Of a stretch of 64,000 bases of DNA, positions 1-64,000 are shown one piece after another; positions within the stretch are counted from its first letter, which is position 1, and each line of letters begins with the position of its first letter. The notes below the pieces were generated by a model. The model was not told the DNA's origin. It searched no databases and was given only the letters and a program-made list of their open reading frames with translations. A program made the position numbers and the translations under genes. Source of the stretch: Saxidomus purpurata (taxonomy: Eukaryota > Mollusca > Bivalvia > Venerida > Veneridae); the NCBI GenBank assembly GCA_022818135.1, contig JAFMSR010000027.1, forward strand, positions 96,699-160,698, in the 5' to 3' direction.

Positions 1-1632
1 TATCAAACACCTTTGACACATACAATCCCTTTCAGTAGTCAAGGTTACACAAATACAGGTTACTTCACACAGCAACGACCCGATTCCACTCGCAATGGTT
101 CTACAAATGTTACGCCACAAAACATACGTTATGCACCACCTGTACACGTCACGTCACAAAGCATACAGTATGCACAACCTGCATATATTACTTCACGACA
201 CATGCATTCAGCTTTGGGTAAGAATACTCAACAGCATCCATACTGCAATACTACTGTAAATTTGCCTAGCAACCAATATGTTACGCCAGCCTATGCATAT
301 ACAGTGAACGCACAGCCTACATTCCCGGCATGCAATTCACAAGTAACTGTTACAAGCACACCGTTGCAGTATTCTCAGTCAGTTTCAGCTAGGTATCAGC
401 AGCAAGACATGTCAACTAGCGCTCAAGCAAATGCAATTCAGACTTCACAAATAAATTCCACTAATTCGTAACACAACGCACAACCTGAACATTTTAGCAA
501 TTCACAAGCTTACACCACTAGTACATCATCAAAGGAATTAAAGCCTGATAAATTTGACGGGAAAACAAGTGAATGGCCCGATTATATAATTCATTTTGAA
601 CAAGTCGCAAACTGGAACAATTGGAATGATCGTCAAAAGGCTACATTTTTGTACCATGCTATCTATCAATTTGAGGGGAGAAGCGCAAAGACTGTTATCG
701 TCATTAAGTTTTATTCAGTTAGATGACTATAATGAGATAAAGCGTGTCTTAACACAAAGATTCAGTCCACATGAGCGCAAATTAGCTCACCGTTGTGAAT
801 TTCGCAATAGGAAGAGAAATAAGGGGGAATCTGTTTCAGATTATGGCTACGCAATACGAAGGTTAGGTCTGAAAGCTTTTCCTTTAATGCCAAATTCAGC
901 CTTAGAATCTTCTGTCATAGACCAGTACATACATGAGTTAGGGAGGTTTGAGCTACAGAAACACGTGCAATTTTTGCACCCAAAAACATTAGATCAAGCT
1001 ATAAGTGCTGCCGTTGAGTACTGTGCTTTACAAGGTTCATTAGATAAAATGACTAAGCCGGCCGACGAAGAGGTTGTAAGGGGGGTAACTCCGTCTTTAC
1101 ATGAAAACATAGTATCGTCCCTTAGACCATCAAATATGAAGACTGACTGTAGTCTTGAAGATTTGCAACAAATGCTGTCTTCTTTACTAGATCAAAAAAT
1201 GGAACAAAAGTTTGCTGAAAAAATTTACATGTTAGAAAATAAATGTACCGATTCTTCTAAAAAGCAAGCCCCATTACAGCAAAACAGCCCATCACGTTTT
1301 CCATTACGGCAAAACAGCTTTCGCGTTTCCCACAACGCCAAAACAGTCCGTCTCGTTTTTCACGTTCAGATTTATCTCCATCTGCTAATCAAAGGAGTCT
1401 GGGTCGCCAAAATAGGTCCCCAAGTACTTCTACGAACAGAGATTTAGATCGTACCCATAGAGACCGTTACTGTTCCTACTGTAATACATTAGGGCACACT
1501 GAGAGTCACTGTTACTTCAAAGATAAAAATGTCATTGATTGTGATTATGGTAAAAAGATAGGACATGTCGAGAGTCGGTGTTTCCTTAAGAAAAGAGAAA
1601 TAGAGCAAAGTAGTCAGACTCAGGGAAACTAG
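1..1632 (+). pseudogene. gag: Ty3/Gypsy-like LTR retrotransposon gag, 5' cut by window edge, decayed
   Basis: Gag would be the capsid/nucleocapsid polyprotein of an LTR retrotransposon. The first third (1-540) is a Q/T/N/P-rich low-complexity head. The capsid-like part follows: KFDGKTSEWPDYIIHFEQ near 548-602, then LRGEAQRLLSSLS near 676-714 and VSDYGYAIRRLGLKAFP near 832-882. The nucleocapsid has a CCHC knuckle, CSYCNTLGHTESHC, near 1471-1512. A second knuckle has lost its second Cys (CDYG..., Gly codon 1549-1551). Damage visible: in-frame TAA at 469-471, a frameshift at about 650-690 (frame 1 to frame 2), and a second at about 1315-1321 back to frame 1. The reading frame is open at base 1, so the start lies outside the window. 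Gag ends at TAG 1630-1632, where a frameshift signal leads into the protease frame. The motif order supports Ty3/Gypsy; the exact clade is not assignable. Confidence 0.82.
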
Positions 1633-1662
1633 ATCAGGCTGGTGTTGGGACCGAAACACCAG
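1623..1662 (+). promoter_or_regulatory. gag-pro -1 programmed ribosomal frameshift signal
   Basis: The gag frame reads CAG GGA AAC TAG, which places the canonical slippery heptamer G GGA AAC at 1623-1629, directly before the gag stop. Slipping back one base enters the frame that runs open to 2738 (protease). Nine bases downstream is a perfect 8-bp stem, CTGGTGTT (1639-1646) with AACACCAG (1655-1662), enclosing an 8-base loop. Slippery site, spacer and stem-loop match the standard architecture of retroviral and retrotransposon gag-pro frameshifting. Function is inferred from sequence only. Confidence 0.72.
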
Positions 1663-2738
1663 TCTCTATGTCCGAAAATAGGCCAGTAATTTCGGAAAAT
1701 CTTGAAAAAAACAAAGTTAGGCATAAAACGCAATCAGTAAATGATCAATTGCCACTTACTCGAACCACGGAGTCTTGCCAAATTAAAGTTCCAAGAGTTG
1801 TAATCACTCCACTGGACTCTGATCACGTAGCTACTTTAACTCCTACTACAGAACAATCGAATACCCGTTGTGATTCAGGTCAATATCTAGGACATGTTCA
1901 GAACGAGGCAGGTCAAAATGTAGCACGTCAGAATGTAAACAAACAAACTGACGTACAGCATTCGATTCCGCCTGAGAAGCTGAATTCATGTGGAAATTTG
2001 AATAAAAATTTGCAGATAAATGACAATACACCAGAATTATGTCCTTTGGAAAATAAAAATGAAACTTGTTCTCTGTCTCAAAAGTTAGGCCATGAAAGTC
2101 ATAAGTTGGTTTCAGACATAGAAAATAATGACAAAGTCTCATGTTATTATGTGAAAACTTCTATTGGACATGTAAAAGGTGGAATGCTCGTTGATTCAGA
2201 AAGCCCTGTTTCTATTCTTTCCAGTACTTGTTACAACAAGCTTGAAATTAAGCCCAGTGTAGAGCCTGTTAATGCACGTCTTTCTACAGCAAATGGTGTA
2301 AAATTAAAAATAAAAGGAATGTGTCATCTTTCCCTTGCAATAGAGCATCTTACAATTTCTTTTGACTTTATAGTTGCAGACATTGAGGAAACCATAGGTA
2401 TTTTAGGCATAGATTTCTTCGAGGAATACAATGTAAGCCTTAAAGTTCCTAAAAGGACGCTCAAAACTAAAATTGGCAAAGTGAAAATTCAAAAAAAATC
2501 AGCAGTTTTCTGCGCACAAATCCTAATTTCTGAAGCTGTTACTACACCTACAAGGTCAGAAATGTATATGCAAAAATATGTCAATGGTAAATGTTCCCAA
2601 AGACACGACGTGTTAGAACAATCACACAGCCATGTAGTTCAAGGCATATCTGTGGCAAATGAAGGCAAATCAGTTAATTTTGTCATAAATGAAACATTCC
2701 GTGAATCCTTGAAGAAAAGGAAAAAAGTGAGCATATAA
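1629..2738 (+). pseudogene. pro: Retropepsin-like protease region of the Gypsy-like element, catalytic motif altered, no RT behind it
   Basis: This frame is entered from gag by the -1 signal; the first internal ATG is at 1668. About 170 residues of polar linker precede a retropepsin-type domain: KTSIGHVKGGMLVDSESPVSIL near 2154-2219, then LGIDFFEEYNVSL near 2404-2443, which resembles the second conserved block of this family (ILGxDFL). The catalytic triad should be D-T/S-G; here it is D-S-E (2193-2201), a one-base Gly to Glu change, so the enzyme is probably dead. The frame ends at 2738 with a lysine-rich tail, and no reverse transcriptase, RNase H or integrase follows. The copy is therefore truncated, or belongs to a gag-pro-only derivative. 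Confidence 0.72.
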
Positions 2739-4726
2739 AATCAAACAAAAAATGAAATGGTTTGTAACTGAAGAATACTGAGATTGACAATGTTTCATAT
2801 TATTATTTGTTGATATATAGTAAATGTATGATGTTCTTATATAAGTTAAGGTGTACAGAGTAACTAGAATAAAATGATTATGGATTGAGAATTCCTAAAA
2901 GGAAATGATTATGGATTGTGAATATCATAGAGAGTTACTAAAAGACTGAAATATATTACTTGAAAATGAATATAGTCTAATAGTTACCAATAAATATATG
3001 TAATTGAAAGGTACGACATAGGTGATTACATACACCATCTGAGAGAAAAATCATTGTTTAAATGGTTATTCCATGCTATTATTAAATTGTAAATAGTGTG
3101 TTAATATCTATATATTGATTCGGATTTCTTGTTTATTTGTTATATTATAATTATTAAAAAAAAACTGATAATACTTGCAAGAGTAATCCCTCTTTGGGAT
3201 GTGTAGAATAGAAATTTCAATACACTACAATCATAGATCTAGTTTTTAATTTCATCTAGATTCATTGAAGTTTGAACAATTTGTTAAAAAAATCAAATTT
3301 TGTATACACTCTTTTCTTAGTAAATATAGTACATACATTCACTTTAAGCATTAATCATTGAAATTTAAATCGAATTGAATGTTATAAAGTACTTATTATT
3401 AGAAACAATCTTTAAAAACACCTAAATGTAAGGGATATGACCCTGCCTACATGTAGAAATGGTGTTTGAATAGTTCAACAGTATATATTTTAAGTCTATA
3501 TTTCAGCAATCAAATGTTTGAAGTACATCTATGCTATCCTGAAGGAGCACATAAAACAAAAAGGAAGGAGGCAACTGGCCAGCAACGTTACGCTATCATA
3601 CTTGTGCCAGGAACGTTATGTTATCAATTGTGCCAGGAAAGTTATGTTATCATACTCCATAACCCGTTGAAAATGCCGATCATTCTGTGAAACATGGAAA
3701 GGAAATACAAGGAAATAGAACAAAAGCAGGAAACGATAGAGAGGGAAGTCAGAGAAACGTATGGACGATATAAAAGTGATTCCTTGTTGGGTTGATAGTG
3801 ATAGTGACATTGTTTTCTTAAATTACTGTGTTGAACTATAAACTGTTTATCAACTATCATTTCTTTCTCAGTGGTACATTATAAGATGTATAATATCATA
3901 TTATTAATCGTTAGAATAAAGTGCTGTTATCATATTATTATATATCGAGCTGATACATTTATTTACAAGTTAACTTCATTAAAAGATATTGAAATGCCAC
4001 TCTTTATTAAAAACTGTATGAACTTCGTTATTGTGCTTTTCAACTGAGATAATTTTTGTATTAAGGTAAAAATATACAATCAATAGCAGGATATGATAAT
4101 CAATTTTGAGCAAGGTAATCAATTACATGATGATTACAGTGTAATCATGTAATCAATTAAAAAATCGATGATTACGATTAATGATTACCCCAGGTCTGCG
4201 TTCAAACCCTGGTGTCCTAGAATACGCTAAAACGTGTATATCTGACCATCTTCTGTTCGTCTGAGAGATTAGCTATATCCTACAACCATTAGACAATTGT
4301 GATCAATTTGTGTCCGCCACAAAGTGTGCTGCTACCAGAACTTGGCCACTATTACAAAACAATAATTAAGACAAATTTTCAATCAATAACGTTATATAAT
4401 TTCTTCACTTAACGAATTATTTGATCAACTGATCAAAAGATGCAAATACAGAAAATTCTACCAATTTCTGCCGTGTATTCTCTCATCTCCAAAGAAGTTT
4501 TTCAAGTTCTCTTCAGCAACGACGTCGACTGTCAATGGCGGTAAAATCGACGTTTAAATTCATAACTGGTTTAATCATGCTCCTGTTGTTATTTCAAAAA
4601 CACCAAAAGGCTAGCTCTTTGTCTGAAGAATACGCAGATATAAAATTGAAGATGTTTTGCAGTCGGCATTAACAACGCTCCCGTCTCAATTTTAGTTGAA
4701 TAACATAAACAAATACATAGGGTTGT
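2739..4726. other. Non-coding AT-rich stretch after the retrotransposon
   Basis: No convincing coding potential on either strand. Part of it may be the 3' LTR of the Gypsy-like element, but with the 5' LTR outside the window no direct repeat can be matched. It contains a short tandem repeat at 3578-3656 and, at 4190-4220, a weak tRNA B-box-like string (GCGTTCAAACCCTGG). Confidence 0.5.
3578..3656 (+). repeat. Three-unit tandem repeat, about 26-28 bp
   Basis: Three adjacent diverged units begin GCCAGCAACGTTACG (3578), GCCAGGAACGTTATG (3606) and GCCAGGAAAGTTATG (3632). Each continues with a variant of TTATCATACT. No function evident. Confidence 0.7.
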
Positions 4727-5479
4727 TTGAGTATCTTAAATCTAAAAGACATCTCGCATTTAGATCAAAGCGATGAAATAAACCTGCAACCAAGGTTACT
4801 AAAAGAGGTAAGAGAGATCAAAGTGGAATTAAATATTGATATTGAGTTAAATAAACATTTCAAAAACATTTCAAATATCATTGAAAAATCACCCTTTTGG
4901 CATGAAAATTTTCATGATCTAACAACGTCTCTTGACGCCAAACTCGGACATAGAATAATTGATTTAAATTACATCACATCACTTGAAGTTAATCATAATA
5001 TAGATAAACTTGACATAAATAATTCTACTGGGCTTGATGGGATTAATAAGCAATACTGGTTTAGGGAAAATTATTCATGTACTACCTCACTAACGAGATT
5101 GATAGATGAATGGGTTGAAGATCTTGAAAGTCGCAAAGTTTTAGGACTAGTGAACCATAACATTCTGCTGCATAAACTAAAATTAAGCAATTTTTCACAG
5201 AAGGCCTTGCAGTTCTTTAAATCGTATCTGACGAATAGGCAACAACTTGTTAAAGTTGGAAATACAGAATCTAATATACTCACTATAAAATCGGGTGTGC
5301 AACAAGGGTCCATACCAGGACCCTTGCTGTTTCTTATCTATATAAATGATATAGCGTTTTGTAATCATAATAGCATGACTATCGACTTATTTGCAGACAA
5401 TTCAACATTATGTGAAGCTGGTTATTTTTTAACTAACACTGAATCGCAGCTCCAAAATAATCATAATTGTAATAAATAA
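4727..5479 (+). pseudogene. CR1/Jockey-like non-LTR reverse transcriptase, internally deleted
   Basis: Remnant of a LINE reverse transcriptase, which would copy its RNA into DNA at a nicked target. Visible blocks in order: NNSTGLDGI (finger, about 5020-5046), SCTTSLTRLIDEW (about 5080), LVNHNILLHKLKL (about 5147), VQQGSIPGPLLFLIYIND (about 5299-5352) and LFADNSTL (about 5386). Two deletions are evident against the family: most of the region between the STGLDG block and the SCTTSL block is missing, and the catalytic F-D-x-x-K-A-F-D block before LVNH is gone. The second catalytic motif reads FADN instead of FADD or YADD. The fragment is inactive. N-terminal and C-terminal LINE domains are not seen. 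Confidence 0.83.
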
Positions 5480-6883
5480 TCATTAAAGTGACTCTATCAT
5501 GGCTCTAAATCGTAGCTATGGATATAAGTTATACATGCCAGTGGCCACTTATGGACATGTAATATATATATATATATGTCAATGGCCACAATAGTTACAC
5601 TTTCTGAACGACAAGGGAACAAGATATGCCAACGTTGTTGTCTCTATTATGAAATTTTACATATCTTAAAAAAAGATCTCTTGTTATTGATACTACCATC
5701 AGGTAAGTGAATCTTTATCATAGCATGATATACACATTTCTTTCCATAACCAGGAATTTGGCGTTTCATCATTTGATGTATCTGAGAAAATGGCTGATTG
5801 ACGACTCTTATTCTAAAATATTGATGAAAAGTACGTGGTTTTCACCATAATATTACTGAAATTATATTAAGTTATGTACATGTCTAATTTCGTTTTCCAA
5901 TAACTATAATATTTGCATTTTCTGATCGTGAAATGAATAAGAAATGCTACTCATTGTTGTTTCTAAGAAATTGTACATACCTGAAAGAAACACTGTCTTG
6001 TTTTTTAAGCTATTTTTATGCAAAAACGTCTTATCATAGCATGAACTAATCGAATGGCTACTGAAGACCTGGGGCCGATATATGGCTTGGTGGCAAATGC
6101 CACAACACTTAAGTCCTGTCTATCAGAGCTTTATCACAAACATTTTTTGACCTTCTTGGCTTACGCCGAACCTAAGCAACACCAGCAATGAATTATAGGT
6201 ATATAGTGTGCATGACAGGGCAAATGATTTACAAATATATGCTCTATATAGCAGGGAATGACAATGCTTTAATTATGAAAATTTCGTTAAATGAAAAATA
6301 TTCACATAGCCAACGCTACGAACTTTATTCTAATATGCCTACGGTATATTTCTATAGTCAATTCGAGTGCATTAATATGATTAAAGCACTCGGAAAAGTA
6401 GGCGGAGTTTCGGACATGGAAGTAGCTCCTTCCGACTTTTCTAATTTACTCCCGCGCAAAAATAAAATATAGAAATGGAAATAATATCAGTATAAATACA
6501 TCAGTCGCATGAAAAAGATTTGTTTAAAAACCTAAATATTATTTTTGATTGCGTAAAGTAAGCCATAGAATACCCTCACCTTGTTTTCCTTAAAAAAGGC
6601 CAAGAAATTCAGGATAAACAGTCATACAATGTTTTTATTCCGGGAGACAAAACTATGAATGAAAACGTTTACGTCATCACACTGACGTCATTACTCCACG
6701 TTAAAACGTTGTACAGTTCAAATTAACGGTACGCATTTAAATCGATTGGCTGCTTTGTTAGGTTCTGAATCTGACGTCTTCTGCATAATTTCAGTCAGGT
6801 ATTTCTTTTTTATATTTTATGTATAAGTTGATTAAACTAAAATAAGTTTACGATATTTTTCAAAAAATCGGCTTCTAAGAATC
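5480..6883. other. Intergenic, no gene seen
   Basis: AT-rich sequence with a short (TA)n run near 5560-5576. A 94-codon frame at 6188-6472 has no recognisable motif and lies in low-complexity sequence; I do not call it. Confidence 0.5.
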
Positions 6884-7053
6884 GAAATAATCTATGGCTT
6901 GGAGTGTTTTATCGAAATTGAAGCATTTCCCGTCGGTAATGTGCCTGCGTAATAATTCACTCGGGCTTCGCCCTCGTGAATTATTCCGCCAAACACATCA
7001 CCTCCGGGGAAAGCTTCAATTTCGATAAAGCACTCCAAGCCATAGATTATTTC
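6884..7053. repeat. 170-bp foldback hairpin (MITE-like)
   Basis: The arm starting GAAATAATCTATGGCTTGGA is mirrored by the arm ending TCCAAGCCATAGATTATTTC. The arms pair with few mismatches to a centre near 6968 (CGGGCTTCGCCCTCG). This architecture is typical of hairpin miniature elements. No target duplication was resolved. Confidence 0.8.
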
Positions 7054-8353
7054 TTAAATATCGGGCTTCGTATATATCAATATTGCAGCTTGTATATGTA
7101 TAATTTTGAAAATAACCAACGCAAAATGCTAGAATTTGACAAGAAAGCCGTCTAAATAGGTTAATAAACAAGTTGGCCTGTCTGTCTCATTCTTTTTGCT
7201 TCAGCTAAATGCCAGTTTTACGATAATGCAGGTGTTTTATCATTTCAGGTAATACATCATTCAAAGCTGGCGGAGTCGGAACTTACAAATTTTGTGTGTG
7301 GTGGCCTGTATTGACAGATACAAATGAAAATAAATATAACAGAAAGTTGGGTTCCTAATATTTCACTAGGATAGGCAAACATTTTCTCTATATTTAATAG
7401 GAACTGCTATAGAGAATAATATAATTTGGATTTAACTATTGCAATCTTCATTATTTTAGAAGTATAAATCAGGGATTTATGTCTTTTTTAAATTATGATT
7501 GTCACTTTGAACGGTTATACATGTAACACTTTAAGGCCCATGAGCAATAATAATTTCTTCCGGTAATTCTAACAATCCAAAATTCCTATATCCATAATGT
7601 TAAACTAATTCAAAAGTCTTTTGAATATAAGCAAACAAGAGTAAAACTCCAACACCTGCAATAAAAGGACAATCTCCTATTCTTACATTATTTTCAACAA
7701 TGTAACAAAGATTGTTTAAGGGAAAACAGAATTTGGCATATACATATATAAATGCAATCAATACATTCTCCTAAACATACATTGAAACATGAAAATGGAT
7801 GCAAGAGGATGATATGACGTTTTGCAGCTGCTAACATTCCAAGTAGTTGTTCATTTGTAAATATAAGCCCGAAGAAACTACACGTATACGCGTTGGAGTT
7901 TTAATGCCTTTTTTCAGATATGCGTAGTGTAAAAAGTGTCTTGTTGGAGGTGACAGCGCACATTCTCTCTAAGTTTTATTGCAGTTACATTACTGGAAAA
8001 GTCTAAAAGATTTCTAACTGTAATAAGACCTGACTTAAATATTGGATTTAATCAAACATATTCATGACGGCTTATGATTGAACGAACTTTGAAAGTGTTT
8101 GTGATACTTCGTTTGTTATAGAGATATTGTGTTATTACTGTGCTTGGATTATTATTCATGAATCCTAATATATACCATATCATAATGTGTGAGGAATTTA
8201 CTCACCGCACTTGATTAACTATGCATTTCGAATAAATCAGCTTTAAGTTTTATTGTGGTTTTGTTATTACGTGCTTAGATAGTTACTGTGTTACGATCAG
8301 CATGTTATAATTTTCTTATAACAGGTTTTTGAAGTTCCTCTTAGATTTGTAAC
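7054..8353. other. Intergenic, no gene seen
   Basis: AT-rich non-coding sequence up to the target site of the 10.4-kb transposon. No coding or RNA features supported. Confidence 0.5.
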
Positions 8354-8359
8354 AGGTTA
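8354..8359 (+). other. Target-site duplication, left copy (AGGTTA)
   Basis: AGGTTA directly abuts the left terminal inverted repeat and is repeated at 18731-18736 directly after the right one. The bases outside the two copies differ (aac before, aaa after), so the duplication is exactly six bases. Confidence 0.9.
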
Positions 8360-8912
8360 CACCGGGGAGTATCACGTGGTCTCAATAGTACACTGTCCGC
8401 ACAAAATGGCTGCAGAAATCGGCGCTTCAGTCAAGAAATAAGGGGTAAGCTCATTGTTACTGATATCTTAGGATATGCAAAATAGGCGCAAAGTACCCGC
8501 ATAATAAAAACAATTACCTACAAACTCTTCGTTTTTCCGAAGTTTTCTTAGTTTAGGCCTGAAACTCTATACAGATAATATTTTTGTAAGTACATTGTCT
8601 GAACAAACATTTAATTTGGGTATTTCAGCGCTAAAAGCATATATAATTCACGGTCTTCTATAAAATAATGATTTAATGTGTGAATGTATCCTTCGTGAGA
8701 AGTTTCCAGTGATTTTTCGGTTTTTGAAAAAAGTTATGGATTTTTTTCATTGCGAGTACATTGTCTGAACAAAATAATATGAGTACATTGTCTGAACGTT
8801 TTTTCTCAATGCATAGACTGACTCATTTATATCCATTTCTTTGTAGTTTGGGACATGAAAGCAAGCATTTCGCTCCTGATGTTGCCTGTTCATCACGGTT
8901 TTTAGAGATTGG
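8360..8912 (+). repeat. Left terminal inverted repeat, 553 bp
   Basis: Pairs with 18178-18730 with one mismatch. It begins CACCGGGGAG and contains a perfect CACGTG palindrome near the tip. It holds three exact copies of AGTACATTGTCTGAAC and, read inward from 8779, an open coding stretch ending at a strong splice donor (CAG|GTAAAA) three bases past the TIR boundary. Confidence 0.95.
8387..8797 (+). repeat. Subterminal 16-bp repeats in the left TIR (mirrored in the right TIR)
   Basis: Exact copies of AGTACATTGTCTGAAC lie at 8589-8604, 8755-8770 and 8782-8797. A diverged copy, AGTACACTGTCCGCAC, lies close to the tip at 8387-8402. All are in the same orientation and are mirrored in the right TIR. 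Repeated subterminal motifs are the usual form of transposase-binding sites; binding here is inferred. Confidence 0.75.
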
Positions 8913-11900
8913 CAGGTAAAAGTAAGAGTTTTTCTTTGATCCAATGTTCATGAACGATACCTACTTCTGTAAAGAACTGAAACTTTTCATAATGTAAGAT
9001 GGTTATTTTTAAAACAATTTTATATCTGGTCTTCACCGTCTGTAATTCATAATTTTACTGTGTGAAGAAAAAAGTTTGTGTTGGTGCACTTGTGTATCAT
9101 ACAACTGATACGGTTATTTAAGCAACTGATAAATACCGTATAGCGGTTTATTTCTGCTGGTGGAATATTTCTGCTATTCTGCGGTCTTTGAATGAAATCA
9201 CATAAATATTTATAGCAGAAACACTTTCCAGCAAAAATGTAATAGCAGATAATCAGATCCTTTTCAATGGATATCATAATACACCAAATAGCCGTGTCCG
9301 ATATCATCGGATTCATTATAGAGACAATGTAAACTATTTACGAGCAATTACCGTGAATGGTGATTGCAGACACATTGTATTTACATGATGTTTGCTCAAG
9401 CATTTAACTGAAACGTTGTTTGAGAGTTTCTATCATTTATTTATTAAAAGTGTTAAATATCTCCATATATACGTTTAAACTATACAGCATTTCATAGGGG
9501 ACTAATAAACAAACATGAGCATCCTACGGAAAAGATATGTATGTTATTCCTGAAAATGAAGTACCTTCATATGCACAACGTGTATACCGGTAATTTGCAC
9601 AGAGAGTATTGTTGTAATATACTAACTCTGATATTAAAATTTTAGTTACCTTCTGCTAAGTTTTTATTTCACTACCCACACTTGACCATAACGAAAATAC
9701 ATGTTTGCGTCACTTTCTTGTTAATCTTACCACAACGTTTCATTAAAAAAGACTCATCCTACTCTTGAACGAAAACTCCTAAATTTCTCATCCTTGTTAA
9801 CCTAAAACTCAGAAATAAAAAACGCAAAAGGTTTTGCTTGCTGTTTCTGTAGGTAAAACACATATTATTTTGACTGTGGAAAATACCCGCTATACGGTAT
9901 ACAATACATGTTTGTTGTATTTTATTTTCAGAATGCGTCGAAAGAAGCCCTCGTTGTCACTTCATCGACAGAAGAAGACACGAGTGGATCAAACTTCACT
10001 TCAAAGATCCTCAAAAACAACCATGCAGCGGAAAAGCGCAAAACGGAAAACATTTTTTTCCCCAGCCAAATGTCCAAATATAGTATGTCTTCAAGAAATG
10101 ACACCAATACTGTCGCCGATGAAATCACCATTTCGTTCTCCGCTTTACAAAGTATCGCCACCTAAAAAACGTGCGAGGAAAATCTCATCAGCACGAGTGC
10201 TTTTCGAACCATCTGACAGTCGTTCTTCTTCAGAAACTGAAATCAACTGTAAAAGCTTGGTCGAACTTGAAAAATTTGAATTAAATTGTGAAACTGTTTT
10301 TGTAAGTGATGTAAAGTGTCTTCAACACATTGGTAAATCAAGTCATGAACGTGAAAAGGTAGATGTCACAACAGAAACACTTCAGACTCAAAAGGGCTCT
10401 AGTCTGGAGAAAGTGGATTTTGAATGTGATGTGAGTATTGAAAACAGTGATCTTGAACATGATGCAGTTAATCTTGAAAGTCTTTCAAACATGACAGTGA
10501 GAAATAATGTTGAAGTAACATTAGACAAGTCAACAAGTTATTCGTCTGAAAGTGGAAGCAGTGGTACTAATAAAGCTTCAGAATTGCAGTTCACAGATGC
10601 AAGTCTGTCAGAAGTAATAGCTAAAATTCAAAAGCTTACCCCAAAAGTAATCAATTTGCTAGCATCAGAGGACAGACTGGAACTAGTGTTGCTTCATTTT
10701 TTTGAACAAGTATGCGACAAACGCTTTCCGTTGGACAATATGTCTTTTCGGCTATGGACGGAAGTCGTTAAGTGGTTTGAGTGCAATACCTCCACCGAAA
10801 TGCGATATTCAGAAGTTACAAAACAGTTCTGGAGATTAGGTTACAAATTGTTCGGAGCGCGATTTACCAATTTCATGGGTGGTTACAAACACCACGGTCA
10901 AGTAGTTAGAAGTGAATCTTTAAAGGGTTACTATTCTCCGGCTTCTGCAAGCATAAACTTTGCCGTCCCAAATGACAAAATCTTACGACAATTTGTGATG
11001 TATGACAATTGTGGGGAACGCACCCCGGGAGTATTTGGGGATGCTATTGAGCGATTGAGTCAAAATTTGAAACAGAAATCGTGTTGTCTAACTTTCGACG
11101 GGAAAAAGTTAAAACAGGGCCTCACTGAAAAGGGAGGTGATGTGGACCTATTAGGATTTGAACAGAATGCAACACTTAATGACAGAAAATTAGTATTACA
11201 GTTCGGACTACAAACCATTGAAAACATGCGTGAATGTGTAACTGTTTCTCAGGATTTTTTGATGATTAGAAGTTCAGAGACAAACGATAATTTGAAAGCC
11301 TTGCTGTTAGAGTTTTTGCAAACAGCAACACAAAGCATCATCGAAATGAGAAAGTTGAGATCACGGAAGGAGTACGCAAAAGGCAAATTTATTGAAAGGG
11401 GTGGCAATTTGGACTGGAGACGAGGGAGATACGCATATGCCGTTAGCGCGATTATTGCATTCCTGTTTGATTTGGACACTTTCCTTAACGAAGCTGTACG
11501 TGTCACAGACGAAATTAATATGTGCATTGCTGGACTCAATGGCCAAGTGTACAGCAAGGTGAACGTCATCGACGTGGAAAACCACATGAAGTTTTTCGGT
11601 ATAAAGGATCAAAGTGGATCTAGCGACAATACAAGACTCGTTCCACAAAGAACGGAAAAATGGTTTGAATGTAGAAAATTGGCACGGATAACAGGAAGTA
11701 CATTGCATTCTGCTTTGGGGTTTGAAGGATTAGGTAAGCAGAGAAATCATTTTGACAGAGTAATTTGTAAGATTGCAGATAATGAGCCATCACCTCAGGC
11801 AAAATTGGCTATGGAACATGGTACTCGAAATGAAATCAATGCTGTTTCAACACTACTAGGTAGGATTTTGCCAGTACTGGAACCGGATCTAAATTTTTGC

Positions 11901-14900
11901 GAAGAAGGTTTTGTAACAGTTCATATGGATGAGCAGCATATCGGCTTTTTTGTTGTTTCACCGGACGGTAGCTTGCGGGAAGACAACACATTAAACTCGA
12001 ATCGCGTTGCAATTGAAATCAAATGTCCGTTTACAAAAATTCATGAAGAGTTTCCACCACGCTATTATTTGAAATGTCTGTCAGAAATAGAAGTTTTAAA
12101 CACAAACTACCTTTTGTTTATTAGTTGGACAGAAACAGAAACACTAGTGTACAAAGTTAACAGAGACAAACAAATATTCAATAGAGCTTTGAAGTTAGCT
12201 ATGTCGTTGTATGGCGATGACATACCCAAACGACCTACCAAACTGTCTGATGAGCAAAAAGCTTTAAAGAAGGAAATAACTATTCTTAGTAAGGATATTC
12301 CTCTTCTCGGCAGATTTGCATCATGCAAAGCAGGGACCGTCTCCCATTCAGAACCTGTTGCATACGAAATAACCAGAGAATGTGTTGATGATCTTTTGAG
12401 TGACATGTGCACAGTCAAGAAATCCCTGTATCAGTTAAAAAGAGAAAAAGCATCAGAAGCGGTGGTGTTCTTGGTAGCTGATTTAGATCGAAGCTGGGAG
12501 ACTGACAGCATCCGGGCAGGTCCTGTAGCATGGTTTCCGAAAGGTTACAGTCTTACGGTGGAGACAATGAGACGCATTGCTGAGTATGTCCATACAGAAT
12601 GTCACAGCAAAGGTATACATATTCCTTGTGTATCCTTCGATGGACAGTGGCATAATGTGGTAACTAGAACGACAGAAAATAAGCCACTTACAATTCACCA
12701 GCTTCAAAAGAATGTGTGGAAAGCTGTAGAAAAGTTAAGCAAGAAAGAGATTGTGTCTAAAATCAAAGAATTAAACAAAGAACCACATTGGAACAGTAAA
12801 ACCATTTGTGATGACAACACAACGATATCGAAAAAAGTTTTAATTGCCACAAACTTCGGTAAACGTCTGCCAAAATTGCCAAAATTTCCAAAAACGCTTC
12901 CAAAGCCTGTTAATGAACACAACGATGAATCCGATGATACAGGAAAAGCTATCACATTAGCAGATGTAATGCCTGATCCAGTTCAGAACACATGTGACCT
13001 GAATTCAAACGTTCTGTCAATGACTACAGTTGAAGACAATTTGGAATTTGAAGCTTATGCTGGAAATATTAATGAAATGGAATGGGCCATGGAATTAAGA
13101 GATGAGCAGCAAGAAAATGATGAAAATGAACAGACAGCAATAATGGAAGGAGATTTTCAACCGACACAGAATTATGAGAATACGCAGTTGCTCAACTCGG
13201 ATGAGTCATGCCAGACTGTAACACGAAATCCTAAAAAAGTAGACTGTATACAAAAACCATTAGAATTAAAAGATTTTGAGTCCATTGTAAGGCTATTACG
13301 AGCAACAGGAAACTGCAACAAGAAGGGGAAATGGGACAATATCCAGGCAGAAGACCTAGCACTCGTTTTTGAGTCGCAACAAAGTCTTGGATCACTTCTC
13401 GATTCAGAACTGCGAGTTGTCATTAAGTATTTGAAAAAGGTTAAGATCCTGAAAAGTTTAAAATAATCTGTCCCAAAAGGTGTAAAAGTAAGAGAAATTT
13501 CAAAGGTATTAACTATTGCAGGAGAATTGCCACAACAACTCACTAAAAGGAAAAGCTCTAAAACACACACAGTTAAGTCATTGACAGAGATGGCCACCAA
13601 AGTGATAACAAAATTTAAGAAGGAACACTTGAATGTAATTGAAGCTGAATATGAATGGCTTGACGCGTACAACAAGTGGCAGATGTCAATGATTGACGTT
13701 AAGGTAGATGGTACTGAATATGAGTGGTTTTATCATCCCGAATACAGCATTGAACGACAACAATATGAGGTCCGATGCATAGATTCTACCCATTTATTGA
13801 CTCGGGCAAGAAGGAAAAGTTGTCATGGGGGTTTAGACGGACTATCCAATGAAGCATGGCTTAACGTGGCAAAATCAAAGAAGACATTGCTAACACCGAT
13901 AATGATTACAGAAGTCACCGATCCAATGTCAGCTGCAATGTCTAAAACACACTTTTCAACGCAAGTTGAAACAGAGATGAGGAATAATGGTGACATAGAA
14001 AGCGCCGACTTGTGTCATGATATCAGATGTTGGTGGGAGGCTGAGGATAAGCCTGGTATAAATGCACAAGAAAGAGTTATGCTTCGGCAACATCTAAGGA
14101 ATCGACTCCTCAGCAGAAAAAACTTCTGCGAATTTCCACCTGCTACAAATTATGCTCGAGGATGGCCTATACAACTTTGGGAGGGAATCCTAGCAAGTAT
14201 TGACGCAAAGTGTTTGCTGTATTCCCTGACGAAATCAGGAACGTATAACCAACGGGCATTCAGTATTATGATTGGAGAAACGTTCTTCTCCGAGGTTTCT
14301 TTGCACGACAAAAGGGGACAAGGAACACTTACAGCAATGGAGTTTGGCATGCATATCGGCAATACGATCGAACAAATCCAGACAAGGTTGGACCCTGATA
14401 GGTAATGCCCTAAAGTACATGTATCGCGTTTTAAAGTATAATATTTCTATATGCTCTTTTTTTTCTGAAGTTTTTGTCGTAATTGAAGTAAAGTTGATGA
14501 GGTATTAAATATCAGTATGTATTTAGTCACCTTCTCAGAGAAACAAAGTGTGTTTGTGAGTGTTTGGAATGGTGAAAGTAAGCGTATTCAAAACTTTGCA
14601 CCTGGTCTTTGTAGGTCTTTGCAGTAATTTTTCACAAATAAAACTAAAAAAAGTTACCATCCGACTATCTATTGCACATTTAAAATTTTGCAATTGGTTA
14701 GAAATATTACAAATAGCTTAAAATAGTCATTTTATTCACAGATCTTTCAGTTACTGTACAAGTAAAAAGGCAGTGTATGAGATGGTCGGCAAGGCAGATA
14801 AAGAGCAAGAGAACACGGAAGTCAACGAGTCTAGTCTTGGTCACATGATACCTTATAACATTGTAACAAAGTAAAGAACGTTTTTTGTATTTATTTTAAT

Positions 14901-15472
14901 TATTTACAAATTAAAATTCCTTGTACAAGTTAGTAACATGTTTATAAATTGTCATCATGAATGTTGTAAATGTCACGGCCTTTGTGTCATAGTCCTTGAT
15001 GTCGATGAGCACATACCTTAAACGTTTGACCTAACTCAAACCCGTTCAGTATCTGTACATAAAACCTGGTTCATCAGATACATATGATACTACTCACACG
15101 TTACAAAGTTTTGTTGAACACGGCATTGTTATCTTAAACCAATCTTTAATTTAATTGGCGTCGACCCATTTAAACATCAGTGCTGCTTGGTAAACCTTTT
15201 CATAATGAACATGACATTGCCATTGACCAAAAAAATAAGATTTCTTAATCTTTGTCTAAGCTCCTTTGCTTAAAAAGATAGTAAAACAATTTCCTTACAG
15301 AGATCATCATTTTGACACGGCGCAACGGGCACGGGTGTCGGGAAGCAAGAAAGTTGGCACCATTTCAACAGAAAGGAACGCCCTGCAGAAAGGTGCACTT
15401 GGAGTGCGCTGGGAGAAGGCTCGCTGTAACCAAGCTAAACTGTTACCGACCTCTAAGATGGGCATTGAGTAG
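8779..15472 (+). CDS. Spliced transposase-like protein with embedded YqaJ nuclease domain
   Basis: Likely the transposase/nuclease of the element. Proposed exons: 8779-8915 (inside the TIR), 9932-14401, 14742-14870 and 15301-15472. Donors are CAG|GTAAAA, AG|GTAATG and AA|GTAAAG; acceptors are TTTTCAG, TTCACAG and CTTACAG. The exons total 4,908 bases, an exact multiple of three. One in-frame TAA remains at 13464, inside a possible 81-base intron. The N-terminus is basic with NLS-like PPKKRARK. Candidate RNase H-fold motifs, numbered from the ATG at 9933: TFDGKKLKQGL (D389), CVSFDGQWHN (D903) and MIGETFFSEV (E1449, counting through the stop). A YqaJ-type domain lies between the first two: WFECRKLARITGST (about 577), EHGTRNE (E628), SPDGSL (D678) and EIKCP (E695, K697). 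I recognise the whole as a family of uncharacterised cnidarian/mollusc proteins. YqaJ is well supported by motifs; the DDE assignment is inference. The apparent TTG-start frame at 13527 is only its continuation. Confidence 0.8.
13440..13520 (+). other. Possible 81-bp phase-0 intron removing the only stop codon
   Basis: The long reading frame is interrupted only by TAA at 13464-13466, and the same frame is open on both sides. A GT..AG segment from GTTAAG (13440) to TTGCAG (13520) is 81 bases, falls between codons at both ends, carries TATTAAC as a branch-like string, and contains the stop. The donor is mediocre and the pyrimidine tract weak. A simple nonsense mutation is the alternative. Confidence 0.4.
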
Positions 15473-17132
15473 CAATACTTAAAACGTATTGAACAAAAGC
15501 ATTATACATGTACATGTACTATATAATAATACCGATTTTAAACGGTCATCATACAGTTTTTCTTAATTCGTTCTTTGTTACTACTGTTAGTAAGTGTTAG
15601 ATGTTCAATGTATATTATATGCATTATGAATCTTTGCCATGTAAATTAGAGTACTGAAGTCTTTGTGTATTATATTAAAAATTTATTCTCAAATTTTGAT
15701 TTGACCTTCAAGTCACGATTATGTGAAATATTGGAAACAGTGAAATATCATAAAGTATAATGTCTTGACATGTATATGTTATGAAACTCTTTAATGTTTT
15801 GTAGGTTTTAGTAGTTAATTCTTACTAGAATACAGGTAGCGTGTAAATCGTGTAGGAAATAAATCACATGTCGATATTGATTACAATGTCTAAAGTTCCG
15901 TGTAATTGTATTTTTTACCCTTGTGTATCGGCAACGCCTGTTTTTATCAATTCTTATAGATGGTGTTGTTGAATTAAAGTCTAAACATAATTATACAATG
16001 TGCTTATCATTATAACAAAGAGAACATAAACTGATATTGTATTGTTCTGTTTTGAAAAATGTGCGCATATCTTTTCAATTTCTATGTTTTTGCATTCTTA
16101 GCACGACACATTTTGTTCACTTGCGATAACGGGAATAAAGATAAATACTAAGAGTGTATTTATGTTTTATTTATTCATTTATATTCATTTAAAGTATATC
16201 TTTACTTCATAATCACAGTCAATTATCACAATTATTGTAAAATCAAATACATTATTGCACAGTAACAGATCATGGCAATTTACTTTTCTAGTGGATAATA
16301 CAAAATGAGATCATGTCATAAGGTGAATAAAAACTAGCAGTATACATTTCAAATCTGACCATATCTTAAAAAGTACTTACTTTTTATGCGAAAATTTATT
16401 ACCATGTTGCTAAACATGAAAGGTTCATGTGAACGAAAAACAACAATTAAACCATAGATACATTCAGCACCGGTGATAGTACGACAACACTGACTTATAA
16501 CAAATCAGCAGAAATACATGCTTTATAAGATACAAAAGATTTTATTCTACCGGGCTGCTGATATAAACAAACTATATGGGGAAAAATAACATTTTGTCTT
16601 GAAATAGTTCCAAACATCATGCAATTCTCGTTTAAAATGTGGCCATATGAGTGATAGGCATTCACAGCACGCTGTTTGTAAATAAACTAGCTAACATTTA
16701 AATGAATAATGATTACGATATGTATTACATGTGAATTTAGGAAACTCGCGAAATCCTGTTAAATGTGAAATTCAAATTACATGTAAAGAAAGTAAATGTG
16801 AGCACATTGCATTTATAGATATACATTGTATATATAAAAAGTCAACAGCTATGGTGCATGAATGGTTGAAACCGTTTCAAAAATGAGGAACAACTTTTCT
16901 ATTTTCAGGCCTTTTTAACAATACAATGTATTGCAATTTAAGTGAAGTTTTTGTGTTAAAGACTCTTAATTCCAAAATAAAAAAAGGTTGAGTGTGTTTA
17001 ATGCCTTTGCCTTAGCATACATTGAATTCATGTAGTGTCTAAAATGAATCCGATAATGACAAAATCATCATAATTAATACAAGAAACAGCAACTATAAAT
17101 AACGCAACAAATAACTGTAACTATGTAACTCA
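15473..17132. other. Spacer between the two convergent genes of the transposon
   Basis: AT-rich, no coding signal on either strand. Presumably holds the 3' UTRs and polyadenylation regions of both genes. A candidate AATAAA for the plus-strand gene lies near 15858-15863. Confidence 0.5.
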
Positions 17133-18311
17133 TTATGATTTCTTGGTTACAGGGCACTTTGCCTTATGATTACTTAAACCCTGACTGTATTGGTATGCTT
17201 TTCCACATGTGCATCTATGTTTCTTCACACCCGTATGAGTAGAAAGATGATCGAGGAGAGCTGATTTCAATCTAAACGCCTTACAGCAATCACTACATTT
17301 CCACTTCGGTTTGGCATGATGGACCTTATGCTGATTTAGTTGACCATTGGTGGCAAATGTATGTTGGCAAATTTCACAGCTGAACAGCTTTGGACCATCA
17401 TGTACCGACGCCCTAAAATGTAATAAAATTGTTGTTTAGTGTAAAATAAACTTCATAGAATAAACTAACAAAGGATCCAGTATAACATGCACATTATAGT
17501 CGAACTGATATTTTATGTTCTGGTTTTAAACCGCTGGTATAAGCAATCAATGAACTATAACAATAATGTATATGAACGATCTATGTTTGATACTGTTCTT
17601 TTAACGATGTGCCGCAATAAAACCACAATTTACTTATTAGCAGGTATACAAGTAGTCCTAATGCATGACATCATGTACACAAGACTATTTCCTAATGATG
17701 CACTTAGTATGGAAATACTTTTGCAAACCTGTGCCTTTGAATCTTTGACTTGCTAATAAATAGCTTTCCACAGCATCGATAGGGTGCCTTCCCCTCATGG
17801 CTTTGCTCGTGCTGGTGAAGCCCTGAACGGCCTTTATACCCTTTGCCACAGTGTCGGCAGATCAACGCCTTTCCAGATTCCTGGAAACAAATTTTATAAA
17901 TATATAGATCATGTCTCATTTACATGTTTATTATCAATAATTGAAAAAAAGCTTTATCGTTATATCATATACTTTGTTTCGCTTCTGCACAAACTACATT
18001 ACTGCTTTGTCTATATGATTTATGTAATCTGACACGCATTGCAAATGATAAAGAGCAATTTCCATGAACTTTCATAAAATTAATTCCGTATTCGAAATAA
18101 TTTTTTAGACTATCAACAGACATTTAATCGTCGATTACCTTTAAGTATTTACAACTACGTACCATTCTGATAGATGTCCAATCTCTAAAAACCGTGATGA
18201 ACAGGCAACATCAGGAGCGAAATGCTTGCTTTCATGTCCCAAACTACAAAGAAATGGATATAAATGAGTCAGTCTATGCATTGAGAAAAAACGTTCAGAC
18301 AATGTACTCAT
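17133..18311 (-). CDS. C2H2 zinc-finger protein encoded by the transposon
   Basis: Probable DNA-binding protein, nuclear. Exons on the minus strand: first exon 18311 to 18159 or 18153 (starting inside the right TIR), then 17880-17729 and 17412-17133. With the 18159 donor the total is 585 bases, about 194 residues, in frame. Junctions: TTTCCAG acceptor at 17880, donor CAG|GTTTGC at 17728, acceptor ATTTTAG before 17412. Fingers: CRHCGKGYKGRSGLHQHEQSH (regular); one starting YRCCGKLF with the Cys pair adjacent and H-x4-H (irregular); CEICQHTFATNGQLNQHKVHH (regular); CSDCCKAFRLKSALLDHLSTH (regular); and CTCGKAYQYSQGLSNHKAKC (C-x-C, H-x3-C). It converges on the transposase gene. The first exon is the least certain; a start at the ATG at 17919, without splicing, is the alternative. 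Confidence 0.72.
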
Positions 18312-18730
18312 ATTATTTTGTTCAGACAATGTACTCGCAATGAAAAAAATCCATAACTTTTTTCAAACACCGAAAAATCACTGGAAACTTCTCACGAAGG
18401 ATACATTCACACATTAAATCATTATTTTATAGAAGACCGTGAATTATATATGCTTTTAGCGCTGAAATACCCAAATTAAATGTTTGTTCAGACAATGTAC
18501 TTACAAAAATATTATCTGTATAGAGTTTCAGGCCTAAACTAAGAAAACTTCGGAAAAACGAAGAGTTTGTAGGTAATTGTTTTTATTATGCGGGTACTTT
18601 GCGCCTATTTTGCATATCCTAAGATATCAGTAACAATGAGCTTACCCCTTATTTCTTGACTGAAGCGCCGATTTCTGCAGCCATTTTGTGCGGACAGTGT
18701 ACTATTGAGACCACGTGATACTCCCCGGTG
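18178..18730 (-). repeat. Right terminal inverted repeat, 553 bp
   Basis: Reverse complement of 8360-8912 with a single difference at 18368. Carries the same three AGTACATTGTCTGAAC repeats and the same inward-reading coding stretch, which here runs on into unique sequence before a splice donor. Confidence 0.95.
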
Positions 18731-18736
18731 AGGTTA
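18731..18736 (+). other. Target-site duplication, right copy (AGGTTA)
   Basis: Follows the right TIR directly and matches 8354-8359. Confidence 0.9.
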
Positions 18737-19058
18737 AAATAAATTTTTCAGAATGAATATCTTATTATGTACCTTTTCAGAAACAAACGTGCGTGTAAGG
18801 CATGTAAATTGCGTTAAATTTCACACACAAAAAAAGCTTTAGTTATATCCTCGACAATAATATTTTTGAGAGTATGTTAGTGCGTTCTTTAAAAAATGTT
18901 GCGTAATCAGATACCTCTATATAGGAGGACCGTTTTGCGCCTAATTTTGATATGTGCTATACAAAAGATAAGTATTTTATATCTATAATGAATGATGAAT
19001 TATTTTCTACACAGTTTAATTCACTAAAATGATTTATTTTTATTCACTAGTGAAATTA
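18737..19058. other. Intergenic, nothing recognised
   Basis: AT-rich flank of the transposon insertion. No coding signal. Confidence 0.5.
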
Positions 19059-19880
19059 AATCATCATTTTAATGTCCACTCTGTGAGTAACTGGTATCCA
19101 ATGCAGTTCTTTTAAGACCGGTGTAATATGATCATAAGGCGATGTTCTCTTTATGATTCGAGCTGCAGTATTTTGAAGATTTTCAAGTTTATCAACGTGG
19201 TCTTTGGGACACCATGCAAAAGCCCAATGCAATAATCCAGGCATGGCATGATGAGAGAATATACTTGCGATTTTGTAGCTTCCATATGTAGATATTTCCT
19301 GGTGTGGCCAATTTGACGTAATTGTCCGTATCCTGATGTACAAAATGAACTAATATGATTCTCATGCTCATTTTGGAGTCTAGAAAAGCACCATGATTTC
19401 TCACACGATCAGATTGTTTAATGTCCCCAATTTTCTCAGAAACGGATTCAATATGGTTTTCAATTCTTTGAGAGGTGAATACAATGACTTCAGATTTATC
19501 GGCATTGAGTTGCAACATACTGTTGTTCGTCCAGGGTACAATTTCAATGAGAAAAGGTTTTCAACACAGCGTAAAGCTTCCTTCTGAGAGACCGGATTTG
19601 TTGGTTTAAAAGACAAATAAAGCTGTCCATCGTCGGCGTAAAAATGGTGATTGAGTCCATGTTTCTTGCACATTGCACCAACTGGTTTAGTGTACATTGT
19701 GAAAATTTTGTTCCGAGAACGGATCATTGTGGAACACTATATTTCATTGGCACTGGTTTTGACAATTTACTATCTTTGATCACAGTTTGGTACCTGTCAC
19801 TCAGATATGAAGTTACCTATTCGAGTAGTTTGCCTGCGATACCAAAAATTTGTTGGAGGTGGTGCAATAGTGTCTATTTA
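19059..19880 (-). pseudogene. CR1-like LINE reverse transcriptase, C-terminal half, minus strand
   Basis: Read on the minus strand, remnants run in order: YQTVIKDSKL and YSVPQ-stop-SVLGT (about 19790-19710; the stop replaces the Gly of the PQGS motif), FTMYTKPVGAMCKKHGLNHH, then the intact catalytic motif FYADDGQLYLSF (about 19640-19610). These are followed by LNADKSEVIVF (about 19510) and the post-RT block ENLQNTAARIIKR (about 19170) with HITPVLKELHWIPVTHR. The pieces fall in different frames, so several frameshifts separate them. This block order is characteristic of CR1/Rex-type LINEs. No 3' microsatellite tail is seen. The copy is dead. Confidence 0.85.
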
Positions 19881-20359
19881 CTATTAAGTAGGATTATGAT
19901 TCAATTGTGGCATGTTCTTCAACACTGTTCTTTGATATTCACAATATCATAATTATCGTATGATTGTTTAATATTCATATTGGAATTTATCAGGTATTTT
20001 ATATTGAATATGTATTTTTGTGCTTGAATTAATGTTGTTTATTTTGCAGTTGAAGCAGTTTACCGCCACAAGTCAATGCAGGTTGTAGGTGTGTACCGAT
20101 ACAGCCTGCAGAACTGAAGCCACATCAGACATAGACACTTCTGATGAAATTCCTGTAATTTTTGACATAGCTCAAGTTTTGACATTAGATTTAAAAAGTT
20201 GTATTCAATTGAAAACACACAATAATTAGAAATAAGACATAATTCTCTTGAACGATATAAAATGAGTTATTCAATATCATTTTCTGCTTGTTGGTAAGTT
20301 TGTAAAATGATTTATTGATATCGGTGATCTAAAACAGTGTTTTGCAGATCATAAGGCTT
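19881..20359. other. Intergenic, nothing recognised
   Basis: No motif or repeat stands out on either strand. Confidence 0.45.
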
Positions 20360-21042
20360 CGTTTACATACAACAAGTTTCTTGTACAAAACATTAAAGAT
20401 AAAGCAAAGTTATGACTTGTACAAGAAAATTTTCTACTTAAGATCTAGCAAGAATTGCTTTGACAACTAATCACAAAATAGCGGGAAGATGTCTTCAGCA
20501 CATAATATTGCATTTAGCATGCAGACGAGTTTATGAATTTTTTATATGAAATTAATGGATTATGTTTTAAAAAAACGCATTAAGTGTTCTTATCGAGAAA
20601 AATCTTTAATTGAATGACCAATACATATTAAAATGGCTTTTAAATTTCATCTTAAAAATTTTCTTTTTTGTTCAGTCTGATAGTACTTTGCACTTGTATC
20701 ATATAAATGTTCCCTTTTTTGGTATAAATTGATCAGTTGGTCAACTTTGTCCTTTGACCAAGCCATTGTGTACAAAATTGTGAAAAATTTACCTGAATTA
20801 CCTCTCCCACACCTGTTTTTACCATTTAACACTTCTTATCAGTAATTTGACAGCCAAGAAATTGTGAAAAAATAGAACAGGCTCTATTCTCATGCAAGAA
20901 AATTATCGCATATTATGTCACATAAATTCTGACAAAAGTTGCTCAAATGTGGGTGTTTACATATGAAAAATTCTTGTACAAGACATAAATAGTACTTATC
21001 TTAATGTCTTGTACAAGAAACTTGGAAGGTGTAAACCCCCAC
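20360..21042. repeat. Pair of inverted, individually palindromic repeats built on CTTGTACAAG
   Basis: Two blocks of about 90 bp, 20360-20445 and 20950-21042, are inverted relative to each other, and each is itself an imperfect palindrome with TTTACA...CTTGTACAAG at both ends. Together they could be the ends of a roughly 680-bp miniature element. The interior has no coding signal. Confidence 0.6.
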
Positions 21043-21186
21043 TTAGATTACCCAAGAAATTGTGGCGAGGTGTATATGCAATATTTGTGACTGAGCAATA
21101 ATATTTGTCCATTCTGCATTATCAACAATGACTTAACATCATAACTTCTCTACAAAACAATATAGGTTCAAACCATGTAAAGTCAT

Positions 21187-21420
21187 CGAATGTACAGTGG
21201 CTTTCACGTTTTTGTTTCGTTTTTCGGCAGGAAAACGCGAGCAGCGCCCGTGTTTCGCCCGTTTACGAAACAAGGCGTTTTTCGGCTCTCACCGTTTAAA
21301 AAACGCGTTTTTCAGCCCGCCCCGTGAAAAAAACGGCTGGTTGCACTGCACATGCGTGAACAGCGAGTTCCTGCGTTTTTGCCGTTTTTTCCGGGGTAGC
21401 AAATGCACATGCGCCACATG
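21187..21420. other. GC- and CpG-rich island with GTTTTTC-type motifs
   Basis: This patch of about 230 bases stands out from the AT-rich surroundings. It contains repeated (C)GTTTTTC(G/A)G and its complement, plus many CpGs. A frame at 21197-21505 crosses it but has no domain. It could be a repeat fragment or a small regulatory island. Confidence 0.4.
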
Positions 21421-24400
21421 TGTTTCTTCACTGTCTGAAATTTTGGTAAAATTAGGCCTATATGTACAAACTTTTAAAAATCGCGAGTATAATTATAGAT
21501 GCTAAGTTTATAATGTGGTCAGATTAAGATTGTTTCTTATTTTCAAAAACAAAATATAACTACCACCAGCCTGTTAGATCATTACATCCGCGTTTTCATC
21601 ATAACCATTGTAAAATAAGCGGGTACATATCCCACAAGATGGAGAGCGAGGGGAAGGCCTTGTGATAGATAGAAATAATTAAGCACCTCCAATGTCCCTA
21701 TTATGTTACTATGAACAATCTATAACCAGTAGATATACATTTAACTAAATTACACCTGCTCGATCATATGATTTCTGTTATCAAAATAAAACTAAAACAT
21801 CGGCAGTTGAGAACATTAATGGCCATGCTTCTGGTTCAATTAACATAGATTCTTTAATTTATGCATGTATAAAATTTCCATATTCTTGATAACCACTTAA
21901 TCGCTCTCGAGACTCACTACTATAAGAATCGCTGTGGCCAGACTTTACATATCCTGATAAATTTCAAAACGTATAGTAATATATCAAGAGTTACACTAAT
22001 ACGAGTGGCCATGTTTCCTATATAAACATAATAAGGTTGTTTATTATTTTACGATAAAATGCAGTACTTAGAAAATTTAAATATATCAAAGGGCAATGTG
22101 CCAAAAAGGAAGTATTTGCTAGACGTATGTAAACAAGCCGTCCAATTACATTAAGTGTTTTCAAGTTACAATGATGAACTGATACAAGTTGAATATGGAC
22201 GTGTAAGAAATAATTGTAATAATAAATATGTTCCAACATTTTATCGTCTATTCTACAATGACTCACGGTTTTGTCTCTATGTACAAGAGTTGAAAAATTA
22301 TGCTATATTAAACCATAAACAATGCAGGAACCGATATGCTGTGTACATGACATCATATTGCACCGCATGACGTTAAATGAGTTTTCGCATAGAAACCGCT
22401 TTGCATTTATTCACCTTTTGTAATATTTGGTCATGTTAAAATCAAAATAAAATCCCTCTCAGCATTGCAATCGTCTTATAAACAATTATCTGTTGTACTG
22501 ATGCTCTGTTAAAAACCACTCACGCTTTCGGCCTTCGTGGCTAATTACTGTGTATTAGTGCTCCAAATGAATGTTAATTAAGCGGATGAACAGTGCTGGA
22601 ACGGATGTTATTTAATAAAATAGTCGTTCAAATGCAAAAAATGAAATCACTCGTGCTATGTACTCATTTTCTAAAAATTACTACGCATTTGAACTCCTGA
22701 CTGTGTTTTATTCAACAACAAATACAGGGACACATTTATTACTTCTTAATTAAAATTCACTTTGAAGTATTCACACTTCCTTCGGCAAAGTCATTAAAGC
22801 CTATTAGTTAACGATTGAATTATATACTGACAGTTATTAGTTACTGTCTGTCATTGCCGTCACAGAAAAAGCACGCGGTTCAGAAATGACAGAGAAATTG
22901 CAGCGTGCTTGAATGTACCACAGTTCAGGGTGTAACCATACCGGTATGTATCGAATCTCAAGGGAATTGCAATATACCGGTCTTATCGCGCACCTTACTC
23001 ATTACACATTACAGATGGACTCAACCCCGAAAAGAGATGTGCATTGTCACATGTAGAAGTCTCTAAAATGTCTTGCCTAACTTGCCATCAGGAAACTTCT
23101 TCCTTAATTTGGCATTGAAGTGATGAAACCCAGGACTCTTGTATTGATGCAAACGCGCAATTACTGCCCCATAGCAAGCTCTACCATTTAGCTTATCTAG
23201 AATAAAAGCATGTATTTCTTTTAACTTTGGATTTAATTTAAAGGCATTTAAACGAAGGCAGTGGTAAGGTAGCCGGATACAGCTTCATAAACTTTTGGTC
23301 TAGGTAGCAGGCACTGTATCTCATATGGAGTTACACAGGATCATTCTTGAAAACATAATTTGTTTTTATAATCATGTGAGTTTCACTAAAATTTCTTACT
23401 TGTACTTAAAATGCTACCATTGTTGTTAAAAAGCTTGCATCACTTATTATCTACAATATCTCGCTCACTTATGCAGTAAAACAAATAAAAAAATAAAGGG
23501 AGTTAATTCATAACCATACTGGGGCATGCTGATTATATGTGCATCTCCTTTAAATTTTGAACTTTCCTACTAAATACTGATAAATTTCAATCATTGACTG
23601 TTGAGAAATGGAGCTGACAAAAATTTCTCAATGATTTAACAGGCAAAAAAACACTAAAGATCCATAAGTCTATGGAAAATAATCACTTTGGCAATTGTCG
23701 ACATTCCACATATCTCCTATTTGAACTTGCTGAGAAAAAGGGTGGAAACCAACGGAGCTCTATCTATTCAATACAGTACATTGTATAATTCTGTCAAAAA
23801 TAATCGATCAAGTGGAACACGCCAGTAGTTGTTGTGAAATAGGTCTGGAAACTATGAGGGACAAAAGAATGGATGAACACACAATAGACAAAGCATTATA
23901 CAGTGCCCCACACCCCCACCTCCAGGTAGCATAATAAGATAGAACTATCACTGAAGGTGATGAATACCCCCGAAACCCCCATCCCTGAACGCCATACTGA
24001 CACAGTATTCTTAATTTATATCTCATCTGATGCTTATAATTGGACTATGCACAACAACAGTAGGCATGTTCTTATCTCTTCTGTGTAGCATTATTTTGAC
24101 CAGAGGGTTTGGAAAATCAGAGTGCACAATATTTAATTATCTTAAACACCTGTGACCTTGACATAGTGACCCAAAACATTGACCAAGTCCAACTAGGCAT
24201 GGTATTTATTACTTTGTGAACTATCATTAAATTGTTATAAAGGGTTTTGGAGATATATAATTAAATAAAGCTGAATCCATTTTACCCCATTACACTTTGT
24301 GCAACTGGGGTATAGAAACATTTCCGCAGGCCGAGACATTGGTAAATTGTTTTGAAGGTGACTGTATAAAAATTATCCACTACAATAAACAGTTCTGTTC

Positions 24401-24642
24401 TTTCAGTTTTTCCTATTTCTTATTTTTGTTTTTCACACACAAGAAGATTATGACTGAAAGCTGCAATGTAGATTCATTCTTCAAATTTGAATCGAGACTT
24501 CATGCTGTTTTTGCATGAAAACTGACCCGAAAATAAGAGAATCAGCCAAACGTTAACAGAAACCTGTCCTTCATGAAACTGGCAAAATAACAGCTTTGAT
24601 TTGCCAATGTTCGCTTTATTCTTGTACTTTCTCTTTCAACAA
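21421..24642. other. Intergenic repeats, no gene recognised
   Basis: Mostly AT-rich. An imperfect inverted arrangement lies around 22600-22730 (GTTCAAATGC versus GCATTTGAAC). Around 24130-24200 a 'gaccttgacatagtgacc' string resembles common molluscan interspersed repeats. A string at 24293 (TTACACTTTGTGCAACTGGG) resembles the arm tip near 24908, suggesting related foldback elements. Short open frames here have no recognisable motifs. Confidence 0.45.
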
Positions 24643-27212
24643 CATACCGGTACGGTCAGCACGCACCGGTATCACTTTTCCGTTAAAAGTCACCTGTACT
24701 GTCACAAAAACGAAACGGTACAGTCATCGCTCACAATTGTTAACGGTACGGTCACCTTCTGAAGTGACGCTTTCCTTTTTGAATATAACTATTCTAATTT
24801 GATTTGTTTGTTCATTTCTTTTTGCTCTTCCTTTTCCTAAATCTTACAAACACAATAACAAATAGCACATAGTGCAAATTCGAAAGAAATACCTGAATTT
24901 ATTAACACCGTTACACTTTTGTGAAATGGGGACTAAATTATAATTATGTAGTTGTCCAGTCGCATCCCTCCAACATAAGTAAAATATATGTGTATATGTT
25001 ATATATAATCTCTTGTGTTAAGGGGTTGCCTTTTAGCAGACAAAAAGTAACATAACTCTGCCAGGAACCTAACTATGACTAGTAGCAACACTCTTTGCAG
25101 TTGATAGAGCATACATGTTTGTCAATGGGTTATTGTCTGTGAAAATTGTGAATGAGTTGCCGTTAAGGTAGTCGTGGAATTTATCGGTTTCATTTCGGAT
25201 GTTGAGGAGACTTGCAGCGTCCCGAGCTAAAATCTTAAAACTATTTAAACCTTTATGGCAAACTAGTTATTGGTTCTTGCACGCTGCCTTTTAATACTTA
25301 TACAAAAAATAAATACATTGGCATCAATGTGTTTAAGCTATGCTCTAGATGTAGAAACTAAAAGAATGTGACAAAGGATGAGGCAAGACTGAGTTATATT
25401 TGTGATCTTTTCTCTTTTCAAAATTTCAACCAACCTCAACCAATTTCATTCAAATATCACCAGTAATATTGAGATATTAAGTAAAGAAAATTATGGTTGA
25501 CAAACAGGTTGGGCAGGGTTATGTTACTTTTTGTCTGCTAAAAGGCATTCCCTTAACAGAAGTGATTATATAGGTGTAACATTTATTTTTTTACTTATTT
25601 TGCGTGGGATGCGACTGGACAACTGCATGATTATAATACTGACCCACTTCACAACACTGTAAGGTATTTCTTTCAAATGTGCACTCAATGCCATTTTCTA
25701 GGATTGTTTAATGAGTGTGACAGTTGATTTTTGCAGAAAGCCTGCATTTTTACATATTTTCCCTGTCAAAATCATAGTATCAGATTAATCATGATTTGAA
25801 AAGTAAAATAAAATGAAAAGACGCATCCGTTACAGAATATCTAAAAAGGAAGAGCAAAAAATGAACAAAAAAAACAAATTAAAATAGTTATCCCACAAGG
25901 AAAGCGTCACATCAAAAGGTGACCTAGACTAACATCAGTCGTTAGAGTCATTACCTCATCTTCTCTGGACATTTTACAACATCTTCACAATTTCTCCTTC
26001 CCTTGACTCTAACGACTGGACAAATGCGATCAGAACCGGGCAGGATTGTGCCTGGTTCTATAATTGCCATGAAATAACGAATCATTGAAGAAGTTTTCAT
26101 GATATAATGTGACCCTAGATTGACTTCTGTAGCCATTTATCATGTGTTAGATAACACAGAGGGGAACCCTTTCATCTGGTCATGAAACAGAAATATCTGT
26201 ACAACCTGGCATGTACTTAGATGTATCTAGAGAAAGATAAAGCTGACCAGTATATTTATACACAGATATTGAATAGGTTCTAAGCAATATTTGTCATAAA
26301 TGTAACAGTTGAACAAATTATAAATTATTTATAATATGTTGGAAACAATTGCATATGGTTTACAAAAAATTAAATACACACATATTTCTGAAAATCAGAA
26401 AAAAGTTGAAGAGGGCTATTCATCTGGAAAATATATGTTTTTCTGTGCTCGAACAGGAAGCGGAAAGTCTTTAACATTTGAAATTGCACCTTTTGCAAAT
26501 CTGTCTGAGTTACTTATTGTAATGCACAACAGTTTACCAGTAAATAAACAGTGTGAAGTTTTTGGATAAGGCGCAGTCTATTAATATGTGTACTTATGAT
26601 GCATACAGTTGTCTTTGTAGTAGATGTCAGCTGATCTCTTGAAAACTGTTTTGTTATTGTTTGAATTGCATTTTCCTATAGTTTAAAACACTGTTTTCTT
26701 CAATAACACTATAGAGAATAATGTATTACAAATAATTACCGTGCGATATATACCTTATAAAAAAGCTATGCCTGCTAATTTCTAAAATGAAATATGCTAC
26801 CCAAAACTTCAACTGAGAATCTAGTTATAATCAGATCTTTTCCCTGGCTACTTCAACATCTTCAAGGCTCATTTGTCTTCTAGTGGTCAGCGCTACTTGA
26901 GCATAAATTACTTGCCAGGAAGGCAATAAAATTTCTTTACTGTTAAACCACTGATGTGCTTCTCCTTGGATAAGTTTGTTGAGATGAGCTTTGATTGAGA
27001 CAAATTTTTGATAGAGATATTTTTCTTAAAAGAAAATAACACTTCGAGAGAAAAACACCTATCAATCTCAACAGACTTTTATAAGTCTAAAGATGACCGT
27101 CCCGTTTATAATTGTGAGCGATGACTGCACCGTTCCGTTTTTGCGACCGTACCGGTGACTTTTACCGGAAAAGTGATGGCTCGCGGTTGACCGTCCTTCC
27201 GTTTCCAGGTTT
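24643..27212. mobile_element. Composite foldback element with CGGTACGGTCA-rich ends
   Basis: Outer arms 24643-24761 and 27085-27212 are inverted copies, diverged by eye, rich in CGGTACGGTCA-like motifs and sharing GTCATCGCTCACAATT. Nested inside is a second foldback. Its left arm, about 24725-25085, mirrors about 25500-25930; shared strings include TTGTCCAGTCGCATCCC, TTTTAGCAGACAAAAAGTAA and TTTTTGCTCTTCCTTTT. The space between holds a RecQ-like helicase fragment and an unassigned 61-codon minus frame at 25951-26136. The boundaries are approximate and no target duplication was resolved. Confidence 0.6.
26336..26569 (+). pseudogene. RecQ-like helicase fragment (Walker A region)
   Basis: A 77-codon frame carries ISENQKKVEEGYSSGKYMF followed by ARTGSGKSLTFEIAP. 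This is the Q-motif/Walker A layout of RecQ-type DNA helicases (Q-x-x-A/V...G-K-D...P-T-G-x-G-K-S-L-x-F-Q-x-A-P). The Walker A GSGKS is intact, but the usual PTG is RTG, and the DEAH box and all later helicase motifs are absent nearby. It is either an isolated exon or a captured, truncated gene fragment inside the foldback element. An ATG starts the frame at 26336. Confidence 0.6.
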
Positions 27213-30200
27213 ATTTCAGCAACTAATTGCTGCAATCCAACAAAGCTTCACGTTATTGATCATTAAGAGAAATTGAGCATATAACCCGTATTCACAGAGT
27301 TATGGCCCTTCGAATTTATGCTGTATTGAAATCCGTCTCAAGGCTATTTCTAAGCAACTATTAATGGGTGTTGATTATCGGTATTAAAAGAAGATGCGCA
27401 TGTTGACTCGGTTTTTCAGTTCGGCTTTTTTCATTGAGTTATTTGATCACTGCTGTATTGAATATTTCTCGCGCTTCTTCTCAGCAAGAACTTCATGCCA
27501 ATCTTAATTACTAATTTGAGATGCGTATTTTGTCGGCACTTTCCTATGTGATTATATTTCACACAGTTATGACCGTTAGGGTATTTCTGCTGTGAATTCA
27601 GCTACTTCAGCAGTCGATTATTGGAATTAAACAGTACTTCAAGGGGAACTTTACTAGTGAAAGATGATGCACATATTATCAGCGTGTCCCACCATGGTAA
27701 TGAATAACATCCCTTAATTTTTGTTACACCATACCGTTATAAGCACTCAGTGATCGGTGTTTTACAAAATTTCAAGTCAACATTTACCACAACAAGCAAA
27801 TTCAGTGAATTAATAACCCCAGGCAAATGAAGCAAATAGTTGAAAAAGAACAACTGGAAAGTGTATGAATCTGTCTATTTCCAAAAACAAACACAATAAT
27901 TTTAAAATTTCACGACTCCACTGGGGCCTCATTACTTAGGTGATTTCCCCCTTAAAGTTACAGTCATAAAGAACTGAATTGTTGTAAGTTAAATCAAATC
28001 AGTACTTCTATTTTCAGACAACAGGAATTCTTAAGTTTCTATAGAATAATTATGAAAGAAAAGCACATCTTCCCCTAAAGGGCCTCATTTCTGTAAAAAT
28101 CCAGTTCCCAAATCTGTCTTTGATAGAGAATATAAAGTTTATTATTTTTGCCAAACAAAAGCAAAGTCTGAAAAGCTTTTTCAGAAAAAAAGCATTTTCG
28201 AAATTTCACCACCTCACTGGGGCCTCATCTCTGAGGAATAAAACGTGTTTTGCATGTTTCAGTGATACAGAACTACAGAACTCAGTTGTTGTAAGTTTCA
28301 GAAAACAAACAAATCTAAGTATCTTAATAGTATTTGTAAGAAATGCGCACTATTCCCTTTAGGGGTTCATTTCTAAGAAAAGTGTATGGGGTGGATATTA
28401 GAAAGAGTGATCGTAAAATAATTTGCACCAATTACAATTTAATTTTGATGACTGGTTTCAGAGAAATATAAAATTTTAATATTTTTTATCTTTAATACAG
28501 AAGAAAATAACAATTTAAGGGTCATAACTCTGAAAATACTTATCCAATTTTAACGTAAGTTGTATGTGCCCCATGACATTATGTTATTGTACATTTATTT
28601 TAAGCTTCATGAAATTCTATCCATTGGTTCTTGAGTTACGACTCTGTACGTACGGACGAACGGACGGACAACGCCAAAACAGTAAAAATAGGTTTATCAT
28701 ACTTTCAGCATGCTCCATGATAGTGAATTATATTCCATTACTTTAGTTTTGTTTTTACTCCACCTTATCACATAGTAATTGGATCAATGGAACCTTTTGA
28801 CGGGGATAATAAATGGGGTTACCCTACAGGAAAAACCAAACAAAAAAAAGATAGTAAATAATATTCCAGTATTTTAGTTGTATATTTACTCAACATTATC
28901 ACATAGTAATTAGATCAATGGAACCTTAACAACCTTAAGAATATATGCCCATTAGCAGTATCTTTAAGTATTGTTACGAATTGCCTCCCATTAATTCGTT
29001 TTTAAAATTTAAAAAAAAGATAGAAACAGTGAAGCAATTCAAGTGTTGAACAACTATACATATTTCTTTCCTTTCTCAATCATCTGCCTTATACAATTTA
29101 GTTGACAAAAGTTAATATAGATCAACATGCCAGCAAGTAGGATTTAAATTGATCCTGTTACGTGTATGTCAAACAAGTAGCAATCATATATTTAACCATA
29201 TACTATGCCTTTATCATTGTGGCCGGGCTTAGTAGTTTAAATGATACTTGTCAAGGTTAAGTATTTTTTTACCATTTTTATTTCCTCTCAGTACGTGTAC
29301 ATATACATTCAAATATTTTTTACAACTCTTATTTAAGGTAGTGCAACTGTAATGGACACCTTTTCAAATCTAATTTGACATGTTATTTTCATTATCTATA
29401 TCATGTCACTGATTTATTTGCAAAATTTCAGGTAGGCTTACCATCATTAAAAAAAAATATTTGAATTTTTCCTTCAAGATCCCATATTTCCGCTTTCTCT
29501 TCAAATAATTTGACCCCTAGGGTAGATTAAAGTTCTATAATTCTCTCACATTTGTAAATTCTGTAACAAGTTTGGTGTCTATAAAACAAGTAATAGTGAC
29601 ATAATTAAAAATCAGACATTATCAGACATTATAAGACATTCTTGTACACCAACAATCTACAATTGCCAATTATCCATGGCAACCCAGCATAAAATGGAAG
29701 TGGTCCCAGCTGAGAAAAAAAGAGGTTGTGTAAAATTAAACGAGTCTCACGTCAATGATATGAATACTCAGTCAGTATTTATGATTTATCTTGATTAAAT
29801 AACCTATTTGCAATTAAAAACAACAAAAACAAAAGAATTTGCCCATCTAGTTTTTGAAAACAATAAGAAAAACTAACGTCTTTATCATATATTTCCAATT
29901 ACCATTTTATTCCAATTATGTCACCCCTAGGGTTTTCATAAGTTCCAAATTTAAGCATTTGCTAAATAATTGTATCATATTTAATGTGTTACTATTACAA
30001 ATGAATACCAGAACAAGTTTTAAACTGCAATAAAACAATATTATGAAACTACATCTATCACTGAAGTTGATTCATACCCCTGCAAGGCCACCTTGACACA
30101 AGCAAAATATAAATTTATATGTAGTTTTCAAAATTCAAGTACATATTATGACATGTGCAGTGATTTCAGAATTTATCATGTCTAATTATTATAAACACAT

Positions 30201-30764
30201 GCCAGAATTATTATTCAGCTAGAATAAAACAATTTTTAGCATGTCAATTTTTCTAAGAAAAAAGAAAGGTGTATTGTCACAGGCTTGGCTAATGCGCGTC
30301 TGCGTGAGCGTGCAAAAGTTCAATATTGGCCATAACTTTTCTATTACTGGATGGATTTAGTTTATATTCACACATGGCAATCCTAGCGACAAGACCTTCA
30401 CACTGACCTAGTATATTGTGACTCTGACCTTCAGGTGACCTTGACCTCTTCACTTACAACAGCAAAAAACATCAAATGTCAAAACGTTATTATTATTGGA
30501 CGTTTTTGGTTCATATTCAATCGTACAACAATCCCTGTGGAAAGACTTTAAACAGAACCCTAGCTGAAGCAAAATGCAAATCATATTTGTGTTACTTTTC
30601 TTACTGATAGACAGTTCAACACTGAATATGTGTTCCAGCTAATACAATGTACATCACCGAATTGAAAAAATGAAAAATGTCACAGAAATGTACATGTGTA
30701 ATTCACAATCACATATGAAATTATATTACAACATTCATTTCATATGCATGCATCATTAATCTGT
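27213..30764. other. Intergenic repeats, no gene recognised
   Basis: Contains a diverged tandem array (27890-28380) and a 'gtacgtacggacgaacggacggacaacgcc'-type string near 28650-28677, common at the ends of molluscan interspersed repeats. At 30320-30460 a 'ttggccataactttt...gaccttgacct' stretch is also typical of molluscan dispersed repeats. Open frames here are short and motif-free. Confidence 0.5.
27890..28380 (+). repeat. Two diverged tandem units of about 300 bp
   Basis: AAAATTTCACGACTCCACTG GGGCCTCAT-like text near 27900 recurs near 28199 (GAAATTTCACCACCTCACTG). A companion block near 28055 (CCCCTAAAGGGCCTCATTTC) recurs near 28350 (CCCTTTAGGGGTTCATTTC). The spacing is about 295-300 bases in both cases. 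Confidence 0.6.
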
Positions 30765-31556
30765 CTAATTACTTTTTTCCCCAAAATATTGAGAGTTTTT
30801 GTGAATAATTTCTTCCAGCACTTTCTTTGCATTTGAGACTCTGGGTAAACCTTCTGAATTCTTAGCAGTGAAAACATCTCGTATTGTATCTTCACCACCA
30901 CGGGTGTGTAACATTCTAAAATGCATTAGATTTAGTCCAGGCCCAACAATAATTTCAGCTGTAGGCTTTTTTAACACACCAGTGAAGATAAGTGGATGTA
31001 AAGGTTGGCAAGTTTAATGTTTTAGTATTGTTGAATTCCGAATTATTTGCTACTGCAAATGGAGTGAAACTGTGCGCCATCAAATCTTTTGTTGGGAGGT
31101 TCACAAACTGAAGCAATTTTCCTCAAGCCATTACATTATGTGCATCATAGGTTTCACAAAGCAAAGATGACACAAGATCTACTTGTTTCAAAGACTGCCT
31201 GGCATATAACTTTCTAAAAATAAAAGAACATTTTAAAAATTTATACAGAGCACCAATGTTCTTCAGAGTTGAAACTAAAATCTGTCAATCAAAGCGCCGT
31301 CTGTTATGCGCAACTAAACATACTCTTGTGAACTTTCAAAGACAGCTAATCATTTTATTAAAAACTGATCTGATTGGAACTGAATCCACAACTTTTCCAT
31401 TTACTTTCATTTCTTCTCCAAGCATGGCTATGTCAGTCACATTGGTTGCATCTTTCCTAATTGGAACTGTTAGAGTGACATATGTGTTGAATTGGGCCCC
31501 ATACTTCACCTAGACTACAGCAATCTGTGTTAAATGGAATAAGACTCTTCCTTCGT
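30765..31556 (-). pseudogene. DEDDh 3'-5' exonuclease fragment, broken
   Basis: On the minus strand, starting after a splice-acceptor-like TTTGCAG at 31557, the translation shows FHLTQIAVV (the strand after motif I) and YGAQFNTYVTLTVPI, then AHNRRRFD with QILVSTLKNIG (Exo II, near 31310-31270). Exo III-like ETYDAHNVMA follows (near 31150), where the final Asp is replaced by a stop. The tail NLMHFRMLHTRGGEDTIRDV and GLPRVSNAKKVLEEI follows at 30950-30790 in another frame. Motif I itself (D-x-E) should lie in an upstream exon. In-frame stops occur after IAVV, after SCL, after RRFD and in Exo III, so it is a pseudogene. The layout resembles the RNase T/DnaQ family. Association with a mobile element is suspected, not shown. 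Confidence 0.65.
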
Positions 31557-31671
31557 CTGCAAATAACATTGAAATAAACATAATAAACATGTAAATAAAT
31601 GAATATTCTTTATTTTATCTAAAGCCGGGTACATGTACATGTATATGGTGATAAATCGTTAGGCTAATTGA

Positions 31672-31753
31672 CCGTGTGACTTGATAGTTCAGTTGGTAAA
31701 GTGACTACTCTGACAGCGGAAGGCCCTGGGTTCGAGTCCAGGTGGAGCCACAA
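31672..31753 (+). repeat. tRNA-like sequence, probably head of a tRNA-derived SINE or tRNA pseudogene
   Basis: Contains an A-box-like TAGTTCAGTTGG (31685-31696) and a B box GGGTTCGAGTCC (31728-31739) at normal spacing, and ends GGAGCCAC. That 3' end pairs with GTGACTT at the 5' end in six of seven positions. The anticodon arm does not fold convincingly, so I do not call a functional tRNA. Confidence 0.55.
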
Positions 31754-33164
31754 TTGTTTAACCATTACATGTCCAAACAGGAAACATTCAAAAGTATGGA
31801 ACATGTTCTCTCGATGAAATAAAAATTCCATCTTACACAAAAAAAGTTTCTTTTTATTTTATGCTAAAATCATGAAAATACCGCTACTTTTGTTGAGTTT
31901 GTTTCAATGAAATGTTGAAAACTGCTGGAAATATCATGAAAAGCATTGAAATGTCAATTTTATTTCACTGAAAACCATAAAATAAACTTTGTTATTCATA
32001 ATATTATTATAAACAAAAATTTCAAAAAAGCATTTTATTACTTTACTGCTGGTGATGCATCTAAAGATGGACAGACACCCATGTCTTCTATCAAACCACT
32101 AATGTTGGCTCGTGTGGCAAGAGAATCTTGACTGGCAATTTTCCTAAAAAGTTTCATTCTGATAAATTCAATTATTATTATTAATCAAGCGAGCTGATCA
32201 AAAGCAATCAGCATCATTTACAATAAAAATTGATCCCGGTTCCGGGGCGACAGTACATCCCACAATTATTTACTTCATTGTCAAACATGTACAGTTAATA
32301 GCGTCATTACACGGTGTATAGCCTATAACAATTAATTGAATTATAACAAACTACTTATGTGTGACAGTGTCATTGACTTCTTCTATCTACTTTTACAATA
32401 AAATATGAATATTGAAAAAGGTACACTTAAATGAATGCAAGTACTACCATTTGCAAAAAAATGCCTGATATGCTAGCCGTACAGAAATGCCGTAAAGTAC
32501 ACAAGATGCTGCCTAATTCTCGGCTTTGACATAATGTCATACTGACCAGTTAACCAATCGGATTATAAGGTCTCGTTTATTTCTTCATTAAAAGTTTTGA
32601 AAGGTGAAAACTCGGTCTTAACCGTTGACTCATATGCAAGTTAAAATTTATTTTAAACGAAACAAAAAGCTTTTAACGACACAGAATTATTATAAAAACA
32701 TCCGGATTGTTTCAAAGTAATGGAAGATTGTGGTCTTCTCTCATTTCTAATCTTGGCTATTGTGTTATTCAAAGTTAAAGATGTATAGAGACCAGCGATG
32801 ACAGCCAAGGAATCACCTTTCCCGAATGTAAATAATTTGTCAGTACCCTGATGTGCGAAGCCGAGCATAAAAATAATAATTACAACTATGTGTGCATGTA
32901 CATAATGATCTATTTATCTATCTATTGCTGAAAGCGGCAATGAGTACAGATTGTATGTCATCCCATACGTGACATGTCCCTTTCCTATCAGCAAGTGAGT
33001 AAAATGTTAGGTTGTAAGTATTTTACTTCCTTTTGTAGTATACTTGACTAACATTGGAACAAGGGGTTGGAAGTATTGCTTCGAGATCGAATGTTGCATC
33101 GTAGACAGATTATGTAAGTTACACACATACACATAATTGGACAGCCTTCTGCAAGATTGAATTT
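31754..33164. other. Intergenic, no gene recognised
   Basis: A 71-codon minus frame at 32653-32868 is open but has no motif I know, and I do not claim it as a gene. The rest is AT-rich non-coding sequence. Confidence 0.45.
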
Positions 33165-34498
33165 ACATTATGTGCTGCCCTACCTTTTCGTAAAGCTCTT
33201 TGTAATTCATGTCTCCGTTCGTTATTCTATGGATGAATATGCCTTGTTGCAAGTAAATTTCAACTGGTGTAAGATCTTTTTGAAGAGTTTCGTACTTTCG
33301 TTATAAAATCTTTGAAGTGCATGTGTTGTTTGTTGATTTTCGTTGAGTTCTCGTTACGATTGTCACGTTTCTGTGCTAGTCTTCATTCCTCTTCCCTTTA
33401 GCCTTTTAAGTGGTCTTATTCTTTTTCTCATCCTCTTTGATTTTCATTTCTCTATCAATGGTGTTATGTAACTGTCTTCACTCGAGAGACTTTCATTTAA
33501 AGGTAACTAATTTTTGTCATGATCACTGTCGTCCAATTCTGAAGACTCATGGGATAATTGTTTAGCTTGTCGTTTTCTTTTGTTTTGTAACCATTTCTGA
33601 ATTTGTCACAAGGGAATATCGTCATCTGAAGATTCACTCTCTGGCTGAGTTGGCTTCTCAGACGGTCTCCTTTGCTGAGCTGGCCTGTCAGGCGGTCTCT
33701 CTGGTTGAGTTGGTTTGTCAGGCGGTCTTGCTGGTTAAGTTGGCTTCTCAGGCGGTATCTCTGGTGGAGCTGGCCTGTCAGGTGGTCTCTCTGGTTGAGT
33801 TGGCCTGTTAGATCGTCTCTCTGGTTGAGTTGGCTTCTCAGGCGGTATCTCTGGTGGAGCTGGCCTGTCAGGTGGTATCTCTGGTTGAGTTGGCCTGTTA
33901 GATCGTCTCTCTGGTTTAGTTGGCTTGTCAGGTGGTATCTCTGGTGGAGTTGGCCTATCAGGTGGTTTCTCTGGTTGAGTTGGCTTATCAGATGGTCTCT
34001 CTGGTTGAGTTGGCTTGTTAAATGGTCTCTGGCTGAGTTGGCCTGTTGGATTGTCTCTCTGGTTGAGTTGGCTTCTCAGACGGTCTTTCTGGTGGGGTTA
34101 GCCTGTCAGGTGGGTTCTCTGGTTGAGTTGGCTTCTCAGACAGTCTCTCTGGCTGAGTTGGCCTGTCAGGTGGTTTCTTTGGTAGAGTTGGCTTGTTAGG
34201 TGGCCTGCCTTGTTGAGTTGGCTTGTCAGGTGGTATATGGTTGAGTTGGCTTCTCAGGTGGTCTCTCTGGTTGAGTTGGCCTGTTAGGTGGTCTCTCTGG
34301 TTAGGTTGGCCTGTTAGGTGGTCTCTCTGGTTTAGTTGGCCTGTTAGGTGGCCTCTCTTGTTGAGTTGGCTTGTCAGGTGGGATCTCTGGTTGAGTTGGT
34401 ATGTCCTGCGATATATCTACATATGGTAGCAGTACGTCTGTGCCTGGAAGTGGTGTAGCGTAGATCTCCTCATCTGACCAATTTAGATCTGCGTCCAT
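33165..34498 (-). pseudogene. Proline-rich decapeptide-repeat protein, damaged
   Basis: Unrecognised gene on the minus strand. It starts at ATG 34498 with an acidic head (MDADLNWSDEEIY, then TPLPGTDVLLPYVDI). About 26 ten-residue repeats follow, of the type PNRPTQPERP or PPDKPTQPEI. Next come an acidic/serine stretch (ESESSDDDIPL), a basic stretch (QKWLQNKRKRQAK) and another acidic patch (SSELDDSDHDKN). Further on, at about 33280-33165, a compact block carries DLTPVEIYLQQGIF and NGDMNYKELYEKVG. One repeat has CAA changed to TAA (about 34302), and a TGA interrupts after DDDIPL. The segments after DSDHDKN are frameshifted. The strand is chosen because head, tail and repeats make sense only on minus. 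The plus-strand W/L/S-rich frame over the same repeats is its shadow. Confidence 0.5.
33640..34420 (-). repeat. 30-bp coding minisatellite
   Basis: About 26 units of the type GGTGGTCTCTCTGGTTGAGT + TGGCCTGTTA (plus strand). The period is 30 bases with occasional 27-base units, so the reading frame survives copy-number change. On the minus strand each unit is one decapeptide. Confidence 0.9.
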
Positions 34499-36079
34499 TT
34501 TGTTAATAAGTTGGCCTTGTGAAGAAAAATGTTTTCATAATAACATGATGGTATCTGAATAGCAAAGAAACAACTCTTAATTGTTTTAGCAATCTTTTTG
34601 ATTCTTTTTTTTTATACGCATTTCAAAATTTTATTGCAAACTCATTAAGTAACGGTAGCCAGAATGGCTCAACAGAAAAACATGGAGGAAATACTACAGA
34701 AAATGTAGCAACAAGTTTTCAATATTTTGTTTGTTAGATCTTTTCAGTACTTTGTTTAACTTTTTTTGTTCAAATACCCATATTTACAAACGAATATCAT
34801 AATGTCATAAAGAATTTAATTTGTTGCCAAAAGGTCTCATTAAAACTCCGTTGCATCAAGTAAGTTGCAGTCATTATAAAATACTCCTAAATATATGTAA
34901 CTTAATAACTCAACAGTCGCTTTATAAAATATAAAAAAATAAAGTTTACTTACCACTAGTATACACAGTTTGTTGTATTCTTTACATGTCATACATACAG
35001 CTTAAACAGAAATTCCTGTGGACTACATTTATCCTTTCAACATAATCTTCACACAACAAGAACAAAACAGACAACAATATATCACCTTACAAAATAAAGT
35101 CTGGCAAAATCTTCAACATAGATGTATCTACAAACTAGTGTACATTGCCTGGACAGTGAAAATATTGAAGGGCTTATCAGCACATTGTTATGTTGTTGAT
35201 GCCTTCTGGCCATATCTGTTTAGTTCATGAGCCCTTATGGACCTATAATTTTTCACTGTTTGCTGTTGAGTCCTTTTTCAAAAATGGCAAAATATGTCCT
35301 ATTTATACAAATGTAGCTACAATATCAATTTTACTTGAGGATAGTTAAAATATGTCATAAAGTCAATTTTGACGAAATCTGCTGTTGAGACCGCCTGGTT
35401 CTTAAGGGGCGAATAGTAGTTAAATTCAATATAATTTAAGAAATAAGGAACTGAATGAAATATTTGTTTGTAGATAAAAAATAAATCACATGTAAAAAAA
35501 TCTCTGGAATCTACGGAAGTTTACCGACATTTTCCGATCTTCGAAATTATGGCGGGAAATCTTTACAGTCGTCCTACCTTAATATTCAACTTACACAAAT
35601 CTATGGTTACTATTTACTATTTTTAAAACCCGAAGTGTAAGTTCACATTCTTCAAGATTTTTTTTTATAATTGAAGAATATAAAGAGAAAGAAGAAAGAA
35701 AAAGATATATGTAATGACAGAGAAGAACTAAAAAGCTCTACAGGTTCAAAATGTTCTGCTTTTTAAAAATGTTACTAAATATGTTTTAGTTTTATCTATC
35801 TAGCGTGTATTATGACATAAACTCCCTCAAAGTTTTATTTTTCATTGTTGCTATTACATGTTCTAATATTACTTTACTGTTCAAATAGTACCTACACATT
35901 TCAACGGTAGGTTAAGTTTTGTTGTACTTGTATTTAAATATAAAACACTTTGCTAAAATAATAATGAAACTATCGATATCTAGTTTCTTCCTTTCTAATT
36001 GTTGCTCTCATAAACAATAAGAGATAGTTTCAAATGTCAATGGAGTTATATCATATCATTTATTTATGTATTTCCATTC
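34499..36079. other. Intergenic, no gene recognised
   Basis: AT-rich, motif-free. The short frame at 35018-35230 has no recognisable feature. Confidence 0.45.
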
Positions 36080-36793
36080 AAAACTGTTGGATTATTTCAC
36101 ACTCCCAAAACAAGTGTTGAACGGTTTCTTGAGCCATAGAACAAAAGTCACAAAGATTACTCGGAACTATCTTACATTTAAACAAGAAAACATTATTTGG
36201 AATAATTCCCATTATATATTTGTATTGCAATTCTCTTAATTTACTATCTATTGTACATTGAATTAGTTATATAAATACTTTTTTCCAATTAATATTATCA
36301 TTCTCTCACTTTTGTATTGTTTTATTTTCGGGCATGCTTACATTTTTCACCTCTATAATTATTATTATAAAGCATTTTATTTATTTTAGTTTCTGGCGTT
36401 ATTAAATCAGGTAATCTGGTATTACTGTTCCTTGCATTGACTCCTGTATCATGTTTTGTTTCTAATTTTTGTCTATGGAAGAAAGTAATGAATAATACTT
36501 AAAAAATTAGATGTGTGTATATTATACACATTTTGCAGTTAAGAAAATGTAGAACACTATTATCAAACCATCTTTTTGTAAAAGAATGTGCTTCCAGTTG
36601 AATCAATAATAAATCAGATATTCTATATCATCTGTTCGAAAACGAAGTAATATTCTCACAAAAATTAATAAAACACCACGCGAAAAGAATTTCATCAAGA
36701 AAGGTATACGCTTTTATTTTGAGTACTTCCTTACTATTGCAGTTACATATAAAACAGTGGTGCCGCCTTTTTTAGTTCATTTCTATATATATT

Positions 36794-38251
36794 GTTATGT
36801 TCAGGGAAATGAACAAAACCGTTAACAACAGAATAGAACTGAACTTTAACTGAACTTACTTACTTATGAACTTGTATGAACTGTACTTGAACTGATCTGT
36901 GAGCTATCTCGAATTCATTCCCATTTAAGATGGATTCTGTTGATGTTAACCAGCCATAAAATGTACGATGAGCTAAGTTTCACTATTTAAAGATAAAGAG
37001 ACATTTTTATGAAGTAATTTTGATGAACTTTTACATTAAACATTTATTGTTGCTCTTGTGAAGCACAAAGTGCAAATCTATAAAGTCAACTTGTTATATA
37101 CAATAAACAACAGTATTTTAACTTCTAAATAACTTAGATTGTCACAGATAATGACTTCGTAAAAACTGTAGCTATCTATGCAAGACGAAAATGGCTTTCC
37201 ATAGTTTTTTACGCGCAACGAAAATGGCGGACCAGTAGACCGTGACTGACTATTGACAAAATCAATCCAATAAACAGTGCTTCACAACAAAGTTTAACAG
37301 CCGACAACGTACTTTGTAAAATCTACTGAATAATCTCTAAGAATCAAATGAGCGTAGTTGTCTATCGGAAATTCTAGTATGAACTGAGCTAATCAACCGA
37401 AAATCTGGGCCCTTTTATACCCATACGCTAAAAACAACCCAAAATTGTGGTTGAAGAGGTTGATCAACCTAATTCGGTCGTGGCTGCTTCCACAAGTGAT
37501 CGTTTCTCCCAACAACCTTGGTCGGTTTGACCAGAAATGGTTAAAAAACTAATACTGGACTTTAACAGTAAAAACAATAAAATCTGAAGTTATTCACATT
37601 ATGTATCATATTCAAAGGCTATTTAAACCAGTTCTATACCTTAGGAAAGCTGAAACATGCAATGTTCTGTAGACTCATGTTTTGTTTACAAGTTTGACAG
37701 ATAGTTGTCCGTAACAACCAACTAGATCGGTCCACAATGCATTGCGATTAAATGGCTGCCACAGTGAGAAGTAAACACATTTAACTCAATAAATGCCTAA
37801 ATCTGCAGAAATACATGGAATTAACTAAAGTTACTTAGCAGAATAGTGCAGAAATGTGTGTGCTACAGGTTGCAATAAGATTTCTTAACATGGCAATGGA
37901 TTAAAGTGCAAAAATAATGCATAGAAGTTGGAAATATACATGTATCACGAAAACTGAACAAACTGTGATAGGAATTCAACCGTTCAAAAGTGACTTACAA
38001 GTAGTACAGATTTAAACTAGCTTATAACCTGTATAAATGAGTCTGTGGTTTTGATTTTTAAATGAAACTCATCTCATCGTACATTTTATGGCTGGTTAAC
38101 ATCAACAGAATCCATCTAAAATGGGAATGAATTCGAGATAGCTCACAGATCAGTTCAAGTGCAGTTCATACAAGTTCATTAGTAAGTAAGTTCAGTTAAA
38201 GTTCAGTTCTATTCTGTTATTAACAGTTTTGTTCATTTCCCTGAACATAAC
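36794..38251. mobile_element. 1,458-bp non-autonomous TIR element inserted in LINE C
   Basis: The ends GTTATGTTCAGGGAAATGAA and its reverse complement define TIRs of about 190 bp (to about 36990 and from about 38062) that differ at only a handful of positions by eye. ATT lies directly outside both ends (36791-36793, 38252-38254), consistent with a 3-bp target duplication. No coding capacity. The TIRs contain repeated GAACTGAAC/GAACTT-type motifs. LINE C sequence resumes on both sides, so it is a later insertion. The superfamily is not decided. Confidence 0.85.
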
Positions 38252-39399
38252 ATTATTGCCATATTGAAGAGTTTTCAAATGAATCCTTTTGACCAAACTG
38301 GCTGATAATTATGTTCATTCTCATAATGTTGCATGATAGTATTCATTGCTATTTCATCTAGTTTAGAATCCCATAAAAAGTCAAACATAAGATGGTTTAG
38401 TTTATTTACTAATTCAGTTGGAGGGTTGGTCAACACTGTTAAAGAATGTATAAGGTTTAGGAGAGCAAACGTTTTTAAAACAATCATCTTTATCAGTAAA
38501 TGACAACTTTCACTTTTTCCACATGGCAAGTGTATGTTTGAACTGTGTATTTTTTGGCTCAAAATTAAGTTTGTGTATATTTAATTTGTCATTTGTGAAT
38601 AAGATTCCAAATGTCGTTGCCTGCTCTGATGTCCATCTAAATGATTTTTCGTTACAGTAGGTTAGTTTTGAGTTTCAGAGAGAACGAACTCTCATAACAG
38701 TTCATTTAGAATCATTCAAATGTAAACCGGAAATACGGCTAAATGTGTGTAATATACAAATACGTATTTCAAATGATTTCATGGACTCATGTAAGGAGAA
38801 ACTTGTGTCATCAGCAAACAGTGTTTCTTTTATCTCAACATTTGACAAGCGTATTCATTTTATTTCATGGTTATTTCTTAAAGCCATAGAAAGTATTTCA
38901 ATACATTTAACGGAAATATAAGGCGAAAGAGGAGAGCCTTGACGAGCTCCCTTCTTGATGTTGAAAAATTTGAAGAAGAAAACAACATTGTTTGATATGT
39001 AGCTTTTAGCATGAAAAAAAACCAGATTTACCCATTTTATTAATGATTCTCCGATGCTAAAGTATGCTAAACACTTGAAAATATCTTAAATATCAAAAGC
39101 CTTGTGAAAGTCCCAGAAAAAACAACAATTCCTGGTTCTTTTGTGAAAGTCCCAGAAAAAACAACAATTCCTGGTTCTTCGTTTTAATTAAGTTTGTCTG
39201 TAATATCGTATAAACCCTTAAATTGTCCCTTATATAACTACCTTTAATGAACCCTGTTTTATCCCTTTAACAATGTTTGTTAAGACTTTTTTTTATTTTG
39301 TTTGCAATTGATTTCGATGCTATTTTAAAATCTCACAGTAAATAAAGAAATTGGTCTCAAATTATTGATGTATGTAAGTTTCCTGTCTTTCTTATTTAA

Positions 39400-40329
39400 G
39401 GGGGGTCACTGCTGAAATTCAAACTAACAAGAAATTTTATTGACCCTGTTTTTTATGGAGACTAACATATTGCTAGTTAATTTCTGGAAAAATAATGATG
39501 GGTCAATGACTTAACTTTTTCGCAATATCAATATTTAGTGATACACTATCAGATAAGGTGCTTAATGCAGAATTAGCTAGAATTTTCGTATTGTAAATGT
39601 TTATGTATGTGGTGTATGTTTCAGATAGGGTATCAATTTTTAATCTCTTCTAATGTAGTATGTCATACTTTAGGATGAAAACATAGAGATAGTGGTATTT
39701 CTATCATCATCTGAAAAAATATTACGCTCCTTATTATTACCCCACCCACTTTACTAAAATTCATTTTTTCAATTTTTGATCAATGAATATTTCATGATAA
39801 AGGAATAACAAGGTTTTTCAGATATTTTGCCTACAGTTTGATTAAAACCTCAGTTTTAGAATGCAAAAATAATAAATGGGGGTCAATGTGCATATAAGAA
39901 AGAAATTCAATAAAAAATGACAAAAAAATGTGTTGTTTAGATTTCGACGTGCTTTGAGATATGACGGCATAGGTCTGTAACAAAGAACTGTAAAAGGAAC
40001 TAGTTATTAATGAATTTTTTATATCCTAACAATTGTTCTTGTAATACAGTTTGAATTAAGCAAATATCTTAAACGGTTTTTGTGAAATGACTATTTTTGT
40101 ACCCCTACCCCCAATTTGGCATATGACAAAATTTCTCAATTTAGTCACAAAATTTGAGGTCAAAATATTTTTTCCCAAAAATGTTCAATTTTTTTACACT
40201 AAAATATTCCTATTGTGCCTAAGTTTACTACTACATAATTATTTTTTCCAGTTAACTCATCATTTTTTAAATATAACAAATGTAAATTTCCGGAAGTGCA
40301 AAAATCCAAAACCTCACCAGTGATCCCCC
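39400..40329. mobile_element. 930-bp TTAA-flanked miniature element inserted in LINE C
   Basis: TTAA stands at 39396-39399 and 40330-40333. Between them the ends are GGGGGGTCACTG and CAGTGATCCCCC. TTAA duplication is the hallmark of piggyBac and Kolobok families. There is no transposase gene. LINE C coding motifs stop at one TTAA (TQGIISL) and resume at the other (NLRPISL), marking a clean insertion. Confidence 0.82.
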
Positions 40330-41162
40330 TTAAGAGTGAAATTATTCCTTGTGTTTGCATATCAGGAAACTTTCCTGTATGAAGATAATAGTTAAGACAG
40401 TTGATATGATAAGTTTTAATGTCATTACACAAACCTTACATATATACAATTCTACAGTGATTCCGCCTGATCCCGGACTATTCATGTTTTTCATTTCTTT
40501 AACACTATCCATCATTCATTCACAACAAGAAGGGCTTCACAATCATTTTTGGTTTCTTCGTTTAATGTATTTTATGAATTCAAAGGGGGAAATCTCATCA
40601 TTTTCAAGAGCAGTCTTTGGCATACAGAGATTCATAGAATAGTTGAGAACATTTAAGAATATCTTGCAAATCAATAATGTGTCGTTCATTAACGTCTAGC
40701 TTTTTATCATTTTTTTTCTTCGGCTTTTTTCTATTCAAGATTTGCAAAGTATTTTGTGTTTTTCTCAGCACCTTCGATCCATTTAGCTGTAGTCCTTTAT
40801 AATATTCCATTTGTTTTTTTATCTCTTATTCAGTTTAAGTGTTGTTCTCCTTCTTCAGTTTGTTTAGAAAACTTTCATTGTTTGATTCAACGCTTTAATT
40901 GTGTTTCTAATTTCCTTATATTGTTTTCTGTAGTATTATATAGTTCAGATTGTTGTTTCTTATACTTAACCGGCTATCTAATTGACACATCTCGTATCCA
41001 ACCTTTTATTACTTCTCTTAGCGTATTGGGGTTAGCTTCTTTATTTATGTGTGTTATTTATGTTATAGAATTTCGGATTTTTATTGATATTCTTCATGTA
41101 AAATTAGACTACTATTTACTTTCATTTTTGTTTCTTTAATGTTAACTCGGTCCAAAGAGTGA

Positions 41163-41177
41163 TCGGAGCGGTAACCT
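41163..41177 (+). repeat. 15-bp direct repeat at the left junction of LINE A
   Basis: TCGGAGCGGTAACCT occurs here and again at 46202-46216, on either side of the LINE A unit. Read on minus it encodes the GYRS of LINE C's endonuclease, so it looks like the target-site duplication of LINE A, although part of the right copy may belong to LINE A coding sequence. A third copy, at 60341-60355, lies in the duplicated block. Confidence 0.65.
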
Positions 41178-42751
41178 TTTCTTTTTTTTCTTTTATTTCT
41201 GATATTCATGTACACAAAAATCATATAATATCGTGATATCAAAATAATTTATACAGTTGTCAATATTCATTTTTTTTTAAGTACATGAAACATTTTTTAT
41301 AAAGTCAAGTGATGCTTTGTCAAAGAGGCCACATATACTAATGTGGTGCAAAAAATAGCAAAGAAGTTTTTAAGAGTTAATGAGAATAGATCAGAACGTT
41401 TCCATATGTTTTAATTTATGAAATGAGATGAAAAAACAACATTTCTGAAGAGGATGTAAAAAAAAAACTATTTATTTTTTTGACTGTTGTTCTTGATTTA
41501 GTCAGTCAAAAATGACCATTTTTCATTATGCTTCATTAGTTTGTCATTGACTTAGGCTATTTCCTTTTCAATAATTATTCTTAACATCAGGTACGATTTA
41601 AAACTTTTAAAACTAGGCAACATGTCTTTGTGTTTTGCTTGAAAAATGTACGTTTTCATTGTTTCTATCATAAAATTTATAGCATGCATATTTATTTTTC
41701 TTTTTTCTTCTTATTTTACTCTCGGTAACATGGTTTTTCAGATATCTGTTATCATACATGTGTCATGTATTATTTAATCTGAAACAAATTAGTAAATAGG
41801 TGGAAATAGTTTTTTCATACAATTTTGAAACTTGTTTAATATTGATTATATCTCTTTTGACGAATTTGTTATTTAATTATTCGATATCTAGGAAAAATTA
41901 ACAAAATAGATAATTCGGCATGGTACTCTTTTAAAAGTAATTGTTCTTGATTATATACTGACTCATTTTTGTGGACATTTTTGTGGCTACTGAATTATGA
42001 TTTGAAGTAGAACATGCCACTTTTAGGTATACAAAAGCCACCTTTTTGTCAAGATGAATTATAGTTCTTATGAATTAAAAGTGATTTTATGAGAAATATT
42101 GAAGAAAGTAAAAAGAAAACTAGATAGCAAAAATTGTTTTGTATTTTATAGTGGTTGTTGTTGTTGTGTAAGTAAATGCTTCTAGGGTTGCTCATGAGCC
42201 AGCATAACATGTTAACAGCAGAGAAACAATATGATTTTAAGCTTCTTTTTTGTCTTACAGAAACATTATTTTTGAAAACCACCTTGTGTCCTTGTTGTTG
42301 TTGTAGTTTCGGTTCATGCTACTTTTGATTAAAAAATTTCACATATAAAATAATCAAATAGATGAGAAAATATAGCATGCCAGGAACATTTTTTCATGTT
42401 TTCTCTTCTGCTAATGTTTGTTGATGTTTTTATTCCGGAACGTGCTACTATTGACTCATTTCTGTATGCTTCACTGACAAGTCATAGGTTTTTCAGAAAA
42501 ATAATAGCATATTTTTCAAACAGATGTTAAAAAATAGCGACGTTTAAAAACATTTTGAATAACAAATGCATATAACAGAATGCAAAAGTTGACCGCTACA
42601 TAATGTATTGACCTGTATGCCAAAACATAATACTTTATGTAACAGTAAAGCCCAAATGATCAAATGATATAAACAATGTATTTCTCAAAAAAAATTAACA
42701 GAACGTTTACATATGAATTTACTAATTTATTCTTACAATATTGTGAACAAC
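41178..42751 (+). other. 5' leader of LINE A
   Basis: AT-rich leader of about 1.57 kb between the insertion junction and the first ORF2 motif. It matches 60356-61613 closely except for a stretch of about 370 bases (about 42125-42495) present only here. No ORF1 is seen in it, so LINE A may encode only one protein or may have lost ORF1. On the minus strand it has only short frames. Confidence 0.6.
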
Positions 42752-45700
42752 ATGATTCTTGTAAACTCTTTTAATGTAAGTGGATTAGGAAAAAACGACA
42801 AAAGGTAGAAAATCTTTAGATATTTAATTGAAAAAAAAAGACATTTGTTTACTACAAGAAGCTCACTGCTCAGAAAATAATAAAGAAAAATGGAAATCGG
42901 AAGGGGATGGGGAAGCTTTTTTAGCCGTAAAAATAGTTACAAAGAAGGAGTTGCGATATTACAAAACCGTACGTTTTCCGGAAAAATAAATGGATTTAAA
43001 GAAATAATAAATGGACGACTTATATCCATAGACTTAGAACTAAACGAAAGACAATTTACTATTTTTAATATGTATGGACCAAATACAGACAGTTGTGAAA
43101 TATTTAAGATATTAAACGACGAAATAGCCAAGAATACAGATAAAAATATTATAATTGGAGGGGACTATAATACAGTAATAGATATAAATAAAGATAAAAA
43201 GCATGGAAGAACAGACACTCACAAAAAATGTAGAACATTTTTAAAGGAAATTTTAGACACTAATTCACTAGTAGATATATGGAGATTACTAAATCTAAAT
43301 AAATTTCAATATACATGGCATTCGAATTCAAAACCTGTTATTTTCAGTAGACTAGATTACTTTCTCATATCAGATACAATAGTAAATATAGTAAAATACT
43401 GTAAAATAGTACCGGGTTATAAAACTGACCACTCAATAGTTGAACTATCAATTGATTTTATAAAGGATGACCGAGGCCCTTGGTACTTCAAGTTAAATGA
43501 TAACTTATTACTGGATGAAGAATATCAGAACAAAATAAAACAGAGTATCATCGAAATAACAGACATTAATAAAAATACAACTCCTAACATACTATGGGAA
43601 ATAATAAAAGGTAACATAAGAAATGAACCTATTAAATATGCAACATACAAAATGAATACGGAGAGAACAAAAGAAAAAAAGTTAAAGGAAGAAATAGAAA
43701 ATGAACTTATCGAAAAGCAGGGATACTCAGAAGAATTAAAAAGAAAATTGGACGAGAAAAAACAGGAAATAGATAATATTATTGACATAAAAGTAAATGG
43801 CCTAATAATAAGACCGAAAGCGATAAGCATTGAGGGAAATGAAAACAATACCAAGTATTTTGCGAACCTAGAAAAACGAAATGCGAAAAATACAACTATA
43901 TACAAATTGATCATCAAAGACAAAGAAATTACAAATCCAGAAGATATAATAAAAGAAGAAGTAATGTATTATAGTAGATTGTATTCAAAAAAGAACAAAA
44001 CAGGTTCACATGTGTAGGAATACAATTTCTTTGCAGATAACAATTATAAATTGAATGAAGAAGATAAAACAAAATGCGAAGGTCAACTAACGGAAAATGA
44101 ATGCTTTCAAGCACTAAAAGAAATGCAAAATCAAAAAAGTCCGGGGTCAGATGGAATATCCGTAGAATTTTATAAATTATATTGGGAAGATATATAAATA
44201 TTTTATTTAGAATCAATATACTACTCATACAAAATTGGAAAGTTAAATGATCTACAAAAACAAAGAATTTTGTCTTTACTGCCAAAACTAAATAAAATAC
44301 ATCACTATTGATTAACTGGCGACCAATAAGTTTATTAAACGTAGATTATAAAATAGCAACAAAGGCGATAGCAAATAGGTTGAAAAGAGTTTTGAATACA
44401 TTAATAAGTCAATCGCAAACAGGATTTGTAAAAGGAAGGTATATAGAAGAAGATGTACGCACAATATTTGAAACCATCGAAATTTTAAATGAACACGAAC
44501 AACCAGGTTTACTTTTCTTCGCTGATTTTGAAAATAAAACCTTCGACAGCCTAGACCACGAATTCATGATTAATTGCTTAAAATATTTTAACTTTGGCAA
44601 CTCATTTATACGATGGGTAAATACCTTTTATACAGATATATCAAGTATCATATTGCATAATGGTCATTTTCTGAACCTGTTCAGATACAACGAGGTGTCA
44701 GACAAGGATGCCCTCTATCACCCCCCTTATTCATTCTCTGTATAGAACTGTTCACAAATTTTATTGCTAAAGACAAAATCATAAAAGGCATAAAATTCAC
44801 GAAAAAGAAATCAAACAATCCTTATTTGCAGATGATGCAACTTTTTTCAATAGCGGTGCTAAAGAATCATTTGAAAAATTAGTATCAGTAATAACAAACT
44901 TTGAATATGCCTCTTGTCTCAAACTAAATAGTGACAAATCCGTTATTATGCGAATTGGATCACTAAGAAAAACAAATTTAACATATTGTCAGAATAAGAA
45001 TTTTACATGGACGTCAGAAAATGCAAAAACATTAGGTATGATTTTACAAATAATCCACAAAAAATATCACATTAAACTTATATCCAAAACTTATAAATTT
45101 TAAGAACTGTTTGAAACAATGGCAACACAGAAAACTCACTTCACTTGGCAAAATTACAGTTATTAAGTCATTTGCACTTCCAAAACTAATATATCTCTTA
45201 TCGCTACTACAAAATCCACACGAGGACATTTTGAAAGACATTAGTAAAACTATGTATAATTTCATATGGGACGGTAAACCAGATAAAATCAAACGAGAAT
45301 TGCTGACTTTAGAATATGAATTAGGAGGTTTAAAAATGGTAGACATAAAAAAATATATGTATTCAATTAAATATTGTTGGATAAAAAGACTTACTGACAC
45401 TAAAAACAAAGGAGATTGGAAAATATTTTATGAAAATATAATAAAACAATATGGAGGATACCTTATTTTTGATTGCAATATCAGTGTAAAAGACGCAGAA
45501 CAATTATGTCCAAAAAATAGCTTCTTCTCATACATATTAAAAGCGTGGTAAACAATAAAGCCATTCGAGCACAACGTGGACGGAAAACAGATAATTTGGA
45601 ATAACTCTAAAATAAAAATACAAAACAAATGGTTTATAATGAGAACTGGTATGATAAAGGTATATTACATCTTGAACATTTTTTTGATTACAGAATAAAT

Positions 45701-46206
45701 TTTTTTTATACTTTTGAGATGTTTCAATTTTTATACAATATACCAAATAAAGACTTCCTAAAATACTATCAGCTTATTAGTAATGTACCAAAGAAAATCA
45801 AAGACAACTTAAGAAAAGAACATTTATCCAACTCTCCGAGAGAACAATACCTTCAAGAAAAACTAAAACAATCAAAACAACCGAACAAAACGTTAAAATT
45901 AAAAACTGAATCAGCATGGGAAAAAAGCCTCCAAAAACAGAATATTGATTGGAAAATAATTTATTGTAAAATTTTCAAGACAACCATAGATACAAAACTA
46001 AGAAATTAGTCCCAACAAATGCTTACTTATTCAAATGTAAATTAATACATTCAAAACTGTGTGATTTTTGTAGCATGTATGAAGAAACAATTGAACATCA
46101 TTTTTGGACATGTAGACATACTCAACATTTATGGAAACAGTTAAGCAACTTTTTAAATACAAAGTCTCAAAATTGTACTATCAAACAAGAAGACGCATAT
46201 TTCGGA
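42752..46206 (+). pseudogene. LINE A: L1/Tx1-like endonuclease-reverse transcriptase, frameshifted
   Basis: It would nick DNA and reverse-transcribe its RNA. Endonuclease: ATG 42752 with NSFNVSGLGKNDK, then in another frame ICLLQEAHCS (about 42844). The longest open piece, 42890-44017, has IFNMYGPN, IIGGDYNTVID, FSRLDYFLIS and GYKTDHSIVEL (catalytic N, D and H visible), plus a Lys/Glu-rich linker. RT: QKSPGSDGISVEFY (about 44130), LINWRPISLL (44305 on), TGFVKGRYIEEDVR, FFADFENKTFDSLDHEF (altered from F-D-F-E-K-A-F-D), GVRQGCPLSPPLF (about 44695), SLFADDATFF (about 44815), then LPKLIYLLSLLQNP and YNFIWDGKPDKIKRE. C-terminal motif: CDFCSMYEETIEHHFWTC (about 46060-46115). At least six frame changes and stops make it inactive. 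It ends mid-protein at the right 15-bp repeat, with no poly-A tail. Confidence 0.88.
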
Positions 46207-46216
46207 GCGGTAACCT
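46202..46216 (+). repeat. 15-bp direct repeat at the right junction of LINE A
   Basis: TCGGAGCGGTAACCT, identical to 41163-41177. Immediately right of it, the minus strand reads KDINVSSGYRS, a plausible continuation of the LINE C endonuclease, which supports insertion of LINE A into LINE C. Confidence 0.6.
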
Positions 46217-46432
46217 GATGACACGTTGATATCTTTATTCATTGTTGTTGCTATAAGCATTGTGTAATGTTTAATGCAATAAACTATATTATTATTGTTA
46301 CTGTTGTTAATATGATAACAATAATAACTGTAATAATAATAATAACTGTGTTCCTTTTATTGTTCGTTTTGTCCTCGTGTGTTTGCTTTGTATGCTAGTG
46401 TGTGTTGGTAGTGTATGTGTGTGTGTGTACAT

Positions 46433-46465
<33 letters not shown>

Positions 46466-48230
46466 GTGTGTGTGTGTGTGTGTGTGTGTTGGTGGTGTGC
46501 ACTTCTGGGTGCTGTGGGGCTCGTTTTGGGGAGGCTGCGTTTTTGGTACGTGGCATTCCCTGTTTGATATTATTTTTGTTTTTATACAGTTGTAGAAATA
46601 TCGGCAATGCGGAACATGAAATTTCGCAAAATGTTGTACTAAAGTTTCGCTGATTCTGCAGTTCGCTTTAACAGTTGATTGTTGCTGAAAAATATTGCGT
46701 TAGATAATACTCATCATTTTTATTCTATTATTTACAAATGCTTCTATAAAAATAAGACAGGTTAAACTAATCTGTTGGTTTTCATTTAATGTAATGACAA
46801 AACCTTATTGTTATCTTACATTTCAGCAATCAGAACTAAATCTAGGACAAAATACATTTTAACAGCATTGCTAATTAAAACACATCTTATTACCTTTAAC
46901 GAAAAACATTGAAATTCCAGGGACGTCATCAGTGCAAAAAACTTAAAATTTCTTCAAATGAATTTTCTTAGTCATATTCTCGGTATTTCATTGTCCTTAT
47001 CAAAAATAAGCAGTATGTGTTCTATTCACCCTTGTCAAAACAATACAGATATAATGAGCTTACACATACATAAAGCTTATTCATATACAAAAAAAAGGTG
47101 TAACAGCTTTTATTTTGAACAAATTGTCATTCATTATACATACATTTCTATATTCCAGTGTCGTATATATCGGCCGTTGTTTAGATGTACATTATTACAT
47201 AAAGATAATGTGTTTTGTACTTAAGTATTTAACTGTTGTTTTTAAACCTAATCTTATTATTCTGCGTGTATCGTAAAGCAAAATAAGATTCTATGGAAAC
47301 ACAATGTAATTAGCTGTGCTTGATAAAAAATATGGAAGTAAATAATGTTGAAATGAGGTTTCGAGTGTATATTTAAAAAAAAAAACATTTAAGGGAAGAA
47401 CCAAATACTTTTGACTTAGCGATTTCCGTGCTATTTCAAGTCTAACCAATGCATCATACACTAAGAGAGAGCATGGATGTTAACGAACTTCATGCATTTT
47501 GTAGGACGTAGTTTCTCAAAATGATTAAAGCTGTAACATGATTACAAACTATTTTGTTTTTAAAGTTTACTTGTAAAACGTGTGCTACTGCATGATAAGT
47601 CACTATCTCGTGCATCAAAGAAAAAATAAAAAGGTCTTAAATTACAAACAGGAAGTTGTTTTACACACAATACCGATATGTACCTTGCTCTTGTTAAATA
47701 TGAACTACAGTACAGACTATCTACCGTATAAGAAACAGTATATTTCAATAAGACACGAAGCTATACACATTTTCAAGGTTAACTGTGCCGTACTTGTTTG
47801 TACATTCAATTAGTTGTGCTAATTTTACATGTACAAACATGTATTTTACCGATAGTTTTGACGGTTAGCTGTACTAGATCAAACTTCTTTTTTTGTATAT
47901 CTTCAGTGTAGATTGAATAATAATTATATTTGGAATTCAATACACTTCTTTTTATAAGATCATGCAACTTTTATCTGCAAAATCTACAACATACTGAAAT
48001 ATAATCACAACTACACATCACACCCTGCGGATTTGGTTGAATGAATATGTACAAGTATACTACATGAGAAATGTAACGGGACGCATACTTATCTTTTTGA
48101 GTGAATGCTATATTTACTTTACACCGTCTCTCTCATTTTAATTGCTTTCGGTGCTCTGTTATTCAAAATCTTCAGCTTCCTCTATCCAGCCCATGTCAAC
48201 CCAATCCTATCAGTCACTGAATCTCATATC
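46217..48230. other. Intergenic with microsatellites; possible lost LINE C endonuclease region
   Basis: Begins with about 35 bases that can be read as LINE C endonuclease on the minus strand. ATT/AAT-rich simple sequence (about 46290-46350) and a GT array follow, then AT-rich sequence without motifs. The frames over the GT array are simple-sequence artefacts. Confidence 0.5.
46389..46492 (+). repeat. GT microsatellite, interrupted
   Basis: A GT/TGTG-rich stretch with two long pure runs, about 46435-46463 and 46464-46489, split by one irregular unit. Confidence 0.95.
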
Positions 48231-49140
48231 TTAAATTTCGCCCAATTTAGCCTTATATAAGATCTTGCCATTGTGGGTCCATGCACTTTTAACTTCGTCT
48301 AGTGATTTATTTTGAACACAGAACAGTATATGAAAATTTAGTTGTGTCAAGTCGTCACTGAAGAAAAGTCCTGTACCTTTAAAATTTGTTTTATGTTTTG
48401 TGCTTTTGTTCCTGATCATTCTTTATAGGAAACGGACAGTTATCTGGCGTTTTCCTTTTTAATTTGCTTCCCAATTTAGTGGGCGATATCAATGTATGTG
48501 TCTTTTATTTCAATTGGCTTCATTAATTGTTTCGCATACTTTAGCTATAGTTTGCTCTTGTGTTTCTTTATCTTTTTGCTTGATTTCGTTTATTCTGATT
48601 TTGTTTCTTCTTCTGTATTGTTCTTGCTTGTTCAACATATTCTTTATTTTCGTATCTAAATTTTGTAATTTTTCTCTAAATTTGTTATTTTCATACTCTT
48701 GGTTCTTTAAATGTTTTCCAACCCGTTCAATGTTTCTTTCAGTTTGTCGTTCTCCAGCTCTTTCTCAAACAAACGTGATTCTATGACTTCATTTCTTTTG
48801 ACATTGATGCGATTAAATCTTCGTTCATCTAATAAAATATATCTCTAATCATTTGTCTTAACGACCCATCATTTTTGGCCATAACATTAAAAAGTTTAAT
48901 GTTCATTTGTTTTCGTAAATATCTGATACTAGTATTCTGATTTATCCTGCGAGTTCTTATTCTCGTTTAGTTCCTGAATCTTTTCCACCTTTTTAACTTG
49001 CTGTCGTGTTCTCTTTTTTCCTTGTCGTTCTTAATTGGTGTTACTGCAATTTAGCTCCTTTGTACTTAAACCCTCACTGTGTTTCCGTTTTTCACCAAAA
49101 CATTTTCTTTCATAAGTAGCCTTTCCCGTCATTTCTTATC
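48231..49140 (-). pseudogene. LINE ORF1-like protein remnant, minus strand
   Basis: Read on minus from about 49140: a Lys/Glu/Asn-rich start (GKATYERKCFGEKRK), then a probable coiled coil (ESRLFEKELENDKLKETL, about 48780-48720; ITNLEKNYK), and at the end GTGLFFSDDLTQLNFHIL with SAWTHNGKILYKAKLG (48370-48240). The last block resembles the C-terminal domain of L1/Tx1-type ORF1 RNA-binding proteins, which coat LINE RNA. Several stops and frameshifts separate the pieces. Orientation and position fit the upstream ORF1 of LINE C, though the intervening endonuclease start is not recognisable. The assignment is by general resemblance. Confidence 0.5.
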
Positions 49141-51090
49141 AGCCATGTATTTGGAGTGCAGTAAACTTTAAATATTTTACAGTCGGACAGTGTTACGTAA
49201 TCAATTATCATTCAATACGGTCAAACTAGCTTGGTGTCAATATGTGGAATGTATTTATAAATAAGGCGGCACTAAATGTAGAAAAATAACATCATATATA
49301 GTAACCTGCCTAACATTAATATCCAATCATCCACAAATGTGTTTAATTCCATAATCCGTTTCAGACATGTTCCGCAAAAAGCAATAGTTAATGAACTGGA
49401 AAAGTATATTAGAAAGTGCTTATATTTGCCAAAATATTGGTTCCAAATGAGCCATAAAGCACTTGCTGTCATCTAACGTGTTATTAAGCATGCCTTAATA
49501 ATTATTATTGTAAAATGTCAATTATAACTATGTAAGGACTGAATAAATTGTTTGTAAGTTAGACAGTGAACAGTATTAGTTGACAGCGCCTTTCAAAATA
49601 AGCATTACGCTCACCGTCTACAGAGATGACAATCAGAATATTGAATCATATTATACTTGTTATGTCTACGTACCCCGCTAGAGTAAGTTTGCAAACAATA
49701 CACCACACCTGTTGGTCTTGTTTTCAGGGCCCTCGTTGCGCAATGTAATTGCAACACTTTAAAATGACAGTGTTGCTATAACATGCCACATGAAGACCCT
49801 TTGAAGGTTTCATCCAACGCACTTTCTGTCAATAAACCTAAAGATAGCGTACATATAGATAACGTGTAATCAAACAAAGGAGACAACTGCAATTTAAACT
49901 AGAAGACATCATTAACTTGTCAGAGTGACATATTCTTTAACTATTTAATTACATAAAATGATCCAAACTGCTTTCATAGTTTTCCTATGAAATGCAATGA
50001 AGTATTGAGATGAAACGTTTGCCTCTACTAATTGGACTGCTGCTTCAAATAGACGATAAAAGTGTTTTTATTGGCACATATATATGTTACGTTATATAAA
50101 TCAGCGCATTGATTAATTAATTGTCTAAATGAATTGTCAATTACAATAATTATCAGTAAATTAATTTTGTAAGTTTGCACAACATAATATCAAGTAAAAC
50201 AGTACACTCACTATATCTTAACGCAAAATGGTCAACTATTTTACACCCAAAAAATATAAATATACACAGTAGGACACGAGAAACATAAATGCTGTATGTT
50301 AAGAAAGAAACAGAACATAGTACTATCACCCGGGAATGGAAATGTCTATCGGGAAGATAATAGCTAACGTCATATACAAGTTTAGATTAAATGGACTGAT
50401 CTGATTATAAATTTATTGCTTTTATTATACTAACAAAAGTGTAAAATGTTGATAAAGAAAAAGCAACATAATCCAAAATCTAACCTGATATAGTTTTCCG
50501 AGTATTTAATAATATACTGATGGTGGCATTTGCCACATTTCCTTTGTGTCCGCAACTGATCGCCGAGTTCTTTTTGAAATAGAACATCTGATTTACTATT
50601 TAGCTTTTGCCGAATATGCACTTTTTATTTTATGCTTTTCAGTAAAAAACTGAACTATATCGGTGAAATAAAATTGGTATTAAACTGTTTCAAAGCAGTG
50701 AAAATACCATTTTTATTTTCACTGTTTTTGCCAAACTAGTTTTTAATCACATTTTAAACAAAAGTCCCATATGTTCACACCAAGGATCTCCAGCTCGTCC
50801 TCCATACAAAAGTATCATACACATGATTGACAGTGAGTGATTAATTACTTTAAAATACTTAGCTTTATCCAATTATTTACCTATGAGATACATATTTCCC
50901 CTCATTTATCGGTGATAGAACATTAAATAAAATTGAAAAATGGCTATATTTTTTTTTGAAATAAACATAGGGTTGTTGGTATTCATTTTCTTAGTTAGAT
51001 CATTTTATATCCATCTATAGCAATTTTGAATAAAAATTTGAAAAAAAAGTTGATTTTCATTTTTTTTCACCACCATCCAATTTTCACAGT

Positions 51091-51315
51091 AATTTCTTAA
51101 TACTTGTACGATCATGTTCTGAAACATATAAGTCACCTATAAAAAGTGGAAAAACTACCTCTACAATCGCTCATTATTCACAAATGCATTAAATTGTGAC
51201 AAATTTCTTAATACTTGTACGATCATGTTCTGAAACATATAAGTCACCTATAAAAAGTGGAAAAACTACCTCTACAATCGCTCATTATTCACAAATGCAT
51301 TAAATTGTGACAAAT
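51091..51315 (+). repeat. 111-bp tandem duplication
   Basis: The unit beginning AATTTCTTAATACTTGTACG at 51091 repeats at 51202, apparently without a mismatch through TAAATTGTGACAAATTT. The duplication looks very recent or kept identical. Confidence 0.92.
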
Positions 51316-51670
51316 TTTGCACTTAGGTCAGCCGTGGTCTGAGCATTTTTTAATGAATGAACAGCTGATTGATTATTACGCCACGATTCATAGTATTCAT
51401 TACATTTAATACAAAAAAAAAATATTTAATACAAAAAAAATCAATTTAGGCCTATATCTAATGAATTGATGTTTCATTTTCGCTGTATGATAAAGATTGA
51501 AATGACTTCTTAAATACTTATCCGAAATAATCAAAATATTTTGAACTACTTTTGTTGCGTTTTCAGTAATGATGGTAGTAATCATTCTGGGGTTCTCCAT
51601 GGGGAATAAGAAATACTATAATTCCAAATTTTACTGAATATTTTGCCAAAAAACATAAAATAAAAAGAAA

Positions 51671-51820
51671 ATTTGTTTGTTTCAGTGAAATATCAATTTT
51701 ATTTCACTCGTGAACACCAAACAAATGACATTTTCACTCGTGGCTACGCCACTCGTGAAAATATCAATGTTTGGTGTTCACTTGTGAAATAAAATTGATA
51801 TTTTACTGAAACAAACAAAT
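51671..51820. repeat. 150-bp foldback hairpin
   Basis: The arm ATTTGTTTGTTTCAGTGAAA is mirrored by TTTACTGAAACAAACAAAT. The inner arms TTTTCACTCGTGGC and GCCACTCGTGAAAA face across a TAC centre. Hairpin miniature elements centred on CTCGTGGC..GCCACTCGTG are a familiar dispersed form in bivalves (from memory). Confidence 0.85.
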
Positions 51821-51929
51821 ATCCTCTATATAATGTCTGCAATCTATGTCGATACAAAAATAAATTTGTTTTCCCGATTACTACAAAACAGTGAGTTTTA
51901 TTAAAACGGCCGACATGAACCTTTTAATC

Positions 51930-52885
51930 ATCTCCTAGCTACTGAAAGAACAAAAAGGAACGCAAAGTACATTTTTTAATGTTCACAGGTTTTGTCACGT
52001 ATATCATGGATTCAATTAAATAAATATATAAATAAATACTAATTCACTGCTGTATTCAATTAAATAAATGTGATACTGACCATTAAGTGTGAATCGCAGT
52101 CTAATTCAGCGTATGCAAATAACCCGCATATGATCAAGAGTTTATCAGTGCATATGATCGAATTCTTATCAGCGCACATCACTGTTATCCTTGAATACAC
52201 TTATACAAGTCGAAGTTCACATTCACTGAATATGAGTAACCAAAAATGCGTCCAGAAATATCACTACACGTATGTTAATCACAATTTTATAATAAAAACC
52301 TAAAATTAATCATATATGACAAACAAATATACTAAATACGATGAAATAAACAAGGATAAAATCAATGAATGAATGAACACAGAACATGAACGATGTAAAA
52401 AAGGTAACAAAATGAAAAATGTCAAAATAATATAGGCAAGGTAAAGGGCGGGTAGGGAAAAATGGTATGACACAAACAAACAAAAACTAACAACTGGCGC
52501 GAAAGCTTTGTTTAATTTCCTAAATAGCTAAACGTAACCAATGGAAAAGAATGATACCTGTATATGTACATCAACCAATGGAATACTGAGAAAGAAATCA
52601 AAGGTCCGAGAAAAGTTTTACGCAATCAGAAAAAAGAAGTGGTGATGTCGTCGTTTATTAAATAGTTCAAAGTCTTTCAAATAAACCAATTATCTCCTAG
52701 CTACAGAAATCAAAGAGGAACGCATAATACATTTTTAATGCCCACAGGTTGTGTCACGTATAACATGGATTCAATTAAATAAATATATTAATAAATACTG
52801 AATCACTACTGTATTCAATTAAATAAATGTGATACTGAACATTATGTAGGAATCACAGTCTAAGTCCACATATGCAAATAACCCG
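51930..52885 (+). repeat. Direct repeats of about 200 bp, about 760 bp apart
   Basis: 51930-52125 and 52689-52885 share TCTCCTAGCTAC, TGGATTCAATTAAATAAATA, GTATTCAATTAAATAAATGT and ATGCAAATAACCCGC in order. They could be two copies of a dispersed repeat or a small LTR pair. Ends and target duplication were not resolved. Confidence 0.6.
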
Positions 52886-53230
52886 CCAATCAACTGCCAA
52901 AACATAAGACTTACTTTAACAAGCCGAAAGCGAGGGACGGAAAAGGGAAAAAAGGAAAAAAAAGAAAGAAAAAAAGACATGCAAACAAAGGCAAAATGAA
53001 ACATATGCCATGCATAACTGAAACAAAAAATAACCTAACAGATTTGACCGTTCTTACCTTAAGCAAGTTCTTTCTAAAGGATATACTGCAAAAGGCAAAT
53101 GATACCATGTACTTATCTTGCCGCTAAATTTGACATAAACAAATAATAGGAAATGGATACGAAAAGATAACATTTATAAGAGAAAACACACTAGCGTGTA
53201 AAGGCGTGGACATTTTACGAACAAGTACAT

Positions 53231-53690
53231 TCACGATAACGTGGAAATAGCACGTAGAAAAAAGTAACGGAAGCGATTAACTCCCTCCGAGTTCAAGTGA
53301 AGACCCCCGTCTAACTTTGTAAAAATATAACGTTTAGTCTTTCCTTTGGCACAAAACGGACGGTAATATCGAATGATTTTAAACTGAAGATCTTTCGCTA
53401 GTACGTCTTCTAACAAATGATTGAATTCCTTGATAGGCTTATCAGTTAAAGTATGATCCACCGGTCGAGGCAGCAAAGCAGAGACAATTATACCAATAGA
53501 ATCGTGTTCAGACCTAATTGCAGCTATTAAGTTAATAAATTCTGAAGACATTGCGGCTGATGAATGCTTCCTAACTATATTATTGGTACCAACATGAATT
53601 ATTATAACTTGCTTGTTGTTAAGATCTACAAGCTGTCTACCGACTAGATAAGACAATTTTCCAATGGTTGCTCCAGGAAAAGAACTTTCA
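53231..53690 (-). pseudogene. SGNH/GDSL-hydrolase-like domain fragment
   Basis: Minus-strand frame with SFPGATIGKLSYL near the right edge, then IIIHVGTNNIVRKHSS (block III, G-x-N-D replaced by GTNN) and SIGIIVSALLPRP. The catalytic block V-like KLDGGLHLNSEGV (D..H) lies near 53310-53270. Block I (GDS) is missing because the sequence is cut at about 53690 by the duplicated LINE block. SGNH-like esterase domains occur in ORF1 of CR1-type and other LINEs, and in stand-alone invertebrate genes. Which of these it is cannot be settled here. The stop at 53231 is in frame. Confidence 0.6.
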
Positions 53691-54068
53691 TTGTTTGATT
53701 CAACGCTTTAATTGTGTTTCTAATTTCCTTATATTGTTTTCTGTAGTATTATATAGTTCAGATTGTTGTTTCTTATACTTAACCGGCTATCTAATTGACA
53801 CATCTCGTATCCAACCTTTTATTACTTCTCTTAGCGTATTGGGGTTAGCTTCTTTATTTATGTGTGTTATTTATGTTATAGAATTTCGGATTTTTTATTG
53901 ATATTTTCATGTAAGATTAGACTACTATTTACGGAAGCCCTAAAGGGACATTTATTATTTATTACTTATTAGTGATTAATTATTACTTGTAATTTATAAC
54001 TTATTATTTATAACTTATTACTTGTAATTTATAATTTATTATTTATAACTTATCGACATGTACTCATA

Positions 54069-55439
54069 ATGGCGGGAACTCTTGTTGTGCAGAGGCTGTT
54101 TTTATTACGAGGTAAGAATTATTCATTCACTGTATAGTGGATTAATTACATGTAATTGCAATAGAAATTTAGCATCATTAAAAGAAATGTCATATTCTCA
54201 TTTTAAATGACCATATTCTACACAAAATACACAGTATCATACTTATTGGTATTTAAATTTGTCGAAGTTGAATGCTTAAAAAAGACATATGAAGCTTTGA
54301 GTAGGATCTTTCATATAAGAGCTGAATAGTCTGCCCTTTTCTGCATTTTAATGTAAAGGCATTGAAAAGGGGCATTTATGGTCCAGAATCAATGATTCAA
54401 GTATATAGTTTTCGTATTTGAATTGGTCGGAGACTGTTGTTGTCTAGAATCTGGAATGGAGGTAAAATAAAGGGGCGGAGGCTATGGTTTATAATCTTAT
54501 AAATAAGGACAGAAAGAGTAATATTTAAACTGATTCTTCTTTATTTGCAGATAACAATGTTACTGAGGGTAGTTTTTTTGTCTTCGTTGGTTATTTTGAT
54601 ACTGCAAATAAAGACTTCAGGAGCTGTTGTGCAATCTTACTTGCCATTGGAAAGTCACGGTGCACAATCGAGATTTCAGCTGATCAAAGAGTACTTTTAT
54701 GCTGGATTTAAGTACTTTGAAATTGTTCTGCTTTTATGTAGTCGACACAACATAAACATAAGTATTCGACATTTGAAGCGCATTTTAAAGGCAAACAACC
54801 TGCTTCGTCGAAAAGATGTGAATAAACCAATACAAGATGTAGTAGACTTAATATGGAAAGAAATTCAGCTCAGTGGACAATGTATAGGTTACAGAAATAT
54901 GGATTTGACAAACTGAAACCATTTGGTCTATGCAGACGGATATAGCCGCCGAATAAGGAGCAATGGCGGGAATCAAAAGTTTTATGTACGGGAAGAGCAC
55001 TGCCAATCAAAAATTTGAAGCCGTAGACGTCAAGGTGTCCACTGGCAGATAAATAAATTGAAACATTTACGCGATTGTTGTAGATTCAACAAAATCAATC
55101 ATATCCATATAGAATGTGTAAGATTTTGTCTATTGGATGTTCTACATGCAGAATTGGATCGCATAGCACAGCACTGGAATCTACACAATATACGCAAACA
55201 GAAATTTAACAATGAGCTTCCATATGGTAAAACCTGAAGTTTTGTATTACGTTCCAGAACTGTATTGTGGACACGACCTTGGTGGAAAAGTTGATGCTGG
55301 AAATTTAAAACTTTGCCAGGAAATGTATGCTGCTCCAAAACAAAGATGTTGTGTAGAGTTCATTGAACTGGCTCACTGCTTAAGCCATACCTTGACACAC
55401 GATGGTTTGACGGCATACGAAGAAATGATATCTTTATGA
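54069..55439 (+). pseudogene. Integrase-core (rve-like) transposase, catalytic core deleted
   Basis: Candidate first exon 54069-54111 (MAGTLVVQRLF, donor G|GTAAGA). The main piece follows the acceptor TTTGCAG at 54550: EYFYAGFKYFEIVLLL, SIRHLKRILKANNLLRRKD, then GQCIGYRNM (54690-54900), the N-terminal HTH-like and linker region of a widespread invertebrate/fish transposase family. FDKLKPFGLC (about 54907-54936) follows directly, where the family has some 70 more residues. The core to its C-side is missing, and then INKLKHLRDC, INHIHIECVRFCLLDV, ELDRIAQHWNLHNIRKQ and KPEVLYYVPELYCG (55050-55265) give the C-terminus in shifted frames. By comparison with remembered family layout, the catalytic D, D and E are all lost. 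It is non-functional; the element would need help in trans. Confidence 0.75.
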
Positions 55440-56982
55440 ACATGCTTTGTGAGATAATATAGATGTGCCTTAGAAAACATGATATGTACTTAAGCCTAAC
55501 AAAACAATGGTTTGTTTCCGAAGTATGGAGTCTTCTTATTCGTATTTCTCCTACCTCAATTTTGAATTAAATATCATTTTACTCTCATAATCTGTAGTTT
55601 ATCGCTGCAAGTTTCGTCTCTAGTTACATGTAGCCTAAAATGCACGACGACTATATTCTAGACGCTTTATGATCGCAGCCGACGATGGAGATATTAGTGA
55701 CTGTGGATGGGGACTTTGTTTTCTTACTGGCTATTAAAATAAGAATAAGTAACTGCAGTTTAATCATGTCATGTTGCATACACAAGGTTTTTCTATGATT
55801 TGACTTGGTGACCTAGTGTTTGATATCAGATAACTCATATTTGAAAGTGACCCACATGTCATCAAGACAGTCATTCTAAGTTTTGTGAAGATTCAATAAA
55901 AATGCAACACCATTGCATACACAAGTGTATCTATGATTTGACCTGTTGACCTAATGTATGACCCTAGATGACCAATGTTTAAAGTCCATCTAGAATTTGT
56001 GCTCAGGCGAACTATGACTGTCACTTAGTATGTGAAGGTCAATGTCAAAGATCAATCCTGCTTTCAAAACTGTGCACACTGTTACAGCTTTAAAAACTGG
56101 GAAGTTGTTCAGTATATCACTCAAGGTCAGCAAATGCCAAAGTTGAAATCTATATATAAAACTATACAAAGAGTTTTAATTTCATTTCTCTAGTTTTAAA
56201 GACAAGAAAGTAGCTCAATGTGTCAAGTGACCCAATAAATGGGGTCAGCTTGGTACAATTCCACTGCACACTGCTACACACCAAATATCTAAACTTACAG
56301 GTTACGGTCCATTAATTCGGAGAACCTTCATTTCGGACAATGTTTTAAAACGCTTGAATTTGTTATTGTTGTGGATCGTTTGTTAGCTAAATCTGTTTTC
56401 TGAAGTAACCAACATATTTCTTCAGTAGCACGAGAAACCGGTTGGTTGAGGTGTTCATAAAGATCTGGTAACTAGTTTGTGAGTTATAAAATATGTGCTA
56501 AAAGTGTCTGAAAGTAGGACCGTAACCAGTAGGCTTCTTGACAAGATTTCCAAAATGTTCATTATATAAGTTTATGTAAAACATCAAAATAAATAGGGTC
56601 ATATTCCTAAGATATAACTTTGGGCGCTATTTCTGTTGTTTCACTTAAAGTTGTGTTCGCTGAAACTGACATATACTCTGTATAAAACTTCAAAGTAGTG
56701 GGGGATATCTCAAAGGTTTAAAGAACAAAGCAAACGTGCTTCAAATCTTGAATGTAGAAAAAACAAAGTCAGTAAATTGTCAAGCATTTACTAAAAGAAC
56801 AACAAATAATTGAACACACTGCTAGCAACAAATAGCGGCATCAGATATGGGTAATCTAAGAGTTTTTCAGTGATAAATGTGTTAGTATGTTAACAATATT
56901 AGCTAGAAGATGCTTTTTAAAACAAGAGGCCCAAAAGGGCCAGTATCGCTCTACTGGTTTCACTGGACTGTTCTGAGTAAGT
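55440..56982. other. Spacer inside the integrase-type transposon
   Basis: Holds dispersed-repeat-like text: two diverged units around 55790-55980 (CTATGATTTGAC, GACCTAGTG/GACCTAATG, 'catgcatacacaag'-like). At 56922-56965 there is a string AACAAGAGGCCCAAAAGGGC followed by CAGTATCGCTC, of a type scattered through bivalve genomes. No gene. Confidence 0.5.
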
Positions 56983-59900
56983 TTAATAATTTTTAGACAA
57001 TCCTCTCACTGTAAGCCCATCTTCAAAAACATTGTAACCATCACGTATTTCATTGTTGCCAGCCATAGAAATGCATGTTACATATGATCTGCAGTATATG
57101 ACACTGGATGTACTTGAATATAATGACTGTTTGACTTTGCCATATATAATATCAAGTATTCCACTATTTTGTTCATTAACTGAAAACGTTTTTCTTTTAT
57201 TTGTCTCAAACAATTCAACTGTATCGCAATCCGCTGTCATTCACTGTTAAGTGACAATTCTGACTCATTTACACTTTGAGATTTTGTTTGCAGATACAGG
57301 TGGCACTGAGAGGGATACATTCCATACGCTTTCAAATAATCATTGTATGAACACGGATTGTCATTTGTATCTGTGAATTGTGACACTTCTTCACCTGATG
57401 GATTAATGAGACACACTGTCATACTCTCTAACTTTCCAAAATAACTGCTCCAATCTTTAAAAAAACATTTCTTGGCCTGCTCAATAATTTCAATAACTGT
57501 TATATCTTCACCAGCTTTGCATGATATAGTTCTTGTTCCGCCACCCTTGGCAGTAGTTACACCCCGGAATGCATTTCTACTGTAATGTTGATATCCAACA
57601 TATACTTTGTATTCAGCCCGTTTACTCCTGCCGCGGCGACTTCTAGTGTAATAAGGTGCACTGCCCTATAAATAAATAGCAAAACAGTTTGCAGTTAAAC
57701 ATTTCAATATTCTGCTTATTCTAAGTACCACAAATACAAATTGGACTATTCAGACAATAATCCACTATGCAATCAATATGTGTCTTGCCTGTTTTGGCTT
57801 TGCAAGTAATGGCTTATTACTTACACAATTTATGCCATTTTACTTAATATTTATTACTTAAAATTTATGACATAATATCTATAACTTAATACTTATTACT
57901 TAATATTTATAACTAGTTATTTATAACTTATTATTTAAAATTTATCACTTAATATTTATAACTTAAAACTTAATACTTATTACTTAATATTTATAACTTA
58001 TTATTTATAACTTATTACTTAAAATTTATTACTTAATATTTATAACTTATTATTTATAACTTATTCCTTAAAATTTATTACTTAATATTTATAACTTATT
58101 ACTTAAAATTTATACCTTAATATTTATAACTTATTATTTATAACTTATTACTTAAAATTTATTACTTAATATTTATAACTTATTATTTATAACTTATTAC
58201 TTAAAATTATTACTAATATTTATAACTTATTATTTATAACTTAATACTTATTACTTAAAATTGGTTATTTATGAATAATTACTTTCAACATGATCTGACA
58301 CTGTTGAAAAGATTTTTAAGCTTAGATTATCCTCTTATTACAGCTATCCATAATAAGTACAATTATTATTTTTGTGTTGTGTATAGGGGGCCTACCAAAA
58401 AGATCAGCTAAACAATTTATTTGACACTTATTCCCACGGCAAGATGCTTTTCCATAAATGAGGTCTACGAGTGTAAACAAGATAAAATCGAGCAGGTTTT
58501 CCCATAACGTGGCTAAAATTTGGTCCAATTAAGCCCATAATTGAACTTGGCCATAACAATACAAATAGCGTTGTATAAGTTTGGTCACAATTGATCAAGA
58601 AATGAGGCCTTCAGAGTAAACACGGTAAAATTAGGCAGTTTTTCCTTTGATGCGGCTCAAGTTTTGGTCACATTCAGCCAATAATTAAACTTGATCAATT
58701 GATCAATACATTAATTTGGTTACAATTGATAAATAGTTGAGTCATATAGAGAGTAAACAAAGTAAGATCAGGCAGAATTTCCCATGACGTGGCTCAAGTT
58801 TTGATCACATTCAGCGCACAATCACATTTGAGCAGGAGATTGTACCAATACACATTATTAATTATTTTCCAATTGATCAATAATTGAGGCCCACTGAGTG
58901 TAAACAAGGTAAATCAGACAGGCTTTCCCATGAAGCTCAAATTCTGATCACATTCAGCTGATAAATGAACCAGATAAAAAAATCGTACCAATACACATTT
59001 ATTTATATCAAAGTTTGGTTACAGTTGAAAAAGAGTTAAAGCTTTCAGAATGAAAACAAGTTCAAATATTAATTTTTTCCTCCGGGGGGGGGTAACTCTT
59101 CAGTTGTTTGCCACAGTTATGTTACTTCCAAGGCACATGACTTTCATATATATTTGAAAGTAAGTATGTGATCATGTCAAAGGCATTTGTAGAAATTGAC
59201 AAAATTCCAACATGCCGTAAAAGGTTGAACCTATTACAGAAGATTACTCAATAAAATGTGTTGCCACAGTTATGTTACTTGCAAAACATATGGCCTTTAC
59301 GTTGTTATTATTTATGTTTTGAGAATATAATTTCCTAGATGTAGGGGGTGTTTTTGTAATGGCAACGTTATAGCAAACGTCAAGTGTTCTAGATGGACTT
59401 ACCAACGGACAGAAAAAACGAACCCTATGTATTGCCTTTTCTTTGAAAGGGAGATACAAAAAGGGGATATATGTGTTTTAAGTAATAAACTTTCCAACAT
59501 ACTCTTAATCCTTATTCTTTTGAAATCTCATATTAGACAGGAGGGCTATGACTGCTATGGATCACTCAAATGTGAGTACTGGTTATCATCCAGAAAAAAA
59601 AGAGTTTGATTAACAAGTTATGAAACAAGAGGTCCATAATGGCGTCAGATTGCTCACCTGACTATGAAGGCAACTGCTGAAACAACATGTGACTGATTAA
59701 TGTTTACAATCCAATAGTCCCCTACCAGTATTGCTACTGTCCTACCGCTGAATTTAGACAGTGACGTAAACATTTGTTTACAAATCTTTAATAAAGCGAT
59801 ACATCTAATTCGATAACAGTTATGTTTTGATACTGCCATTCAGTCAGTAGATGTAGTGTCGTGGTAAAGGTTCAGCCATCCTTGTTTCTGCACGAACGAT

Positions 59901-60197
59901 ACAGGTGCGAATCTCGTCACAAGTTTTTATTTAATTTTTATTTTGTCAGGTTTCATCTCTAAGACCAAATACCACGTGCAAATTCAGAAATTAAAGTCAA
60001 AAACATTCAATTTAAAGCTTAATATACCAGTTTGACTGAATCCGAAACCGTGTCAGCATCAACACTTACCATTGTATATAAAATGCATTTAAAAGTGACA
60101 AGAAAATATGCATACAAACCTTGACTGGCTGCTCATCAACATCATCGTCACTCATGGTTGCCTCGACTCCCGCCAAAAAAGGATACACATTATCCAT
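56983..60197 (-). CDS. Two-exon gene of unknown function in the integrase-type transposon
   Basis: Minus strand. Exon 1, 60197-60120, is 26 codons (MDNVYPFLAGVEATMSDDD, then VDEQPVK) ending at donor AAG|GTTTGT. Exon 2 starts at 57665 after TTTATAG, in the same phase, giving GSAPYYTRSRRGRSKRAEYK (basic), then VYVGYQHYSRNAFRGVT, GGGTRTISCKAGEDITVIEI, KLESMTVCLINPSGEEVSQF and a tail rich in Y/C/S, ending at TGA 57239-57237. An overlapping frame continues 57240-56983 (MTADCDTVELFETNKRK and on), so a one-base frameshift near 57240 has probably split a longer protein. The SRRGRSKRAEYKVYVGYQ block feels like a conserved module seen beside such transposases, but I cannot name a domain. The start lies close to the right TIR. 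Confidence 0.55.
57830..58270 (-). repeat. AT-rich tandem array of TTATAACTTATTA / TTAAAATTTATTACTTAATAT units
   Basis: At least eight diverged copies of a unit of roughly 50 bp made of TTATAACTTATTATTTATAA and CTTATTACTTAAAATTTATT. The same words fill the inner part of both terminal repeats (53960-54055 and 60195-60265). It forms part of exon 1-2 intron sequence of the minus gene. Confidence 0.85.
58480..58990 (+). repeat. Four diverged tandem units of about 145 bp
   Basis: Marker text recurs at 58501 (CCCATAACGTGGCTAAAATTT), 58648 (GATGCGGCTCAAGTTTTGG), 58780 (CCCATGACGTGGCTCAAGTT) and 58926 (CCCATGAAGCTCAAATTCTG). Each is followed by TCACATTCAGC-like text and a stretch with AATTGATCAATA. 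It lies within the minus-gene intron. Confidence 0.7.
58991..60119. other. Intron/spacer of the integrase-type transposon with SINE-like pieces
   Basis: Two similar GTTATGTTACTT blocks lie near 59115 and 59265 (TGCCACAGTTATGTTACTT). At 59627 there is an AACAAGAGGTCCATAATGGC string followed by GTCAGATTGCTCACCTGA, the same dispersed family as 56922. At 59850-59930 A-box- and B-box-like strings (GTAGTGTCGTGG; GGTGCGAATCTC) suggest a tRNA-derived SINE head. No gene is recognised. Confidence 0.45.
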
Positions 60198-60288
60198 TTT
60201 TAACTAATAAATAATAAGTTATAAATAACAAGTACTAAATTAAAAGTTATAACTAATAAGTAATAAATGTCCCTCCAGGGCTTCCGTA

Positions 60289-61613
60289 ACTATTTACTTT
60301 CATTTTTGTTTCTTTAATGTTAACTCGGTCCAAAGAGTGATCGGAGCGGTAACCTTTTCTTTTTTCTCTCTTTTATTTCTGATATTCATGTACACAAAAA
60401 TCATATAATATCGAGATATCAAAATAATGTATACAGTTGTCAATATTCATTTTTTTTAAGTACATGAAACATTTTTTATAAAGTCAAGTGATGTTTTTGT
60501 CAAAGAGGCCACATATACTAATGTGGTGCAAAAAATAGCAAAGAAGTTTTTAAGAGTTAATGAGAATAGATCAGAACGTTTCCATATGTTTTAATTTATG
60601 AAATGAGATGAAAAAACAACATTTCTGAAGAGGATGTAAAAAAAAACTATTTTAATTTTTTGACTGTTGTTCTTGATTTAGTCAGTCAAAAATGACCATT
60701 TTTCATTATGCTTTATTAGTTTGTCATTGACTAAGGCTATTTCCTTTTCAATAATTATTCTTAACATCAGGTACGATTTAAAACTTTCAAAACTAGGCAA
60801 CATGTCTCTGTGTTTTGCTTGAAAAATGTAAGTTTTCATTGTACATGTAACGATCATACAATTTATAGCATGCATATTTTTTTTTCTTTTTTCTTCTTAT
60901 TTTACTCTCGGTAAACTGGTTTTTCAGATATCTGTTATCATACATGTGTCATGTATTATTTTATCTGAAACAAATTAGTAAATAGGTGGAAATAGTTTTT
61001 TCATACAATTTTTGAAACTTGTTTAATATTGATTATATCTCTTTTGACGAATTTGTTATTTTAACTATTCGATATCTAGGAAAAAATAACAAAATAGATA
61101 ATTCGGCATGGTACTCTTTTAAAAGTAATTGTTCTTGATTATATACTGACTCATGAGCTAATACATTTTTGTTGACATTTTTGTGGCTACTGAATTATGA
61201 TTTGGAGTAGAACATGCCACTTTTAGGTATACAAAAGCCACTTTTTTGTCAAGATGAATTATAGTTCTTATGAATTAAAAGTGATTTTATGAGAAATATT
61301 GAAGAAAGTAAAAAGAAAACTAGATTTGTAGATTTGTATTTGTAAAAATATTGTAGCATATTTTTCAAACAGATGTTAAAAAAATAGCGACTTTAAAAAT
61401 ATTTTGAATAACAAATGCATATTACAGAATGAAAAAGTTGACCGCTACCGTGAAATTCGACATAATGTATTGACCTGTATGCCAATACATAATACGTTAT
61501 GTAGCAGTAAAGCCCAAATGACCAAATGATATAAACAATGTATTTTTAAAGTTTTTTTAACAGAGCGTTTCCATATGAATTTACTAATTTATTCTTACAA
61601 TATAGAGAACAAC
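60289..61613 (+). other. LINE C linker edge and LINE A-type leader in the duplicated copy
   Basis: Matches 41111-42751 apart from small changes and a missing stretch of about 370 bases that is present in the first copy. Contains the TCGGAGCGGTAACCT junction at 60341-60355. Confidence 0.7.
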
Positions 61614-64000
61614 ATGATTCTTGTAAACTCTTTTAATGTAAGAAGATTAGGAAAAAACGACGAAAGGCAGAACTCACTGCTCAGAAAATAATAAAGAAAA
61701 ATGGAAATTGGAAGGGGATGGGGAGGCTTTTTTTAGCGATAAAAATAGTAACAAAGAAGGAGTTGCGATATTACTAAACCGTACGTTTTCCGGAAAAATA
61801 AATGGATTTAAAGAAATAATAAATGGACGACTTATATCCATAGACTTAGAACTAAACGAAAGACAATTTACTATTTTTAATATGTATGGACCAAATACAG
61901 ATAGTTGTGAAATATTTAAGATATTAAACGACGAAATAGCCAAGAATACAGATAAAAATACTATAATACAGTAATAGATATAAATAAAGATAAAAAAGCA
62001 TGGAAGAACAGACACTCACAAAAAATGTAGAACATTTTTAAAGTAAATTTTAGACACTAATTCACTAGTAGATATATGGAGATTACTAAATCCAAATAAA
62101 TTTCAATAAACATGGTATTCGAATTCAAAACCTGTTATTTTCAGTAGACTAGATTACTTTCCCATATCAGATACAATAGTAAATATAGCAAAATACTGTA
62201 AAATAGTACCGGGTTATAAAACTGACCATTCAATAGTTGAACTATCAATTGAATTATTTACTGCCAAGTTAAATAATAGCTTATTACTGGATGAAGAATA
62301 TCAGAACAAAATAAAACAGAGTATCATCGAAATAACAGACATGAATAAAAATACAACTCCTAACGTACTGTGGGAAATAATAAAAGGTAACATAAGAAAT
62401 GAACCTATTATATATGCAATATACAAAATAAATACGGAGAGAACAAAAGAAAAAAGTTAAATGAAGAAATAGAACAAATAGAAAATGAACTTATCGAAAA
62501 GCAGGGATACTCAGAAGAATTAAAAAGAAAATTGGACGAGAAAAAACAGGAAATAGATAATATTATTGACATAAAAGTAAATGGCCTAATAATAAGATCG
62601 AAAGCGATAAGCATTGAGGGAAATGAAAACAATACCAAGTATTTTGCGAACCTAGAAAAACGAAATACGAAAAAGAAAACTAATACAAATTGATCATCAA
62701 AGACAAAGAAATTACAAATCAAGAAGACATAATAAAAGAAGAAGTAATGTATTATAGTAGATTATATTCAAAAAAGAACAAAACAGGTTCACATGTGTCG
62801 GAATACAATTTCTTTGCAGATAATAATAATAAATTGAATGAAGAAGATAAAACAAAATGCGAAGTTCAACTGACGGAAAATGAATGCTTTCAAGCACTAA
62901 AAGAAATGCAAAATCAAAAAAGTCCGGGGTCAGATGGAATATCCGTAGAATTTTATAAATTATTTTGGAAAGATATATAAATATTTTATTTAGAATCAAT
63001 ATACTACTCATACAAAATTGGAAAGTTAAATGATCTACAAAAACAAAGAATTTTGTCTTTACTGCCAAAACTAAATAAAAATACATCACTATTGATTAAC
63101 TGGCGACCAATAAGCTTATTAATCGTAGATTATAAAATAGCAACACAGGCGATAGCAAATAGGTTGAAAAGAGTTTTAAATACATTAATAAGTCAGTCGC
63201 AAACAGGATTTGTAAAAGGAAGGTATATAGGAGAAAATGTACGCACAATATTTGAAACCATCGACATTTTAAATGAACACGAACAACCAGGTTTACTTTT
63301 CTTCGCTGATTTTGAAAAAAAGCCTTCGGCAGCCTAGACCATGAATTCATGATTAATTGCTTAAAACATTTTAACTCTGGCAACTCATTTACACGATGGG
63401 TAAATACCTTTTATACAGATATATCAAGTATCATATTGCACAATGGTCATTTTTCTGAACCTATTCAGATACAACGAGGTGTCAGACAAGGATGCCCTCT
63501 ATCACCCTCCTTATTCATTCTCTGTATAGAATTGTTAACAAATTTCATTGCTAAAGACAAAATCATAAAAGGCATAAAATTCACGAAAAAGAAATCAAAC
63601 AATCCTTATTTGCAGATGATGCAACTTTTTTCAATAATGGTGCTAAAGAATCATTTAAAAAATTAGTATCAGTAATAACAAACTTTGAATATGCCTCTGG
63701 TCTCAAACTAAATAGTGACAAATCCGTTATTATGCGAATTGGATCACTAAGAAAAACAAATTTAACATATTGTCAGAATAAGAATTTTACATGGACGTCA
63801 GAAAATGCAAAAACATTAGGTATGATTTTTACAAATAATCCACAACAAAATATCACATTAAACTTAGATCCAAAACTTATAAATTTTAAGAACTGTTTAA
63901 ACAATGGCAACACAGAAAACTCACTTCACTTGGCAAACTTACAGTTATTAAGTCATTTGCACTTCCAAAACTAATATATCTCTTATCGCTACTACAAAAT
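61614..64000 (+). pseudogene. LINE B: second copy of LINE A ORF2, cut by window end
   Basis: Parallels LINE A from ATG 61614 (MILVNSFNV). A deletion near 61665 removes the QEAHC region, which LINE A still retains. Endonuclease pieces: 61708-61974 (GVAILLNRTFSGKINGF, FNMYGPN), then a deletion that removes the GGDYN motif near 61965. RT pieces: 62690-62980 (KSPGSDGISVEFYKLF), 63053-63337 (LINWRPISLL, QTGFVKGRYIGENVR, FADFEKK), 63349-63666 (HNGHFSEPIQIQRGVRQG, CPLSPSLF), and SLFADDATFF read in a shifted frame near 63605. It has its own set of frameshifts, different from LINE A, and in places is less damaged (for example, an uninterrupted RGVRQG block). Comparing the two separates mutations before and after duplication. 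Inactive. Confidence 0.86.

What the first reader, a model, noticed from the sequence alone, without database searches (positions are those of the whole stretch)
8354..18736. Complete 10.4-kb DNA transposon of unassigned type: 553-bp TIRs with one mismatch, 6-bp target duplication
Seen directly: mirrored ends CACCGGGGAG..., base-by-base match over 553 bp with a single difference, and AGGTTA on both sides. The combination of very long TIRs, a 6-bp duplication, a YqaJ-bearing giant ORF and a zinc-finger gene does not fit a superfamily I can name. Mavericks share the 6-bp duplication but none of the genes; ISL2EU shares YqaJ but, as I recall, duplicates 2 bp. Near-identical TIRs argue for recent activity.
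Basis: partly seen in the sequence, partly recalled or inferred. Interest (0 to 1): 0.92.

Follow-up and report, generated by a model that had tools for sequence, protein, structure and literature searches.

The report
Jumping gene with built-in exonuclease
A 10.4-kb mobile DNA element, probably from a clam-like mollusc, carries a gene (interrupted by a stop codon in this copy) for a giant protein predicted to cut and paste DNA like the fruit-fly P element, with an exonuclease-like domain predicted to sit inside its cutting domain; none of the papers we found describes such an element.

The parts
8354..8359 (.). target-site duplication, left copy (AGGTTA)
   Evidence: single copy in two paralogous empty sites
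18731..18736 (.). target-site duplication, right copy (AGGTTA)
8360..18730 (.). transposon, 10,371 bp
8360..8912 (+). left terminal inverted repeat, 553 bp
   Evidence: 552/553 identical to right TIR
18178..18730 (-). right terminal inverted repeat, 553 bp
8373..8378 (.). CACGTG at TIR positions 14-19, at the same position in all four full-length copies read
   Evidence: genome-wide signature counts
18712..18717 (.). CACGTG of the right TIR
9933..14401 (+). transposase gene, predicted exon 1 (ATG at 9933; donor GTAATG)
   Evidence: homologues
14742..14870 (+). transposase gene, predicted exon 2
   Evidence: matches P0005
15301..15472 (+). transposase gene, predicted exon 3 with stop
   Evidence: matches P0005
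11097..11099 (+). candidate catalytic Asp 1 (TFDGKK, first RNase H-like strand)
   Evidence: D in 49 of 50 lettered rows; strand 93-103
11616..12233 (+). YqaJ / lambda-exonuclease-like nuclease domain, predicted between RNase H strands 1 and 2
11964..12023 (+). nuclease motif SPDG ... EIK (PD-(D/E)xK type)
   Evidence: D 52/52, E 52/53, K 52/53 lettered rows
12639..12641 (+). candidate catalytic Asp 2 (SFDGQW, end of strand 606-612)
   Evidence: D 51/53 lettered rows
13464..13466 (+). in-frame TAA interrupting the transposase frame of this copy
   Evidence: P0005 and other relatives are open here
13782..13784 (+). conserved Asp of a D-x-x-H motif after strand 987-993
   Evidence: D 52/53 and H 52/52 lettered rows
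14277..14279 (+). candidate catalytic Glu (GETFF helix)
   Evidence: E 48/48 lettered rows; helix 1156-1167
17729..17880 (-). zinc-finger gene, predicted exon A (one C2H2 finger, one CC-type finger by eye); an upstream exon is likely
   Evidence: Pfam; splice sites read by eye
17133..17412 (-). zinc-finger gene, predicted exon B (three fingers by eye) with stop
   Evidence: Pfam zf-C2H2 E 1.5e-7

Best explanation
The stretch at 8360-18730 is a 10,371-bp DNA transposon that inserted at a single AGGTTA and is predicted to move by cut-and-paste using a P-element-type transposase whose RNase H-like domain is likely interrupted by a lambda-exonuclease-type (YqaJ) nuclease domain. Shown: ends, duplication, empty site, gene order, residue conservation, and recurrence of long TIRs, terminal signature and zinc-finger gene in three other full-length copies. 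Predicted: the P-type fold with D (TFDGKK), D (SFDGQW) and E (GETFF) as active site, and an intact PD-(D/E)xK site in the nuclease. Inferred: the transposase recognises the CA..G.GG...A.CACGTG end (alone, with the zinc-finger protein, or with a host CACGTG-binding factor), cuts both ends, and joins them with a 5-6 bp stagger. Inferred with less confidence: the nuclease resects 5' ends at the excision gap or at transposon ends, exposing single strands that favour homologous gap repair and fold-back annealing of the long TIRs. That would raise copy number, keep the two TIRs alike and throw off the palindromic non-autonomous copies seen. This particular copy carries a stop codon in its transposase frame and probably depends on another copy.
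Against: No activity of any domain was tested. The sequence match to P transposase is weak (Pfam below its cut-off; the profile search of PDB sequences did not list it). No residue-level superposition of the triad was available. TSD lengths differ from known P-type elements and vary (5 or 6; one 4, two without). The nuclease could act in a step other than resection, or on other substrates. Palindromes and homogenised arms can also arise by ordinary host recombination. Among the chromosome C1 signature places, only 11 inward pairs were formed by 73 places, with 1 pair of other orientation, so many matches are solo or degraded ends. A more distant copy on C13 has the transposase and zinc-finger genes but no TIR within the 12.3 kb read.
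Confidence: 0.8

Rival explanations
1. It is an ISL2EU (PHIS) element or a derivative, since ISL2EU is the known eukaryotic transposon group that carries YqaJ.
For: YqaJ domain. Most ISL2EU candidates carry YqaJ in a second ORF (PMC4482050 passages).
Against: ISL2EU makes 2-bp AT duplications and keeps YqaJ in an ORF separate from the transposase, which resembles IS5/ISL2 (PMC10045372 passage). Here duplications are mostly 5-6 bp, YqaJ lies inside the predicted transposase, and the fold match is to P-element transposase.
Confidence: 0.03
2. It is a Galileo-like ordinary member of the P superfamily with long TIRs, and the nuclease domain is an inert passenger.
For: P-type fold; Galileo has 0.5-1.2 kb foldback-like TIRs and a P-type transposase (passages).
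Against: No THAP domain by Pfam in five window ORFs or 21 relatives; TSD mostly 5-6, not 7-8; nuclease residues nearly invariant across proteins down to 23% identity to the window's, which argues for selection on the nuclease.
Confidence: 0.12
3. The palindromes and near-identical TIRs result from host recombination or replication at inverted repeats and have nothing to do with the nuclease.
For: Galileo, whose passages read here mention no such nuclease, also has long foldback-like TIRs.
Against: None decisive here; the association of palindromes with a resecting-type nuclease is only suggestive.
Confidence: 0.4
4. The stretch is a segmental duplication or an assembly chimera, not a transposition product.
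For: The flanks belong to a multi-copy host repeat.
Against: Two empty sites at 82% and 81% identity with one AGGTTA; 33 inward-facing terminus pairs elsewhere.
Confidence: 0.01

Closest known systems
Drosophila P element transposase / THAP9 (P superfamily)
   Different: no THAP domain found; 514 residues with a nuclease between the first two Asp (73 in P by the residue numbers); TSD mostly 5-6 instead of 7-8; separate zinc-finger gene
Galileo (P superfamily, Drosophila)
   Same: TIRs of 0.5-1.2 kb, foldback-like; conservation between species confined to about 40 bp at the tips (passages)
   Different: 7-8-bp TSD with GTATTAC-like consensus; THAP transposase; no nuclease domain mentioned in the passages read
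ISL2EU / PHIS
   Same: encodes a YqaJ exonuclease domain
   Different: transposase of another type in a separate ORF, AT 2-bp TSD
Lambda exonuclease, LHK-Exo, YqaJ family (PF09588)
   Different: stand-alone enzymes (recalled); here predicted inside a transposase
YqaJ-less P-type protein of the sponge Dysidea avara (P0109)
   Same: Pfam TNP-like RNase H above cut-off; C-terminal part aligns with our family (hhalign probability 97.3); GDVDL motif after the first Asp, by eye
   Different: 222 residues between the two Asp (assigned by eye) instead of 514, and no YqaJ match at E<=0.01
KolobokP (bivalve-rich transposons with a homing endonuclease)
   Same: DNA transposons pairing a DDD/E transposase with an extra nuclease (abstract read)
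   Different: long direct terminal repeats, Kolobok transposase, separate His-Me nuclease (abstract)
YqaJ-domain gene expansions reported in bivalve genomes
   Same: two bivalve genome papers count YqaJ genes among transposition-related or viral-type gene families that changed in number; [quoted passage not shown]
   Different: neither passage describes a transposon, its ends or a P-type domain

Membership tests
P superfamily | P-type RNase H-like catalytic domain with helical insertion | tested here: met
   (structure prediction; no residue superposition)
P superfamily | N-terminal THAP DNA-binding domain | tested here: not met
   no THAP match at E<=1 in five window ORFs nor at E<=0.01 in 21 relatives; an unrecognised upstream exon is not excluded
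P superfamily | 7-8-bp target-site duplication | tested here: not met
   6 bp in window, C6, C1; 5 bp in C7; 5 bp in 12 of 15 non-autonomous copies, 4 bp in 1, none in 2
P superfamily | GTP-dependent transposition | not testable with these tools
   no assay
ISL2EU (PHIS) | AT dinucleotide target-site duplication | tested here: not met
ISL2EU (PHIS) | YqaJ encoded in an ORF separate from the transposase | tested here: not met
   YqaJ lies inside the predicted transposase
   6 bp in this copy
Polinton/Maverick | protein-primed polymerase, retroviral-type integrase and capsid genes (recalled) | tested here: not met
   Pfam on six ORFs of the element, including both long ones, shows none; three antisense ORFs over 110 aa overlapping the transposase were not scanned
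IS3EU/GingerRoot | TA...TA termini (IS3EU always; GingerRoot mostly) with about 6-bp duplication | tested here: not met
   termini are CA...TG
Kolobok | TTAA target-site duplication (recalled) | tested here: not met
YqaJ / lambda exonuclease nuclease fold | PD-(D/E)xK fold and residues | tested here: met
Repbase/Dfam catalogued family | match to a catalogued consensus | not testable with these tools
   neither library is held

The most novel reading that the evidence does not exclude
A superfamily-level lineage of animal DNA transposons in which a lambda-type exonuclease was captured inside a P-type transposase, so that one enzyme excises the element and then resects DNA to drive homologous copying and fold-back, making resection an intrinsic step of transposition and palindromic elements its by-product.
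Probability: 0.35. Interest if true: 0.88.

Novelty: new variant of a known kind. Interest (0 to 1): 0.74.

Why it matters
P-element excision gaps are known to be repaired by copying from a homologous template (recalled). A transposase that carries its own end-resecting type of nuclease would make the link between transposition and homologous repair directly testable, and would offer an origin for foldback/palindromic elements. The shared terminal signature gives a simple way to annotate over a thousand repeat ends in this genome. Two bivalve genome papers count YqaJ genes as recombinases or viral-type elements (passages); some of these may be transposases of this kind. The sponge relative without a YqaJ match suggests that the nuclease was gained by insertion into an existing loop of the catalytic domain.

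Tried and rejected
Rejected: ISL2EU, Maverick, IS3EU, Kolobok (see membership test); segmental duplication (empty sites); Rfam features in the window at gathering threshold (0 matches); tandem repeats in 8000-19100 (0 rows).

Led nowhere: phmmer of the window ORF against PDB sequences (0 matches at E<=1); the profile of 21 relatives against PDB sequences did not list P transposase and gave five weak matches, three in viral fusion or spike proteins and two in nucleases; TIRs of a more distant copy on C13 were not found in the 12.3 kb read, although a multi-finger ORF is there; the zinc-finger exon was never searched genome-wide because the server did not answer. Ten paper searches listed no paper whose title or abstract start describes a P-type transposase with a YqaJ domain; one search listed 30 of 70 papers. 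Read further: passages of PMC4482050, PMC10045372, PMC4168063, PMC3688188, PMC8230255, PMC4455052, PMC9179366, PMC10225492 and PMC7826175, and the outline with abstract of PMC9587614. [quoted passage not shown] Subscription journals and Repbase Reports are not held.

Rows dropped: of 20 fetched TIR loci, 5 (L018, L020, L021, L025, L026) lacked two exact ends in the stretch read and were left out of the TSD count; for arm identity L009, L013 and L019 were also left out because an arm is missing or broken by indels (with them the within-copy mean is 92.7% and the between-copy mean 91.0%). The pair counts used 100 of the 131 places and the 73 listed places on C1 of the 1,138.
Full report
Observation. 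The element spans 8360-18730. Its TIRs (8360-8912, 18178-18730) are 553 bp with one mismatch, and AGGTTA flanks both ends. The window lies in contig C27 of a 1.135-Gb genome. The joined flanks, with one AGGTTA and without the element, gave 38 rows in the same genome, two of them the window's own flanks; 25 of the other 36 span the junction, at 65-82% identity. Two of these were read across it and both show ACAGGTTAAAA, one AGGTTA and no insert. The 6-bp duplication is therefore genuine.

Genes. ORF1 (from 9834) and ORF2 (13527-14405) are in the same frame, separated by a TAA at 13464-13466, and homologues such as P0005 and P0001 read through this point. With two GT-AG introns the gene is 9933-14401, 14742-14870, 15301-15472; the TAA is codon 1178 and the final stop codon 1590. 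So this copy's transposase frame is interrupted; it may be non-autonomous now, unless the stop is an assembly error. On the minus strand, near the right TIR, lies a C2H2 gene with at least two exons (17880-17729 and 17412-17133; Pfam, splice sites read by eye), holding about five fingers by eye.

Conservation. In the 59-row alignment, which includes the window protein (lettered rows only; at most 57 rows span a column), the first Asp is kept in 49 of 50, the second in 51 of 53, Glu in 48 of 48, and the D-x-x-H pair in 52 of 53 and 52 of 52; nuclease residues are E 51/52, D 52/52, E 52/53, K 52/53. Both sites look selected. PF09588 (YqaJ) matches 16 of 21 long relatives and PF21787 5 of 21.

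Relatives. The protein search gave 77 homologues (7,993 candidates scored, capped), those with species names mostly bivalves. A profile search gave 27 hits, among them amphioxus (P0105), the gastropod Littorina saxatilis (P0064) and a sponge protein, P0109, that has the P-type domain but no YqaJ match. P0109 has 222 residues between its two Asp (assigned by eye) against 514 here and aligns to our C-terminal part with hhalign probability 97.3. This suggests, without proving, that YqaJ entered an already enlarged loop.

Other copies. The own-genome protein search gave 44 matches (38 scored of 444 candidates); only the window copy is 100%, and the next three are 44-46%. These three were read to both ends: C6 (9,887 bp, TIR 459 bp, TSD TGGTTG), C1 (12,106 bp, TIR about 620 bp, TSD AATTTA; its frame has one TAA) and C7 (10,236 bp, TIR about 566 bp, TSD ATACT). 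TSDs were read by eye from the printed flanks. All three have the convergent zinc-finger gene and CA...TG ends. In all four copies TIR positions 1, 2, 5, 7, 8, 12 and 14-19 agree: CA..G.GG...A.CACGTG. That pattern, derived from these four, occurs 542+596 times in the genome against 2+13 for its reversed control. The window family's exact 19-base terminus occurs 131 times against 0; among the first 100 places, 33 neighbouring pairs face inward at 1.7-5.3 kb and none otherwise within 15 kb; among the 73 signature places listed on C1, 11 pairs face inward and 1 does not. A fifth, more distant copy (C13, 34% identity) has the transposase gene and a multi-finger ORF but no TIR within 12.3 kb.

Non-autonomous copies. 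Twenty TIR loci were fetched, chosen from the 41 matches. Fifteen have both exact ends: TSD 5 bp in 12, 4 bp in 1, none in 2; pairing left and right flanks of different copies gives a 5-bp match in 2 of 210. In 16 of the 20 loci both arms match the element's left end beyond the 553-bp TIR, and in 12 of these both arms also contain the start of the transposase coding region (counted by eye). Most are palindromes, with arms of up to about 1.5 kb, and look built by inverted duplication of the left end. Arm identity within copies is 99.2% against 96.9% between copies (12 copies, 0 of 301 random pairings as high); the window TIR is 92.8% identical to them, so its family is related to, but probably not the direct source of, these copies.

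Mechanism. Shown: transposition products with duplications of mostly 5-6 bp. Predicted: P-type DDE cleavage and strand transfer, plus an intact lambda-type nuclease. Inferred: resection by the nuclease promotes homologous gap repair and fold-back annealing of long TIRs, which would explain palindromes and homogenised TIRs; host recombination alone is a serious rival. The CACGTG box is a probable recognition site for the transposase, the zinc-finger protein or a host factor.

Classification. By fold it is related to the P superfamily; it fails two tested P features (THAP, TSD 7-8) and adds an internal nuclease and a second gene. It is therefore reported as P-like, not as a P-superfamily member: a new variant of a known kind, possibly deserving its own superfamily name. 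Repbase was not available, and absence from print rests on ten searches of an open-access library. Two bivalve genome papers count YqaJ genes among changing gene families, one adding that such elements can fuse with transposase genes (passages); neither passage describes an element like this.

Noticed in passing
window 590-2735 and 4721-5476: Probable fragments of a Ty3-type LTR retrotransposon: weak gag, aspartyl protease and reverse transcriptase matches.
   Followed up: no
window 42857-45215 and 61669-64000: Two stretches, 95% identical; the first holds endonuclease and reverse transcriptase matches, so probably copies of a non-LTR retrotransposon.
   Followed up: no
window 33637-34399: GC-richer minisatellite-like array with a period of about 30 bp; the one ORF tested (33630-34196) has no Pfam match.
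   Followed up: no
window 53234-53707 (-): ORF matching GDSL lipase / OSK domain.
   Followed up: no
window 36789-36982 and 38063-38256: Inverted repeat pair of 194 bp, 96% identical: a possible second, shorter TIR element.
   Followed up: no
window 8140-8359 and 18737-18956: The insertion site lies in a multi-copy host repeat, with six of the matching places on C4 at 57.5-57.8 Mb.
   Followed up: partly
L037/L065/L066 (C13:46424117-46436385): Distant copy with a 218-aa multi-finger ORF on the opposite strand, an array of roughly 35-bp repeats upstream of the gene and a CACGTG-bearing tandem array downstream, but no long TIR in the stretch read.
   Followed up: partly
homologue P0026: Labelled as a Candidatus Thiodiazotropha MAG protein; probably host clam DNA in a symbiont assembly (inferred).
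   Followed up: no
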